Position numbers and translations under genes: made by a program. Positions 1 to 54,289 of a DNA stretch of 54,289 bases are shown here, in pieces. The notes below the pieces were generated by a model. The model was not told the origin of the DNA. It saw only the letters and a list, made by a program, of their open reading frames with translations, and ran no database searches. The stretch is taken from assembly GCA_021804655.1 (NCBI GenBank), contig JAJZHE010000002.1, forward strand, positions 1-54,289, given 5' to 3'. Every line of letters begins with the position of its first letter. Position 1 is the first letter of the stretch. Origin of the DNA: Acidobacteriota bacterium (GTDB lineage Bacteria; Acidobacteriota; Terriglobia; Terriglobales; Acidobacteriaceae).

Positions 1-413
1 GCGTTGCGCAGGTGTCCGACGTGCGCGGCCTTGTTGGGGTTGATGCTGGTGTGTTCGACCAGAATGTGTCGGCCGTTCTCTGCGGGCGCAGGCTGAGTCT
101 CCACAGCAATGGCATGAGCCAGCCGAGCGCGCTCCAGGCGCACGTTGATATATCCGGCTCCGGCGGCTTCCAACGCAGCAAAACCTGTCTCCGGCGGCAG
201 CGCGGCACGCAGCTTCTCCGCCAGCTCGGCGGCGATCATCCGCGGCGCTTTGCGCAGAGTGCGCGCCAGCTCAAAGGCCACTGGAAGCGCAAACTCGCCC
301 ATGCTCAGCTCCGGCGGCTGCTCCAGCACGACCTCGGCGATTTCAATCTCCCAGGTGGCCTTCAATATGCGCCGTACGGCTGTTGTCAATTGCTGCTGCA
401 CTTCACGATACAC
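1..413 (-). CDS. argS: arginyl-tRNA synthetase, N-terminal part (runs off the window)
   Basis: Class I synthetase that charges tRNA-Arg in the cytoplasm. Only the first 137 or so codons lie in the window. Translating the minus strand gives an N-terminal additional domain (start VYREVQQQL) followed by the signature EHTSINPNKAAHVGHLRNA. In that signature HVGH is the HIGH-type ATP-binding motif in the context typical of ArgRS. I chose the GTG at 413 because a purine-rich GAGGAAG lies about 8 bases upstream and the family usually begins at this point. The frame stays open back to a TTG at 554, which would add 47 low-complexity residues. The gene is divergent from metG, with the 5' regions within about 200 bp. 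Identity is secure; the exact start is not. Confidence 0.88.
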   Translation of the reverse strand, partial: MYREVQQQLTTAVRRILKATWEIEIAEVVLEQPPELSMGEFALPVAFELARTLRKAPRMIAAELAEKLRAALPPETGFAALEAAGAGYINVRLERARLAHAIAVETQPAPAENGRHILVEHTSINPNKAAHVGHLRN

Positions 414-616
414 GCGGGCCTCTTCCTCAATTCGCAGGATCAATCGATGGGTTTCAGTCCCTTTGATTTTACCGGCAGCCGCTGCCAGCCCGCTGTCTTT
501 TGCCGCAGCGTCTGTCGCAGAGTCTGCCGTTCCAGTGGAGTCGGCATTGTGCAAGGCTCATTTAAGATGAAAGTCAGAGAGCTTTTCACGTTGATCCATC
601 GGAAGTTGTCCCGGAT

Positions 617-2665
617 ATGAAGGAAAGACCCGCAACTCAGCCAGAACGTTTTTACATCACCACGCCGATCTACTACGTGAACGCGCGCCCTCACCTGGGC
701 CACGCGTATTCGACGATTGTCTGCGATGCGATCGCGCGCAGCAAACGAGCACAGGGCATCGAGACGTGGTTCCTGACCGGAACCGACGAGCATGGGCAGA
801 AGATCGAGCGCTCCGCCGAGCAGGCCGGGCGCACTCCCGCCGAGTTTGCGGCTGCCATCTCCGGGGAGTTTCGCGCTCTCTGGTCGCGGCTGAACCTGAC
901 CAACGACGACTTCATCCGCACCACGGAAGAGCGCCACAAGCGCGGCGTGCAGAAGCTCTTTGCCGAGCTGCGCGACCGTGGATTCATCTACAAAGGCTCG
1001 TATAGCGGCCAGTATTGCGTCTCCGACGAACTCTATGTGGACGCGCCGCCGGGGTCGCCGTGTCCTGACTGTGGCCGCCCCACAGAAACGGTGAGCGAAG
1101 AGAATTATTTCTTCAAGCTCTCGGCCTTTGAGCGTCGTCTGTTGGAGTATTACGAGGCGCATCCGGAGTTCATTCAGCCCGAGGCGCGGCGCAACGAAGT
1201 CATCGCCTTTGTGCGCGGTGGCCTGAAGGATCTCTCCGTCAGCCGCACCAGTTTTCGCTGGGGCATTCCGGTGCCGGGCGACGAGAAGCATGTTATCTAT
1301 GTGTGGATGGACGCGCTGGCCAACTACATCACAGCGCTTGGCTACGGCTCCGACGATCCCGCCGACCAGGAGCGTTTCCGGCGCTTCTGGCCCGCCGATA
1401 TGCACCTGATCGGCAAGGAGATCAGCCGCTTCCATTGCGTCTACTGGCCGGCCTTTCTGATGGCCGCCGGCCTGCCGCTGCCGAAGTCGGTGGTGGCCAA
1501 CGGCTGGCTGCTCTTTGACAAGAGCAAGATGTCCAAGTCGATCGGCAATATTGTGCGCGCGGAGACCGTGGCCGAGGTGCTGGGGGCCGATGCTCTGCGC
1601 TATTTTCTGCTGCGCGAGATCACCTTTGGCCAGGATGGAAACTTCACCTTTGAGTCGCTGGTGCAGCGCTACAACGGCGACCTGGCCAACGGCTACGGCA
1701 ACCTGGTCAGCCGTGTTGTGGCCATGATGCATCGCTACTTTGACGGCAAAGTGCCCGAGGCAATGGAAGCAGGCGATGCCGAGCGCGCGTTGCAGGCGGC
1801 GGCAGAGTCCGTGATGGCCAGCTATCCGGCGCAGTTTGAGGCGCGCGATTTTTCCCGCGCGCTGGAGACGCTGTGGGGACTGGTGGCAGCCATTGACGGC
1901 TATCTGACCGCAGCCGCGCCGTGGAAGAAGCCGCCGGAGCGTTCCGAGGACGATCATCGTCCGTTGCAGGCTCGCGTGCTGGGTTGTGCGGCGGAGGCGA
2001 TTCGCGTGGTGACGGCGCTGGCCTGGCCCATCTTGCCGGAGTCTGCCGCGAAAGTGTGGCGACAGCTTGGGCTGGGCGACCTGGAGCAGGCGGCGCAAAC
2101 CGGAAAACTGAAGACAATCGAGTGGGGCGGACTTCGGCCAGGAACGATCTTTGCTGAACCCGCGGCGCTTTTTCCCCGCGCAGAGAAGGATGCGATCGAA
2201 CGTATGTTGAACCTTGAAAACGAGAACAATCTGAGTGCCGTGGCCGCCGTCAGCCAGACATCTGCGGAATCCGCGGCCGTCCCCCATGCACCTGCAAAGA
2301 CCGCCGATGCCACGGTTGCAGCCGAGCCGGAGAAGGCCAAAATCACCATCGAAGATTTTGCCAGGGTGGAACTGCGCGTGGCGCAGGTGCTGGTGGCTGA
2401 GCGCGTGCCGAAGTCGGACAAGCTGCTGCGCCTGGAGGTGGATCTGGGCGATGAAAAACGGCAGATTCTGGCCGGCATTGCGCAGCACTATGAGCCGGAA
2501 AAACTCATTGGCCGCAAGGTGGTGATCGTGGCCAATCTGGCCCCGCGCAAGATGCGTGGACTGGAGTCGAACGGCATGATCGTCGCCGCCTCGGTTGGCG
2601 ATGAGGGTGCGCCGGTTCTGGCGGGGTTTCTGGAGGATGTTCCGGTGGGAGCGCGCCTCAAGTGA
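617..2665 (+). CDS. metG: methionyl-tRNA synthetase with C-terminal tRNA-binding domain
   Basis: Charges tRNA-Met and initiator tRNA. The 682-residue protein has HLGH at 26-29, a zinc-knuckle-type Cys region (CVSDE then CPDCG, about residues 133-152) and KMSKS at 304-308. An anticodon-binding domain follows. After an Ala-rich linker there is a C-terminal EMAP/Trbp111-like tRNA-binding domain beginning around residue 575 (ITIEDFARVELRVAQV). The length is typical of MetRS proteins that carry this extra dimerisation/tRNA-binding domain. It starts with ATG at 617 and is followed 40 bp later by tatD, the same metG-tatD arrangement seen in many bacteria. Nothing in it looks broken. Confidence 0.97.
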   Translation: MKERPATQPERFYITTPIYYVNARPHLGHAYSTIVCDAIARSKRAQGIETWFLTGTDEHGQKIERSAEQAGRTPAEFAAAISGEFRALWSRLNLTNDDFIRTTEERHKRGVQKLFAELRDRGFIYKGSYSGQYCVSDELYVDAPPGSPCPDCGRPTETVSEENYFFKLSAFERRLLEYYEAHPEFIQPEARRNEVIAFVRGGLKDLSVSRTSFRWGIPVPGDEKHVIYVWMDALANYITALGYGSDDPADQERFRRFWPADMHLIGKEISRFHCVYWPAFLMAAGLPLPKSVVANGWLLFDKSKMSKSIGNIVRAETVAEVLGADALRYFLLREITFGQDGNFTFESLVQRYNGDLANGYGNLVSRVVAMMHRYFDGKVPEAMEAGDAERALQAAAESVMASYPAQFEARDFSRALETLWGLVAAIDGYLTAAAPWKKPPERSEDDHRPLQARVLGCAAEAIRVVTALAWPILPESAAKVWRQLGLGDLEQAAQTGKLKTIEWGGLRPGTIFAEPAALFPRAEKDAIERMLNLENENNLSAVAAVSQTSAESAAVPHAPAKTADATVAAEPEKAKITIEDFARVELRVAQVLVAERVPKSDKLLRLEVDLGDEKRQILAGIAQHYEPEKLIGRKVVIVANLAPRKMRGLESNGMIVAASVGDEGAPVLAGFLEDVPVGARLK

Positions 2666-2705
2666 TGGTTCCTTGCGGTCGAGCGGTGCAAAAAGGCGGA
2701 CTGAC

Positions 2706-3533
2706 GTGCTGATCGACTCCCATGCTCATCTCGACAGCTCGCGCTACACCGATGACCTGGAGCCGGTGCTGCGGCGTGCTGCCGAAGCAGGCGTCACCGG
2801 CGTGCTGGCCATCGGAATCGGCGAAGGGCCGTCGGAGATGCATCAGGCGCGCGATATCGTTCGCCGCTTTCAGGGCGTCTCCGGCATTCCGGCGCTTTGG
2901 GCGAGCGCTGGAATTTATCCGCATGCGACGCATCTTGCGGACGCCGACGCGCTCGTCGCTCTGGAGGCTCTGCTGGCCGAGCCGGAGGTGATTGCCTGCG
3001 GCGAAATCGGTCTGGACTATTATCACGACGGCACGCCGCATGACGTGCAGTCGCGCGTATTTATCCAGCAGATGGAGATTGCGGCACAGCGCAAGCGTCC
3101 GATTCTGATTCACTGCCGACCCTCAGAAGACGACGATGCCTGCTGGCGCGATCTGCTGGATTTGCTGGGTAAACACTGGGCGGGAACGAATCTCGGCGGC
3201 ATTCTGCACTGCTTCTCCAGCACGCTCGATCACGCTCGCCAGGCGATGGAGATGGGCTTCCGGATCAGTTTTGCCGGGCAGATCACCTATCCCAAACTCC
3301 AGCCGTTGCGCGAGGTTGCGGCAAAGCTTCCTCTGGAAGCGCTGCTGGTGGAAACGGACGCGCCATATCTTGCTCCCGTGCCGCTGCGCGGGCAGCGGAA
3401 TGAGCCTGCGCATGTTGCGTACACGGCCGCTGAACTGGGCCGGATTCATGGCTGCACAGCGGAAGAAATCGGGCAGATCACCGCGAAAAACTTTGCCCGA
3501 TTATTCGATTGGCCGCTTGCCGTGGGAGACTAG
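2706..3533 (+). CDS. tatD: TatD-family metal-dependent deoxyribonuclease
   Basis: A 275-residue TIM-barrel hydrolase of the TatD family, cytoplasmic, linked to 3'-5' DNA exonuclease and DNA-quality functions. The GTG at 2706 is taken as start because it places the metal-binding motif DSHAHLD at residues 4-10 and has an AAGGCGGA ribosome-binding site upstream. Other family motifs visible are CGEIGLDYYH, the His in LIHCRPSEDD and the C-terminal Asp in ETDAPYLAP. It lies 40 bp after metG and is probably co-transcribed with it. An upstream ATG in the same frame would overlap metG and adds only Arg-rich sequence, so I rejected it. Confidence 0.94.
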   Translation: MLIDSHAHLDSSRYTDDLEPVLRRAAEAGVTGVLAIGIGEGPSEMHQARDIVRRFQGVSGIPALWASAGIYPHATHLADADALVALEALLAEPEVIACGEIGLDYYHDGTPHDVQSRVFIQQMEIAAQRKRPILIHCRPSEDDDACWRDLLDLLGKHWAGTNLGGILHCFSSTLDHARQAMEMGFRISFAGQITYPKLQPLREVAAKLPLEALLVETDAPYLAPVPLRGQRNEPAHVAYTAAELGRIHGCTAEEIGQITAKNFARLFDWPLAVGD

Positions 3534-3584
3534 GAAAGACAGCAGAATCGCCATCCAGGCGACTGTACGGGGGACCGCAACGCG

Positions 3585-4085
3585 ATGGCACAGGATAATT
3601 CATTTGATATTGTGAGCAAGGTGGAGATTCAGGAGGTCCGGAACGCGATCGACCAGGCGCTGAAGGAGATCAAGGCGCGGTTTGACCTCAAGGACTCACG
3701 TTCGGAGGTTACGCTGGAAGGCAATGATTCGATTCAGCTTGCCTCAGCGGACGAGTACAAGCTGGACGCTGTGAAAGAAATCCTGGGCCAGAAGCTGGTC
3801 AAGCGCGGCGTCTCGCTGAAAAATCTGACTTACGGCAAGCTGGAAGAGGCGATGGGCAAAAGCGTACGGCAGAAAATTACGCTCCAGCAAGGCATTCCTT
3901 CGGACAAGGCCAAAGAGATTGTGCGCGTCGTCAAGGACTCCAAAGTGAAGGTTCAGGCGGCGATTCAGGGCGATGTGGTGCGCGTCAGCGGCAAGGATCG
4001 CGATGCTCTCCAGTCCGCCATTGCGCTTTTGCGTGGTAAAGATTTTGGGCTGGATTTGCAGTTCACGAACTATCGTACAAATTAA
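3585..4085 (+). CDS. yajQ: YajQ-family nucleotide-binding protein
   Basis: A 166-residue cytoplasmic protein of the YajQ/DUF520 family. Some members of this family bind cyclic di-GMP and act as transcriptional or RNA-associated effectors; that function is known from relatives and is not shown here. The N-terminus (MAQDNSFDIVSKVEIQEV), the central SDKAKEIVRVVKDSKVKVQ and the C-terminal RDALQSAIALLRGKDF are characteristic, and the length is normal. It sits 51 bp after tatD in the same direction. The 51-bp spacer and the following 51 bp show no clear terminator. Confidence 0.95.
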   Translation: MAQDNSFDIVSKVEIQEVRNAIDQALKEIKARFDLKDSRSEVTLEGNDSIQLASADEYKLDAVKEILGQKLVKRGVSLKNLTYGKLEEAMGKSVRQKITLQQGIPSDKAKEIVRVVKDSKVKVQAAIQGDVVRVSGKDRDALQSAIALLRGKDFGLDLQFTNYRTN

Positions 4086-4136
4086 ACCGGTTCACTTTGG
4101 TACGAGGCATTCTTGCTCGTCGCATACTAAAGCTGG

Positions 4137-5165
4137 ATGGTACGGTTAAAGTACTCAAGAACAGGACCGGGAGCTTTGAGCACACTGGCGATTACAACAG
4201 CGCGTGAAGTCTTCGATCTGCTGCGAGAGGATCTCGAAGCCATCGAGCGCGAGCTTGGCCGCGATGCGATTTCCAGCGTATCGACGATCACCGAGATTGC
4301 GCAATATCTTCGCGAGGGTGGCGGAAAACGCATTCGCCCGACACTGCTGCTGCTGGCGGCGCGCTCGCTCGGCTACTCCGCGCGGGGCATGATTCGCCTG
4401 GGCGCGGTGGTTGAACTGGTGCACACCGCGACGCTGGTGCATGACGACATCATCGATGCTGCGGACATGCGGCGGGGACGGCCCTCGGCGAATACGACCT
4501 GGGGCAACGAAAAGTGCGTGCTGGCGGGCGATTGGCTCTACATGCAGGCTTTTCACATTGCTCTGGAAGAGCGTAATTTCAAGATTCTCGACCTGCTCAT
4601 CAGCCTGACGCAGCAGATGGTGGAGGGCGAACTGCTCCAGATCGAGAAGCTGGGCCGATCCATCGACGAGTCCGAGTATTACGACCTGATCTATCGCAAA
4701 ACCGCCTGTCTTTTCTCGGTTTCCATGCAGCTTGGCGCCTGCCTGGCGGACGCCGATCCCATGCAGGATGATGCTCTGGCGCAATATGGCCGCGCTGTTG
4801 GACTGGCCTTTCAGATCGTGGATGACGTGCTGGACCTGACGGCGACCGAGGAGGTGCTGGGCAAGCCAGTGGCCAGCGATCTGCGGGAAGGCAAGACAAC
4901 TTTGCCGGTGATTCACGCGCTGGCCAACGGCACGGTCGATGAGCAGCTTGCCATTCAACGGGTGCTGGAAGACGGCGGCTTTGTGCACACGACGCCGGAA
5001 CAGATTCAGCAGATTCTGCACCGTAATGGCTCCGTGGATTATGCCATCGCGGCGGCGCATCGTTTTGCGGAGCAGGCACGAAGCGCGCTGGCGGTTCTGG
5101 AAGACAGCGAATTCAAGCGCGCCTTGCTGACGCTGCCCGATCTGGTCATTGCGCGCGACCACTAA
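4137..5165 (+). CDS. all-trans polyprenyl diphosphate synthase
   Basis: Trans-isoprenyl diphosphate synthase that extends isopentenyl units for the quinone side chain. Both aspartate-rich motifs are present: DDIID at 103-107 and DDVLD at 229-233. The GGGKRIRP substrate-binding stretch is at about 61-68. The overall match is to IspB/HepT-type octaprenyl or heptaprenyl synthases; product length cannot be read from sequence. The ATG at 4137 is used. A TTG at 4176 preceded closely by GGGAG is a credible alternative that would drop 13 residues. The 3' end overlaps the convergent uridine kinase-like gene by 4 bp. Confidence 0.9.
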   Translation: MVRLKYSRTGPGALSTLAITTAREVFDLLREDLEAIERELGRDAISSVSTITEIAQYLREGGGKRIRPTLLLLAARSLGYSARGMIRLGAVVELVHTATLVHDDIIDAADMRRGRPSANTTWGNEKCVLAGDWLYMQAFHIALEERNFKILDLLISLTQQMVEGELLQIEKLGRSIDESEYYDLIYRKTACLFSVSMQLGACLADADPMQDDALAQYGRAVGLAFQIVDDVLDLTATEEVLGKPVASDLREGKTTLPVIHALANGTVDEQLAIQRVLEDGGFVHTTPEQIQQILHRNGSVDYAIAAAHRFAEQARSALAVLEDSEFKRALLTLPDLVIARDH

Positions 5166-5878
5166 GTGTTTGGTCCCATGAGCGGAATGACGGACCGGTG
5201 CTGCTGTTCTTTTCTCTGGAGTGCTTCCGATTGCAGCAGCCTGCGGCGGCGCAAAGTGGCAATCACTGCCTCTACCTTGAAGTCGAGCGCATCGCTTCCA
5301 TCGATGGTCAGGTCCATCAACTCTGCCAGTGGTCGGACAAACGCCAGCCCGCAGGGGCGAACGGTGCTGTCATACTGCTGGCGCACGGAGTCCGGGGTTC
5401 GACCGCGCTCCTCCACATCGCGCCGCAGTCGGCGGTCAAAACAGAGGCTGTCCGGCGCATCGACATAAACGCTGAAGTGAAAAAGCGGACGGACGGAAGC
5501 GTAGGACCAGGCAAACAATCCCTCGGCCAGGATGACCCCGCGCGGCTGGATCGTCTCCGTCTGTCCGAGGACGCGGCTGTGCGTGGCGAAGTCGTAGATG
5601 GGGCGCTCGATGGCCTGGCCACGCGCGAGAACCGACAAGTGCCGGGTTAGCAACTCCGCCTCCAGCATCGCCGGGTCGTCGAAATTTGTCGCCGCGCGTT
5701 GCTCCGGGGGCAGGTGGCTCAGGTCGCGGTAGTAGTGATCGAGCGGAAAATGGAGGCCATCCAGCGCGCGCGCCAGTTCCCGGCAAAGCGTCGTCTTCCC
5801 GGAGCCGGAAGCGCCAGTCAGCGCGATCATCAGAGGCTGCTGCAAGGTTCCGAGGGTTGCGAGAGCAGGCTGCGTCAC
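5162..5878 (-). CDS. udk: uridine kinase-like P-loop nucleoside kinase
   Basis: A 238-residue cytoplasmic P-loop kinase of the uridine kinase/phosphoribulokinase family. The Walker A motif TGASGSGKTT lies at residues 21-30. The substrate-loop residues LDHYYRDLSHLP and the later RRLRRDVEERGRTPDS fit Udk-type enzymes. Expected reaction: ATP-dependent phosphorylation of uridine/cytidine. It differs from classical Udk in places, so another small substrate is possible. Its start overlaps the stop of the purine nucleoside phosphorylase by 4 bp (ATGA), which indicates translational coupling. Its stop overlaps the convergent prenyl synthase. Confidence 0.82.
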   Translation of the reverse strand: MTQPALATLGTLQQPLMIALTGASGSGKTTLCRELARALDGLHFPLDHYYRDLSHLPPEQRAATNFDDPAMLEAELLTRHLSVLARGQAIERPIYDFATHSRVLGQTETIQPRGVILAEGLFAWSYASVRPLFHFSVYVDAPDSLCFDRRLRRDVEERGRTPDSVRQQYDSTVRPCGLAFVRPLAELMDLTIDGSDALDFKVEAVIATLRRRRLLQSEALQRKEQQHRSVIPLMGPNT

Positions 5879-6756
5879 TGCCGTCCCTCATGTGCAGCGT
5901 CCGTCGGCGCTTCGATTGCCGGAAGCAGAGCCGCAATCAATCGCGCCAGTTGATCCTCAACGCGCCTGCCTGCTTCAAAGACCTCTTCGTGGCTGAGCGG
6001 AGTTGCGCCCAGGCCGGCGGCCAGGTTGGTGACGCACGACAGCGCCAGGACGCGCATGCCCATGTGTCGCGCCACAATCGTCTCCGGCACGGTTGACATG
6101 CCGACCATATCCGCACCCAGCCGCTGGAAGGCGCGAATCTCGGCTGGCGTTTCAAAGCTGGGACCGCTGACGGCCAGATAGACGCCCTCGTCCAGGCGCA
6201 GAGCCTGCTCCCGCGCGATGTGCTGAGTCAGCGCGCGTAGTTGCGGATCGTAGGCTGCGGTCATATCGAAGAATCGCAATCCCGCGCCCGGCTTCGTTCC
6301 AAACCGCGGCTCGTTCGGGCCAACCAGCGGGTTGAACCCAAGCAGGTTGATGTGGTCGGCGATCAGCATCAGTTGTCCCACCGCAAGCCCAGGACGGATG
6401 CCACCGGCTGCATTGGTCAGGATCAGCGTTTCCACGCCCAACTGACCCAGCACGCGCACTGGAAACGTAACCTGCTGTGGCGTGTAGCCTTCATAGAAAT
6501 GCACGCGTCCCTGCATGACTGCGACAGAAGTCTCGTTCACCTGCCCCAGCACCATCTCTCCGGAGTGCCCGGCAACGGTGGATTGCGGAAAATGCGGAAT
6601 GGCGGAGTAGGGAATTCGCACCGCGTTCTGCACCATGTTGGCGGTGGCTCCCAGGCCGGACCCCAGCACGATGCCGATGCGCGGAGATAGGCCGGGATGG
6701 CTCTCGTGGAGAAACTTGGCGGCTTCGCAAGCCTGCTCAAAAACCGAGGTCTTCAT
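5875..6756 (-). CDS. purine nucleoside phosphorylase (trimeric, family II)
   Basis: Phosphorolysis of inosine/guanosine to the base and ribose-1-phosphate. The 293-residue protein shows the phosphate loop GSGLG, AGHSGE, TNAAGG, the SGPSFETPAEIR signature and MSTVPE followed by CVTNLAAGL, all as in PunA/PNP trimers. It is part of a minus-strand salvage run with hpt, deoC and the uridine kinase-like gene. The downstream kinase start overlaps by 4 bp, and the upstream phosphatase gene ends 42 bp away. MTAP-type enzymes are related, but the motif set fits PNP better. Confidence 0.93.
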   Translation of the reverse strand: MKTSVFEQACEAAKFLHESHPGLSPRIGIVLGSGLGATANMVQNAVRIPYSAIPHFPQSTVAGHSGEMVLGQVNETSVAVMQGRVHFYEGYTPQQVTFPVRVLGQLGVETLILTNAAGGIRPGLAVGQLMLIADHINLLGFNPLVGPNEPRFGTKPGAGLRFFDMTAAYDPQLRALTQHIAREQALRLDEGVYLAVSGPSFETPAEIRAFQRLGADMVGMSTVPETIVARHMGMRVLALSCVTNLAAGLGATPLSHEEVFEAGRRVEDQLARLIAALLPAIEAPTDAAHEGRQ

Positions 6757-6798
6757 TGCATGTACTTTACAGGATCGAGCCGTCCTGACCCAGCGTGT

Positions 6799-8628
6799 TC
6801 AGAGCACCCGCAGCACCAGAATGGTTTCATCGTCAAAGCGGTCTTTGCCACCCTGGAAGCGCGCCACGTCGGCAAAGATTGCGTCGGCAATTTCAATGGC
6901 CGGAAGATTACGGTGACTGCACAGAAAGCCCGTCAGGCGCTCGGTTCCATACATCTCGCCCTGTGCGTTTTCCGCATCGGTAATGCCGTCGGAGACAAAG
7001 ACGAAAGCGTCGCCGGGCTGGGTTGCGACGGTGAATTCTTCATACGAAACATCGCCGAACATTCCCAGCGGAAATCCTTCCGCGCGCAGCGCCGTTACCT
7101 CGCCGCCGCGGCAGAAGATGGGAGGAATCGCGCCGGCGTTGGCCACCTGCAAGGTGCGGTTCTCATCGTTCCACAGGGCAAAGAGCATCGTGACGTACTG
7201 CGACTCCAGCTTCCGCTCCTGCAGCGCGTCGTTCAGGTGCGCCAGCATCTGTCCGGGCGAAAACTGCTGATTGGTCGCCGACCGCATGATGCCGCTGACG
7301 AGCGCGGCAAAGAGCGCTGCCGGTGCAGCTTTTCCGCTGACATCGCCCAGTACGATCGCCGAGTGATTGGCATCGTACTCCAGAAAATCGTAAAGATCGC
7401 CGCCGATCGAGCGCGCGGGCAGAAAACGCGCTGCAAGCTCTGCATTCCGATGCTGTGGACACTTCGCCGGCAACAGACGCAACTGCACTTCGCGCGCCAT
7501 CTGCAGGTCGCGTTCCAGTTGCTGCTCATGACGCAACACCTGCTGATAGAGCCGCGCGTTTTCAATGGCGATGGCGATCTGCGCCGCCAGCGTGGTCAGG
7601 GTTCGCTCGTGTCGCTCCTGAAAAAAACCGGCACGCACGTGCTCCAGGTCCAGCACGCCGATGACGCGATTTTTGTAAAACAGCGGGATCACCATCTCCG
7701 AGCGTGTCTCGGGATTGATCAAGTGGTAGCGCGGATCTTTGTGGACGTCGGGTACGTTGATCGGTCGCCATTCACGAATGGCAGCGCCGACGAGTCCGGC
7801 GTCGAGCGGCAGCCACTGGCCCGGCAGCGCCGTCTGTCCAAATCGCCACCGATAGCGTGTGACCAACCTCTGTCTGCGCTCGTCGATCAGCATGATGGAA
7901 AACATCTGGTAGTCGATGAGCCTGCGCAGCAACAGGCCAATCCGTTCAAAGAGTTTGTCCAGATCGAGAATCGAAGTGAGTTCGACGGAGATTTCATTCA
8001 GAACTTCGAGCGTCTGCGTCTGTCGCGTGACCCGGGAATAGAGACGAGCATTCTGGATTGCCTGTGCGATGCGTGAAGCGGTCAGAGTGAGCAGTTGCAG
8101 GTGTTCGGTGCGAAAGAAATTCCGCTCCTCGCTTTCAATATCCAGCACGCCGATGACGCGATTCTTGTTGACCAGTGGGACGGTCAACTCCGAGCGCACG
8201 CATTCGTTTGCCGGAATATAGCCTTCCACCTGCGACACATCGTTGATGAGCATCGCCTGCCGACTCCTGGCCACCTGACCAACCACGCCTTCGCCGACGC
8301 GAATGCGCAGCCGTTCAATCTCCGGGGTGTGGCCGATCTGAAAGCGCATGCGCAGTTCCTGTGACGACTCATCGAGCAGCAGAATTGCGAAGATGCGAAA
8401 GGGAACGACGCGGCGGATCAACTCGGCTGCGCGATTGAGCAGCGTGCGCAGGTCGAGCGTGGTGTTCAGTGTCTCCGTCAACTCCAGCAGAAAGGCGATA
8501 TCCCGCGCTTCCGTGGTGGCAAATTTTCCTCCGGATGGAAAAGCGCTCACCGCTGATGGCTGAGCGGAGGGGGATTCGATCCCTGCCTGTTCGTGCAGCA
8601 TCTGCGGATTTTCGCCGGGGTCGGACAT
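6799..8628 (-). CDS. GAF-GAF-SpoIIE (PP2C-type) serine phosphatase
   Basis: A 609-residue predicted cytoplasmic signalling phosphatase with no membrane segment. After a polar N-terminus there are two GAF domains (about 55-195 and 220-365). Each contains the repeated VPLVNKNRVIGVLDIE / IPLFYKNRVIGVLDLE strand. A short coiled linker (QQLERDLQMAREVQLRLLP) leads to a RsbU/SpoIIE PP2C domain with metal-site motifs GGDLYDF, VLGDVSGK and VSDGITDAEN. Such proteins usually dephosphorylate an anti-sigma antagonist (STAS protein) or act in a partner switch. No RsbW/RsbV gene is adjacent. It sits between deoC and PNP with gaps of 68 and 42 bp, so it appears to be transcribed with nucleoside salvage genes. 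Start chosen at the ATG at 8628. Confidence 0.9.
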   Translation of the reverse strand: MSDPGENPQMLHEQAGIESPSAQPSAVSAFPSGGKFATTEARDIAFLLELTETLNTTLDLRTLLNRAAELIRRVVPFRIFAILLLDESSQELRMRFQIGHTPEIERLRIRVGEGVVGQVARSRQAMLINDVSQVEGYIPANECVRSELTVPLVNKNRVIGVLDIESEERNFFRTEHLQLLTLTASRIAQAIQNARLYSRVTRQTQTLEVLNEISVELTSILDLDKLFERIGLLLRRLIDYQMFSIMLIDERRQRLVTRYRWRFGQTALPGQWLPLDAGLVGAAIREWRPINVPDVHKDPRYHLINPETRSEMVIPLFYKNRVIGVLDLEHVRAGFFQERHERTLTTLAAQIAIAIENARLYQQVLRHEQQLERDLQMAREVQLRLLPAKCPQHRNAELAARFLPARSIGGDLYDFLEYDANHSAIVLGDVSGKAAPAALFAALVSGIMRSATNQQFSPGQMLAHLNDALQERKLESQYVTMLFALWNDENRTLQVANAGAIPPIFCRGGEVTALRAEGFPLGMFGDVSYEEFTVATQPGDAFVFVSDGITDAENAQGEMYGTERLTGFLCSHRNLPAIEIADAIFADVARFQGGKDRFDDETILVLRVL

Positions 8629-8696
8629 TCTGGATGATTGTAGAGCAGAGGACGCGCCGTTGTTTCGCTGACTCGAAACCGTCGCGATCTGGACAG

Positions 8697-9452
8697 CTAC
8701 TCGGCTCCCAGTTCGCGCACGATGCTGACAGAGGCGGAGGCTCCAATGCGGCTTGCGCCTGCTTCCAGCATGAGGCGCGCGTCGGCCAGGCTGCGGATGC
8801 CGCCGGAGGCTTTGACGCCGCACTGCCCGCCGGCAACGCCGCGCAGCAGGCCGACGTCGGCAACGGTGGCGCCGCCGCTGGAAAATCCTGTGGAGGTCTT
8901 CAGAAAATCCGCACCGCTTTCCACGATGATCTCCGATGCACGCAGTTTTTCTTCTACCGTCAGCAGGCAAGTCTCCAGGATCACTTTGAGCACGGCCTGT
9001 CGCTCATGCACAACCTCGGCAACACCGCGGATGGTGCGGGCAACGGCTTTGAAGTCGCCGGACTTCAGTTGGCCGATGGCGAGCACCATGTCCACATCCC
9101 GCGCGCCCAGTCTGGTGAGCGCAAGCGCTTCCTGCCGCAGCGTGGAGGGCAGGGAAGCGCCCAGCGGAAATCCAATGACAACGCCCACGGAGATGCCCGT
9201 GCCCGCCAGCAACGATGCTGCGGTTGAAACCCAGACAGGATTCACCATCGCGCACGTAAAGCGGTAGCGAATGGCCTCGTCGCAGAGATTTTCCACCTGT
9301 GCGCGGGTTGCATCCGGCTTCAACAGCGTGTGGTCGATGACCTCCGCCAGACGCTGCCAACTGGAAAGATGTTGCGCGGCAAAGGCGGCTGCGTCATACG
9401 GCGGACGCTTCAACTCGTCGTCCGGCGTCTCGTACTCGTTGTCAGGGATCAT
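8697..9452 (-). CDS. deoC: deoxyribose-phosphate aldolase
   Basis: Cleaves 2-deoxyribose-5-phosphate to glyceraldehyde-3-phosphate and acetaldehyde in deoxynucleoside catabolism. The 251-residue TIM barrel has the Schiff-base lysine in FLKTSTGF (K185) and the second active-site lysine in GVKASGGIR (K214). VIDHTLLKPDAT occurs near residue 39. The N-terminal extension of about 35 polar residues is longer than in E. coli DeoC. It lies between hpt (54-bp gap) and the GAF phosphatase, consistent with a salvage operon that also holds a nucleoside phosphorylase supplying pentose-1-phosphates. No phosphopentomutase is in the window. Confidence 0.95.
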   Translation of the reverse strand: MIPDNEYETPDDELKRPPYDAAAFAAQHLSSWQRLAEVIDHTLLKPDATRAQVENLCDEAIRYRFTCAMVNPVWVSTAASLLAGTGISVGVVIGFPLGASLPSTLRQEALALTRLGARDVDMVLAIGQLKSGDFKAVARTIRGVAEVVHERQAVLKVILETCLLTVEEKLRASEIIVESGADFLKTSTGFSSGGATVADVGLLRGVAGGQCGVKASGGIRSLADARLMLEAGASRIGASASVSIVRELGAE

Positions 9453-9506
9453 TTTTGCCCGCTCCTTGGTGGCTGATTCTGCTGATTGCCTATGTCGCCG
9501 ATGTTC

Positions 9507-10046
9507 TTATGACGCTTCCTCGGGCATCAGGCAGATGTCGGGCAGATTGCGATAGCGCTCGGCAAAATCCATGCCGAAGCCGATGACGAAAAGATTGGGA
9601 ATGGAGAAGCCGACATAATCCGCTTCGATCGGCTCCAGTCGCCGCGACGGCTTGTCCAGCAGGGTGGCGATGCGCAGGCTTTTCGGATGGTGCTGGAGAA
9701 AGATCTTGCGCAGATAGGTCAGTGTGATCCCGGTGTCCAGAATATCCTCGACCACCAGAACGTGTTTGCCCTCGATCGGCTCGTCCAGGTCTTTGATGAG
9801 CTTGACGGCGCCCGAGGTGCGATTGCTTTTTCCGTAGCTGGAGACGGCGACAAAGTCGAAGGTCGCGTCCACATCGACCGCGCGCGCCAGATCGGCCAGA
9901 AAAGGAGCAGCGCCTTTCAGAACGCCGATCATGACGAGTTTTTCGCCTGCCAGATCGCGCGTGATCTGCGCGCCCAACTCCTGAATCCGCGCCGCAATCT
10001 GCTCACGCGTGAAGAGAATTTCCAGTCCGTGTTTGTCTGTTGCCAT
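9507..10046 (-). CDS. hpt: hypoxanthine phosphoribosyltransferase
   Basis: Type I phosphoribosyltransferase converting hypoxanthine/guanine plus PRPP to IMP/GMP. The 179-residue length is standard. The PRPP-binding motif VVEDILDTGITLT is at 98-110, and the flexible loop residues SSYGKSNRTSG are at 69-79. It is the first gene of the minus-strand run hpt-deoC-phosphatase-PNP-kinase and faces lgt across a 93-bp divergent region. The base released by the downstream phosphorylase is the substrate of this enzyme, so the neighbours form a coherent pathway. Confidence 0.96.
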   Translation of the reverse strand: MATDKHGLEILFTREQIAARIQELGAQITRDLAGEKLVMIGVLKGAAPFLADLARAVDVDATFDFVAVSSYGKSNRTSGAVKLIKDLDEPIEGKHVLVVEDILDTGITLTYLRKIFLQHHPKSLRIATLLDKPSRRLEPIEADYVGFSIPNLFVIGFGMDFAERYRNLPDICLMPEEAS

Positions 10047-10139
10047 GCGAATCAGTATCGCCTTTCGCGGGCATCGCCGCCAAATCGTACGCGTGCCAAT
10101 TTCGCCTCATCCACCTGCCGCCGTCTATACTTGCTGAGT

Positions 10140-10979
10140 ATGCTGCCGTATCTGCACATCGGATTTCACTTTGCTTTCCACCTTGGCGGACATTTCTTCC
10201 GCGTGGGTCCGTGGGATATTCCCACCTTTGGGCTGATGCTGTGGGTGGCGACCGTGAGCGGTGCGATGGTGCTCCATCTCAGTTTTCGCCGCGCGCACAT
10301 TCTGGATCGCCAGGGCGAGCCAGCCGATGCCGTGGGCATTGTGGCCATGGCCGTGGTCGCCGGCATCGTCGGAGCCAAGCTTTGGCACGTCCTCGATACG
10401 CCTGCCGATTTCCGCGCCGCGGGCTGGTCGGTGCTTTGGGCTACGGGTGGATTCGCCTGGTTTGGCGGACTGGTCGGAGGCATTCTTGCGCTGATCGTGC
10501 AGGGGCGCTCCGTTGGATTGTCCGCGCTGAAGACGCTCGATCTTGCCTCGCCGGCTGCGGCGGTCGGTTACGCCATCGGTCGCATCGGCTGCCTGACCAG
10601 CGGTGACGGCGATTACGGCATTGCCAGTCATCTTCCCTGGGCCATGGCCTTCCCCAATGGACTCGATCCCACGCCGCCTGGAGTGCGCGTCCACCCCACG
10701 CCACTCTATGAGTGCATTGTTGGACTGCTGATTGCCGCATGGCTGTGGAAGCGCTCCGCGCAGCAACTGCACCGCGTGGGCACGGGTGCGGTCGTGGGAG
10801 AGTATCTCGTCCTGACCGGCATCGCGCGTTTTCTGGTGGAGTTCATCCGCATCAATCCGCACATTTTGTGGGGACTGTCGAATGCGCAACTGGCCAGCAT
10901 AGGCTCGACGATTGTCGGAGTATTGCTGATGTTGCGAGCGCGTCCGGTTCATTCCAGGCAGGCATCCGCCACAGCCTGA
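10140..10979 (+). CDS. lgt: prolipoprotein diacylglyceryl transferase
   Basis: Inner-membrane enzyme that transfers diacylglycerol from phosphatidylglycerol to the lipobox Cys of prolipoproteins. The 279-residue protein has about seven hydrophobic segments and the N-terminal LPYLHIGFHF typical of Lgt. The usual signature (GRxGNFxNxE) appears in a variant form, GRIGCLTSGDGDYG, at about 147-160, followed by the conserved HPTPLYE. The start is ATG 10140. A TATACT box at 10126-10131 lies so close that a transcript from it would have almost no leader; this is a weak inference. It is convergent with the next oxidoreductase gene (10-bp gap). Confidence 0.9.
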   Translation: MLPYLHIGFHFAFHLGGHFFRVGPWDIPTFGLMLWVATVSGAMVLHLSFRRAHILDRQGEPADAVGIVAMAVVAGIVGAKLWHVLDTPADFRAAGWSVLWATGGFAWFGGLVGGILALIVQGRSVGLSALKTLDLASPAAAVGYAIGRIGCLTSGDGDYGIASHLPWAMAFPNGLDPTPPGVRVHPTPLYECIVGLLIAAWLWKRSAQQLHRVGTGAVVGEYLVLTGIARFLVEFIRINPHILWGLSNAQLASIGSTIVGVLLMLRARPVHSRQASATA

Positions 10980-10989
10980 GCTGCGTTGC

Positions 10990-12060
10990 TTAAAGCGCTG
11001 TTGGCTCGTTCGTCCAGTCGCACTCCACCCAGCGTTGCGCGCGTGCGCTCTCTTCTGCCATCTCCAGAATGCGCGCCACGCGCCAGGCCTCCAGCGCCGT
11101 CACCGGCGGCGCGGCAATGCCCAGCAGCGCATCGCGCACTCCGGCGTAATAGAGCCGATAATCGCCTGCAACCGTGGCGATGGATTGCTTGCGGACTTCG
11201 CCGTTGCGCTCGACCGCGAGCACACCCCATGCGGACTCTGCTTCCACGCCCAGGTCGTTGGTCACCTTCGATCCATTGGCGCGCAGCCGTTCTTCCTGCG
11301 GGTCCAGCCCCCACTTCACAAAATCGCCTTTGTTTCCGCGTGCGCGATAACGCGGGCGCGGCTGAGCCGACAAGCAGTTGGCCGAGGCCGTGGCAACCAG
11401 TCCTGGGTAGTGCATGTGCACGGTGAAGCTGTCCACGGCGCGGGCGTTTGCGCGCTCGGCGAGCACCTCGGCGCTGACCGCCTCCGGCAGGCCAAAGAGC
11501 TGCACGATCTGATCCACCAGATGCGTGCCCAGATCAAGCAGAGTTCCCGTGCCCGCTCCGCCGGCATCGCGCCAGACTTCGGGCTTCGGCGTCGGACGCC
11601 AGCGGTCAAACGTCGATTCAAAATGAACCACGTTGCCCAGCGCCTGCTCCCGCAGCAATCCGCGCAGCGTCATGAAATCACCGTCAAAGCGACGGTTGTG
11701 ATACGGAATCAGCTTGCGCCCGTTTGCACGCGCCGCGGCCATCATGGCTGCAATTTCTTCGCTGGAGTTGCCAACGGGCTTGTCCACCACCACATGGCGA
11801 CCCGCAGCCAGCGCCTGTTTCGCCAGCGAAGCGTGAGCGTGATTCGGCGTTGCGATCACGATCAGCTCCAGCGACTTGTCTTCGAGCATGGCCTCCAGCG
11901 AAGAACAGGTGCGAATTCCCGGATAGCGCGTCTCGGCCTCACGCCTGCTGCGCTCCACAACCGCTGCCAGCTCCAGCCCATCGACGGCATCGATCATCGG
12001 CGCGTGAAACACCTGCCCCGCCAGTCCAAAACCCACCACTCCCGCTCGAATTGCCGCCAT
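10990..12060 (-). CDS. Gfo/Idh/MocA-family NAD(P)-dependent oxidoreductase
   Basis: A 356-residue cytoplasmic dehydrogenase acting on a sugar, sugar acid or inositol; the substrate cannot be read from sequence. The Rossmann motif GFGLAG is at 10-15. The catalytic lysine is in VVDKPVGNS (K94), a DKP form of the family EKP motif, and the active-site His is probably in DLGTHLVDQ. The arrangement with HNRRFDGDF resembles YdgJ-like scyllo-inositol dehydrogenases. It is a single-gene unit, convergent with lgt and divergent from the respiratory operon, with a 409-bp spacer. Confidence 0.9.
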   Translation of the reverse strand: MAAIRAGVVGFGLAGQVFHAPMIDAVDGLELAAVVERSRREAETRYPGIRTCSSLEAMLEDKSLELIVIATPNHAHASLAKQALAAGRHVVVDKPVGNSSEEIAAMMAAARANGRKLIPYHNRRFDGDFMTLRGLLREQALGNVVHFESTFDRWRPTPKPEVWRDAGGAGTGTLLDLGTHLVDQIVQLFGLPEAVSAEVLAERANARAVDSFTVHMHYPGLVATASANCLSAQPRPRYRARGNKGDFVKWGLDPQEERLRANGSKVTNDLGVEAESAWGVLAVERNGEVRKQSIATVAGDYRLYYAGVRDALLGIAAPPVTALEAWRVARILEMAEESARAQRWVECDWTNEPTAL

Positions 12061-12469
12061 GCGTCCCGCCCCCCTTCTGCTTCCAATCGTTTCGCCTTGA
12101 GTGTACCAAGCGCGGCCTGAAGCGAGTGCGCGTATATTCCTGCTCGAAATTCATTTTGACGCATGAGTTATCCTGACCATGAACGACCAAGATCATCGCA
12201 GATGAAGGCTCGATCGTGGCTAAGTTTTTTCTTCGGTCAATATGTAATCCCGGAAATGTGCGCCTGTGACAGTGATCACACCTGATGTGACAGCGGTGTT
12301 TTTATACTCAATTCAATGGTGAAGTCGCTCTGCTCATTCCGGTGTTCGGGTCTGCGTTCAGGTCTGCGGTCGGTTTGAACGGTGTATTCTTCAACGTGCG
12401 AACGAGGTCAGGATTTGATTCCTTCAACGATAGAATTGCGTGGTTTTCCGCGCAGAGATGGAGAATGCA
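12061..12469. other. 409-bp intergenic region upstream of the respiratory operon
   Basis: No credible gene was found on either strand. The right half is AT-richer and holds the CRP-type palindrome and promoter described separately. From the -10 box to the first gene there is a leader of about 150 bp with no obvious riboswitch or strong hairpin. Confidence 0.6.
12265..12308 (+). promoter_or_regulatory. CRP/FNR-family operator with adjacent promoter
   Basis: The bases TGTGACAGTGATCACA at 12265-12280 match the CRP consensus TGTGA-N6-TCACA exactly. A further TGTGACA half-site starts at 12286. A TATACT hexamer lies at 12303-12308. If transcription starts about 7 bases later (near 12315), the palindrome centre (12272.5) falls close to -42, the classical class II activator position overlapping a poor -35. 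The downstream gene is the first of the cytochrome c/Rieske/cytochrome b operon. The site is read directly; the regulator and its effector (cAMP, redox or NO) are inference. Confidence 0.6.
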
Positions 12470-13789
12470 ATGAGGTGGTCACTCAAAGAATGGATCGTAC
12501 TGGCGGCACTGCTTTTCGCCTTGCCGTATGCACAGGCCGTCCCCAGCTTTGCCCGTCAGACGGGACTTTCCTGCAATGTCTGCCACACCAATCCACCGGA
12601 GCTGACTCCCTTCGGACGCAAGTTCAAGCTGCAGGGCTACGTCCTCACCGATATGACGGCAAAGGACAAGATTGGCAACACACGCGACCTGCTGCTTTCC
12701 AAATACATTCCGCTCTCCGCGATGATCGAGCTTTCCAATACCTCAATCCAGTCCACACAGCCCGGATCGCAGAATAACTCCGCTGGATTTCCGCAGCAGC
12801 TCAGCCTCTTTCTCGCAGGAGCCTTCGCCTCACACTTTGGCGGACTGGCGCAGATCACCTACACCCATGCGGACGATCACTTCGGCATGGACAATACCGA
12901 CCTGCGCTATGCCAACCAGGGAAAACTCGCGGGCAAGGACTGGCAATACGGCATCACAGCCAATAACAATCCTGGCGTCGAAGATATCTGGAACAGCACG
13001 CCTACCTGGGGGTTTCCGTGGATATCCACCGGCGCCGGGGTCGGCTCGCTGGCTTCGCCCGTGATTCAGAATCTGGGTCAGGACGTTGCCGGGGTCGGCG
13101 GCTATGGCATGTGGGATGACCACCTTTACGGCGATCTTTCCATCTATCGCTCTGAACATGCCGGCGCTCCTGTTCCGGTGACTGGAACGGGACAGGCGTA
13201 CAACATCAGCGGCGTTGCTCCCTATTGGCGTATGGCCTGGCAGCAGAACTTCGGCAACAACTACCTGGAGGTCGGCAGCTATGGAATGTATATGAAGTCA
13301 TTCCCCAATGCGATCTCCGGCCCGGAGGACGAGTATCTCGATCCATCGTTTGACTTCCAGTACGAGCGGCCTTTTGGCGCCAATCTGCTGGATGCGCACG
13401 GCACCTGGATTCACGAGAGTTCGACGCTGAATGCAACCTTCGCCTCCGGAGGTGCAAGCACCGCGGATAATCATCTGAATACGCTGAAGCTGGACAGCAC
13501 CTTCCACTGGCGCAGCCGCTATGCTCTGACCGGCGCGCTCTTTCAGACGACGGGAAACTCCGATGCGCTGCTCTACGCGCCAGCCGCGGTCACGGGCAGC
13601 AACAATGGCAATCCCGACACGGCCGGTTACATTGCCCAGTTCAGTTACTGGCCGGTGCAGAATATCGACCTCACGGCGGCCTATACGGGCTATACCAAAT
13701 TCAACGGCGCCAGCAGCAACTATGACGGAGCCAATCGCAATGCTTCCGATAACAACACAGTTTACGTTGCACTCTGGCTCAATTTCTAA
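12470..13789 (+). CDS. exported outer-membrane-like protein with one c-type heme site
   Basis: A 439-residue protein with a signal peptide (MRWSLKEWIV... to AQA, about residue 23). A single CNVCH heme-binding motif follows at 35-39, in the conserved context FARQTGLSCNVCHTNPPELT and then FGRKFKLQGY. The rest is rich in aromatic, Gly, Asn and Ser residues in alternating strands and ends in ...VYVALWLNF, typical of an outer-membrane beta-barrel. I infer an N-terminal periplasmic heme followed by a barrel, perhaps a conduit or electron-transfer porin. ATG 12470 is preferred because GGAG lies 6 bases upstream; ATGs at 12458 and 12440 are in frame. It precedes the Rieske gene by 27 bp, so a role in the same electron-transfer chain is likely but unproven. 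Confidence 0.72.
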   Translation: MRWSLKEWIVLAALLFALPYAQAVPSFARQTGLSCNVCHTNPPELTPFGRKFKLQGYVLTDMTAKDKIGNTRDLLLSKYIPLSAMIELSNTSIQSTQPGSQNNSAGFPQQLSLFLAGAFASHFGGLAQITYTHADDHFGMDNTDLRYANQGKLAGKDWQYGITANNNPGVEDIWNSTPTWGFPWISTGAGVGSLASPVIQNLGQDVAGVGGYGMWDDHLYGDLSIYRSEHAGAPVPVTGTGQAYNISGVAPYWRMAWQQNFGNNYLEVGSYGMYMKSFPNAISGPEDEYLDPSFDFQYERPFGANLLDAHGTWIHESSTLNATFASGGASTADNHLNTLKLDSTFHWRSRYALTGALFQTTGNSDALLYAPAAVTGSNNGNPDTAGYIAQFSYWPVQNIDLTAAYTGYTKFNGASSNYDGANRNASDNNTVYVALWLNF

Positions 13790-13816
13790 GCTCAATTCTT
13801 CCTCAAGGAGGTCCCA

Positions 13817-14374
13817 ATGCAGGAGAACGCAAACATCCCGGTTTCATCCTCGACAAGCGAGGTGATTGTCATCAACCGTCGTTCATTCATGGGCGCGCTG
13901 CTGGGCATCGGCACTGCGGCCATGGGAGCGTTGCTGGCCGTACCGGTACTGCGGTATGTGCTGTACCCGCTCTATGCTCGCGCCACAGGCTCGGGCTGGT
14001 CAGAGGTGGGCGCAGTCAGCGATTTTGCCACAGCGCAGGCCCCCATCCGCAAGACCATCACCTTCACGCAGCGCGATGGCTGGCGCGAGGTTGTCAGTTC
14101 ACAATCGGTCTATGTGCATCGCGAAGAAAACGGTGATCTGCGCGTTCTCTCGGCCATTTGTCCGCACCTGGGATGCAGCGTCTCCTGGCAGCAGGGGCAG
14201 GATGAGTTTGTCTGCCCTTGCCACGGAGGCCGCTTCAAGCCCAACGGAACGCACGTCTATGGACCGCCGCCGCGCGGGATGGATGAGCTGCCCTCACGCG
14301 TGGATAATGGAAAACTTCAGGTGCACTTTGAGTACTTCCGCTCCAATGTGCCGAACAAGGAAAGACTGAGCTAG
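13817..14374 (+). CDS. Rieske [2Fe-2S] subunit of a bc-type complex
   Basis: Quinol:cytochrome c oxidoreductase Rieske subunit of 185 residues. A twin-arginine-like anchor NRRSFMGALLG (20-30) leads one transmembrane segment (about 25-48). The cluster is bound by CPHLGC (115-120) and CPCHGG (133-138), which supply two Cys and two His ligands and the disulfide pair. A near-perfect AAGGAGG ribosome-binding site lies 6 bases before the ATG. It is followed 28 bp later by the cytochrome b gene, so both core subunits are adjacent. Confidence 0.94.
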   Translation: MQENANIPVSSSTSEVIVINRRSFMGALLGIGTAAMGALLAVPVLRYVLYPLYARATGSGWSEVGAVSDFATAQAPIRKTITFTQRDGWREVVSSQSVYVHREENGDLRVLSAICPHLGCSVSWQQGQDEFVCPCHGGRFKPNGTHVYGPPPRGMDELPSRVDNGKLQVHFEYFRSNVPNKERLS

Positions 14375-14402
14375 CGACTGAGCTTGAGCAGAAGGGGAAA
14401 TC

Positions 14403-17081
14403 GTGGAAAACGAAAAAAAGACCAGTAATTCCTCCGAGTCTTCCGGTTCCGCACACGGAAAACTCTTCCGCTGGCTCGATCGTCGAGCCGACCTCGACAA
14501 GCTGATGAAGGAGTCCTTGAACGAACCGGTGCCGGGCGGCGCACGACTTGCCTATGTCTTCGGTTCCGGACTGCTTTTCATCTTCATCTCGCAGATCATC
14601 ACCGGCATCTGCCTCGCGCTGTACTATGTGCCCTCGGCAGAGACCGCGCACACCAGCGTGGCCTATATCACCAAGCAGGTTGCCGCCGGTGCATTCCTGC
14701 GCAGCCTTCACTACTACGGCTCCAGCGCGATGATTATCGTGCTGGTCCTTCATTTTCTCCAGACATTTCTTTACGGTTCTTACAAGGGCCGTCGCGAGTT
14801 GCTCTGGCTCTCCGGAGCCACGCTCTCGCTTTTTGTTCTGGGCATGGGCTTCACCGGCTATCTGCTGCCGTGGGATCAGAAAGCCTACTTCGCCACCGCG
14901 GTGGGAACCAATATCGTCGGTGAAGTGCCGCTGATTGGCAACTGGCTCACCCGGCTGCTGCGCGGCGGAGACACCATCGGCACGCTGACGCTCTCCCGCT
15001 TTTACGTCGCACATGTTTTCCTGATTCCCGGCATGATTTTTCTCTTCATCGCCTCGCATATTTTTCTTTTCCGCAAGGCCGGTGCCGCTGGTCCCATGAA
15101 CGAAGACCCGGTTGAGCCGAAGATGCCAGCCGAGTACTTTTATCCGAAACAGGTCATCATGGACATGGCCTTTTCGCTGCTGCTGATGGTTGGCCTCGGC
15201 TTCCTGGCTTACTTCCATCCAGTTGGACTGGGACCGATTGCAAATCCGGCGGATACGCACTTCCTGCCTCGTCCGGAGTGGTATTACCTGCCCATGTTCG
15301 AGTGGCTCAAGTTCTGGGAGGGGCCAAAGGTCGTCTTTGCCGTTGTGGTCGTCCCCGGTTTGCTTGCCGCCGGATTTTTCCTGTTGCCGTTTCTCGATCG
15401 CGGCTTTGAGCGCAGACCCTGGCGCAGGCCGATCCCGTTGCTTGCCGTCGCCATCGTGATGGTCGGCATTGTATATCTGGGCATGCGCAGCGAGATGGAC
15501 GATCGCAGCGACCCCACCACTGCCGCGCAGCTCAAGCTGCAGGAGCAGCAGGAAAAGGCGTACTCCGCAGCCCCATTTCAGCCCTATATCGAGTCTCCCG
15601 GAGGCACAGGCCCATCCGCTTTGCCTAGTGGACCGGTCAGCCCGCTGGTTGCCCAGGGACGCGGCATCTTCCAGGAGCATGGCTGCTCCGGCTGTCACGG
15701 AGATGTGGGTCTGGGCGGTGTCGTCGGACCCAATTTGACCGGAATCACGACCAAATTTCCGGAAGCGCAACTGATCGATCTGCTGCATCATCCGAATGCG
15801 CAGATGCGCGCCGGCAACATGCCTTCCGTGGATATCGCTCCCGATCAGATGAAGGCGCTGCTGGCCTATCTGGCCGTTATCGGAACTCCGTCAGCCAATG
15901 TTCAGGCATCGTACATCACCAATGCTGCGCAAGCCCCATCCTCATCTGGACAGGGAACGAACGGCGGTTCGGCCGCCTCAATGGCTGGACCCGCGGCTGC
16001 GTCATCTGAGGCAGCTCCAGCCAGTCCGTCCACTGAAGCGGTAGCCGGTGCTCAGGTATATCTGGAGCATGGCTGCATCGGATGCCACGGTGCAAACGGC
16101 GTCGGCGGTCGCGCTCCTGCGTTGGCTCCGCTGGTTGCATCGCTCGGAGACGTGCAGTTGATCGCGCTCGTTCAGCACCCCAATGCCAAAATGACCAAAG
16201 GCGGCATGCCTCCGTTCTTTGGCAGCCCGGACCAGTTGCATCAGCTTGTGGCTTATCTCCGCTCGCTGAAGGCTCCTTCGCCTGGAGCAGCTCCGCAGCC
16301 TGCGCCGCAGCAGCAATCGATTGTGCGCTATCCGGACATGGGCACATCCTCTGGCGCTGCTTCGCCACAGACAAATGCTGAGGCAACTGCCCAGACGAAG
16401 CCGGCAGCGATGAGCAGCACAACGGGTGCGGCCATGCCCGGTCAGCAATACTTCCAGGATCTTGGTTGCGTGGCCTGTCATGGGCCAAGTGGTCAGGGAA
16501 CGCGTTTTGCGCCCTCGCTGATTGGCGTTGGCGAGAAGTTTCCCGGCGATAAACTGCCATATCTGCTGCACCACATGACGCCGAAGATGCGCGCCGCCGG
16601 GATGCCGCAGATCATGTTGCCGGAGGCGCAATTCAACGAGCTGATCGCCTATGTACGCAGCCTGAAACCGGTCACGACTACGACGGCCATGGCAGCAGCA
16701 GGCTCATCCACGTCGGCTGCTCCTTCCGCTTCGTTGCAGCAAGGAAATCCAGGAACAGTGTCAGCCAACAATGCTCCTCCCGCGGCACCCAAATGGCAGG
16801 TGTCGCAACTGTCGCCGCTGGCGCTGCAAGGAAGAAAAATCTTCGAACGGAATCGTTGCGAAACCTGCCACGGCATCGATGGTTTGCATGGAACGGTTGC
16901 TGCGCCACCGCTTGCTGGAACGGCATCGCTGCTGCCTGCTGACAGTCTGGAGAGTCTGCTGCGGCACCACACCACGCGCATGCAGCAGGGAGGCATGCCG
17001 CTCACCAATATGAACCCGCCGGACATGCGTGCCCTGGTCACGTATATCCGCGCCTTGCCGGCAAGCGAGGCAGCGCAATAA
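14403..17081 (+). CDS. cytochrome b fused to four tandem cytochrome c domains
   Basis: An 892-residue core subunit of a bc/b6f-type complex. Residues about 40-365 are a full-length cytochrome b with around eight membrane helices. Heme-b ligand pairs are H103/H117 (13 between) and H204/H219 (14 between, the spacing known from b6-type proteins). The Qo motif PEWY is in FLPRPEWYYLP. After residue 400 come four c-type domains with CSGCH (428), CIGCH (558), CVACH (689) and CETCH (819). They are spaced about 130 residues apart. Each has a downstream GxMP methionine ligand and the domains are separated by Ala/Ser/Pro/Thr-rich linkers. No separate cytochrome c1 gene is adjacent, so these domains probably take its role. 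The start is GTG 14403 after AAGGGGAAA. Confidence 0.93.
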   Translation: MENEKKTSNSSESSGSAHGKLFRWLDRRADLDKLMKESLNEPVPGGARLAYVFGSGLLFIFISQIITGICLALYYVPSAETAHTSVAYITKQVAAGAFLRSLHYYGSSAMIIVLVLHFLQTFLYGSYKGRRELLWLSGATLSLFVLGMGFTGYLLPWDQKAYFATAVGTNIVGEVPLIGNWLTRLLRGGDTIGTLTLSRFYVAHVFLIPGMIFLFIASHIFLFRKAGAAGPMNEDPVEPKMPAEYFYPKQVIMDMAFSLLLMVGLGFLAYFHPVGLGPIANPADTHFLPRPEWYYLPMFEWLKFWEGPKVVFAVVVVPGLLAAGFFLLPFLDRGFERRPWRRPIPLLAVAIVMVGIVYLGMRSEMDDRSDPTTAAQLKLQEQQEKAYSAAPFQPYIESPGGTGPSALPSGPVSPLVAQGRGIFQEHGCSGCHGDVGLGGVVGPNLTGITTKFPEAQLIDLLHHPNAQMRAGNMPSVDIAPDQMKALLAYLAVIGTPSANVQASYITNAAQAPSSSGQGTNGGSAASMAGPAAASSEAAPASPSTEAVAGAQVYLEHGCIGCHGANGVGGRAPALAPLVASLGDVQLIALVQHPNAKMTKGGMPPFFGSPDQLHQLVAYLRSLKAPSPGAAPQPAPQQQSIVRYPDMGTSSGAASPQTNAEATAQTKPAAMSSTTGAAMPGQQYFQDLGCVACHGPSGQGTRFAPSLIGVGEKFPGDKLPYLLHHMTPKMRAAGMPQIMLPEAQFNELIAYVRSLKPVTTTTAMAAAGSSTSAAPSASLQQGNPGTVSANNAPPAAPKWQVSQLSPLALQGRKIFERNRCETCHGIDGLHGTVAAPPLAGTASLLPADSLESLLRHHTTRMQQGGMPLTNMNPPDMRALVTYIRALPASEAAQ

Positions 17082-17120
17082 ACCGGACGCATTCTGAGCC
17101 GAGCGCTCGGATTGAACCCG

Positions 17121-17156
17121 CTGGCGGAAGAGTTTGCGCTCTTCCGCCAGTTTTTT
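17121..17156 (+). terminator. Rho-independent terminator of the respiratory operon
   Basis: A 12-bp perfect stem CTGGCGGAAGAG / CTCTTCCGCCAG with a 6-base loop is followed directly by TTTTTT. It lies 40 bp after the cytochrome b stop codon and just before the convergent small secreted protein gene. Confidence 0.93.
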
Positions 17157-17167
17157 GTCGCAGGATG

Positions 17168-17731
17168 TCAGGAGTTCGCAGGGACTGGAGCCGTCTTCGG
17201 TGCCACATTGCTGAAGGCTTCAAACTCCGCGACGATGCGTTGCATGGCGCGTTCGAATGCCTTGTCGCGATTCTTGTGGAAGAGAGCGAAATCGATCGGT
17301 TGAATCATCGACCAGATGGGAATGTCGCTGCGCCGGTCGATCACGGTCGCGCGCAGGCAGGGCTGGCTCATAGAGTTGTCGCCGCCGTTGTAGCCGAAGA
17401 TGGAGCGGCTGGAGGTTTTGATCTCGACGACGAGATCGGCCTGGTCGGGTTGCGCGACAAGTCGATATGCCCCGCTTGCTTTGAGTGCGTTGTAGAACTC
17501 CGCGTATGCGCGCGAAGAGTCGCCGGTGAACGTGTAGGAAAAGCGCGCAATATCGGAGCTTCCGTTTGCGATGAAGATGGCGCCGGGATGCGCAAGCTCC
17601 GGCGGAATGGGGCCGTCTTTCTGTACATCGTAGTTCGATGTTGAGTGTTGAGCCTGAGCGGAGAGATTCGGCGTAAAAAGACTGAGCAGAGAAGCGGACA
17701 ACAACAAGGCAAACCCAAGGGTGCGTTTCAT
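17168..17731 (-). CDS. small secreted protein of unknown function
   Basis: A 187-residue protein with a clear signal peptide (MKRTLGFALLLSASLLSLFT..., cleavage probably after AQA near residue 27). The mature part contains FIANGSSDIARFSYTFTG, a strand-rich region with DLVVEIKTSSRS and a helical C-terminal part KNRDKAFERAMQRIVAEF. I do not recognise the family with confidence; the layout recalls DUF4136-type periplasmic or lipoprotein-like proteins but lacks a lipobox. The start at 17731 has an AAAGGAA ribosome-binding site. It is divergent from the permease gene (126 bp) and convergent with the respiratory operon. Confidence 0.75.
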   Translation of the reverse strand: MKRTLGFALLLSASLLSLFTPNLSAQAQHSTSNYDVQKDGPIPPELAHPGAIFIANGSSDIARFSYTFTGDSSRAYAEFYNALKASGAYRLVAQPDQADLVVEIKTSSRSIFGYNGGDNSMSQPCLRATVIDRRSDIPIWSMIQPIDFALFHKNRDKAFERAMQRIVAEFEAFSNVAPKTAPVPANS

Positions 17732-17857
17732 CGGGATCGTTCCTTTCCTGAAGACGAACTTCTGCTGCATGCAGACCCTGGTGCGGCAGTGAAGTTGTGC
17801 GAGAACGGCAGAGAAACCCTGCGCGGATGCCTCCGGGTTGGTATTGTGTTCAAAGCG

Positions 17858-18796
17858 ATGAAATCCATCTTCACACGTTTGCTGAGCGCTCTGCCTGTGG
17901 TGTGGCTGGTGGTCTCGCTTGTTTTTTTGCTCATTCATCTGGTCCCCGGCGATCCGGTGCAGCAGATGCTGGGCGACAGCGCGACCGCGGCGGATCTGGC
18001 GCGCCTGCGCCATCAGTATGGACTCGATCAGCCGCTCTGGGCGCAGTATCTTCACTACTGGCGCAATGTTCTGCATGGCAACTTCGGCCAGTCCATGCGC
18101 CTGCACGATTCGGTCCTGCACCTGATCCTCACGCGCTACCCATACACGCTTGCGCTTACCTTCTGCGCACTCGCGGTGGCCGTTCTGCTGGCCGTTCCCG
18201 CCGGAGTGCTGGCCGCGGTTCGTCGCGGCGGCTTCGTCGATCAGACCATTGGCCTGATCAGCCTCACCGGCCTCTCTGTGCCTGCCTTTGCGCTGGCTCC
18301 GCTGCTCATTCTTCTGTTTTCCATTCACCTTGGCTGGCTGCCTGTCTCCGGCGCCGGCGACGGCAGTTTGTGGCTTCCGCAGAACTGGCCATATCTCATT
18401 CTGCCGTCCTTTGGCATGGGCGCATCGCTGGCGGCGATTCTTACACGCGTCGTCCGTTCGTCGATGTTGGAGGAACTGAACCAGGACTACGTGCGCACGG
18501 CGCGCGCCAAGGGCTTGAGCGAGCGCAGAGTCGTCTATGGCCACGCGCTGCGCAATGCGCTGGTGCCGGTGGTCACCGTGCTTGGCCTGCAATTTGGCGC
18601 GCTGCTGGCCGGGGCGATTGTGACGGAAACCATCTTCAGTTGGCCGGGATTGGGTCGGCTGGTGGTCGCGGCGATCTCGGCGCGCGACTATGCGCTGGTG
18701 CAGGGTTCGCTGCTGTGCATCGGACTGAGTTATGTCGCCGTGAATCTGCTGACGGACATCGCCTATCGCTGGATGGATCCGCGCATGCGGAGCTGA
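17858..18796 (+). CDS. DppB/OppB-type ABC transporter permease (no partners nearby)
   Basis: A 312-residue inner-membrane permease with six predicted membrane helices. The N-terminal signature VSLVFLLIHLVPGDPVQQML and the inner-membrane coupling motif LNQDYVRTARAKGLSERRV are those of peptide/nickel/opine importers. Such importers normally need a DppC-type second permease, two ATPases and a binding protein. None is present: the next gene is a convergent peptidase and the upstream one is unrelated. ATG 17858 is used; a GTG at 17846 is in frame. The sequence looks intact. It may work with distant subunits or be a relic of a broken operon. Confidence 0.88.
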   Translation: MKSIFTRLLSALPVVWLVVSLVFLLIHLVPGDPVQQMLGDSATAADLARLRHQYGLDQPLWAQYLHYWRNVLHGNFGQSMRLHDSVLHLILTRYPYTLALTFCALAVAVLLAVPAGVLAAVRRGGFVDQTIGLISLTGLSVPAFALAPLLILLFSIHLGWLPVSGAGDGSLWLPQNWPYLILPSFGMGASLAAILTRVVRSSMLEELNQDYVRTARAKGLSERRVVYGHALRNALVPVVTVLGLQFGALLAGAIVTETIFSWPGLGRLVVAAISARDYALVQGSLLCIGLSYVAVNLLTDIAYRWMDPRMRS

Positions 18797-18843
18797 TGAG
18801 CCGTGCTGCGAGCGATGCCGCGCATGAGATTCCGCGTGGCGAT

Positions 18844-20187
18844 TCAGACGGCGGATTCACCGGTCTGCTCCTGCATGGTCTGCTCCTGCATGGTCTGTTC
18901 TAGCATGGCCTGTTCCAGCATGGCCTGTTCCAGCACGGCCAGTGTCAGCAGCAGTACGCGCTTCAGACCCAGCGTGCGATTCACTCCGCTGTACCACTCG
19001 GCGCGTGTATGCGCCGCGCCGCCGTCGCCGCCTGCTCCCATCGACAGCGCGGGAACCCCCAGCGCCAGAGGCAAGTTCGCGTCGGTCGATCCGAGCCGAA
19101 GATCGGTGCGAAGATGCAGATGGCGATCGACGGCGCGCAATGTCTCCATCAGGACTGAGGTCTGCGGCAGGCTGCCGGTTGGTCGGTCGCCAATCTTCTG
19201 AATCAGCATACGCAAAGGCTCAAACGTGCATCCCCGACGCTGTGCGGCGAGTTTAGCAGCGGCGTTGGCCGTCTCCACAGCGTCCTCCACCGCACGATGC
19301 AGAGCCACCTCCAGCCGCACCAACTCCGCTGTTTCAGTCGAGCGAAAGTCAACGGAAGCTGTCGCCGACTCCGGGATGCTGTTCACGCTGGTTCCACCGC
19401 TGATGGTGCCCAGGTTGAAGGTTGTTCGCGTCTGTTCGTCGAGCGCTGCTGCCTGCTCCAGACGCCTCATCGCATCGCACAGAGCCAGAATCGGATTGAC
19501 TGTGCCCGCGTCAGTAAAGCTGTGTCCACCGGGACCGGAGATGCGCACCTGAAATCGCCTGCTGCCCAGGGCATGTGTCACGGCTGACTCAGATCCGGCG
19601 CCATCCAGCACAATGTGGCTCACAATACGCTCACGAAAGGCGGCATATTGGTAGATATGACGGATGCCGCGCAGGTCGCCTTCCCCTTCTTCGCCCACAT
19701 TGCCTGCAACCCAGAGCGCAGCCTTCGGTTCAATGCCGGCCACGCGCATGGCCTGAACAACGGCCAGCATTCCAATCACACCGGCTCCGTTGTCACACGC
19801 TCCAGGAGCCTCCAGCCGATCCTCGCGCATCACCGGTTCCAACTGCGTCTCGATAGGGAAGACCGTGTCCAGATGCGCAGATAGAAGGACGACTCCGCTC
19901 TCTGTCCGTTCTGGCGAAGGAAACCGCGCCAGCACATTGCCTGCCGCATCGATGGAAATTTCTTCCATCCCCATCGCGGCAAAGCGCTCGGCCGTCCACG
20001 CCGCGCGCGCAGCCTCACCGAAGGGCGGCGCTGGAATCGCGACCAGCTCTGCCTGCTGGTGCAGCAGTTGCTGGTTCTGCAGGTGCAGCCAGTGAAAGGC
20101 TTCATGGACGGCGCGCTGCTCGGCCAGCGCCGTCACGCGTGCGAAGGCAGAGCTGGTGCCGCGCCGCATCCGCGATGGACGAATCAT
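18844..20187 (-). CDS. M20-family metallopeptidase
   Basis: A 447-residue zinc peptidase/deacylase of the M20 family (ArgE/DapE/CPG2/PepT group). Metal-binding and catalytic motifs are visible: SAHLDTVFP, CDNGAGVIG and VGEEGEGDL. A dimerisation domain (RISGPGGHSFTDAG...) and the C-terminal His in GGAAHTRAEW follow. The substrate cannot be assigned. The C-terminus ends in an unusual run of five-residue units (LEQAM, LEQTM, QEQTM) encoded by a 15-bp tandem repeat. The start ATG overlaps the truA stop by 4 bp (ATGA), so the two are translationally coupled. Confidence 0.9.
   Translation of the reverse strand: MIRPSRMRRGTSSAFARVTALAEQRAVHEAFHWLHLQNQQLLHQQAELVAIPAPPFGEAARAAWTAERFAAMGMEEISIDAAGNVLARFPSPERTESGVVLLSAHLDTVFPIETQLEPVMREDRLEAPGACDNGAGVIGMLAVVQAMRVAGIEPKAALWVAGNVGEEGEGDLRGIRHIYQYAAFRERIVSHIVLDGAGSESAVTHALGSRRFQVRISGPGGHSFTDAGTVNPILALCDAMRRLEQAAALDEQTRTTFNLGTISGGTSVNSIPESATASVDFRSTETAELVRLEVALHRAVEDAVETANAAAKLAAQRRGCTFEPLRMLIQKIGDRPTGSLPQTSVLMETLRAVDRHLHLRTDLRLGSTDANLPLALGVPALSMGAGGDGGAAHTRAEWYSGVNRTLGLKRVLLLTLAVLEQAMLEQAMLEQTMQEQTMQEQTGESAV
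18862..18936. repeat. 15-bp tandem repeat, five units, in the peptidase 3' end
   Basis: Five consecutive 15-bp units of the form GGTCTGCTCCTGCAT (the first two identical, the next three diverged to GGCCTGTTCCAGCAT). They stay in frame in the minus-strand M20 gene and encode five-residue blocks ending the protein. Confidence 0.9.
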
Positions 20188-21005
20188 TGTCCACGCTCCG
20201 TCCCGGTCTCGCTTGCCGGCTCGTCGTATTCCACAGAATGCAGAAACAGCCCGCAGGCCGGCGCCGTGGGACCGGCAGCCGCGCGCGACTGCGCAGCCAC
20301 AATTCCCGCCATGGCATCGGCGGCAAACTGCCCGCGCCCAATCTCCAGCATCGTTCCCACCAGGTTGCGCACCATGTGATGCAGAAATCCACTTCCGCGC
20401 ACGCGATAGACGAGCAGCTCTGAGGATTCGGCAGTCCACTCGCTGGAAAAGATGCGGCGTATCGTGCTTGCAGGTGCGCAGGCATCCTCCTGCTCGCGCA
20501 GCCGCAGGTCCGAGCGCAGTTCGGGATCATTAGCCGCAAAGGAGCGGAAATCCTGCTCGCCCACGACACTTTGCGCCGCAGACTGCATCGCGTCCAGCGC
20601 AAGCGGCCAGCGGCAGGCGTGCACATAGCGGGCAAGAAACGGCGAACAGAGTGTGCCGCGAAAGATGCGGTATTCGTAGGTCTTGGCGCGTGCCGAGTGG
20701 CGCGCATGAAAGGATGCGTCGGCGTGATGAGCAGCCAACACGCGAATCGATGAGGGCAAGATGCGATTCAAGGCACGCTTCAGATTGTCCTCTGGAATCG
20801 AGCTGGCAAGCGGGAAACTGGCCACCTGGCCCAGCGCATGCACTCCGGCATCGGTTCGCCCTGAGCCTTGCGGCAGCGGCGTCTCGCCGACGATCCGTCC
20901 CAGCGCCTGCTGCAGCTCACCCTGCACCGTCCGAAGTCCGGGCTGCACCTGCCAGCCGTAGTACTCCGTGCCGTCGTAGGTCAGTGTCAGTTTCCAGTTC
21001 TGCAT
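20184..21005 (-). CDS. truA: tRNA pseudouridine(38-40) synthase
   Basis: Isomerises U38-U40 in the tRNA anticodon stem. The 273-residue protein has the catalytic aspartate in GSGRTDAGVHALGQ (D52). It also has the N-terminal LTLTYDGTEYYGWQVQPG and the C-terminal FLHHMVRNLVGT, all standard for TruA. The start at 21005 has an AGGA motif upstream. The downstream M20 peptidase overlaps by 4 bp. A candidate promoter lies about 85 bp upstream. Confidence 0.95.
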   Translation of the reverse strand: MQNWKLTLTYDGTEYYGWQVQPGLRTVQGELQQALGRIVGETPLPQGSGRTDAGVHALGQVASFPLASSIPEDNLKRALNRILPSSIRVLAAHHADASFHARHSARAKTYEYRIFRGTLCSPFLARYVHACRWPLALDAMQSAAQSVVGEQDFRSFAANDPELRSDLRLREQEDACAPASTIRRIFSSEWTAESSELLVYRVRGSGFLHHMVRNLVGTMLEIGRGQFAADAMAGIVAAQSRAAAGPTAPACGLFLHSVEYDEPASETGTERGQ

Positions 21006-21342
21006 CGTGTTCCTGAAGGCAGTCTTTTCGTTGCCTGGTTGCGCGTCTCCAATTCCGTTATCGAGGACAGGTTTCTCCGGCTGACTCTTTGATTCTATGA
21101 TGAGGGTATCGGCGATCAAGGAAAGCGCTGAGCGCTGGATGTTTTCGCAAGGGAACGAATCGGCGCTCTGGCGCGTATAGCGTGGAAAGGGATTGCAAGA
21201 GATTCATCGCGGGCGCTTCAAGGCCGTCGACAGAATCAGAAATTGCGTCCATACAGGCAGTTGGCGCGTCTCATGGAAAGCGATCCGGCGTTGGCGCCAC
21301 AAAGTGTCAGTACGAATTGCCCAACAAAATGGGGAGAAGTGC
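21006..21342. other. 337-bp divergent spacer between truA and the TolC-like gene
   Basis: It holds the candidate truA promoter (separate entry). I see no open reading frame with coding character, no RNA gene and no clear promoter for the plus-strand gene other than a GGGGAG ribosome-binding site next to its start. Confidence 0.5.
21092..21119 (-). promoter_or_regulatory. candidate sigma-70-type promoter of truA-M20
   Basis: Read on the minus strand: TTGATC (21119-21114), 16 bp, then TAGAAT (21097-21092). This gives four and five matches to the two consensus hexamers. A start near 21085 would give a leader of about 80 bases. Confidence 0.4.
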
Positions 21343-23493
21343 ATGGATTGGTTGAAATTGAATCGAGTTTCCGCGCGAACCGGCCAGAGCGGCGCGTCAC
21401 GTACATCGCAGATCTACACAAAGAAAAGTGGCTCTCGCCTGCGGGTCACAGCCGTGGCGCTGCTGAGCCTGACGACGGCGATGCCGCCGAGTCTCTTTGC
21501 GCAGAATACAAAGCCGACGTCGGGAGACAAAATCTATAGCGATCTGCCGACTGCGCCGGCGCCTGCGCCGACGATTCCGCTTTTTCTGCGCAGCACCGGG
21601 GTCAACTACGGCAAGGCGCGGACCTTCTGGAACGATCTGCCGGGGCTGTATGCGCCGGTGCACGCGCCGCGGGCGAGCTTTATGAACTCTGTCCGGCTGG
21701 GCGACCTGATCAAGAACGGCAAGATTTATCTGAGCTTGAGTGACGCGCTGTCGCTGGCGCTGGAAAACAACTACGATCTGGCGATTGCGCGCTACAACCT
21801 GGACATCGCTGACACGGATATCCTGCGTGCTCGCGCCGGTGCGGTGCTGCTGGGCGCGCCGTCGGCGCTGGTCACCAATACGCTGGGCGGCGCTTCGCAG
21901 ACGCTGACGGCCACCGGCGGCGGGCCAGGCGGCAGCGCAGCCAGCGCGGCTACAGGCTTTGGCGGCATCTCGCAGTCGGCCGACGGCGCAGGTCCGCTGC
22001 CGGAGGCGAATATCGACCCGACCGTGACGACGACGGTGCAGCTTGAGCGCGCCAATCAGCCGCAGTCCAACATCCTGTTTTCCGATGGCAAAACCTCGCT
22101 GAATCAAAACACGGACCAGTACAACTTTGGATATAACCAGGGCTTCTTCTGGGGATCGCAGCTCCAGGTGACGGAGACCAACTCCCGCGTCACTTCGGAT
22201 AACCCATTCTTCCCATACAGCCCGCTGCTTACCTCGGTTTTCAAAGCGCAGCTCACGCAACATCTGCTGCAGGGCGCAGGCTGGTGGGTCAACCGTCGCC
22301 TGATTCAGGAATCGGTCTATGACCGTCGCCTCTCGGACTCCGGCTTTCGGCAGCAGGTGCTTTACACCGTCAATCAGGTGGAGAATATTTACTGGGCTGT
22401 GGTCGGCGCGTATCAGGATCTCCAGTCGAAGGAGCGCGCACTGCAGCAGAGTACGCAGGTTGCCTCCGACGACCGCAAGCAGCTTGCGATTGGCACGATG
22501 GCGCCGCTGGATGTGATCACCGCCGACTCCGCCGTAGCCACCGACAAGCAGGCGCTCATCACAGCGCAAAGCAATCTCGAATACCAGCAGTTGATTCTCA
22601 AGCAGGCGGTTGCCCGCAATCTCAATGATCCTGCCCTGACCAATGCGCAGATCATTCCGACGGATCGCGTGGACCTCACTCCGCTTCCGGAGGAGGCGCA
22701 GAGCGTGGATGATCTGGTGCAGACGGCATTCAGGCGTCGTCCTGAGCTGGAGCAGGCAACGCTTTCGCTGAAGAAGGATCAGATCACCCTGCGTGGCGCG
22801 CGCAATGGACTCCTTCCGCTGGTCGATGCGTATGCGTTTTACGGTTCAAGCGCACTCGGCGGTTCGCAAAGCCCGAATTGCAGTCTGGGATTTGGTCCAG
22901 GCGCGGCAACTTGTCCTCCCGGCACGTTTCCAACGATCCATACCACAACGACGCTCAATAACCTCTTCAACAGTTCCGCATCGGATAAAGGCGTCGGCTT
23001 CAACGTAACGATTCCGCTGGGCAACCGCGTGGCGCAGGCGCAGCAGTCGCGCGCGCAACTCGAATATCGCCAGGCGCAGCTTCGTCTGGAGCAGCTCTAC
23101 ACCCAGATTCGGATGCAGATCGTCAACCAGAAGTTTGCACTGGTCAACGATCGCGCAGCGGTCCAGGCGGCCGAAGCGACGCAGGTTCTCGACTCAGAGA
23201 GTCTGGACGACGAGCAGAAGAAGCTGAAACTGGGAGCTTCGACAACTGCGCTGGTCCTGCAACAGGTACGCAACCTGGCCACGGCGGAGGATAACCTGAC
23301 CGATGCGCGAGTGGTTTACGCCCGCGACCGGGCGGAGCTTTTCCAGTTGCTTGCCACAACGCTGGAGCACTACGGCATCAACATGCAGGATGCAACGACC
23401 GGCAACGTGGGCGCGCAGCCGCTGGTTCCGGGCCTGCGTCCGGCAAAGCCAAGCAAAGAGCCGACGCTGCCCTCGCCGGGTGGAATGCAGTAA
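21343..23493 (+). CDS. TolC-family outer-membrane efflux protein
   Basis: A 716-residue outer-membrane channel subunit. A long basic N-region precedes a hydrophobic signal (VTAVALLSLTTA...SLFAQ). Two OEP repeats follow, recognisable from KIYLSLSDALSLALENNYDLAIARYNL, the helical ALQQSTQVASDDRKQ...LDVITADSAVA hairpin and the second ELEQATLSLKKDQ...LRLEQLYTQIRMQ region. It is longer than E. coli TolC (about 490) because of a Gly/Ala-rich insertion around 185-235, a loop around 505-545 and a Pro-rich tail. No RND or MFP gene is adjacent, so its inner-membrane partner is unknown. ATG 21343 with GGGGAG 6 bases upstream. Each motif here is a fragment of the full protein and the fold assignment is firm. 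Confidence 0.88.
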   Translation: MDWLKLNRVSARTGQSGASRTSQIYTKKSGSRLRVTAVALLSLTTAMPPSLFAQNTKPTSGDKIYSDLPTAPAPAPTIPLFLRSTGVNYGKARTFWNDLPGLYAPVHAPRASFMNSVRLGDLIKNGKIYLSLSDALSLALENNYDLAIARYNLDIADTDILRARAGAVLLGAPSALVTNTLGGASQTLTATGGGPGGSAASAATGFGGISQSADGAGPLPEANIDPTVTTTVQLERANQPQSNILFSDGKTSLNQNTDQYNFGYNQGFFWGSQLQVTETNSRVTSDNPFFPYSPLLTSVFKAQLTQHLLQGAGWWVNRRLIQESVYDRRLSDSGFRQQVLYTVNQVENIYWAVVGAYQDLQSKERALQQSTQVASDDRKQLAIGTMAPLDVITADSAVATDKQALITAQSNLEYQQLILKQAVARNLNDPALTNAQIIPTDRVDLTPLPEEAQSVDDLVQTAFRRRPELEQATLSLKKDQITLRGARNGLLPLVDAYAFYGSSALGGSQSPNCSLGFGPGAATCPPGTFPTIHTTTTLNNLFNSSASDKGVGFNVTIPLGNRVAQAQQSRAQLEYRQAQLRLEQLYTQIRMQIVNQKFALVNDRAAVQAAEATQVLDSESLDDEQKKLKLGASTTALVLQQVRNLATAEDNLTDARVVYARDRAELFQLLATTLEHYGINMQDATTGNVGAQPLVPGLRPAKPSKEPTLPSPGGMQ

Positions 23494-23518
23494 CCGTCTG
23501 ACTTCGCTGCAAGAACAG

Positions 23519-23547
23519 ATGCCCGCGCCGATCATCGGTGCGGGCAT
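23519..23547 (+). terminator. Rho-independent terminator after the TolC-like gene
   Basis: A long inverted repeat, ATGCCCGC...GCGGGCAT with an inner CCGAT/ATCGG stem and a 1-base loop, is followed by TTT. It begins 25 bp after the stop codon. Confidence 0.8.
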
Positions 23548-23574
23548 TTTGCTGCGGAAGGATTGCGATCTGGC

Positions 23575-23619
23575 GATTCAGTGCTCGCAGATTCAGTGCT
23601 CGCAGAATCAGCGCTCGGC
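23575..23619. repeat. 15-bp tandem repeat, three units, at the aroA 3' end
   Basis: GATTCAGTGCTCGCA occurs twice perfectly and a third time diverged (GAATCAGCGCTCGGC). The third unit contains the aroA stop codon. On the minus strand every unit carries an in-frame TGA, so the array reads as successive stops after aroA. Confidence 0.88.
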
Positions 23620-24921
23620 GACGAAGTTCAGCATCTCAAAGAACTCCGGGAAGCTGATCGCCGCCGACTCCGAGCCGCGAATCAGCGTCTCTCCGCTGGC
23701 GCGCAGCGCGGCCACGCTGAAGGCCATGGCGATGCGATGGTCGCCGCCGGCGTCGATGATCGCTCCGTGCAGCGACTGCCCGCCGGGAACATCCAGTCCG
23801 TCTTCATGCTCGGTGACCTCGGCTCCCATGGCGCGCAGATTGGCGACCGTGAGCGCAATGCGGTCCGACTCCTTGACGCGCAACTCCTTCGCGTCGCGGA
23901 TGCGGATGCCGCCGCGAGAGTAGGGCGCGATGGCGGCCAGCACCGGCAGCTCGTCGATCAACTGCGCGGCGAGCGAGCCGCTGATCTCGGTTGTGCCGAT
24001 GCCCTCGACTGGCGCTGTAATCTGCACCGTCCCAACAAGCTCGGCGTTCTGCTCCTCCAGATGGAGGACGGCAATCTGCGCGCCAAAGGCAGTCAACGCG
24101 TCGAGCAGAGTGGCGCGCGTCGGGTTGAGACCGAGGCCGTCGATGAGCAACTGCGAGCCAGGAAACAACGCCGCTGCGCAGAGGAAAAACGCTGCGGAAG
24201 AGATGTCTCCGGGAACGGTGGCTTCCATGGCGGAGAGCGACTGCGGGCCGGTAACGGAGACGGCGTTCAAGCCGTTTTCCATGCTGCGCTCGATGCGTGC
24301 GCCGAAGGCGCGCAGTGCCAGTTCGCTGTGGTCGCGCGTGCGGATGGCTTCGCGGACGATGGTTGTGCCCGCTGTTTGCAGACCGGCAAGCAGGATCGAG
24401 GTCTTCACCTGTGCGCTGGGTACGGGCGTGGTGAAGTCGATGGGTCGCAAGGCTCCGCCGCGCAGGGTGAGCGGGGCGTGGCCGTCGGTGAGCGTGAGCG
24501 CGGCACCCATCTCGGTGAGCGGCTTGCGGATGCGCTCCATCGGGCGGCGCGAGAGTGACTCGTCGCCGATGAGCGTGAACTCGCCGGGCTGCGCGGCCAG
24601 CAGGCCGGAGAGCATACGCATGGTGGAGCCGGAGTTGCCGCAATCGAGCGGCGCGGCGGGCTGGCGCACCTGACCGCCGACGCCAGTGATCTCGACCGTG
24701 CCGTCTTCGAGACGGCTGACGCTGGCTCCAAGCTGCGTCATGCAGGCCAGCGTCGAGGCGCAGTCGGCTCCGGTGGAAAAGTTCTGAAAGCGCGAGACGC
24801 CGCGGGCAAAGGCGGCAAGCATGCCGTAGCGATGGCTGATGGATTTGTCGCCGGGCAGGCGGATGGAGCCAAAGATGTTCTGGGCGGGGCGAATCAGGCG
24901 TTCTGCGGTAGCAGTGTTCAC
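23608..24921 (-). CDS. aroA: 3-phosphoshikimate 1-carboxyvinyltransferase (EPSP synthase)
   Basis: Sixth step of the shikimate pathway (shikimate-3-phosphate plus PEP to EPSP). The 437-residue protein has the N-terminal LPGDKSISHRYGMLAAFA, the PEP-site LDCGNSGSTMRML and the C-terminal RVKESDRIA and GGDHRIAMAFSVAAL motifs. GTG 24921 is preferred: GGAG lies 5 bases upstream and the resulting length is normal. An ATG at 24981 would add 20 residues made of a 15-bp tandem repeat and would begin inside a dispersed repeat, so it is less likely. Both ends of the gene abut repeats. Confidence 0.93.
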   Translation of the reverse strand: MNTATAERLIRPAQNIFGSIRLPGDKSISHRYGMLAAFARGVSRFQNFSTGADCASTLACMTQLGASVSRLEDGTVEITGVGGQVRQPAAPLDCGNSGSTMRMLSGLLAAQPGEFTLIGDESLSRRPMERIRKPLTEMGAALTLTDGHAPLTLRGGALRPIDFTTPVPSAQVKTSILLAGLQTAGTTIVREAIRTRDHSELALRAFGARIERSMENGLNAVSVTGPQSLSAMEATVPGDISSAAFFLCAAALFPGSQLLIDGLGLNPTRATLLDALTAFGAQIAVLHLEEQNAELVGTVQITAPVEGIGTTEISGSLAAQLIDELPVLAAIAPYSRGGIRIRDAKELRVKESDRIALTVANLRAMGAEVTEHEDGLDVPGGQSLHGAIIDAGGDHRIAMAFSVAALRASGETLIRGSESAAISFPEFFEMLNFVAER

Positions 24922-24927
24922 GAAAAC

Positions 24928-24957
24928 TCCACGAGCATAGATTCCACGAGCATAGAT
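24928..24957. repeat. 15-bp tandem duplication just upstream of aroA
   Basis: TCCACGAGCATAGAT is present twice, perfectly, head to tail. It lies between the aroA start and dispersed-repeat copy A. Confidence 0.85.
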
Positions 24958-24977
24958 ATGGTCCAGTGTACCGAATG

Positions 24978-25111
24978 CCATTGCATGGAGCAGCCGCGCG
25001 CTTAGCGCGCCCCGGACGTTGGCTGCGCTCCCGACGGTCGAGGAGGCGCGGTGGTGGAGGACGCTGGTGAAGAGCAAAAGGCAGATTCCCGCAGGAAGGC
25101 GAACAAGAGAG
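24978..25111. repeat. dispersed intergenic repeat, copy A
   Basis: About 134 bp. It opens with a GCATGGAGCAGC segment and the hairpin GCGCGC-TTA-GCGCGC. The middle has GGACGTTGGCTGCGCTC and CGACGGTCG. It ends with CAGATTCCCGCAGGAAGGC and AACAAGAG, where TTCCC/GGAA forms a second (imperfect) hairpin. It shares this order of blocks with copies B and C in the same orientation. Confidence 0.85.
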
Positions 25112-25783
25112 CCGTTGCATGCAGCGTGCGCGCGGCCCTACATGGTGAAAGCCATCGTCACGGAAAACCGGGAAATTCCTTGACGCTGAAAGGCAGCCTG
25201 CGCTATCGTGCGGTTACTGACGCCGGTCGTGGTCAGCCTCTCGTTCGCCTGCTGATGCACGAGGATTGCAAGGTATCCATTTCTCCAGGTCATGTGCGGG
25301 GTCACGCTCACCGTGCCAATGTAAGTCATTTTGCCCTGGAAAATCTCGTCGAAAGGATACCCCTCTCCCATGCAAGTGCGATTGATCCCCCCCCAGCAAG
25401 TTTGTAGCCATTCTTTGCCTGGCTGGCCTTTGCCTGCGTTGCCCGCGCGCAGCAAACGCAATCTGCGCCGCAGGACGATGCATCTGCCAGAGTTGCCTGG
25501 CATAAAACCATGAAGAAAACCCCACTCCCAAAGCACGGATGCTTCACCGTGAAGTACCCCAGCACGCAATGGCAGGAGCGCCATGCACCACTGCGCCGAT
25601 CGCGCGCGGCGCAGCAATCCCGTACACAACCCGCGGCAACGCGACAAGTACCACGCGCCCGATCATCCGGGGCGAGATAAGCGTTCTCTATGACGCAACA
25701 CTGGAGGACGGCACAATCGGAGCCTCAATGACAGATGACTCGCTGGAAGGTTGTTGGAGTCGCAAAACATTGGAGGAAGCGAG
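25112..25783. other. 672-bp low-coding region between repeat A and the outer-membrane pair
   Basis: It contains the probable decayed barrel gene (25138-25565, minus). The remaining 25566-25783 shows no gene I can support. An 82-codon plus-strand frame ending at 25787 has no recognisable features. A strong GGAGGAAGCGAG ribosome-binding region serves the ATG at 25784. Confidence 0.5.
25138..25565 (-). pseudogene. frameshifted small secreted or outer-membrane protein remnant
   Basis: The minus strand has an N-terminal stretch from 25565 with a signal-like core (FFMVLCQATLADA), ending at KNGYKLAGGG. It then reaches a run of eight G (25387-25394 on the plus strand as C). The adjacent frame continues with DEIFQGKMTYIGTVSVTPHM, then WRNGYLAILVHQQANERL and a barrel-like C-terminus GISRFSVTMAFTM before a TAG. 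One extra G in the tract would join both parts into about 142 residues. The alternating hydrophobic pattern looks like true outer-membrane sequence and no gene lies on the other strand. It may be a decayed gene, a phase-variable one, or a sequencing indel. Confidence 0.4.
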
Positions 25784-26425
25784 ATGAAAATCCCATTGCT
25801 TCGGTGCTTACTTCTGGGGTTTGCTTTTGCAACGATGAACTTCGCAGTTGCACAGACGGATGTTGGCCTCAGTGTGTACGGAGCCTTCAATGGCATTGCC
25901 AGAACCACAGTCGACTCCTACGGGGATGAATATTTACGCCCTGCCAACGCTGCGGGAGGAATGCTGGAATTCCGTCACATTCACAGTCCATGGGTTGGCT
26001 TCGAAGCGACCTATTCACTCAATCGCGCCAACCAGCGCTATGTGTACGCAATTTTCGGACCCACATCAACTTCAGGATATGGGACCGGCTTTTATTCCTT
26101 ATCTGCGTATGCTCATGAATTCACCGGCGACTGGATCGTCTCCAACCACCTCACAAAGTCGGTGCTTCTCTTTGCTCTTGCCGGCGCCGGTGTCCAGATC
26201 ACAGCGCCCTCCAGCAGCCCGAGCGGTTCGCAGACCGCGACATCGTCAACTCCGAGTTACATCTACGGCTTCGGAGCCGACTGGCAGATGCTCCGACACA
26301 TCGGCCTGCGTGCCCAGTATCGCGGAGATATCCATAAGGCGCCGCAGATCGACACGCAACTGAATTCTCCTAACTCATTCATCCATACCGCCGAGCCGAT
26401 GGTGGGAGTCTATTACCGATTTTGA
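25784..26425 (+). CDS. outer-membrane beta-barrel protein, first of two paralogues
   Basis: A 213-residue protein with a signal peptide (MKIPLLRCLLLGFAFATMNF..., cleavage near VAQ) and a barrel-like mature part ending in MVGVYYRF, a classical C-terminal aromatic sorting signal. Blocks shared with the next gene include GGMLEFRHI, SPSGSQTATSSTPSYIYGFG and LRHIGLRAQYRGDIHK. The fold resembles OmpW/OmpA-barrel-size proteins of eight strands; the ligand is unknown. The start at 25784 has a strong GGAGGAAG site. The next paralogue starts 23 bp after its stop, so the two are co-transcribed. Confidence 0.8.
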   Translation: MKIPLLRCLLLGFAFATMNFAVAQTDVGLSVYGAFNGIARTTVDSYGDEYLRPANAAGGMLEFRHIHSPWVGFEATYSLNRANQRYVYAIFGPTSTSGYGTGFYSLSAYAHEFTGDWIVSNHLTKSVLLFALAGAGVQITAPSSSPSGSQTATSSTPSYIYGFGADWQMLRHIGLRAQYRGDIHKAPQIDTQLNSPNSFIHTAEPMVGVYYRF

Positions 26426-26448
26426 AGGCGATGTGCAGGGAGGGAACG

Positions 26449-27198
26449 ATGCAGAGAAAGAGATGGGTTGCGTTGGGGTTGATTGCGCTGGTCGGGCTGG
26501 GCGGGGCAGTTGTAATGGCGCAGACGGGCAGGCAGACCCGGACGGAGACGCCGACCGGACGTGAGACCGACATCGGCCTGAGCGGTTTCGGGGCGTTTAC
26601 TGGAGCAACCGCAAGCCTCAACAACGGCGATGAATCGCAGCGCGCAACCAGCTCCGGCGGCGGCATGCTGGAGTTTCGCCACATCCGCAATGCGTTCGTC
26701 GGTTTTGAAGGCACGTATTCCCTCCAGCGGGCCAACCAGGTCTACACTTTCACTGGAGCGTTTCCGGTCATCCCCGTCGGCACAGGGCCAGCATCGCCCG
26801 GCGCTCCAGTTCAGACCTCCGTCTCGGCCATGACCCACGAACTTACCGGCGACTGGGTTGTCTCCAGCCGCCTCACAAAGTCCCTCCGTTTCTTCGCCCT
26901 TGCCGGAGTCGGCGTTCGGATCACGGTGCCGACGAACAGTCCGAGCGGTTCGCAGACCACAACATCGTCAACTCCGAGTTACATCTACGGCTTTGGAGCC
27001 GACTGGGAGTTCCTGCGCCACATCGGACTGCGTGCCCAATATCGCGGCGACATTCACAGGATGCCTGCGGTTGCCAGCGCGCTGGTTCTGCCGTACTCGA
27101 CAAGTCCGGTACTACCTGGTGCTCCCACCCCGCTCAGTTCCCCCAGCTCTTTTGAGCACGATGCCGAGCCGATGATCGGGTTGTATTACCGATTCTGA
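26449..27198 (+). CDS. outer-membrane beta-barrel protein, second paralogue
   Basis: A 249-residue paralogue of the previous gene. It has a signal peptide (MQRKRWVALGLIALVGLGGAVVM then AQ). A Thr/Arg-rich spacer precedes the barrel, which ends in MIGLYYRF. It is longer, mainly through a Pro/Gly-rich loop (PVIPVGTGPASPGAP) and a C-terminal loop (VLPGAPTPLSSP). The ATG at 26449 has AGGGA upstream; an in-frame ATG at 26422 is less well placed. A tandem 15-bp array begins in its stop codon. Function unknown. Confidence 0.8.
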   Translation: MQRKRWVALGLIALVGLGGAVVMAQTGRQTRTETPTGRETDIGLSGFGAFTGATASLNNGDESQRATSSGGGMLEFRHIRNAFVGFEGTYSLQRANQVYTFTGAFPVIPVGTGPASPGAPVQTSVSAMTHELTGDWVVSSRLTKSLRFFALAGVGVRITVPTNSPSGSQTTTSSTPSYIYGFGADWEFLRHIGLRAQYRGDIHRMPAVASALVLPYSTSPVLPGAPTPLSSPSSFEHDAEPMIGLYYRF

Positions 27199-27242
27199 CA
27201 CCCTGGCATGGAACACCCTGGCATGTAGAAGCTGGGCATGGT
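27198..27242. repeat. 15-bp tandem repeat, three units, at the 3' end of the second barrel gene
   Basis: ACACCCTGGCATGGA and ACACCCTGGCATGTA, followed by a degenerate GAAGCTGGGCATGGT. It starts at the last base of the stop codon and runs straight into dispersed-repeat copy B. Confidence 0.82.
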
Positions 27243-27365
27243 GCAGGCGCGCGCTTTGCGCGTCATGGACGTTGGCTGCGCTCTCGACGGTCGCGGGGGC
27301 ATAGTCGTGGAGGTCGCTGGCGAGACGCATGGGCAGATTCCCGGCGGGAAGGCCAAACAAGAGGA
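27232..27365. repeat. dispersed intergenic repeat, copy B
   Basis: Same block order as copies A and C: the hairpin GCGCGCTTTGCGCGT, then GGACGTTGGCTGCGCTC (identical to copy A) and CGACGGTCGCGGGG. The 3' block CAGATTCCCGGCGGGAAGGC has a perfect TTCCCGGCGGGAA hairpin and is followed by AACAAGAGGAACAAGG. It lies between the convergent barrel gene and lspA. Confidence 0.87.
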
Positions 27366-27379
27366 ACAAGGGCAACGGT

Positions 27380-27913
27380 TTAAGCCAGATTTCCTGGCGA
27401 TTGGGGATCGCTGTTGGGGATCGGATCGCGGTCGGGCAGGAGGGTGTCCAGGAAGAGCAGGCAGGCTCCGACGACGATGGCCGAGTCGGCCAGATTGAAG
27501 TCGGGCCAGTGGTAGCGGAAGATGTGAATCTCGATGAAGTCGATGACCGAGGCGTAGCGGAGGCGATCCCAGGCGTTGCCGAGCGCGCCGCCGAGGATCA
27601 TGGCCAGCGAGAGCGTCGTGAGCGTGAAGCGGCGGCTGAGCCGAACGAGGACGACGAGGATGGCCAGCGAAGCAACCAGCGAAAAGCCAACCAGCGCCCA
27701 GCGGACGCGCTGCGGAGTGGCCGTGTCGGCAAAGAGCGAAAAGGCTGCGCCCTCGTTGAAGACGTGTGTGATGCGGAAGAAGCGCGGGATGAGCACGATG
27801 GCGTGGCCAACGGCGATGTGGGCGCGGACCCATTCCTTGGAAGCGCGGTCGAGGACGAGGACGGCAAGCGAGGTGAGCAAGAGCCAGGGCAGGCGGGATT
27901 TTGAGGCGTTCAC
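27380..27913 (-). CDS. lspA: lipoprotein signal peptidase (signal peptidase II)
   Basis: Inner-membrane aspartyl protease that cleaves diacylglyceryl-prolipoproteins; it acts after Lgt, which is also in this window. The 177-residue protein has four membrane segments, the FNEGAAFS motif and the catalytic region GNAWDRLRYASVIDFI with two Asp. The GTG at 27913 overlaps the ileS stop by 4 bp (GTGA), so translation is coupled to ileS; ileS-lspA linkage is common in bacteria. The C-terminus (DPIPNSDPQSPGN) is polar and short. Confidence 0.94.
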   Translation of the reverse strand: MNASKSRLPWLLLTSLAVLVLDRASKEWVRAHIAVGHAIVLIPRFFRITHVFNEGAAFSLFADTATPQRVRWALVGFSLVASLAILVVLVRLSRRFTLTTLSLAMILGGALGNAWDRLRYASVIDFIEIHIFRYHWPDFNLADSAIVVGACLLFLDTLLPDRDPIPNSDPQSPGNLA

Positions 27914-30879
27914 TGTGCGGACTCCTGAGGGATGGCGGGCTGGATGTTCGGCTGAATGTTCATGGCGCGGAGCGCGTCCTGGCAACGGTCACAGACACCT
28001 TCCCAGGCTCCATAAGCGCTGACAGAAGGCATGAAGTTCCAGCAGCGGTTACAGCGGGAACCGGTTGCAGGCAATACGGTTACGCGAAATTCTTGGCCAG
28101 AAGCGACCGTGACACGGGAGACGTTGAGGATCTCCTTGAGGTCGGCGGCGTATTTCTGGAGCAGGGCGAGCGCATGGTCGCTGGCAAAAATTTCCAATTC
28201 TGCTTCAAGAGATTTACCGATCTCTTTGTTTTTACGTGAGTTTTCGAGCGCGATCAAGGCCGCGTCGCGGAGTTCGAGCAGAGTTTTCCACTCGGCGAGG
28301 ACGGGAGTCGGATCGTCGGGAAAGATGCTGGTTGGAGAGGGGAAACGTGCGAGGTGAACGCTGGCTTCGCGGCTGGGGACGGCGGGAAGGTAGCTCCAGA
28401 CCTCTTCGGTGGTGAAGCTGAGGATGGGCGCGAGCAGGTGGACGAGCGTTTCTGTAATCTGCCAGAGAGCGGTCTGTGCGGAGCGGCGCGCGGGTGAGGT
28501 CGGCGCGAAGGTGTACATGCGGTCCTTGAGCGCGTCGAGGTAGAAGGCGGAGAGATCGGCGATGGCGAACTCGTTGACTGCGTGATAGATGCGGTGAAAC
28601 TCGAAAGTACTGTACCAACTAAGGACGCGCTCGGTCAGGTCTCGTGTGCGAGCCAGCATGTAGCGGTCGAGCGGGAGCATTTCAGCGACGGGAACGCAGT
28701 GAATGGCAGGATCGAAGCCGTGGAGATTGCCGAGCAGGAAGCGGAAGGTGTTGCGCAGCTTGCGGTAGATCTCCGAGCAGCGCTGCATGAGGTTGTCACT
28801 CGCGGCCATGTCTTCGCGGAAATCGACGGAGGCGATCCAGAGGCGGACGATCTCGGCACCCATTTTCTCAGCGACCGCGACGGGATCGACGCCGTTGCCG
28901 AGGGATTTGGACATCGCGCGGCCCTGTTCGTCAAGGGTCCAGCCGGCGGTGGCGACGTGGGAGTACGGCGCGCGGTTGCGCAGGGCGACCGAGGCCAGCA
29001 GCGAGGAGTGGAACCAGCCACGATGCTGGTCGCCGCCTTCCAGATACAGCACCGTGCGGTCTGTCCGGTTGTAAAGGTCGCGCAGGTCGGGGTCGGATTC
29101 GGCAACGGCATGCCAGCTCGATCCGGAGTCGAACCAGACGTCGAGGATGTCGGTTTCCTTGCGAAATTCGGTGTGTCCGCAGTGGGCGCAACGGGTTTCC
29201 GCGGGGATGAGGTCGCTGACGGCGACGGCGTGCCAGGCTTCGGCCCCCTGCTGCTCAAAGAGGCCGATGATGCTGCGGTTGAGCGGGCTGCCCTGGATGC
29301 GCTGGCCTTCGAGTGGCTGATTGCAGGCAGTGCAGAGCAGAACGGCGATGGGCACGCCCCAGATGCGCTGGCGGGAGATGCACCAGTCGGGCCGGGTGGC
29401 GATCATGTTGGTGATGCGTTCTTTGCCCCAGGCCGGATCCCAGATGACGCGATCGATCTCTTCGATGGTGCGCTGGCGGAAGGTGGGGGTGCTGCCGTCG
29501 GCACGGGTGACCGGGGTTTCGAGGCCGATGAACCACTGCTCGGTGGCGCGGAAGATGACGGGTTTGTGGCAGCGCCAGCAGTGGGGATAGGAGTGGTGGA
29601 TATCCTGCTGGGCGAGGAGCGCGCCGCGCTGGCGGAGCAGGTCGATGATGAGCGGGTTGGCGGCGAAGACTTTTTTGCCGTCGAAGGCGGGTAGCTCGGC
29701 TTCGGGCCAGAGGGCGCGATCGAAGTGGAGGACGCCGGCGTTGTCCACGCGGCAGGTGGGATCGAGGCCATAGCGGACGCCGGTGTAGAAGTCGTCGGCA
29801 CCGTGGGAGGGCGCGGTGTGGACGGCTCCGGTGCCCTGATCGGCGGTGACGTAGTCGGCGAGAACGCCGAGGACGGAGCGATTCAGGAACGGATGCTGGA
29901 ATGTCGCGTGTTCAAGTGATGATCCAATAAATCGAGAAATCTCATTGAATTCTTGAAGCTTGCACGATTCTTTGACCTGCTCGGCGAGCGCGACGGCGAC
30001 GATGTAGACGGGGCCGTCCGGCTCAGGTGCGGCGAGGGCGACATATTCAAAGGTGGGCTGGAAGGCGACGGCAAGCGAGGCGGGCAGCGTCCAGGGGGTG
30101 GTGGTCCAGATGATGGTGAAGACCTGGCGGCCGGCGAGCGCGGGGCTGAGGGATTCAGGCGCGGAGGTGAGCGCGTAGCGGACGTAGACCGAGGGGCTGG
30201 TGTGCATCTCGTACTCGATCTCGGCATCGGCGAGAGCAGTGCGGTCGTGGATGCACCAGTAGACGGGCTTGAGGCCGCGGTAGACGAATCCGCCTTCAAG
30301 GAAGCCATAGAAGGTTTCGAGCGTGCGGGCCTCGTAGTCGCGGGACATGGTGGTGTAGGGAGATTTCCAGCGTCCGAAGCAGCCGAGGCGAACGAACTGG
30401 GAGGTCTGAAGATCGACGTAGCGCTGGGCGTAGGCGCGGCAGGCAGCGAGGACGTCGGCAGGGGGCATTTCGAGCTTTTTGCGGCCAAGCTGCTCATCGA
30501 CCTTGATCTCGATGGGCAGGCCGTGGCAATCGAAGCCGGGGACGTAGGGGGCGTTGAAGCCGGCCATGGTTTTGGATTTGACGACGAAGTCCTTGAGTCC
30601 CTTGTTGAGAGCGTGGCCGAGGTGAAGCGGTCCGTTGGCGTAGGGAGGGCCGTCGTGGAGCAGATAGGTGGGCCGGGGATTGCCGTTGACCGGCTGAGCG
30701 GCGGCTTCTCGGAGCTTTCCGTAGAGGTCGATCTCGTCCCACAGGGCGAGCTGCAGCGGCTCGCGCTGAGGCAGGTTGGCCTTCATGGGAAAGTCGGTCC
30801 TGGGGAGGGTGAGCGTAGACTTGAGTTCACGCGCTGCGGAGTCGGGCTGGAGATCGGGCTGGAGATTGGATGATTGCAT
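27910..30879 (-). CDS. ileS: isoleucyl-tRNA synthetase
   Basis: Class I synthetase of 989 residues with an editing domain. HLGH is at 86-89. The CP1 editing motif GTGAVHTAPSHGADD and the second signature AMSKS (655-659, Ala replacing the first Lys of KMSKS) are visible. A C-terminal zinc site is formed by CNRCWNF (from C943) and CDRC, as in the bacterial ileS1 type. The ATG at 30879 puts LKSTLTLPRTDFPM, the usual N-terminus of the family, about 18 residues in. Both ends contain short NxQP repeats. No T-box is recognisable in the 155-bp upstream spacer. Confidence 0.96.
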   Translation of the reverse strand: MQSSNLQPDLQPDSAARELKSTLTLPRTDFPMKANLPQREPLQLALWDEIDLYGKLREAAAQPVNGNPRPTYLLHDGPPYANGPLHLGHALNKGLKDFVVKSKTMAGFNAPYVPGFDCHGLPIEIKVDEQLGRKKLEMPPADVLAACRAYAQRYVDLQTSQFVRLGCFGRWKSPYTTMSRDYEARTLETFYGFLEGGFVYRGLKPVYWCIHDRTALADAEIEYEMHTSPSVYVRYALTSAPESLSPALAGRQVFTIIWTTTPWTLPASLAVAFQPTFEYVALAAPEPDGPVYIVAVALAEQVKESCKLQEFNEISRFIGSSLEHATFQHPFLNRSVLGVLADYVTADQGTGAVHTAPSHGADDFYTGVRYGLDPTCRVDNAGVLHFDRALWPEAELPAFDGKKVFAANPLIIDLLRQRGALLAQQDIHHSYPHCWRCHKPVIFRATEQWFIGLETPVTRADGSTPTFRQRTIEEIDRVIWDPAWGKERITNMIATRPDWCISRQRIWGVPIAVLLCTACNQPLEGQRIQGSPLNRSIIGLFEQQGAEAWHAVAVSDLIPAETRCAHCGHTEFRKETDILDVWFDSGSSWHAVAESDPDLRDLYNRTDRTVLYLEGGDQHRGWFHSSLLASVALRNRAPYSHVATAGWTLDEQGRAMSKSLGNGVDPVAVAEKMGAEIVRLWIASVDFREDMAASDNLMQRCSEIYRKLRNTFRFLLGNLHGFDPAIHCVPVAEMLPLDRYMLARTRDLTERVLSWYSTFEFHRIYHAVNEFAIADLSAFYLDALKDRMYTFAPTSPARRSAQTALWQITETLVHLLAPILSFTTEEVWSYLPAVPSREASVHLARFPSPTSIFPDDPTPVLAEWKTLLELRDAALIALENSRKNKEIGKSLEAELEIFASDHALALLQKYAADLKEILNVSRVTVASGQEFRVTVLPATGSRCNRCWNFMPSVSAYGAWEGVCDRCQDALRAMNIQPNIQPAIPQESAQ

Positions 30880-31034
30880 AATGTCGAAATTCCAGTGTAA
30901 ATCGGCAGTCGTGGAAAAATCAGATGACTTGAGGGTCTTCGTTTCGTCTATTGTGAAGAGAGATGAATGGCGGGGGACGATTTTAGCCTGGATCCGGAGT
31001 CGCCAGCGGGCCTTGGATTGAGGATAATAAAGAA

Positions 31035-32147
31035 ATGGGCTGTGCGGCGGCGCAGTGGAAATCTGAACAGGTGTTCGCGCGCTTTCCCCAGACCGCGGAC
31101 AAGATGGAAACGATGACGAACGACGTGATGAATCCACCGGAAGAAGAGCTGGCAGAGCCTGTGATTGAGGCTGCGCCAGTCGGCGCGGAGAGCGATGGCC
31201 TGGAAGCGCTGACGGGGAAAGCGTTCCAGCAAAAGAGTCTTTTTGCCGAGTTGTACGAGAACATCTACGACGCGCTGTTTCCGCCGAAGTTGCCGCCGCT
31301 GGAGCTGACCAGCAAGCCTGTGCCGGTGAAAGACCCGATGGCGACGGAACGGAATCCTGTTTCGTATGCGATCTCGGTCGCGATCAACGTTGGCATCATT
31401 CTGTTTTTTCTGTTTGCGTTTCGACACCAGATCGTGAAGGCGCTTCCGCCGAAGCTGGTGAACCTGGGAAATATCGATATTCCCGCCTGGAAGCCGGTGA
31501 CGCCTAAAGGCAGTGCGATTGGCGGCGGTGGCGGTGGCGGAGACCACGATCTGGTGAATCCGATCAAGGGACGACTGCCGAAGATTGAGAAGAATCCGAT
31601 TGTGACACCACAGGTGATTCGCAACGATCATCCGAAGCTGGCCATCGAGCCAGCGGTGAATGTGCAGCAGAATATCAAGCTGCCGGATAATCCAATGCTG
31701 CCGAATGTGGGCCTGCTGAACTCGACGAACAATGTAGTGCTCTCGAATGGGCAGGGCGCGCACGGGGGAATGGGTTCGGGATCGGGCGGGGGACTCGGCA
31801 GCGGCAGCGGCAATGGAGTGGGGCCTGGCGCGGGCGGAAATGTTGGCGGCGGAGTGTATCAGGTGGGCAACGGAGTGACGGCTCCGGTGGCGACATATCA
31901 GCCGGAGGCGGAGTTCTCAGAGGAAGCGCGGCGCGCCAAGTATGAGGGCACAGTGTTGATCGGGCTGATTGTGGACGCGCAAGGCAAGCCGCAGAATGTG
32001 CATGTGGTGCGTTCGCTGGGCATGGGCCTGGATGAAAAGGCGCTGGAAGCGGTGCGTCAGTATCGTTTCAAGCCGGCCTTCAACAGGGCGCTGGGCAAGC
32101 CGGTGCCGGTGATGGTCAATATCGAGGTCAACTTCCGCCTCTTCTGA
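31035..32147 (+). CDS. TonB-family energy-transducing protein
   Basis: A 370-residue inner-membrane/periplasm-spanning protein. A cytoplasmic N-terminus of about 110 residues precedes one membrane helix (VSYAISVAINVGIILFFLFA). A periplasmic linker follows with two glycine-rich stretches (GGGGGGGDHD and GMGSGSGGGLGSGSGNGVG). The C-terminal TonB domain (about 290-370) has ARRAKYEGTVLIGLIVDAQG and AVRQYRFKPAF. The long cytoplasmic N-terminus is typical of acidobacterial TonB-like proteins. No ExbB/ExbD is adjacent. ATG 31035 has GAGG upstream; ATGs at 31104 and 31113 are possible starts. Confidence 0.87.
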   Translation: MGCAAAQWKSEQVFARFPQTADKMETMTNDVMNPPEEELAEPVIEAAPVGAESDGLEALTGKAFQQKSLFAELYENIYDALFPPKLPPLELTSKPVPVKDPMATERNPVSYAISVAINVGIILFFLFAFRHQIVKALPPKLVNLGNIDIPAWKPVTPKGSAIGGGGGGGDHDLVNPIKGRLPKIEKNPIVTPQVIRNDHPKLAIEPAVNVQQNIKLPDNPMLPNVGLLNSTNNVVLSNGQGAHGGMGSGSGGGLGSGSGNGVGPGAGGNVGGGVYQVGNGVTAPVATYQPEAEFSEEARRAKYEGTVLIGLIVDAQGKPQNVHVVRSLGMGLDEKALEAVRQYRFKPAFNRALGKPVPVMVNIEVNFRLF

Positions 32148-32335
32148 CCATTGCATGGAGCAGCCGCGCGCTTTGCGCGCCTCGTGGAGGTTGTTGCCGC
32201 TTCCGTTGGTCGCGGGGTGCTTCTGCTGAGGGTGCTGACGAAAGCAGAAGCAGATTCCCTTCGGGAAGGTCAACAAGAAAAGCAACGGCAAGAGCAAGGG
32301 CAAAAGCAACAGCAGATTCCCGTCGGGAAGGCAGA
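32148..32335. repeat. dispersed intergenic repeat, copy C, with a duplicated 3' module
   Basis: Begins CATTGCATGGAGCAGC exactly as copy A. It continues with the perfect hairpin GCGCGC-TTT-GCGCGC, GGTCGCGGGG, and the 3' block CAGATTCCCTTCGGGAAGG with a TTCCC-TTC-GGGAA hairpin (32255-32267). A purine-rich AAGCAACGG/AGCAAGGGCAA stretch leads to a second CAGATTCCCGTCGGGAAGG (from 32313). It fills the spacer between the convergent tonB-like and truB genes. Confidence 0.87.
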
Positions 32336-32386
32336 CAGGTGAGCTGGGATGGTGCGTCACGCGCTCAGTTGCGCCTGGCAGCGTCT

Positions 32387-33274
32387 TCAGCCGAGGACGA
32401 CGATCGGCTGGAAGAGCGTTCCGGCGATGCGGCGGGCGATAGCGACGAGTTCGTGGGGTCCGTTGAAGACCTTGACCAGTGAAGCAAGCGAAAACTCAGG
32501 CAGATTGATCTGAGCGCCGTTACGCAGGCGTCCAAGTGTGACCTCGTCGGCGGTGACGGCGGGAAACTCAGGCAGAATGTCGCGCGGGTGAAGGCTGATG
32601 CGAGCGAGGGCGGCTGGACCGTCGGATGCGGCGGCGAGGGCTTCGAGCGAGGCGAGCGTGTGCGCGTGGTCGAGCGTGAAGGCTCCGGCCTGGGTGCGGC
32701 GTAAAGCAGCCAGATGAGCGCCTGTGCCGAGGCGTTGGCCGAGATCGTGCGCGATGGAGCGGATGTAGCCGCCGGCGCTGACGGTGATGGTGAAGCTGGC
32801 GCAGCCGTCGGCGAAGGAATCGAGTTCGAAACGGGAGACGTGGATGGGAACGGGTTGGAGATCGACGGATTTTCCCTGGCGCGCAAGCTGGTGAGCGGGG
32901 GTGCCGGCGATTTTCTTGGCCGAGTAAGCGGGCGGCATCTGGAGGATATCGCCGCAAAAATGCGTGGCGGCGGCAAGAAGTTCTGCGCGCGTGAAGGTGA
33001 CAGGCAGCACTGGTGTGGTGGCTGCTCCATCGGCGTCGAAGGTGTCGGTGGCGAAGCCGAAGCGGATGGAGCCGGTGTAGGTTTTTTCCGCGGTAGAGAA
33101 GAACTGAGCCAGGCGCGTGAATCGCCCGAGGAGCACGGGCAGGACGCCGGTGGCCATGGGATCAAGCGTGCCGAGGTGGCCGATGGAGCGCTCGCCGGTG
33201 AGGCGGCGCAGGCGGTGGATCGCGTCATGCGAGGTGATGCCGGATGGTTTGTCGAGGATGAGAAGACCGTTCAC
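32387..33274 (-). CDS. truB: tRNA pseudouridine(55) synthase
   Basis: Makes the T-loop pseudouridine 55 of tRNAs. The 295-residue protein has the catalytic Asp in HLGTLDPMATGVL (D38). The N-terminal GLLILDKPSGITSHDAI, the KTYTGSIRFGFATDTFDADG stretch and SAGGYIRSIAHDLG are standard. The start is GTG 33274. A PUA-like C-terminal part (NGAQINLPEF...) is present but short. It is divergent from the DinB-like gene across 125 bp. Confidence 0.95.
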   Translation of the reverse strand: MNGLLILDKPSGITSHDAIHRLRRLTGERSIGHLGTLDPMATGVLPVLLGRFTRLAQFFSTAEKTYTGSIRFGFATDTFDADGAATTPVLPVTFTRAELLAAATHFCGDILQMPPAYSAKKIAGTPAHQLARQGKSVDLQPVPIHVSRFELDSFADGCASFTITVSAGGYIRSIAHDLGQRLGTGAHLAALRRTQAGAFTLDHAHTLASLEALAAASDGPAALARISLHPRDILPEFPAVTADEVTLGRLRNGAQINLPEFSLASLVKVFNGPHELVAIARRIAGTLFQPIVVLG

Positions 33275-33399
33275 TTTACTACTTTATCGTTGAGGGCAAG
33301 GGGGTGGCGGCCGGTGTTGGGAAGCTGGGCTGGTTTGGGCGTAAAATTCAAAGCGCTGCGGGAAGCGTGTGTGGAGAGCGGCGGAAATGAGGGTGAGTG

Positions 33400-33969
33400 A
33401 TGAAGTGGAATCGTGTGGCGGTGTTGGCGGTGGCGACGGTTGGAATGGTGAGCGGGATGGGTTTGGCGCCACGGCTGGAGGCGCAGACCCAGATGACAGC
33501 GTCGATGAGCGTGCAGTCGGTGGAGGCAGCCGACGCAGGCAGGCTGGGGCAGAAATTTGTGGCGCTGGCGGGCGCGATGACAGGCAAATATGACTGGCGA
33601 CCGGGGCCGGGCGTGCGTTCGGTGGCCGATGTCTTCAACTTGATGTTGCGCGAGAACGGGATGCTGACGCGCGTGCTGACGGGCGAGCCGATGCAACCCG
33701 ATGCGAAGCAGGGCGCGAAGATGATGCCGATCAGCGATCCGGCGAAGATGCAGGATGCGCTGCGCGCCAGCTATGACGCGCTGCAGAAGACAATCGGCGG
33801 GATGACGGACAGCCAGATGCAGGAGCAGGTGAAGATGTTTGGCAGGGAGATGACCAAGCAGAATGCGCTGCTGATGCTGCTCTCCGACCAGCATGAGCAT
33901 CTGGGCCAGTCGATTGCGTATGCACGGACCAATGGCGTGGTGCCGCCGTGGTCGAAGCCGCGAAGCTGA
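33400..33969 (+). CDS. exported DinB-like protein
   Basis: A 189-residue protein with a signal peptide (MKWNRVAVLAVATVGMVSGMGLAP..., cleavage after EAQ or near it). A four-helix DinB/YfiT-like fold follows: FVALAGAMTGKYDWRPGPGV with SVADVFNLMLRENGML. A possible third metal ligand lies in LLSDQHEHLGQSIAYART. DinB-fold proteins often bind a metal through three His; here the first His positions are not conserved, so activity is doubtful. The start ATG at 33400 lies within GAGGGTGAGTGATG. Function unknown. Confidence 0.8.
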   Translation: MKWNRVAVLAVATVGMVSGMGLAPRLEAQTQMTASMSVQSVEAADAGRLGQKFVALAGAMTGKYDWRPGPGVRSVADVFNLMLRENGMLTRVLTGEPMQPDAKQGAKMMPISDPAKMQDALRASYDALQKTIGGMTDSQMQEQVKMFGREMTKQNALLMLLSDQHEHLGQSIAYARTNGVVPPWSKPRS

Positions 33970-34243
33970 GCTGGAGGACGGAAAAGCGAGCCGGGCCTGG
34001 GTCGTGCGATGAAAACGGTCGCGCGACGGTCCCGTCTGGAATCCGATGGATGGAGATGCAAGTCAGCGGACGGAGTCGAGAGAGATTCTCTTTCTGAAAG
34101 CCGATTTGCATTTCATCGGAATGCGTGGAACTGGCAGTGTGCGCAGGCGGGTCTGTGCCTTTATGATGAAAAGAGAACTCGCGTTTTCGACGACCTGAAA
34201 TCCGCAGAGAAAAACTTTGGCTGGCGAACGGAAAAACACACGC

Positions 34244-35842
34244 ATGAAGATGTTGTCGAACCGGAAATCATTCGTATTTGTTGTTGTGTTTGCAATGGTT
34301 GCATGGGGCAGCGCGTGGGGACAGACGACGCAGCAGGGTCCGGCGCTTTTAAACTCTGATTTTGCCAATGCGACGGGAATTGCCGTGGATGCGCGTGGCG
34401 ATTTGTTCATTGCTGATGCAGGGTCCGGGCAGGTGGACGAGATTGAAGCTGGAACGGGCGGTGCGGCTGCGGGAGCGGTGAGCGCAAGCTCGACGATGGT
34501 GACGGTGGGGTCTGGATTTACCAAGCCAACGGGTGTGGCAGCGGACGCATCTGGCGATGTTTTTGTGGCGGACGCGGGCGCGGCCAAGGTGTTTGAGATT
34601 GAAGCTGGGACGGGCGGTGCTGCGGCGGGAACGGTGAACTCCGGCTCGATGGTGGTCGCGGTCGGATCGGGGCTGAAACAGCCGAATGCCGTGGCCGTGG
34701 ATGGACATGGCGATGTCTTTGTCGCGGACCTGGGAAGCGATGCTGTTTTTGAGATTGAAGCCGGGACGGGCGGAGCGGCTGCTGGAATGGTGAACTCCGG
34801 CTCGACGACGGTCGCGGTGGGGTCGGGATTTTCTCAGCCGGCGGGCGTGGCTGTCGATGTCAGCGGGAATGTCTATGTGGGCGACACGGGCAACAAAAAA
34901 GTCTTTGAGATTGAAGCTGGGACAGGCGGCGCGTCAACCGGAATGGTGACGAGCGGGTCCACGGTGACGGCGATCAGCACGGGGTTCACGACACCGACAG
35001 GTGTAGCTGTGGATGTGAGCGGGGATGTTTTTTTTGTGACGCCGGTGCCGGGGAATGTGTATGAGATTCTGGCGGGGACCGGTGGCGCAGCAGCCGGGAC
35101 GGTGACGGCAAGTTCAAGCGAAGTGACGCTGGGCAACTGGTCCGCGGAGCCGTTTGCGGTAGCGGTGAATACGACAGGGGATGTATTCGTGGTGGCGTCG
35201 GATGCGGTGTGGCATGAGCGCGCCAACTCCACCAGCGGCTCGACGCCGGTGGGCAACTTTACGCTGACGGTGAATCAAGGGACCAGTACAGTGAGCGTGG
35301 CGCAGGGTGCGAGCGTGACGGTTCCGTTCAGCGTGACCTCGACGAGCGGCTTTACGGGCATGGTGGCGATGAGCTGTACGTCGCCAGCGGGATATACCTG
35401 CGCGTTCACTCCGACAGCGGTTTCGCTGACGACGGGCGCGACACAGACAGGATCGATTACGGTGACGCCGTCGGCATCCTCCACGGCAACGATGGCCGGG
35501 ACGATGGCGGGCAAGTCCGGTGGATTGGGCGCACTGCAACTGGCTTCGTTGCTGTGGATGCCGGGATTGCTGTTGGGTGGATTGGCGTTCCGCCGGAAGC
35601 TGTCGACGACGATGCGCGCGACCATGCGCATGGTGGGAGTTGGCTTGTTGCTTCTGAGCGGCGCGGGGGCTATCTCTGGATGCAGTTACCCGAACATCAA
35701 CATTCCCACAAAGACGACGAGCTTCCAGGCGACGGTGATGGTGACGGCAACCGGAGGCACGGTGCAGCAGAACTTCCCGCTGTATCTTCAGGTGCAACTG
35801 GCGACGCCAATCATTGGCAATCGCACGGGTACAGGCAACTGA
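34244..35842 (+). CDS. exported NHL-like repeat protein with C-terminal membrane anchor
   Basis: A 532-residue extracytoplasmic protein. A signal peptide (KSFVFVVVFAMVAWGSAW...) precedes five full units and one partial unit of a 52-residue repeat, each like GVAVDVSGDVFVADxGxxxVFEIEAGTGG. These resemble NHL/SMP-30 beta-propeller blades with an added AAAG-rich strand. An Ig-like region (about 340-410, FSVTSTSGFTGMVAMSCTSP) follows. After it comes LASLLWMPGLLLGGLAFRRK, a membrane/sorting-type segment common at the ends of acidobacterial surface proteins, and then a second hydrophobic stretch ending GAGAISGC. ATG 34244 is used. Ligand or role unknown. Confidence 0.78.
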   Translation: MKMLSNRKSFVFVVVFAMVAWGSAWGQTTQQGPALLNSDFANATGIAVDARGDLFIADAGSGQVDEIEAGTGGAAAGAVSASSTMVTVGSGFTKPTGVAADASGDVFVADAGAAKVFEIEAGTGGAAAGTVNSGSMVVAVGSGLKQPNAVAVDGHGDVFVADLGSDAVFEIEAGTGGAAAGMVNSGSTTVAVGSGFSQPAGVAVDVSGNVYVGDTGNKKVFEIEAGTGGASTGMVTSGSTVTAISTGFTTPTGVAVDVSGDVFFVTPVPGNVYEILAGTGGAAAGTVTASSSEVTLGNWSAEPFAVAVNTTGDVFVVASDAVWHERANSTSGSTPVGNFTLTVNQGTSTVSVAQGASVTVPFSVTSTSGFTGMVAMSCTSPAGYTCAFTPTAVSLTTGATQTGSITVTPSASSTATMAGTMAGKSGGLGALQLASLLWMPGLLLGGLAFRRKLSTTMRATMRMVGVGLLLLSGAGAISGCSYPNINIPTKTTSFQATVMVTATGGTVQQNFPLYLQVQLATPIIGNRTGTGN

Positions 35843-35877
35843 GGCGGAGAGCAAAGAAAAGGGATGGGGCAAAAATG

Positions 35878-35906
35878 AATCGCGCGACAGAAGCTGTCGC
35901 GCGATT
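35878..35906. terminator. bidirectional Rho-independent terminator
   Basis: A perfect 13-bp stem AATCGCGCGACAG / CTGTCGCGCGATT around an AAG loop. The plus side continues with TT, extending the T-run at the base of the stem. The minus side is followed by CATTTTT. It lies 35 bp after the NHL-repeat gene and 30 bp after folE, which converge here. Confidence 0.92.
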
Positions 35907-35935
35907 TTGCGTTGCTGCCCGCAGGCGGGATGGAA

Positions 35936-36577
35936 TTACAGCGTAGCGCCGCCGGACTGGCGGATGAGCGAGAGAAATTCAGCGCGCGTCTGCTGCTCGC
36001 GATAACAGCCGACCATGGTGGAGGTGACGGTGGTGGACTGCTGCTTTTCGACGCCGCGCATCATCATGCACATGTGACGCGCCTCAATGACGACACCGAC
36101 GCCGCGCGGTTCGATGGCCTCCTGAATGGCGTCGGCGATCTGGCGGGTGAGCCGCTCCTGCACCTGAAGACGCCGTGCGAAGACTTCGACGAGGCGGGGA
36201 ATTTTGCTGAGTCCGATGACCTTGCCGTTGGGGATGTATGCGACGTGGACACGACCGAAAAACGGCAGCATGTGGTGCTCGCACAGTGAAAACATCTCGA
36301 CATCCTTCACGATGACCATCTCGTCGTAATCGACATCGAAGAGTGCGCCGCGCAGAATCTGTGTAGGGTTCTGCGTGTAGCCCTTGGTGAGAAAGCTCAT
36401 GGATTTTTCCACGCGCTGGGGAGTGGCGAGCAGACCATCGCGATTCGGGTCTTCGTGCATGCGCGCGATCAGTTCGCGATAGAGTTCCTGCGTGGAGACG
36501 CCTGCAAGCGAAATCTGCTCCGGCTCCAGTGTGGAGATGGAGCGCGGCGATTTGGGAACGACGACTGCGTGAGCCAT
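35936..36577 (-). CDS. folE: GTP cyclohydrolase I
   Basis: Converts GTP to 7,8-dihydroneopterin triphosphate, the entry point to folate, biopterin and queuosine pathways. The 213-residue length is normal. Zinc ligands are in [10 protein letters not shown] (C99, H102) and in [11 protein letters not shown]. The substrate site includes [14 protein letters not shown], and [11 protein letters not shown] follows. It is the last gene of a minus-strand run after two 6-pyruvoyl-tetrahydropterin-synthase-like genes that would use its product, with a 64-bp gap. Confidence 0.96.
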
Positions 36578-36641
36578 GATTGCTCTCCTGAGCCAGTGGC
36601 GAAAAATCGCAAGCCAACGACTGCGTGGTTAAAGCCTGGGC

Positions 36642-37076
36642 CTAAGCTGCGTGCAAGGCGGAGGCTGGGCTGATTTCAGAGTACTCGAAGAAGTTATTTT
36701 CTGTTTCTTCGACACGGACAGAGTGAAGCAAAACGGGTGCCAGTGCAGGCTTGAGCAGGTGAAAGATTTCACAGCATAGATTCTCTGTGGTGGAGGTCTG
36801 CGCTGCGAAGATCGGGTCGTAATTGAGGTTCTGGTGATCGAAGCGGTCAAGGATCGACGCATGCACGGCGGCATCGAGCGTAGCCATGTTGAGGACCATG
36901 CCGGTGGCCGGATCGACGGGGCCGCAGACGGTGACCTGAAGGATGTAGTTGTGGCCGTGGCCATGAGGATTGTTGCATTTGCCGAAGGCGGCGCGATTCT
37001 GCTCCGCGGAGAGATGGTCCACGTGGAGGCGATGGCTGGCGCTGAAGGTGTAGCGCCGGGAAAAGTGAGCAATCAA
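36642..37076 (-). CDS. 6-pyruvoyl-tetrahydropterin synthase-like protein, second of two
   Basis: A 144-residue protein acting on dihydroneopterin triphosphate. Zinc His residues are in FSASHRLH and GHGHNY. The catalytic Cys is in FGKCNNPHGHGHNY, with VDPATGMVLNM and TSTTENL following. These blocks resemble PTPS-I enzymes of tetrahydrobiopterin synthesis at least as well as QueD. The start is inferred as TTG 37076. It overlaps the preceding gene's TGA by 4 bp and has a strong GAGGAGG site 6 bases upstream. QueD, biopterin or a folate-bypass role cannot be separated without reactions or phylogeny. Confidence 0.82.
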   Translation of the reverse strand: MIAHFSRRYTFSASHRLHVDHLSAEQNRAAFGKCNNPHGHGHNYILQVTVCGPVDPATGMVLNMATLDAAVHASILDRFDHQNLNYDPIFAAQTSTTENLCCEIFHLLKPALAPVLLHSVRVEETENNFFEYSEISPASALHAA

Positions 37077-37492
37077 GCCAGGCCTCCTCTGAATTCGGCA
37101 AAGATCTCCGGGGTTTCGTAAACACGCACGGAGGTGAGACGCGCGGAAGATGCGGATGGGATGGCTGGTGCGAGTCGATTCCAGATGGCGATGGCGATGT
37201 TTTCCGTAGTGGGAATGGTGTGAGCGAATTCGGGAACTTCCAGGTTGAGGTGGCGATGGTCGTAGACATCGAGAACTTCGTGTTCGATGAGGTCTTTCAG
37301 CCATTTGAGATCGACGATGAAACCGGTGACGGCATCGACGGAGCCGGAGACGGTGACTTCCAGGGTGTAATTGTGGCCGTGTCCGGCGCGGTTGGCGCAT
37401 TTGCCGAAGACAGCAAGATTCTGCTCCGGGGACCAGTCGGGGTTCCAGTAATAGTGCGAAGCGGAGAAGGTGGCGCGCCGTGTGATTTGCAT
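37073..37492 (-). CDS. 6-pyruvoyl-tetrahydropterin synthase-like protein, first of two
   Basis: A 139-residue paralogue of the following gene with the same catalytic set: FSASHYYW, FGKCANRAGHGHNY, VDAVTGFIVDLKWL and IPTTENIAIAIW. Zinc-binding His residues and the Cys are kept, so it should be active. It differs from its partner in the substrate-facing N-terminal loop (YYWNPDWSPEQN against RLHVDHLSAEQN). ATG 37492 has an AGGAA site. It is coupled to the second copy by a 4-bp TTGA overlap and heads the run that ends in folE. Confidence 0.87.
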   Translation of the reverse strand: MQITRRATFSASHYYWNPDWSPEQNLAVFGKCANRAGHGHNYTLEVTVSGSVDAVTGFIVDLKWLKDLIEHEVLDVYDHRHLNLEVPEFAHTIPTTENIAIAIWNRLAPAIPSASSARLTSVRVYETPEIFAEFRGGLA

Positions 37493-37609
37493 ATCTGATT
37501 CCTAAGCTCGAATTCTAGGATGCTGGAGTGGGGTTGAGGTTTCGTGATTTGAAGAAAAGAATCGACGAGATCAACAATCGGGAAACGTTTTGTGCTTTTG
37601 GGAGAAGTG

Positions 37610-38686
37610 TCAGGTGGGATAGGTGCGGCCTTTCCAGGAGACGCTGTGGCGGACGCGGTGCAGAAACCAGCTTCGTGTGAGGATGGAGGCAAAGAGCGGC
37701 AGAGCGAGCGGAGAGAGTGCGCAGTCGAAGACAGAGAAATGAGATTTGGCGACGCGAGCGTAAAAGCGCCAGAGAGTGCGCAGATCGAGCAGCGCGATGA
37801 GGAAGCCGGCCGTGAACCAGGGAACGCCGCGGATGGCAGAGTGCCAGTAAAGCGCGGCGAGAATGGGCAGCAGGAGAAGCAGGACGAGATCGAGGACGCG
37901 CCAGGCGGCGAGCGTGAGGCAGTTGCCGAAGAGCAGTGCCAGATTCTTGGTCCAGCCCTCGATCATCGCAGCGTTGGTGCGGTACATGCGCGTGGCGAGG
38001 GCGTCGGGCGCAGTACGGAAGCGCAGGCCGAGTTTTCGGCGTTTGATGATCGACGCTAGTTCGACGTCTTCCAGGATGGAGCTGCGCACGGCTGCGTGAC
38101 CGCCGATTTCACGATAGGCAGTGGCGCGAAAGAGCATGAACTGTCCGTTGGCGGCGGCCAGACGCAGGGCGGGATCGGAGACTTTGGCGGGCGGATAGGC
38201 CAGCGCAAGTTCCGCGAAGACCAGCGGCATGAGCGCGCGCTGGGCAAGGCCGGAGACGAGCTGGTGTGGGGAATAGGAGAGCAGGCCGACGGAGTGCTTT
38301 TCGGCTTCATGGAGTGCGCGGCGCAGGCTGCCCGGCTGGTGCACGGTGTCAGCGTCGGTGAAAAGCAGCCATTCTCCGCGTGCGCGCTGGGCTGCGGAGT
38401 GGCAGGCGTTGGCTTTACCAGTCCAGCCGGTGGGCAGCGGGTCAACATCAAGCAGAGTGACGCCGGGGATGGATTGGGCGATCGAGCGCGTCGCATCGGT
38501 GGAGCCGTCATCGACGAGGAGCAGCTCCCAATCGACGCCGAGAGCGAAGATGGATTCGGACTGGCCGACGAGCGAGTGGAGACAGGCGGCGATGCAGTCG
38601 GCTTCATTGCGCGCGGGAACGATGACGGAGAGCAGACAGGGGGATGTCAGGGTCTCAGTCGGTGTGAGGATGCGCTCCGTGCTCAT
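37610..38686 (-). CDS. family 2 glycosyltransferase with C-terminal membrane segments
   Basis: A 358-residue membrane-associated GT2. The nucleotide-sugar domain shows LLSVIVPARNEADCIAACLHS, VDDGSTDAT, the LFTDADT (DxD) motif and the later SSILEDVELA acceptor motif (ED). Three hydrophobic segments follow residue 255 (LLLLLLPILAALYW and after). The layout resembles HpnB/CrtQ-type and carotenoid or hopanoid glycosyltransferases, but the acceptor is unknown. It is transcribed toward the PTPS pair with a 117-bp gap and diverges from the TlpA-like gene. Confidence 0.88.
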   Translation of the reverse strand: MSTERILTPTETLTSPCLLSVIVPARNEADCIAACLHSLVGQSESIFALGVDWELLLVDDGSTDATRSIAQSIPGVTLLDVDPLPTGWTGKANACHSAAQRARGEWLLFTDADTVHQPGSLRRALHEAEKHSVGLLSYSPHQLVSGLAQRALMPLVFAELALAYPPAKVSDPALRLAAANGQFMLFRATAYREIGGHAAVRSSILEDVELASIIKRRKLGLRFRTAPDALATRMYRTNAAMIEGWTKNLALLFGNCLTLAAWRVLDLVLLLLLPILAALYWHSAIRGVPWFTAGFLIALLDLRTLWRFYARVAKSHFSVFDCALSPLALPLFASILTRSWFLHRVRHSVSWKGRTYPT

Positions 38687-38729
38687 GGATTCGTATTATA
38701 GGGAGGTGAAGCTGAGATGGAGTGAGCCT

Positions 38730-39251
38730 ATGTGGTTGTTGGCCCGGAGATGGAGCGTTGTCCGGATGTCCTGTGCGGTCTGGATGCTGTGCGTGGCCGG
38801 GATGTTGGCGGGCTGCGATCGTGGGAACCATCCTTCGCAGCCGGGAACCGCAGCGCCGGATTTTACGGTGGCGGACGGGACGACGCGCGTGCATCTGGCG
38901 GACGATCGCGGCCAAGTGGTGCTGCTGAATTTCTGGGCGAGTTGGTGCGCGCCGTGCGTGGCAGAGATTCCGTCGCTGGAGCAGTTGCACCATCGTGATC
39001 CGAAGCTGGTGATTCTGGCCGTGAGCGTGGATGACGACGAGAACGCGTATCGGCAATTTGTGAAGGATCATCAGATGGACCTGCAGACGGTATGGGATCC
39101 GAAGGAGATTGCAGCGTCGAAGTACCACTCGGAGATGTGGCCGGAGACGTATGCAATTGACAGACAGGGGCGGATTCGGCGGAAGTTTGTGGGGGCGACG
39201 GACTGGACGAGTCCTGAGGTTGTGGATTACCTGAAGATGCTGGAACACTGA
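38730..39251 (+). CDS. TlpA/ResA-like thioredoxin lipoprotein
   Basis: A 173-residue periplasmic thiol-disulfide oxidoreductase. The N-terminus has a hydrophobic segment ending in a lipobox CVAGMLAGC (lipid Cys at 29). The thioredoxin fold carries WASWCAPC (C73, C76), then LEQLHHRDPKLVILAVSVD and a cis-Pro region EMWPETYAID. Such proteins reduce cytochrome c apoproteins or other periplasmic thiols. That link to the heme-c proteins in this window is inference. The start at 38730 has GGAG 8 bases upstream; an ATG at 38685 is in frame. Confidence 0.9.
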   Translation: MWLLARRWSVVRMSCAVWMLCVAGMLAGCDRGNHPSQPGTAAPDFTVADGTTRVHLADDRGQVVLLNFWASWCAPCVAEIPSLEQLHHRDPKLVILAVSVDDDENAYRQFVKDHQMDLQTVWDPKEIAASKYHSEMWPETYAIDRQGRIRRKFVGATDWTSPEVVDYLKMLEH

Positions 39252-39312
39252 GCCGAAAGCGGAACCACAAAGTGGAATGGGCAGAGCGGTGGGAAGTTGC
39301 TATGATCGAGCT

Positions 39313-39573
39313 ATGACGACGGTCGATGTGGAGTACCGCTTTGAGGGCGAGCCGGGCGCGGCGGTGGCGATGGCGCTGGCCAGCGCAAAGGAGGTCTACG
39401 GAATTCGTAGGCTGAATGTGAATCGCGCGGAGCGGACAGTGCGCGTGGAGTATGACGCGACGCGGCTGAATGCTGCGACCGTGGCCGGACTGCTGAAAGG
39501 TGCGGGATTGCAGATTGTGGAAGAAGTAGCGCTGATTCCCGAGCAGCCCGAAGCAACCGCAGCCGCGCAGTAA
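39313..39573 (+). CDS. small HMA-fold-like protein lacking the metal-binding CxxC
   Basis: An 86-residue cytoplasmic protein. Its pattern (VDVEYRFEGEPGAAVAMALA, VYGIRRLNVNRAERTVRVEY, LNAATVAGLLKGAGLQI) follows the beta-alpha-beta-beta-alpha-beta of heavy-metal-associated domains. No Cys is present, so metal transfer through CxxC is excluded. It is similar in outline to small acidobacterial HMA proteins of unknown role. The start at 39313 has only a weak ribosome-binding site. It follows the TlpA-like gene by 61 bp. Confidence 0.68.
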   Translation: MTTVDVEYRFEGEPGAAVAMALASAKEVYGIRRLNVNRAERTVRVEYDATRLNAATVAGLLKGAGLQIVEEVALIPEQPEATAAAQ

Positions 39574-39601
39574 GCCAGGTCGCAGACAAGATCGCGTGCG
39601 G

Positions 39602-39630
39602 TTGATCGAGCGCTGGAATCCTGTTATTCT
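39602..39630 (+). promoter_or_regulatory. promoter of the tRNA-Arg gene
   Basis: TTGATC (39602-39607), 17 bp, TATTCT (39625-39630). A start near 39637 would leave a 16-base leader before the mature tRNA. The hexamers are close to the sigma-70 consensus, and the position fits. Confidence 0.6.
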
Positions 39631-39652
39631 GCAAAAGTTACATTCGTTTTGT

Positions 39653-39729
39653 GCGCCCATAGCTCAGCTGGATAGAGCGATTGACTACGAATCAATAGGT
39701 CGGGAGTTCGAATCTCTCTGGGCGCACCA
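39653..39729 (+). tRNA. tRNA-Arg (anticodon ACG)
   Basis: A 77-base cloverleaf including an encoded CCA. The acceptor stem GCGCCCA/TGGGCGC pairs fully. The D-arm contains AGCTCAGCTGGATAGAGC, and the anticodon stem ATTGA/TCAAT encloses the loop CTACGAA with ACG at 39687-39689. The T-arm contains GTTCGAATC. It reads CGN arginine codons, with A34 presumably edited to inosine. Confidence 0.97.
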
Positions 39730-39753
39730 TAGAAAGCTGAAAAACGGAACGAG

Positions 39754-39775
39754 CCGCCTGGGATGGGCGGTTTTT
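39754..39775 (+). terminator. Rho-independent terminator after tRNA-Arg
   Basis: Stem CCGCC/GGCGG with a 7-base loop, followed by TTTTT, 25 bp past the tRNA. Confidence 0.8.
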
Positions 39776-39809
39776 GATTTTGTGGCAGAAACAGCGTGAA
39801 AAGCGCCCA

Positions 39810-40874
39810 TTATTTGTATTCGATCAGAGTGCGGCGGCGCGCAAGCAAGCGGTCGCTGAACCAGGTGAGCTGGCCGAGCAGAAGCGGAATCTGCTGGAAC
39901 TGCGAGTGGATGCCGTAGAAAAACAGCGTGAGGCGCGATGCGCTGCGATGGCGATAGCGCCAGGCGGAGCGCATGCAGACGGCTGCGAAGAGCGCAAGCC
40001 AAAGAGCCGAGATCGTCGCAGCCCGGATGGGATGGTGCTGGAAGGCAGACCATGTCGCGCCAGCAAAGGCGATGGCCAGCGTGAGCAGCCAGAAGGAGCC
40101 GCGCAGAAGGTTGCGGCGGGAGTCGCCGAACCAGAATCGCTCGGGCGTGTGTCGGAAGCGCTCAGCGACATCGGCATAGGCGTAGCCGGAGCGGCGCATA
40201 CGCGCCCAGTACTGCGAGAAATAGAGAATGCCAAGGTCGTGGGTGGTCATCAGGCGGTTGAGCTGAAGGTGACGCCAGCCGAGTGACTGCATGCGATGAG
40301 ACAACTCAGGATCTTCGCCGGCAATGAGGGTGTCGTCGTAGCCACCTGAGGCTTGAAGCGCGGTGACGCGAATGAGTGCGTCGCCGCCAAAATGAGCGTT
40401 CTGGTGCGGGTCCTGGAGCCAGTCGAGGGCCAGGAGAGCGGTATAAATCGACTGCTGCGGGTTGGATTCGATGCGCAGGCCGAAGACGGTGGCAATGGCA
40501 GGATCCGGGACGGCTTGAGCGAAGGCGGCGGATAGGAAATCGGGATCGAGCGCGGTGTCGCCATCGAGGAACATGATCCAGTCGACGGGGTGAAGTTCGA
40601 GTGCGGCATGCCAGCCGATGTTGCGTCCGCGTGCTGCGGTCCATGGGCCGGTGGGCAGAGCGATGACATGAGCACCGAGCGAGCGGGCGAGTTCCAGACT
40701 GTTGTCGGAGGAGTTGGAATCGACGTAGATGGTGACCACAGGATGGATATTCGGAGGCAGCGCGAGGGATTGGACCGAATGCAGACAAGTGCGCAGGCGC
40801 TCACCTTCGTTGCGTCCGATGATGACGACGGCGAGACGCTGCGGGGGTGAGGGATTGCCGGTGGCCTCATACAT
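39810..40874 (-). CDS. family 2 glycosyltransferase (polysaccharide cluster)
   Basis: A 354-residue GT2 with a membrane-associated C-terminus. Motifs visible are LAVVIIGRNEGERLRTCLHS, YVDSNSSDNS, the DxD in MFLDGDTALD and AGEDPELSHRM (ED acceptor motif). Two hydrophobic segments follow about residue 265. It is the third gene of the minus-strand run GT4-GT2-GT2 (84 bp after the preceding one). The substrate is unknown; context suggests assembly of a surface glycan. Confidence 0.88.
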   Translation of the reverse strand: MYEATGNPSPPQRLAVVIIGRNEGERLRTCLHSVQSLALPPNIHPVVTIYVDSNSSDNSLELARSLGAHVIALPTGPWTAARGRNIGWHAALELHPVDWIMFLDGDTALDPDFLSAAFAQAVPDPAIATVFGLRIESNPQQSIYTALLALDWLQDPHQNAHFGGDALIRVTALQASGGYDDTLIAGEDPELSHRMQSLGWRHLQLNRLMTTHDLGILYFSQYWARMRRSGYAYADVAERFRHTPERFWFGDSRRNLLRGSFWLLTLAIAFAGATWSAFQHHPIRAATISALWLALFAAVCMRSAWRYRHRSASRLTLFFYGIHSQFQQIPLLLGQLTWFSDRLLARRRTLIEYK

Positions 40875-40958
40875 GGACGATATGTTGGACTCCGAAACAA
40901 TGGCGATGGGTATAGCTGACGTGAGTATAAATTTCCGTTCAGTTGCGCAAGGCTATGT

Positions 40959-42005
40959 TTACCAGGGATGGGGTGGACTGATGCGTCCGCCGTGGGTATC
41001 GCGCCAGGCCTGACGCATGAGCGCGATGAGTTGGAGTGCGTGATGGGCGCGGGTGCGCCGCTGGGGGCTGCTGCTCCAGCGGTTGCGCAGCCAGCGAAGG
41101 CCGTAGATGGCCAACTCCAATGCCGCGGCTCCCCAGACCTGAAAACTGTGCCACTTGCGGTAGTAGAGCAGAGTGCTGCGCATGCGCCAGAGAACAACCT
41201 GATGGCTGGGGGGCGCGTCCTGTCTGGAGTTGATGGAAGTCGCGCTTTCGCCACCGATGTGGACGACGGAGTATTCGGGCGAGTAAACGACATGCCAGCC
41301 GTGACGTATGGCGCGTTTGCAGAGATCGACCTCTTCGACGTAGAGAAAGAAACGCTCATCGAAGAGACCGATCTCTTCCAGCAAAAGTCGGCGGATGAGC
41401 ATGAAGGCGCCGGGAATCCAGTCCACGCGAACTGGGCGACAAGCGCCTTCCCACTTGCGATCGAGGCCGCCGAATCTGCGTCCCCAGGAGCGGTTGTGCG
41501 GGAAAAGATGAGGCAAGCCGAGCATGACGCAGGCGTCGCGCCAGAGGGTGTGAAAACGACGCGCCGAGGGCTGGCGGGAGCCGTCGCGGCTGACCTGTGC
41601 GATGCCCAGAATGCCGATGTATGGATTGGCTTCCATGTCCTGGAGCAGGTTGGAGAGGACAGGGTTTTCAAGAAAAGCGTCGGAGTTGAGCAGCAGAAGA
41701 TATTGCCCGCGCGAGGTGAGCAGCGCGAGATTGTTGGCTCCGCCAAAGCCAAGATTGACCGGGCTGCGAAGCAGATGGACGTTGGGGAAAAAACGTTCGA
41801 CCATCTCCGCGGAGCCGTCGGAGGAGTTGTTGTCGATGACGAGAATTTCAGAGGTGAATCCGAAGTTGGCGATGCGTTGCAACTCGGCCTGCGTACGCTC
41901 CAGACAGTAGCGCAGCGTCTCGCGTGTGTTGAAGGAGACAATGACGACTGAGACGGTGAGTGGCGGCTGCTGAAGCGGAGAAAGCGCGGGCGCGGAATTA
42001 CGCAT
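40959..42005 (-). CDS. family 2 glycosyltransferase (rhamnosyltransferase-like)
   Basis: A 348-residue GT2 resembling WbbL/RfbF-type dTDP-rhamnosyltransferases: TVSVVIVSFNTRETLRYCL, VIDNNSSDGS, NLGFGGANN, LLLLNSDAFL and the acceptor-side FDERFFLYVEEVDLC. ATG 42005 overlaps the stop of the upstream GT4 by 8 bp (ATGCGTAA), so the pair is translationally coupled. The sugar specificity is a family-level guess only. Confidence 0.88.
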   Translation of the reverse strand: MRNSAPALSPLQQPPLTVSVVIVSFNTRETLRYCLERTQAELQRIANFGFTSEILVIDNNSSDGSAEMVERFFPNVHLLRSPVNLGFGGANNLALLTSRGQYLLLLNSDAFLENPVLSNLLQDMEANPYIGILGIAQVSRDGSRQPSARRFHTLWRDACVMLGLPHLFPHNRSWGRRFGGLDRKWEGACRPVRVDWIPGAFMLIRRLLLEEIGLFDERFFLYVEEVDLCKRAIRHGWHVVYSPEYSVVHIGGESATSINSRQDAPPSHQVVLWRMRSTLLYYRKWHSFQVWGAAALELAIYGLRWLRNRWSSSPQRRTRAHHALQLIALMRQAWRDTHGGRISPPHPW

Positions 42006-43296
42006 GGGACGCAAACTCCGGTGAGGCAGCGGCACAGAGCGCATGGAGATGCTCGGCGAGCAGATCGAGGTTGCGTTCGAGATTGTATTGTTCGGCGATG
42101 GTCTGGTGAGCGGATTCGGCCAGGCGGCGATGGAGCGCTTGGTCGTGGAGCAGTTGCTGCATGGCGGCGGTGAGCGCGGAGACGTTGCCAGCGGGGACAA
42201 GCAGGCCGTTTTCGCCGGAGTGGATCAGCTCCGGAATGCCGGCGATGAAGGTGGAGATGCACGGAACGCCGAGCGCCATCGCTTCCATGAGCGCGACGGG
42301 AAGTCCTTCGGCAAAACTGGCGAGGACGAAGAGGTGTGCGCGGGCGACGCGGTCCAGCGTGGAGGCGTGATTGAGCGCGCCGGTCCACTCCACTTGAGCG
42401 GCGATGCCGAGCGATGAGGCGAGCGCGTGAAGCGCTTCGCGGTCAGGGCCGTCGCCGATAAAGACCAGGCGCAGTCGCTCGCTCTGCGGCGGAAGCGCGG
42501 CAAAGGCTTGAAGCAGAATACGCTGGCCTTTGGCGGAGACGAGTCGGCCGGTGCAGAGGATTTCCAACGGACGTGATGGCAGGCTGCGCGGCTGGGCAAG
42601 TAGTTCAGGCTGGACGCCGAGGCGGATGACGAAGGTTTTGGTTTCGGCTTCGGGCGCAATGCGCAGAATCTGGCTGCGTGTGAAGTCGCTGATGGCAAAG
42701 ATGCGGTCCACGGCGAGAATTTTTTCGCGCAGCCAGGCCGATGCTTGATCGTGGAATTCTCCTGGCCCGTGAAGCGTGAGCGACCAGGGAAAACGCCATG
42801 CGCTCGCGGCCAGCAACGCCACGCTGGAGACCGGTCCGCCGAAGTGGACGTGCAGGTGCGTGAGGCTGTTGCGGCGCATCCATCGACCCAGCAGAAGCGC
42901 CTCTGCCAGATAAGCCAGCCGCAGAGACCATGCAATCGAGGAACGCGGCATGGTGGCGGCGGCGCGGAGACCGCGGAAAACGACAATGGGATGGGTGAGC
43001 AGCGCGGCGAATACGGAAGCGATTCTGCTGAGCCATGCAGCGGAGGTGCGCGGCGGCTGGAGATAAAAGGTGGCGGAGGATTCCTGCTGCTCTTCGTCAG
43101 GAAGCTGTGCAAAGGGGCGATCTGGAGGGTTGATGGAAGCGGTGTGAATCTGGAATCCACGCGCGCGGAGAGCGACGATTTCGCGCAGGAAAAAAGTGTG
43201 GGAGATGGCGGGATAAACGCTGAGCAGATAAGCCAGACGCGGAGAAGAAGCAGAAGACGTGCGTGAATCCGAAAGCAGCGAAGAGCGGTCGATCAA
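41998..43296 (-). CDS. family 4 glycosyltransferase
   Basis: A retaining GT4 of about 432 residues, cytoplasmic or peripheral. The N-terminal Rossmann domain begins PRLAYLLSVYPAISHTFFLRE, and HVHFGGPVSSVA lies in the middle. The donor site has CTGRLVSAKGQRILLQAFA and the ExE motif FAEGLPVALMEAMALG. No ATG or good ribosome-binding site precedes the conserved part. The TTG at 43296 is the most upstream usable start I see, but it lies only about 13 bases after a TATTAT box. The true start may therefore differ, or the message may have almost no leader. First gene of the GT4-GT2-GT2 run. Confidence 0.85.
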   Translation of the reverse strand: MIDRSSLLSDSRTSSASSPRLAYLLSVYPAISHTFFLREIVALRARGFQIHTASINPPDRPFAQLPDEEQQESSATFYLQPPRTSAAWLSRIASVFAALLTHPIVVFRGLRAAATMPRSSIAWSLRLAYLAEALLLGRWMRRNSLTHLHVHFGGPVSSVALLAASAWRFPWSLTLHGPGEFHDQASAWLREKILAVDRIFAISDFTRSQILRIAPEAETKTFVIRLGVQPELLAQPRSLPSRPLEILCTGRLVSAKGQRILLQAFAALPPQSERLRLVFIGDGPDREALHALASSLGIAAQVEWTGALNHASTLDRVARAHLFVLASFAEGLPVALMEAMALGVPCISTFIAGIPELIHSGENGLLVPAGNVSALTAAMQQLLHDQALHRRLAESAHQTIAEQYNLERNLDLLAEHLHALCAAASPEFASHA

Positions 43297-43308
43297 AGTG
43301 TGGTCAGT

Positions 43309-43338
43309 ATAATATGCCTTCGAGTGCGTGGGGCGGCA
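43309..43338 (-). promoter_or_regulatory. candidate promoter of the GT4 run
   Basis: On the minus strand TTGCCG (43338-43333), 18 bp, TATTAT (43314-43309). The same AT core reads TATAAT at 43308-43313 on the plus strand and could serve the divergent lipoprotein gene, but no plus-strand -35 is evident. Confidence 0.35.
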
Positions 43339-43356
43339 AAGCAGAGATGAGGCAGA

Positions 43357-45735
43357 ATGCAGGGTGAGAACAGGAAGCGCGGTGTGAAGACGATAGGGAC
43401 GATGCTGGCGGCTTGCGCGGCGATTCTGGCTGCGATGGCCTGTGGGAGCAGCAGTGGAACAAAAGCGGCAGGTGGCGTGACGCGCGTACAGATGACCGAG
43501 GATGTAATTGAGCCGCATGTAACGCGGCCGGGAATCAACCTGGGCGAGCAGAATTTTTACGATTCGGGGCAGATGCTGCGCAATCTGGTGGGTCGGAATC
43601 CGGGGTTTGAAGGGATGGAATTTCGCTCGGTGGTGCACTGTGATCGCGAGCAGGATGTCTGTACGGAGACGATCGGCGGCGTACAGTGGCCGACGGGATT
43701 CTGGGACGGCGGCATCTATGAAGCGATGGTGCGAAGGCAGCCGGGCGCGACAGATGTCTTTGTACCTGCGGCAGCGAACGGACGGATCGGGCAGAGTATG
43801 CCGACTGCGGATGGCTTTCGCGTGGAGCCGACCAGCGGCAGTGCGGCGATGGAGCCGGGCGAGTGGGTCAGGTTGAGCAAGGATTTTCCCGGTGATCCGG
43901 CAGCGGGATGGTGGACGAGCCTCCATGGTGGAGCGCGGCTGAGCGCGGAGCGCGGGGATCTTTCGCCGGAGACCGAGGGACGGCAGGCGCTGCGCGTGGA
44001 AGCGGCGATGGCGGGACAAAGTGCGGAGGTTTCGTCGTACTTCGACTCAACGGACGGTCGCCGATTTTTGCAATTTCACGGGGAGTATCTGTTGCGTTTT
44101 CGTGCGAAGCCGCTGGCGGGCGCGGCAAGCCTGCATGTCGAGGTGGGACGCATGGGGCAGCCGGATTTTTTTGCGCAGGAGATCGCGCTGCGCAGCGGAT
44201 GGCAGGACTACGAGTACCGGTTTGCAGCAAAGGACGCGGGCCAGGCGGGAACGGCGAAGCTGAGTTTCACAATTGCTGGAGCGAGCGTGCTGCTGGACGA
44301 TGTTTCGTTGGAAGCGGTGCAGAATCCTGCTGTGCAGAACCCGACGGCGTTTCGCGATGAGGTGGTGGAGACGCTGCGCGCGCTGCATCCGGGCGTGCTG
44401 CGGCTGATGGCGGGCGAGCAACTGGGCGCATCGATGCAGACGCTGCTGGAGCCGCGCATGGCCCGAGAGCGTGTGGGATATTCGGTGTGGAAGGTAAGCG
44501 AAGAAGACGTGGCTGTGGGCGTGCCGGAGTTTCTGGAGTTGTGCCGTGCCGTGGGAGCCGAACCGTGGATTGTGATTCCGCTGAGCACCGACGAGCAGGA
44601 GGTAAAACTGCTCGCTGAGTATCTGGCAGGCGACAACGCGAGCAAGGGTGGGAAGCTGCGCGTTGCCGAGGGCCAGGCGGTTCCGTGGACAAACGTCTTT
44701 CCGCGCATTCATCTGGAACTGGGCAATGAGGCGTGGAACAGCATCTTTCATGGGGAGTCGATGGAAGATGCCGGCGCGTATGGAGCGCAGGCGGAGCGGG
44801 TGTTTGCGGCGTTTCGGCGTCAGGCGAGCGCATACTCCGGTGCGGATCGATTTGACCTGGTGGTGAATGGGCAGGCTGGCGTGCAGTCGCTGCCGGAGGC
44901 GCAGGACGCACTGGCGCTGAACGCGAGCGGCGTGGCGGATACGCTGGCGATTGCGCCCTACATGATGCATACGGTGGACAAGGGCGCGACCGATGCGGAA
45001 TTGTTTGACCCGCTGCTGGCCGAGCCGGAGTACTTTTCGACGAATGGCATGCTGGCTGCGGCGCGACGCGCAGCGGGCGGAAAACGCCTGGCAGTCTATG
45101 AGGTGAATCTGCACGCGACCGAAGGCGCGGCAAGCCAGGCGGCGCTGGATCGGCTGACGCCGTCTGCGGCCGGAGGCATCGCGGTGACGGACCTGATGCT
45201 GCGCATGAAGCGGGATCAGGGTGTGCGCGATGCGATGGTCTTCGGCCTGCCGCAGTACGAATTTCGCCGCAACGATGGCAAGCAGGTGCGGCTGTGGGGC
45301 GCTGTGGTAGATATGGGGCCGACGATGCGACGCAGACCATTGTTTCTGGCCGAGGAGATGCTGAATGAGGCAATCGCGGGCGATATGGTGCGCGTGACAA
45401 CGAGCGGAGCTGATCCGCGACACGCTGTGGCACCGGGCAACGACGGCGTGATGATGGCGTCGGCGCACGATCTGGATTTTTTCGGCTTCAGGAGCCGGGA
45501 TGGGCAGCACCTTCATCGCATTCTGGTGGCATATAACCTTTCACGGACGGTACCTCATGTCGTGCAACTGGAAGGCGTTGCGCGAGGAGCGATGATCCGG
45601 TGGAGTCGGCTTGGCGGCGATCCGGCGGCTTCCAATGAAGATTCTGAGCAGGTGAAGGCAGAGCATGGCGAGAATTCCGTGGAAAGCTTCAGCCTGCCAC
45701 CCTGCTCAATGACAGTGTTGAAGTGGGAGGAGTAA
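43357..45735 (+). CDS. predicted carbohydrate-active lipoprotein (glycosidase-like)
   Basis: A 792-residue exported protein. The hydrophobic N-terminus ends in a lipobox-like AAMAC. Residues about 160-325 look like a carbohydrate-binding beta-sandwich (FLQFHGEYLLRFRAKPLAG, SGWQDYEYRF). From about 340 a clan GH-A-like barrel follows, with LRALHPGVLRLMAGEQLG, IHLELGNEAWNSI (Asn-Glu acid/base candidate) and VYEVNLHATEG (possible nucleophile Glu). A beta-rich C-terminus ends it. It resembles GH51/GH39-type enzymes in outline; the exact family and substrate are uncertain. GAGG lies just before ATG 43357. Placed between two polysaccharide gene sets, it may trim or modify the glycan. Confidence 0.7.
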   Translation: MQGENRKRGVKTIGTMLAACAAILAAMACGSSSGTKAAGGVTRVQMTEDVIEPHVTRPGINLGEQNFYDSGQMLRNLVGRNPGFEGMEFRSVVHCDREQDVCTETIGGVQWPTGFWDGGIYEAMVRRQPGATDVFVPAAANGRIGQSMPTADGFRVEPTSGSAAMEPGEWVRLSKDFPGDPAAGWWTSLHGGARLSAERGDLSPETEGRQALRVEAAMAGQSAEVSSYFDSTDGRRFLQFHGEYLLRFRAKPLAGAASLHVEVGRMGQPDFFAQEIALRSGWQDYEYRFAAKDAGQAGTAKLSFTIAGASVLLDDVSLEAVQNPAVQNPTAFRDEVVETLRALHPGVLRLMAGEQLGASMQTLLEPRMARERVGYSVWKVSEEDVAVGVPEFLELCRAVGAEPWIVIPLSTDEQEVKLLAEYLAGDNASKGGKLRVAEGQAVPWTNVFPRIHLELGNEAWNSIFHGESMEDAGAYGAQAERVFAAFRRQASAYSGADRFDLVVNGQAGVQSLPEAQDALALNASGVADTLAIAPYMMHTVDKGATDAELFDPLLAEPEYFSTNGMLAAARRAAGGKRLAVYEVNLHATEGAASQAALDRLTPSAAGGIAVTDLMLRMKRDQGVRDAMVFGLPQYEFRRNDGKQVRLWGAVVDMGPTMRRRPLFLAEEMLNEAIAGDMVRVTTSGADPRHAVAPGNDGVMMASAHDLDFFGFRSRDGQHLHRILVAYNLSRTVPHVVQLEGVARGAMIRWSRLGGDPAASNEDSEQVKAEHGENSVESFSLPPCSMTVLKWEE

Positions 45736-46193
45736 CTCCACCTCCTTGCTGGACGAGTTACCTGAACACCCAAAAGTAACTTATAAAAAGTTACCAAAGT
45801 GGCATGCCGAACAAACGACAAATGAATTTTGCCTCTGCGGCAAAAGAAAAATTGCACTATTTTCCAATAAATCGAGAAAATACAGAGGTTGCATCGTTTA
45901 TCGAAGCGAGTGCAGCGTGCGCTCCGAGCCGAACTCAGGGCGATAAATTTCAAAAAAGTAACCTTTGAAAAGAAACTAAAGTGGCCGTCCGGAGAACCTA
46001 AAGAGTGATTCGCTTCGCACTTAACTGTCATTGTTTTCAATTAGATTCAAAGCTAGGCTAGCAACATCGAAGAACGTCCTGGTGACTGACCTGCTCGGGG
46101 AAGCATGGAAACAGGCAGAAAAATCCAGAATACGACGTTCGGATTCCAGCCGTGGCTTGTTGACTCCGCGAGGCTGAGAACAAAAGAGGCAGG
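45736..46193. other. 458-bp AT-rich intergenic island before the exopolysaccharide operon
   Basis: No supported gene. The stretch is visibly AT-richer than its surroundings and holds nested inverted repeats. GTAACTC (45732-45738) pairs with GAGTTAC (45755-45761), and GTAACTT (45776-45782) pairs with AAGTTAC (45788-45794). An imperfect direct repeat is also present: AAAAGTAACTTATAAAAAGT near 45772 and AAAAGTAACCTTTGAAAAG near 45954, each continuing into AAAGTGGC. A weak TTGTTT-N17-TAGGCT lies at 46031-46059. It probably contains the promoter/leader of the downstream operon. Confidence 0.55.
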
Positions 46194-47318
46194 ATGAAGC
46201 ATTCAGTTTCCGTGATGGGATTGCCACTGGCACCGGTAACGCTTGGGGAAGCGGTGAACCGGATCGACGCGATGATTGAAAGCGGCGAAACGCATCAGGT
46301 GGCGACGGCGAATCTGGATTTCTGGCTGAACAGCACGCGCGACGAGCATCTGCATCGGATTCTGGCGGGTTGCGAGATGGTGCTGGCTGACGGGATGCCG
46401 CTCGTGTGGGCTTCGCGCATGCTGGGGGATGCGCTGCCGGAGCGCGTGACGGGCGTGGACCTGGTGCCGCAGTTGATGGCAATGAGCGCGCGCAAGGGTT
46501 ATCGCGTTTTTCTGCTGGGTGGTCGCGAAGGAGTGGCGGAGCGTGCCGCAGAGATGTTTGAGCGCCAGTTCCCGGGCGTGCATATCTGCGGAATTTTTGC
46601 TTCTCCGGTGGCGTCTCTGGATGAGATGGACAACAGCGAGATGGTGGAGCGCGTGAAGGCTGCCAAGCCGGATCTGTTGCTGGTGAGCTTTGGAAATCCA
46701 AAGCAGGAGAAGTGGATATGGATGAACAAAAAGCGTATGGGGGTGCCGGTTTCCATTGGTATTGGCGGGAGTCTGGACATGCTGCTGGGCGATTTGAATC
46801 GTGCGCCACGGTGGATGCAGAAGACGGGTCTGGAGTGGGCGATGCGCCTGGCGCAGGAGCCGAAGCGTCTGGGGCCTCGCTACGCGCGGGACTTTGTGGG
46901 ATTGGTGACGAAGCTGCCACTGGCGTTGCTGGGTCGGCTGACCCAGGGCAAGGCGACCGAATCCGTGACGTGCCGACTGCAGGAGTCCGAAGAGGCCTTG
47001 CACTTGCATATTCAAGGGGATTTTGACGCTTCGCTGGCACAGGCGGTGGACGCGACCGTGGATCGCGCAGTCGAAGAAGGCAAGATGGTTTGCCTGCACA
47101 TGGGCGAGGTGAACCGGATGACGGCTGCGGGAGCGGGCCTGATGCTGGATTGCCGCAGGCGGCTGTATGATGCGGGTCTGGTCGTGAATGTGGTTGAGAT
47201 GACGCTTCGGCTGCGGACGCTGATGTATCAATGGGGTCTCAGCTCACTGTTTGGCACGCACGTTATGGTAAGCCGCATGCCTGCGCGGACACAGCCGGTT
47301 TGGGGCACAATGAAATAA
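46194..47318 (+). CDS. WecG/TagA/CpsF glycosyltransferase fused to a STAS-like domain
   Basis: A 374-residue protein. Residues 1-255 are a GT26 enzyme with ADGMPLVWASRMLG, PERVTGVDLVPQL, LLGGREGVAERAA and LLVSFGNPKQEKWIW; family members add ManNAcA, ManNAc or glucose-type sugars to a lipid-linked acceptor. After a short linker, residues about 263-358 follow the STAS pattern, with LHIQGDFDASLAQAVD and CLHMGEVNRMTAAGAGLMLD. The phosphorylatable Ser of STAS (usually DSSG) is replaced (MTAAG), so phospho-switching is unlikely. A GAGGCAGG site precedes ATG 46194. First gene of the export operon. Confidence 0.87.
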   Translation: MKHSVSVMGLPLAPVTLGEAVNRIDAMIESGETHQVATANLDFWLNSTRDEHLHRILAGCEMVLADGMPLVWASRMLGDALPERVTGVDLVPQLMAMSARKGYRVFLLGGREGVAERAAEMFERQFPGVHICGIFASPVASLDEMDNSEMVERVKAAKPDLLLVSFGNPKQEKWIWMNKKRMGVPVSIGIGGSLDMLLGDLNRAPRWMQKTGLEWAMRLAQEPKRLGPRYARDFVGLVTKLPLALLGRLTQGKATESVTCRLQESEEALHLHIQGDFDASLAQAVDATVDRAVEEGKMVCLHMGEVNRMTAAGAGLMLDCRRRLYDAGLVVNVVEMTLRLRTLMYQWGLSSLFGTHVMVSRMPARTQPVWGTMK

Positions 47319-47375
47319 ACCGCTCTGGGGCTGGTTTGTCGGGCAGCCCGGCTTGCGGGAGGGACGAGGCAGGCC

Positions 47376-48770
47376 GTGCACCTGAGCGAGACGATTCTGT
47401 TTGTGCCGGCGATCATCGCCGCAGCGGTGGTGTTGGTTGGCGGGGCGCGGCGCGGGTTTCTCTGGGTTTATCTGCCGACGCTGCTGCTGCTTCCCATGTA
47501 CTTCCAACTGCGTTTTCCTCATCTGCCGCCAATTTCATTTGTGGACATGGCCCTGCTGCCGGTGGCGGCGGCATTGATGATCGAGGGGTTGCCGGGATGG
47601 CGACTGCGCGCCATGGACGCACTCGTGATCGCGTTCGTGCTCTCCTGTGGATACTCCGAAGCCAGCGGCGGAACCATCCTGGATGGCGGTTTGCAGGTAT
47701 ATACCAACCTGATTGCGGTTGCGATTCCATACATGATGGGGCGGCAACTGATGGAGCCGCGCAAAGGTGCCAGGGAATCGGTTGCATGGCGGGCGCAGTT
47801 TGTGCGGATGTTTCTGGGATTGCTGACACTGGACGCAGCGATCGGGGTCTACGATTTCCTGAGTGGCAAGTCGAGCAGTCAGCGGATGTGGAAGGTGTTT
47901 TTCCCGGATCAGGTGGTGGAGTGGCCGGAGCAGATGCGATGGGGGTTCGGACGCATTCAGGGACCGTTTTCACAGGCGATTCTGGCGGGCATGATCTTCA
48001 CCATCGGGATTGCGTATTGCATGTGGATGCAACGCGCGGATCGAAGCTGGGGCAGGCGGCCGCTGACGACGACGTTGCGTCTGCGATGGCGCCATGTGGC
48101 GTTGGCGATGATGATTGCCGGACTGCTGATGACGCAGTCGCGTGGGCCGTGGATCGGAGCTTTGATCCTGTTTGCGATTCTTTGGCTGCCGCTGGCGAGT
48201 TCGTTTCGTCAGGCACTGGTGCTGGTGCTGCTGTTGTCGGCAGTGGGCGGCGTGGGAGCCTATCTCTATGGAAAGAAATATACGGCGGGAAGCCGCGAAC
48301 ATGCGCAGACTGTGGAGCAGGAAGACGCGATCTATCGGCGTGAGCTGATTGGGAATTACATGCCGTTGGTGCTGGAAAAACCACTGACGGGGTGGGGCGT
48401 TTCGTTTTATCCGTCCGTACGCGGACAGAAATCGATCGACAATGAATATCTGTTTCTGGCCGTAATTCAGGGAGTGCCAGGGCTGCTTTTGTTTGTGCTG
48501 ATGAGCCTGGGAAGCTGCGTGCGGGTCATCCGCCTGTTGCCGTATGCCGAGCGCGCCGATGACCGCTTTCTGTTGTATGCGCACCTGGCCGTGGTGGTGA
48601 GCCTTCTGGTGACGATGACGACGGTGTATCTGGGGCAGCAGGTGGAGCCGTTGTACTTTCTGGTGCTGGGATGGATGCAGGCGATGGACAGAGATCGGCT
48701 TGCGGTGAATTCAGAGTGGAGCAGGAAGCAGTTGCAGCGCAGGCAGTGGCTTGCGAGCGTGATGAGCTGA
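47376..48770 (+). CDS. polysaccharide polymerase / O-antigen ligase-like membrane protein
   Basis: A 464-residue inner-membrane protein with about ten to twelve hydrophobic segments and a large polar loop (around 290-340: KKYTAGSREHAQTVEQEDAI), the layout of Wzy polymerases and WaaL ligases. MTQSRGPWIGALILF matches the conserved S/T-R-G element of the family. Start GTG 47376 after a purine-rich stretch. It lies between the WecG-like and GT2 genes (57- and 6-bp gaps). In a Wzx/Wzy-type pathway it would polymerise the flipped repeat unit. Confidence 0.85.
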   Translation: MHLSETILFVPAIIAAAVVLVGGARRGFLWVYLPTLLLLPMYFQLRFPHLPPISFVDMALLPVAAALMIEGLPGWRLRAMDALVIAFVLSCGYSEASGGTILDGGLQVYTNLIAVAIPYMMGRQLMEPRKGARESVAWRAQFVRMFLGLLTLDAAIGVYDFLSGKSSSQRMWKVFFPDQVVEWPEQMRWGFGRIQGPFSQAILAGMIFTIGIAYCMWMQRADRSWGRRPLTTTLRLRWRHVALAMMIAGLLMTQSRGPWIGALILFAILWLPLASSFRQALVLVLLLSAVGGVGAYLYGKKYTAGSREHAQTVEQEDAIYRRELIGNYMPLVLEKPLTGWGVSFYPSVRGQKSIDNEYLFLAVIQGVPGLLLFVLMSLGSCVRVIRLLPYAERADDRFLLYAHLAVVVSLLVTMTTVYLGQQVEPLYFLVLGWMQAMDRDRLAVNSEWSRKQLQRRQWLASVMS

Positions 48771-48776
48771 AAAACG

Positions 48777-50009
48777 ATGCTGACGACACTGTGGAAACTG
48801 GCGGCAGGACTGGTGTGCGGGCTGAGCCTGCCGCTCTTTGCCGATCTGGCGATTGTCTTGCTGGGCAATGCGGTAGCCACGCTGCGCAGGCCGCCGCGAG
48901 GAGTTGCCAATCGGCAGTGGAATGGTCTGCTGGGCGTCGTGATTCCGGCGCACAACGAGGCGAAGATGATTGCGCGGACGGTGAAGTCGGTGGAGACCTC
49001 CGCCGATGCTGCGGTGCAGGGCTGCGATGGAAGCAGGCGCGCTGTGATGACAGTGGTGGCGCACAACTGCACCGATGGCACGGTGGAGTCGGCTCGTGAA
49101 GCAGGCGCAGAAGTGGTCGAGTTGCGAGACGACGGACGGGATGGAAAATCTGCGGCTCTGCGCGCGGGATTTGCTCATGCGCGCGGCTTCGGTTGTGATG
49201 CGATTGCTGTGATCGACGCGGATTCGATGGTGAACCTGAATTTTGTGGCAGCGATGGAATCGGCTTTGGCGTCTGGAAGCGAGGTGTTGCAATGTCGGTA
49301 TGAACAGACGGCATGCGATGGCGTGCCGGTCAGCGATGGGCAGCGGATGCGCATGCTGGCGTTTCGCGGGATGAATGTGGTGCGCGGGCGAGGACGCGCT
49401 GCGCTGGGATGGTCGAGTGGCATCTTTGGCAATGGATTTGTGTTGCGCCTTGCGCTGTTGGAGCGTGTGCCATACGAAGCACGGAGCATTGCCGAAGATT
49501 TGGAATATCACGCGGAACTGGTGGCGCAGGGCGGTGTGGTGCGCTGGGTGGATGCGGCGCGTGTGACGGCTGCGCTGGCTGATACGAAGGCGGCGCAGGA
49601 CAGCCAGGAAACGCGTTGGGAGGGTGGCAGGCTGCGCGTGGCGCGGACGGCTGGACCTCGGCTTCTGGGTGCTGCGTTGCGTGGAAATCTGCGAGCTGGC
49701 GAAGCGCTGCTGGCGGTGCTGAGCCTGCCATTTTCACTTGGCGTGGCGATGGCGCTGGTGAGCGTTGCGCTGCCCGTGGTGTGGAGTCGGGAATATGGGC
49801 TGGTGTGTATAGGAATCAGTGCGCTCTATGTGGCCGCAGCGGCGCAGATGGGTGAAGAACCAGCGAGAGAATGGCGTGCGTTGCGCGCGGCTCCGGCTTT
49901 GGCGCTGCGCAAACTGATGCTGGTGCCGAGGATTGTGGCGCAGGCAGGCAGACGCGCGGTGTGGGTGAGAACGGGACGGGAAAGCGCGGATGAAGGCAAG
50001 AAGGAATGA
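48777..50009 (+). CDS. family 2 glycosyltransferase of the exopolysaccharide operon
   Basis: A 410-residue GT2 with an N-terminal membrane helix (LAAGLVCGLSLPLFADLAIVLL) and hydrophobic C-terminal segments (about 305-350). Motifs: LGVVIPAHNEAKMIARTVKS, AHNCTDGTV, DxD in AVIDADSMV and the ED pair in SIAEDLEYH. This resembles EpsH/ExoM-like or poly-sugar synthases. It starts 6 bp after the polymerase stop and overlaps the flippase start by 4 bp, so it is co-translated with both. Confidence 0.88.
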   Translation: MLTTLWKLAAGLVCGLSLPLFADLAIVLLGNAVATLRRPPRGVANRQWNGLLGVVIPAHNEAKMIARTVKSVETSADAAVQGCDGSRRAVMTVVAHNCTDGTVESAREAGAEVVELRDDGRDGKSAALRAGFAHARGFGCDAIAVIDADSMVNLNFVAAMESALASGSEVLQCRYEQTACDGVPVSDGQRMRMLAFRGMNVVRGRGRAALGWSSGIFGNGFVLRLALLERVPYEARSIAEDLEYHAELVAQGGVVRWVDAARVTAALADTKAAQDSQETRWEGGRLRVARTAGPRLLGAALRGNLRAGEALLAVLSLPFSLGVAMALVSVALPVVWSREYGLVCIGISALYVAAAAQMGEEPAREWRALRAAPALALRKLMLVPRIVAQAGRRAVWVRTGRESADEGKKE

Positions 50010-51640
50010 TGGACGCTGAGCAGCAGACGAAGACAGAAAGCGCGCAGCCGGAAATAGAACGGCGCGAGCCTCCGCGGCTGCGAAAAAATGTGGTGACAAC
50101 GATCGGCGCGCGTGCGCTCTATATGATCACGCGCGTGGGCATTCCTCCATTTGTGCTGGCGCGGATCGGGCTGGAAGCGTACGGGCTGTGGACGACGATC
50201 TTCCTGCTGGTCTCCTATCTGGGGCTTTCGACTCTGGGAATCTCCAACGTCTACATCAAGTACGTGGCGGAGTATCACGCGCGGCGCGAGTACGACAAAG
50301 CGAATACGCTGCTTTCGACGGGGTTGTCGATCACCGTGCCGTTGTGTTCGGCGCTGTATGCGGCGATCTGGCTGGGATGGGGATGGGTGGCGAAGCTGCT
50401 GCATCTGCCGGCGTCGCACGCTGCGGACGGCAAGGAAGCTGTGCTGATTGTGGTGGGAATTTTCCTGGCATCGATCTCGCTGAATGTCTTTTCCGACACG
50501 CTGAACGGCATGCAGCAGATTGCGGCGAATCAGTACTTCTGGACGGCGGGATTTCTGGCCGAGTTTGTGCTGATTGTTGTGCTGGTGGGCGGTGGTCGCG
50601 GGATTCGTGGACTGGCGGAGGCCTATCTGGCGCGGACCGTGATCGAGGATGGGCTGAAGATGTGGTGGGCGTGGCGAAAGCTGCCGTGGCTGCATCTGTC
50701 TCCGCGGCTGGCGCGGCGCGCGGCGCTGAAGACGGTGATCCATTTTGGCGGCCTGGTGCAGTTCCAGAGCCTGCTGACGACGATGATCAACTCGATTGAG
50801 CGCATGCTGGCGTTGCTGCTGGTGAATGTGAGCGCGGCGGGGTTGATGGATTTTGCCAAGAAGTGGCCGCAGTCGTTTTCCAGCATTCCGATGGCGTTTT
50901 TTGCGGCATTTCTGCCTGCTGCGTCGCACCTGGAGGCGTCTTCGGATGCGGGGACGAAGCAGAAGAACCTGAGCGATTTCTATCTGCGCGGTGCGCGTTA
51001 TTCCAACCTGTGCACGGCCTATTTCTGCTCGATGATGGCGCTGTGGACGTATCCGATCCTGCACGTGTGGCTGGGGGCGAAGATGCCGATGCCCGGCGTG
51101 CTGACGATGTTGTTTTTTGCTTTCAGCGTTTCGATGCAATTCCACATGCTCACGGGTCCGGGAACGTCGATCCTGCGCGGGATGGGGATGGTGTGGGAAG
51201 AATTTTACTACTCAGTTCCCAACCTCATTTTTCTTGCCGTCACGGTGCCTCTTTCCTATCTATACTTTGAAGCATGGACGACACTAGGAATCGGTGTGGC
51301 AGTTGCAGCGGCCACAATTTGTTCGGCGTGCGTCCTGATGGTGCGCGTGATCTTTGTGCTGCGTGTGAGTGCTGGCGCGTATGTGAAGCAGGTGCTGCTG
51401 CCAGGGTGCGTGCCGTATGCGTCGGCAGCGCTGCTGGCGTGGCCGGTGTGGTGGACGACGGTGCGGCTGGGTCGTTGGACGGGCGCTGGAGTGGTGTTGG
51501 CGGCGGGCGCGCTGCATGGCGCAATCATGATGGCGCTGCTGTATGGAAGCGCGCTGAACGCTCAGGAAAAGCAGCAGGTGAGCCGGATTCCGACGCTTGT
51601 CGGCAGATGGCTGCAAAGCGCGCGGACGGCGGCGCAGTGA
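50006..51640 (+). CDS. Wzx-type polysaccharide flippase
   Basis: A 544-residue inner-membrane protein of the MOP/MATE-like polysaccharide exporter superfamily with around twelve hydrophobic segments. The N-terminal TIGARALYMITRVGIPPFVLARIG and LGLSTLGISNVYIKYVAEY are typical. It is expected to flip lipid-linked repeat units across the membrane. ATG 50006 overlaps the GT2 stop (ATGA); a second ATG at 50009 is better spaced from AAGG. It overlaps the next gene by 4 bp (GTGA). Confidence 0.88.
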   Translation: MMDAEQQTKTESAQPEIERREPPRLRKNVVTTIGARALYMITRVGIPPFVLARIGLEAYGLWTTIFLLVSYLGLSTLGISNVYIKYVAEYHARREYDKANTLLSTGLSITVPLCSALYAAIWLGWGWVAKLLHLPASHAADGKEAVLIVVGIFLASISLNVFSDTLNGMQQIAANQYFWTAGFLAEFVLIVVLVGGGRGIRGLAEAYLARTVIEDGLKMWWAWRKLPWLHLSPRLARRAALKTVIHFGGLVQFQSLLTTMINSIERMLALLLVNVSAAGLMDFAKKWPQSFSSIPMAFFAAFLPAASHLEASSDAGTKQKNLSDFYLRGARYSNLCTAYFCSMMALWTYPILHVWLGAKMPMPGVLTMLFFAFSVSMQFHMLTGPGTSILRGMGMVWEEFYYSVPNLIFLAVTVPLSYLYFEAWTTLGIGVAVAAATICSACVLMVRVIFVLRVSAGAYVKQVLLPGCVPYASAALLAWPVWWTTVRLGRWTGAGVVLAAGALHGAIMMALLYGSALNAQEKQQVSRIPTLVGRWLQSARTAAQ

Positions 51641-52677
51641 TCGCTCAACTCGTCCTGGAGTTTCATCAAACATTGAGAAGAGTGCTGCTGCTGTGTGTGG
51701 CGATCACGGGAATAGCGGCAGGCGCGCAGCAGACAAGCGTAAAAATGCTGCCAGCGGACTCCGGCAAGTTGACCGTGAGCGAAGAGCCGACGGTGGATGC
51801 GCTGCTGAGTGCGTTTGAAGCGGGGCCGGAAGACGAATATCGGCTGGGTGCAGGCGATGATCTGGAGATCGACGTGGCGGGCAGGCCGGAGCTGGCGCGC
51901 AAGGAGACGGTAGGTCCGGATGGCCGGATCACGTTGTCGTTGCCCGGTGAGATCAAGGTGGAGGGACTGACCAGGCGCGAGGCCGAGGCGGCAATTGAAT
52001 CGGCGTTGCGGCGCTATTATGTGGAGCCGTCGGTCTCGATTACGGTGGCGCGCTATGCGTCGAACCGAGTGCTGCTGCTGGGCGCTGTGCAGCATCCAGG
52101 CGAGGTGACGTTTGTTGGACAGCCGACGCTGCTGGCAGCGCTGGCCGGTGGTGGAACGCTGACGGCTGGCAGCAATAACGCAATCAACAAGACGCAGGAT
52201 TTGCCGGAGCGCTGCGAGGTTTTTCGCGGCGGCGACCGGATGGTGTGGGTGAATGTGAAGAAGCTGGTGGAGACGGGCAACAGCCTCGCAGATCTGCGTC
52301 TGAAGCGCGGAGATGTGGTCTTCGTGCCGAGTCCCGATCAGCGCTACGTAACAGTGCTGGGGCAGGTCGCGCATCCCGGCGCGATTCCCGTGACGGACGA
52401 GTCAACGATTGCTGAAGTGGTTGCGCTTGCGGGCGGACTGACGCCGGCGGCGGGCGGAAATCCGAAGCTGCACCTCTTCGATCCGGTGACGAAGACGCAG
52501 CAGGCGGTCGCATTCAAAGACCTGAAGCGTGCTACAAAGCGGCAGTTGCCGACGCTGCACGAAGGCAGCATTCTGTTTGTGCCGGAGAGCGGTGTGGCCA
52601 AGATCGGCTATGTGCTGCAGCAGTTCGGTGGAATCACGGACCTGGGAACACTGGTATTTCTGACCTATCATCCATGA
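51637..52677 (+). CDS. polysaccharide export protein (Wza family, SLBB domains)
   Basis: A 346-residue exported protein. A signal peptide (LRRVLLLCVAITGIAAGA) precedes a Poly_export domain (DEYRLGAGDDLEIDVAGRPE, then GPDGRITLSLPGEIKVEGLT). Two SLBB domains follow: VLLLGAVQHPGEVTFVGQPT and VTVLGQVAHPGAIPVTDEST. The signal has no lipobox Cys in E. coli Wza style. It forms the outer-membrane/periplasmic exit conduit together with the next gene. Start GTG 51637, overlapping the flippase stop; an ATG at 51607 is possible. Confidence 0.92.
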   Translation: MIAQLVLEFHQTLRRVLLLCVAITGIAAGAQQTSVKMLPADSGKLTVSEEPTVDALLSAFEAGPEDEYRLGAGDDLEIDVAGRPELARKETVGPDGRITLSLPGEIKVEGLTRREAEAAIESALRRYYVEPSVSITVARYASNRVLLLGAVQHPGEVTFVGQPTLLAALAGGGTLTAGSNNAINKTQDLPERCEVFRGGDRMVWVNVKKLVETGNSLADLRLKRGDVVFVPSPDQRYVTVLGQVAHPGAIPVTDESTIAEVVALAGGLTPAAGGNPKLHLFDPVTKTQQAVAFKDLKRATKRQLPTLHEGSILFVPESGVAKIGYVLQQFGGITDLGTLVFLTYHP

Positions 52678-54289
52678 CGGAAACGCGCGCGAAATCGACG
52701 GAGCCAGACTCAGCACGAGGAGTTGGCGGCGTCATCTCTGGCGTGGAACTGAATCGTATGCCTGAGGGTGAGCAGCCACTGATTCGGTTGCATCTGCGGC
52801 GTGCATTGCGCATGCGCGGGCGCTGGGTAACGGGGTTTGCGATTGCCGGATCTCTGCTGGCAGTGGCGTTTGTGCTGCATCGCAGGCCGATCTATTCAGC
52901 CACGGCGATGGTGTACGTTCCGCCTTCGCCGCAGCGGATTCTGCCCAATGGAATTCCCAACTGGCCGTATGATTCTCCAACGTATGAGATGCATATTCAA
53001 CAGCAGATCAACACATTTACGCGTGAGGATGTGCTGGCTGGAGCGCTGGCACGACTACGCGGAACGGGATGGCAGCGCGCCGGGGAAAACGATCAGTTGG
53101 CCGAGCGGCGGCTGGTCCATTCCTTTGTGGCGACCCGGGACGGAAACAGCTATCAGATTGCCGTGAAGGCACAGGCATCGACGGCGGAACTGGCTGCGAG
53201 GATGGCCAATGCCGTGGCTGCGAGCTATCTGGAGAATCAACGGCGGCAGGAAGAGTTTGGAGCGACGACGCGCATCAAACTGCTGCAGGACGAGCAGAAA
53301 CGCGTGCAGACACTGTTGGCCAGCGACCGGCAGGAACTGGAAGGAGTGAATCGACAGCTTGGAGTCGGCGCTATTACTCCGAGCACGCCGGACCCTTATG
53401 ACCAGGAGGTTTCCGACCTGAGGACGGAGCTGGCCAAGGCGCGCAGCGCGCACGACCTGGCGGCGGCGCAGTTGCTCTCCTCAGAGAGCGGCGCGTATAT
53501 CGGCGACACGGAGAATCAGGCGCAAAACGATCCGGGACTGATCAGTCTGAAGACGGGGTTGTATCAGAGACGCAGCGCGCTGATCGCGCAGATGGCCGGG
53601 TTGACTCTGCATCATCCGCTCTATAAACAGGACACGATCGAGCTGCAGCAACTGGACAAAGCTATCGACGATGTGACGCAGAAGCTGGAGGCGGCAGCGC
53701 GCGAGCGAATTGGGAAGAAGCTGGACGGAGAGGTGAAGACGACCGAAGACGAGGTGGAAAAACTGAGCGCAGAACTGGCGCGGGCGACGGTTGCGGCTGG
53801 CGATTCGACGCAGTATCTGCAACAGGCAAATGGGTTGAGCGCGGAGATTGACCGACTGCAGAAACGTTACGGAATGATTGACGAGCAGATGCACGACCAG
53901 ATGCTGCAACATGAGGCACCCAACGGCATTCACATTGCTGCGGAGGCAATCGTGCCGATCAAGCCCGATGCCTCGAAGACGCTGCTGGAGGCAGTGGCGG
54001 GCATTGTTCTCTTTGGGATGATGGGCTTGTGCGTGGCCATCGTGAGGAATCGGCTGGACCCGCTGATTTATGTGGCTGGCGATGTGGAAGAGGTCACTGG
54101 AGCAAAAGCGCTTGCAGTCGTGCCGGATGCAGCAGAGGTTTCCGCGCGGTACCGTGAGCAGACGCTGCTGCGTGTGGTGGCGGCTCTGGAAGATGCGCGC
54201 AGGAAACACGGCGCTCAGCGCTATCTGTTGCTGGGCGTTGCGCAGGAGACGATGGTTCAGGAAGTTTTCGAGCTTCTGAAACAGTGCCA
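52674..54289 (+). CDS. Wzz/Wzc-type chain-length and export co-polymerase (runs off the window)
   Basis: A polysaccharide co-polymerase of which 538 codons are visible. One membrane helix lies at about 51-69, and a Wzz-like N-terminal region (YSATAMVYVPPSPQ) follows. A long coiled-coil periplasmic domain spans about 170-420. A second helix is at 435-457 (LLEAVAGIVLFGMMGLCVAI), and the cytoplasmic part begins at VIYVAGDVEEVTGAKALAVV in outline. BY-kinases would next show a Walker A; the segment reached, RYLLLGVAQETMVQEVFELL, shows none. The ATG at 52674 overlaps the upstream stop by 4 bp (ATGA). Confidence 0.85.
   Translation, partial: MTETRAKSTEPDSARGVGGVISGVELNRMPEGEQPLIRLHLRRALRMRGRWVTGFAIAGSLLAVAFVLHRRPIYSATAMVYVPPSPQRILPNGIPNWPYDSPTYEMHIQQQINTFTREDVLAGALARLRGTGWQRAGENDQLAERRLVHSFVATRDGNSYQIAVKAQASTAELAARMANAVAASYLENQRRQEEFGATTRIKLLQDEQKRVQTLLASDRQELEGVNRQLGVGAITPSTPDPYDQEVSDLRTELAKARSAHDLAAAQLLSSESGAYIGDTENQAQNDPGLISLKTGLYQRRSALIAQMAGLTLHHPLYKQDTIELQQLDKAIDDVTQKLEAAARERIGKKLDGEVKTTEDEVEKLSAELARATVAAGDSTQYLQQANGLSAEIDRLQKRYGMIDEQMHDQMLQHEAPNGIHIAAEAIVPIKPDASKTLLEAVAGIVLFGMMGLCVAIVRNRLDPLIYVAGDVEEVTGAKALAVVPDAAEVSARYREQTLLRVVAALEDARRKHGAQRYLLLGVAQETMVQEVFELLKQC

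Follow-up and report, generated by a model that had tools for sequence, protein, structure and literature searches.

A GT26 glycosyltransferase fused to a STAS domain without the phosphorylatable serine in an acidobacterial exopolysaccharide locus

Introduction

What can a STAS domain do for a glycosyltransferase to which it is permanently joined, when its usual phosphorylation site is missing? The question is raised by an open reading frame in a 54,289-nt stretch of acidobacterial DNA (the window, meaning throughout the whole stretch analysed), in which an earlier note, made from the sequence alone, had seen a complete GT26 domain followed by a STAS-pattern domain with a lost serine. The acceptors of GT26 enzymes are lipid-linked and are used at the membrane; TagA is inactive as a dimer and becomes an active monomer on contact of its appendage with the membrane (PMC6493773). 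Diguanylate cyclases are among the enzymes under direct control of partner-switch STAS proteins (PMC8457831). For SypA and HmpV, two STAS proteins with a sigma-factor-independent effect on polysaccharide, no target is known; SypA of Vibrio fischeri is active in its S56A form (PMC4517449, PMC10120452).

Both domain families and the partner switching of enzymes were already known, as was, from the description in a review (PMC8256260), a STAS-glycosyltransferase protein in Anabaena. In a literature search that covered few subscription journals, no paper turned up on GT26-STAS fusions, on partner-switching genes linked to them or on the site being lost in Acidobacteriota.

Architecture and fold of the fusion protein

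The protein was searched against Pfam and modelled with AF2 using 41 fusion homologues. Glyco_tran_WecG (PF03808) was matched over residues 61-230 (E 7.9e-61, 205.2 bits against a cut-off of 27.4), while the C-terminal part, for which a domain search had been proposed, was matched above cut-off by both STAS_2 (PF13466; residues 271-349, E 1.1e-7, 32.4 bits against 29.2) and STAS (PF01740; residues 262-354, E 3.1e-7, 30.5 bits against 22.6). The model had a pLDDT of 90.9 and a pTM of 0.88, with low confidence in the final 16 residues only. Its STAS part showed the usual succession of elements, with strands at 259-264 and 268-277, a helix at 279-295, a strand at 298-309, a helix at 311-326, a strand at 331-334 and a helix at 338-346. 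Foldseek matched the front part to TagA (7mpk) with a TM by target of 0.95; for the back part it gave RsbV (6m36_B, TM 0.86 by target) and also SpoIIAA. The complete GT26 domain and the STAS domain behind it were therefore borne out by Pfam, model and fold comparison, which also ruled out a different fold for the C-terminus. A KH-domain match to this region fell below its cut-off. A pseudogene or frameshift was ruled out by orthologues from independent assemblies and by purifying selection.

Alignment with 7mpk placed T37, D65, R214 and R221 of TagA, the catalytic threonine and aspartate and the appendage arginines (residue roles from PMC6493773), at T38, D66, R218 and R225 of the fusion, so the transferase looks active. 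D66, R218 and R225 were invariant among the 41 fusions and T38 was kept in at least 90% of them. The membrane appendage precedes the STAS domain. The earlier note's "priming or early transferase" holds in its second half: by homology the enzyme would be early, of the second-sugar transferase type, and not a priming enzyme.

The exopolysaccharide locus

The features of the window are collected in Table 1. The fusion is accompanied by genes for Wzy, Wzx, export and chain-length functions together, the Wzx assignment being weak by Pfam, as in a Wzx/Wzy exopolysaccharide (EPS) locus. The downstream genes, from wzy to the wzz-like gene, mostly overlap or nearly so, and the EPS gene set around the fusion is kept across acidobacterial loci.

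Table 1. Features of the window, in order of position
Feature	Position	Strand	Remarks
GAF-GAF-SpoIIE protein	6799-8970 (longest form)	-	identity of 70-87% in related genomes; the window has neither a STAS nor a kinase gene linked to it
GT2 glycosyltransferase, same locus as the fusion	37610..38686	-
GT2 glycosyltransferase, same locus	39810..40874	-
GT2 glycosyltransferase, same locus	40959..42200	-
ORF with GT4 glycosyltransferase	41998..44019	-	domain in residues 368-647; true start inside the ORF
792-aa secreted protein, weakly arabinofuranosidase-like, no Pfam family	43357..45735	+	kept next to the fusion in many EPS loci of Acidobacteriota
GT26-appendage-STAS fusion protein	46194..47318	+	374 aa, ATG start
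GT26 (WecG/TagA/CpsF) catalytic core	46206..46808	+	residues 5-205; PF03808, alignment to 7mpk and invariant columns
GT26-family C-terminal appendage (membrane/active site)	46809..46949	+	residues 206-252; alignment, model helices 206-249; role from PMC6493773
STAS domain	46959..47261	+	residues 256-356; PF13466/PF01740 over cut-off, RsbV/SpoIIAA fold
MTAAG (phosphorylatable form: M-D-S-S-G), where STAS helix alpha2 starts	47118..47132	+	residues 309-313
Wzy-type O-antigen ligase/polymerase (PF04932), next operon gene	47376..48770	+	next to the fusion in most relatives as well
EpsU-like GT2 glycosyltransferase (EpsU of Myxococcus)	48777..50009	+
MATE-like membrane protein, probable Wzx flippase	50006..51640	+	PF01554 weak, below cut-off; operon place conserved
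Polysaccharide export protein (Poly_export + SLBB)	51607..52677	+
Probable chain-length protein of the Wzz/Wzc type, continuing beyond the window	52674..54287	+	gene at the equivalent place in locus L033 is PF02706

The missing phosphosite

By HMM alignment, T310-A311-A312-G313 of the fusion correspond to D57-S58-S59-G60 of SpoIIAA. The canonical site cannot be phosphorylated there, as had been claimed, but "a lost serine" understates the change, the aspartate and both serines having been replaced. A phosphorylatable antagonist of the SpoIIAA/RsbV kind carries a serine in D-S-S/T-G where this protein has T-A-A-G, and NCBIfam TIGR00377 (ant_ant_sig) was matched at 31.6 bits, below its cut-off of 53.45. 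In orthologues taken from independent assemblies the site is TAAG, TTTG, TIAG and others, and the absence of the site is thus neither chance nor an assembly error.

The acidobacterial group comprised 34 proteins, 33 of them with a STAS domain. None of these 33 has serine at position 58 (A in 21, P in 7, T in 3, I and V in one each); G60 is retained as glycine in 26 proteins of the group. In the first STAS domain of the Chloroflexota-type fusions serine stands at this position in 13 of 14, the remaining one, the single-STAS protein of L066, having cysteine. The corresponding count in Verrucomicrobiota is 30 of 31, and since the exception carries serine in its second STAS domain, all 31 proteins keep it in at least one. 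Cysteine at the phosphoserine position was noticed in two fusions outside the acidobacterial group (LDCSA in L054, 10001-11398; LDCNA in L066, 9932-11104). A 418-aa ORF in L302 (G107:C290) is a divergent GT26-STAS protein, with GSEKGQSW for GNPKQEKW and a D-A-R site, and represents a separate fusion lineage.

Unfused STAS domains of seven related acidobacterial genomes keep Ser58 in 18 of 25 cases, which argues that the loss is specific to the fused domain and not a property of the STAS domains of the phylum in general. The word "loss" depends, for want of a known root, on serine being what STAS domains commonly have at position 58.

If the phosphosite had instead shifted by one residue, T310 might be phosphorylated by one of the two RsbW-like kinases encoded elsewhere in the source genome. 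T310 is indeed 100% conserved in 19 close relatives and invariant in the window's own clade. In deeper acidobacterial fusions, however, G, E, D or N stands at that place, and both strong RsbW-like genes are already paired with an adjacent STAS gene (these two further STAS genes have the sites YIDSSG and YINSSG), so that a shifted site is considered very unlikely.

Distribution and origin of the fusions

The phylogenetic distribution, a check proposed at the outset, was followed in genome samples. GT26-STAS fusions were found in Acidobacteriota, Verrucomicrobiota and Chloroflexota, with one STAS domain in the acidobacterial forms and two in most of the others. Matches extending into the STAS domain were present in about 13 of 150 genomes of the same family as the source. 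Using the fusion profile, full-length clear matches were found in 5 of 297 genomes in the Acidobacteriota sample, roughly two dozen of 289 in the Verrucomicrobiota sample and about a dozen of 301 in the Chloroflexota sample. The extension is therefore a STAS domain in homologues of three phyla; neither of the two observations that the earlier note had named as counting against it, another fold or homologues whose extension lacks STAS similarity, was made.

In the GT-domain tree the fusions grouped apart from plain GT26 proteins, with 4 changes between the two states against a shuffled mean of 33.5. One of the four was due to L060, a fusion truncated by a contig end that was counted as plain; two were forced. 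The fusion arose or was lost once or a few times, and the tree is as compatible with a single origin as with more than one. A syntenic acidobacterial EPS locus (L301, G047:C1:3916600-3936500) has a GT26 gene at 9558-10598 without STAS and with wzy directly after it. This is a natural STAS deletion; the domain is dispensable there, and its role can thus be lost.

Other extended GT26 proteins were also seen. A verrucomicrobial protein (L056, 235-2436), judged by eye and with local profiles, apparently combines GT26 with a STAS-like region and a transferase of GT4 type, and two Phycisphaerales GT26 proteins (L091, 4774-6753; L097, 3028-5106) carry about 400 extra residues unrelated to STAS.

Partner-switching genes beside the fusion

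The search for HATPase and SpoIIE genes used models built locally and one single-sequence query; in three loci its results were checked with Pfam. The sample of loci held many near-copies, flanks of different lengths and some loci interrupted by contig ends, and the counts are to be read accordingly: STAS, SpoIIE and RsbW-like HATPase genes lay within a few kilobases of the fusion in nine of the 14 Chloroflexota-type loci, and of the remaining five L061 and L065 are cut by a contig end within about 1 kb downstream; at least a lone DSSG-type STAS gene was present in 14 of 31 Verrucomicrobiota loci, several of them with a HATPase-SpoIIE fusion protein; and no STAS, SpoIIE or RsbW-like gene adjoined the fusion in any of the 34 acidobacterial loci. 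In L277 the genes for a priming Bac_transf protein, GT26-STAS-STAS, NTP_transferase-hexapeptide-Bac_transf, STAS, GAF-SpoIIE and HATPase_c_2 follow one another on the same strand in an apparent operon, each overlapping the next or lying 5 to about 55 nt from it. Its third gene (7263-8963, minus strand) encodes a three-part protein of nucleotidyl transferase, hexapeptide repeat and priming sugar transferase within this Chloroflexota switch operon.

Fisher's test of the association between phosphosite and linkage gave p 3e-8, but it ignores relatedness and is not taken as proof; the independent changes are few (2-3 pairs), and a sign test was not significant. Serine is kept and the STAS, SpoIIE and RsbW-like set is often adjacent in the relatives, and the STAS domain there would therefore most likely receive a partner switch.

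Within the window there is no RsbW-like gene and no second STAS gene, so that the fusion has no linked pair of RsbW-like kinase and SpoIIE/PP2C phosphatase. The source genome is 86.9% complete, and an unlinked partner could be missing from the assembly. Docking of RsbW-like kinase or SpoIIE partners is well supported by the neighbourhoods of the serine-keeping relatives, but no such gene lies near the acidobacterial fusions.

The window does hold a GAF-GAF-SpoIIE protein, and the earlier note, which had placed it at 6799-8628 (short of the longest form in Table 1), speculated on a link with the fusion. That this phosphatase regulates the fused STAS domain is scarcely credible: the domain has no serine to dephosphorylate, the genes are about 37 kb apart, the SpoIIE orthologues in genomes G131, G102 and G008 lie on contigs other than that of the fusion, and the window lacks a kinase or second STAS. 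The link was rejected on these grounds.

STAS domains without serine occur in non-sigma roles, MlaB being an example. MlaB was among the profile and fold matches of the fused domain, which might then sense a ligand (a nucleotide, lipid or sugar nucleotide) and adjust the transferase. This is held to be distinctly unlikely, as no binding motif was found, the nearest folds are RsbV and SpoIIAA, which are not ligand sensors, and the gene linkage of the relatives indicates partner switching.

Selection on the acidobacterial STAS domain

The acidobacterial STAS domain is under purifying selection. In seven close acidobacterial pairs its dN/dS was 0.08-0.25 (0.04-0.17 for the GT core), and in comparisons of the window with L035-L037 it was 0.34-0.42; it has evolved at about twice the rate of the core. 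Its faster evolution would suit a relic that has lost its switch, is on its way out and has no present role, as would the joint absence of phosphosite and linked switch genes and the complete absence of the domain in the G047 locus. Against such decay stand the low dN/dS of the close pairs, which makes a docking role the likelier, a domain that is intact and confidently folded in the model, and the invariance in 19 relatives of G313, G315, R321, R322, G328, L329, W347, L352 and F353 among other residues; only one STAS-less case, moreover, was seen. A relic is thus thought unlikely.

Proposed mechanism

Our best reading, with moderate confidence, is that the protein is an early GT26 transferase of a Wzx/Wzy EPS operon, working on undecaprenyl-pyrophosphate-linked sugar, with a STAS domain fixed in cis that is switched in the relatives and serves in Acidobacteriota as a docking surface. 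The GT26 part would transfer sugar onto an undecaprenyl-pyrophosphate-linked acceptor, at the second-sugar step if homology is a guide. In Chloroflexota and Verrucomicrobiota the STAS domain would most likely receive the partner switch and so turn the transferase on or off post-translationally; by analogy with what is done in trans to diguanylate cyclases (PMC8457831), the switch would act on the enzyme itself in relatives that have the serine and the kinase and phosphatase. Lying directly after the appendage, the domain would be well placed to favour or hinder the membrane-appendage step upon partner binding. In the window's lineage the switch would have become fixed, and the STAS domain would most likely be a permanent, "dephosphorylated-like" docking surface through which the transferase stays together with a partner from the polysaccharide machinery.

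More tentatively, GT26-STAS proteins may form a general class in which a kinase/phosphatase pair controls an early EPS step through a STAS domain in cis, the acidobacterial members being locked in the unphosphorylated state. Were this true, a glycosyltransferase would be the suggested target of SypA and other free STAS proteins. A fused STAS-glycosyltransferase, with switch genes co-located in some phyla and none in another, is a testable candidate for post-translational action on an early committed sugar transfer.

Comparison with known systems

The fusion shares with TagA/TarA (5WB4, 7MPK; PMC6493773) the transferase fold, the catalytic T/D, the appendage arginines and a membrane appendage that completes the active site. 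TagA, however, is an enzyme of wall teichoic acid synthesis that lacks a STAS domain, whereas the fusion has one after the appendage and belongs to a Wzx/Wzy EPS operon. With the anti-sigma factor antagonists SpoIIAA and RsbV it has the STAS fold in common (TM about 0.7-0.86 by target), but these are free-standing and phosphorylated on serine, while the fused domain is joined to an enzyme and has D57, S58 and S59 replaced. A functional parallel is the SypA-SypE system, in which biofilm that depends on polysaccharide is controlled by a STAS protein at a level below transcription (PMC4517449, PMC10120452); SypA is a separate protein of 105 aa that keeps Ser56, in contrast to a STAS domain joined to a glycosyltransferase. 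In HsbA-HsbD, BgrV-BgrR and SiaC-SiaD (PMC8457831) a partner switch likewise acts directly on an enzyme and not on a sigma factor, although the STAS or STAS-like protein acts there in trans and the enzyme makes c-di-GMP. All4160 of Anabaena, as a review describes it (PMC8256260), also unites STAS and glycosyltransferase in one polysaccharide-related protein; by the same description its STAS domain is N-terminal.
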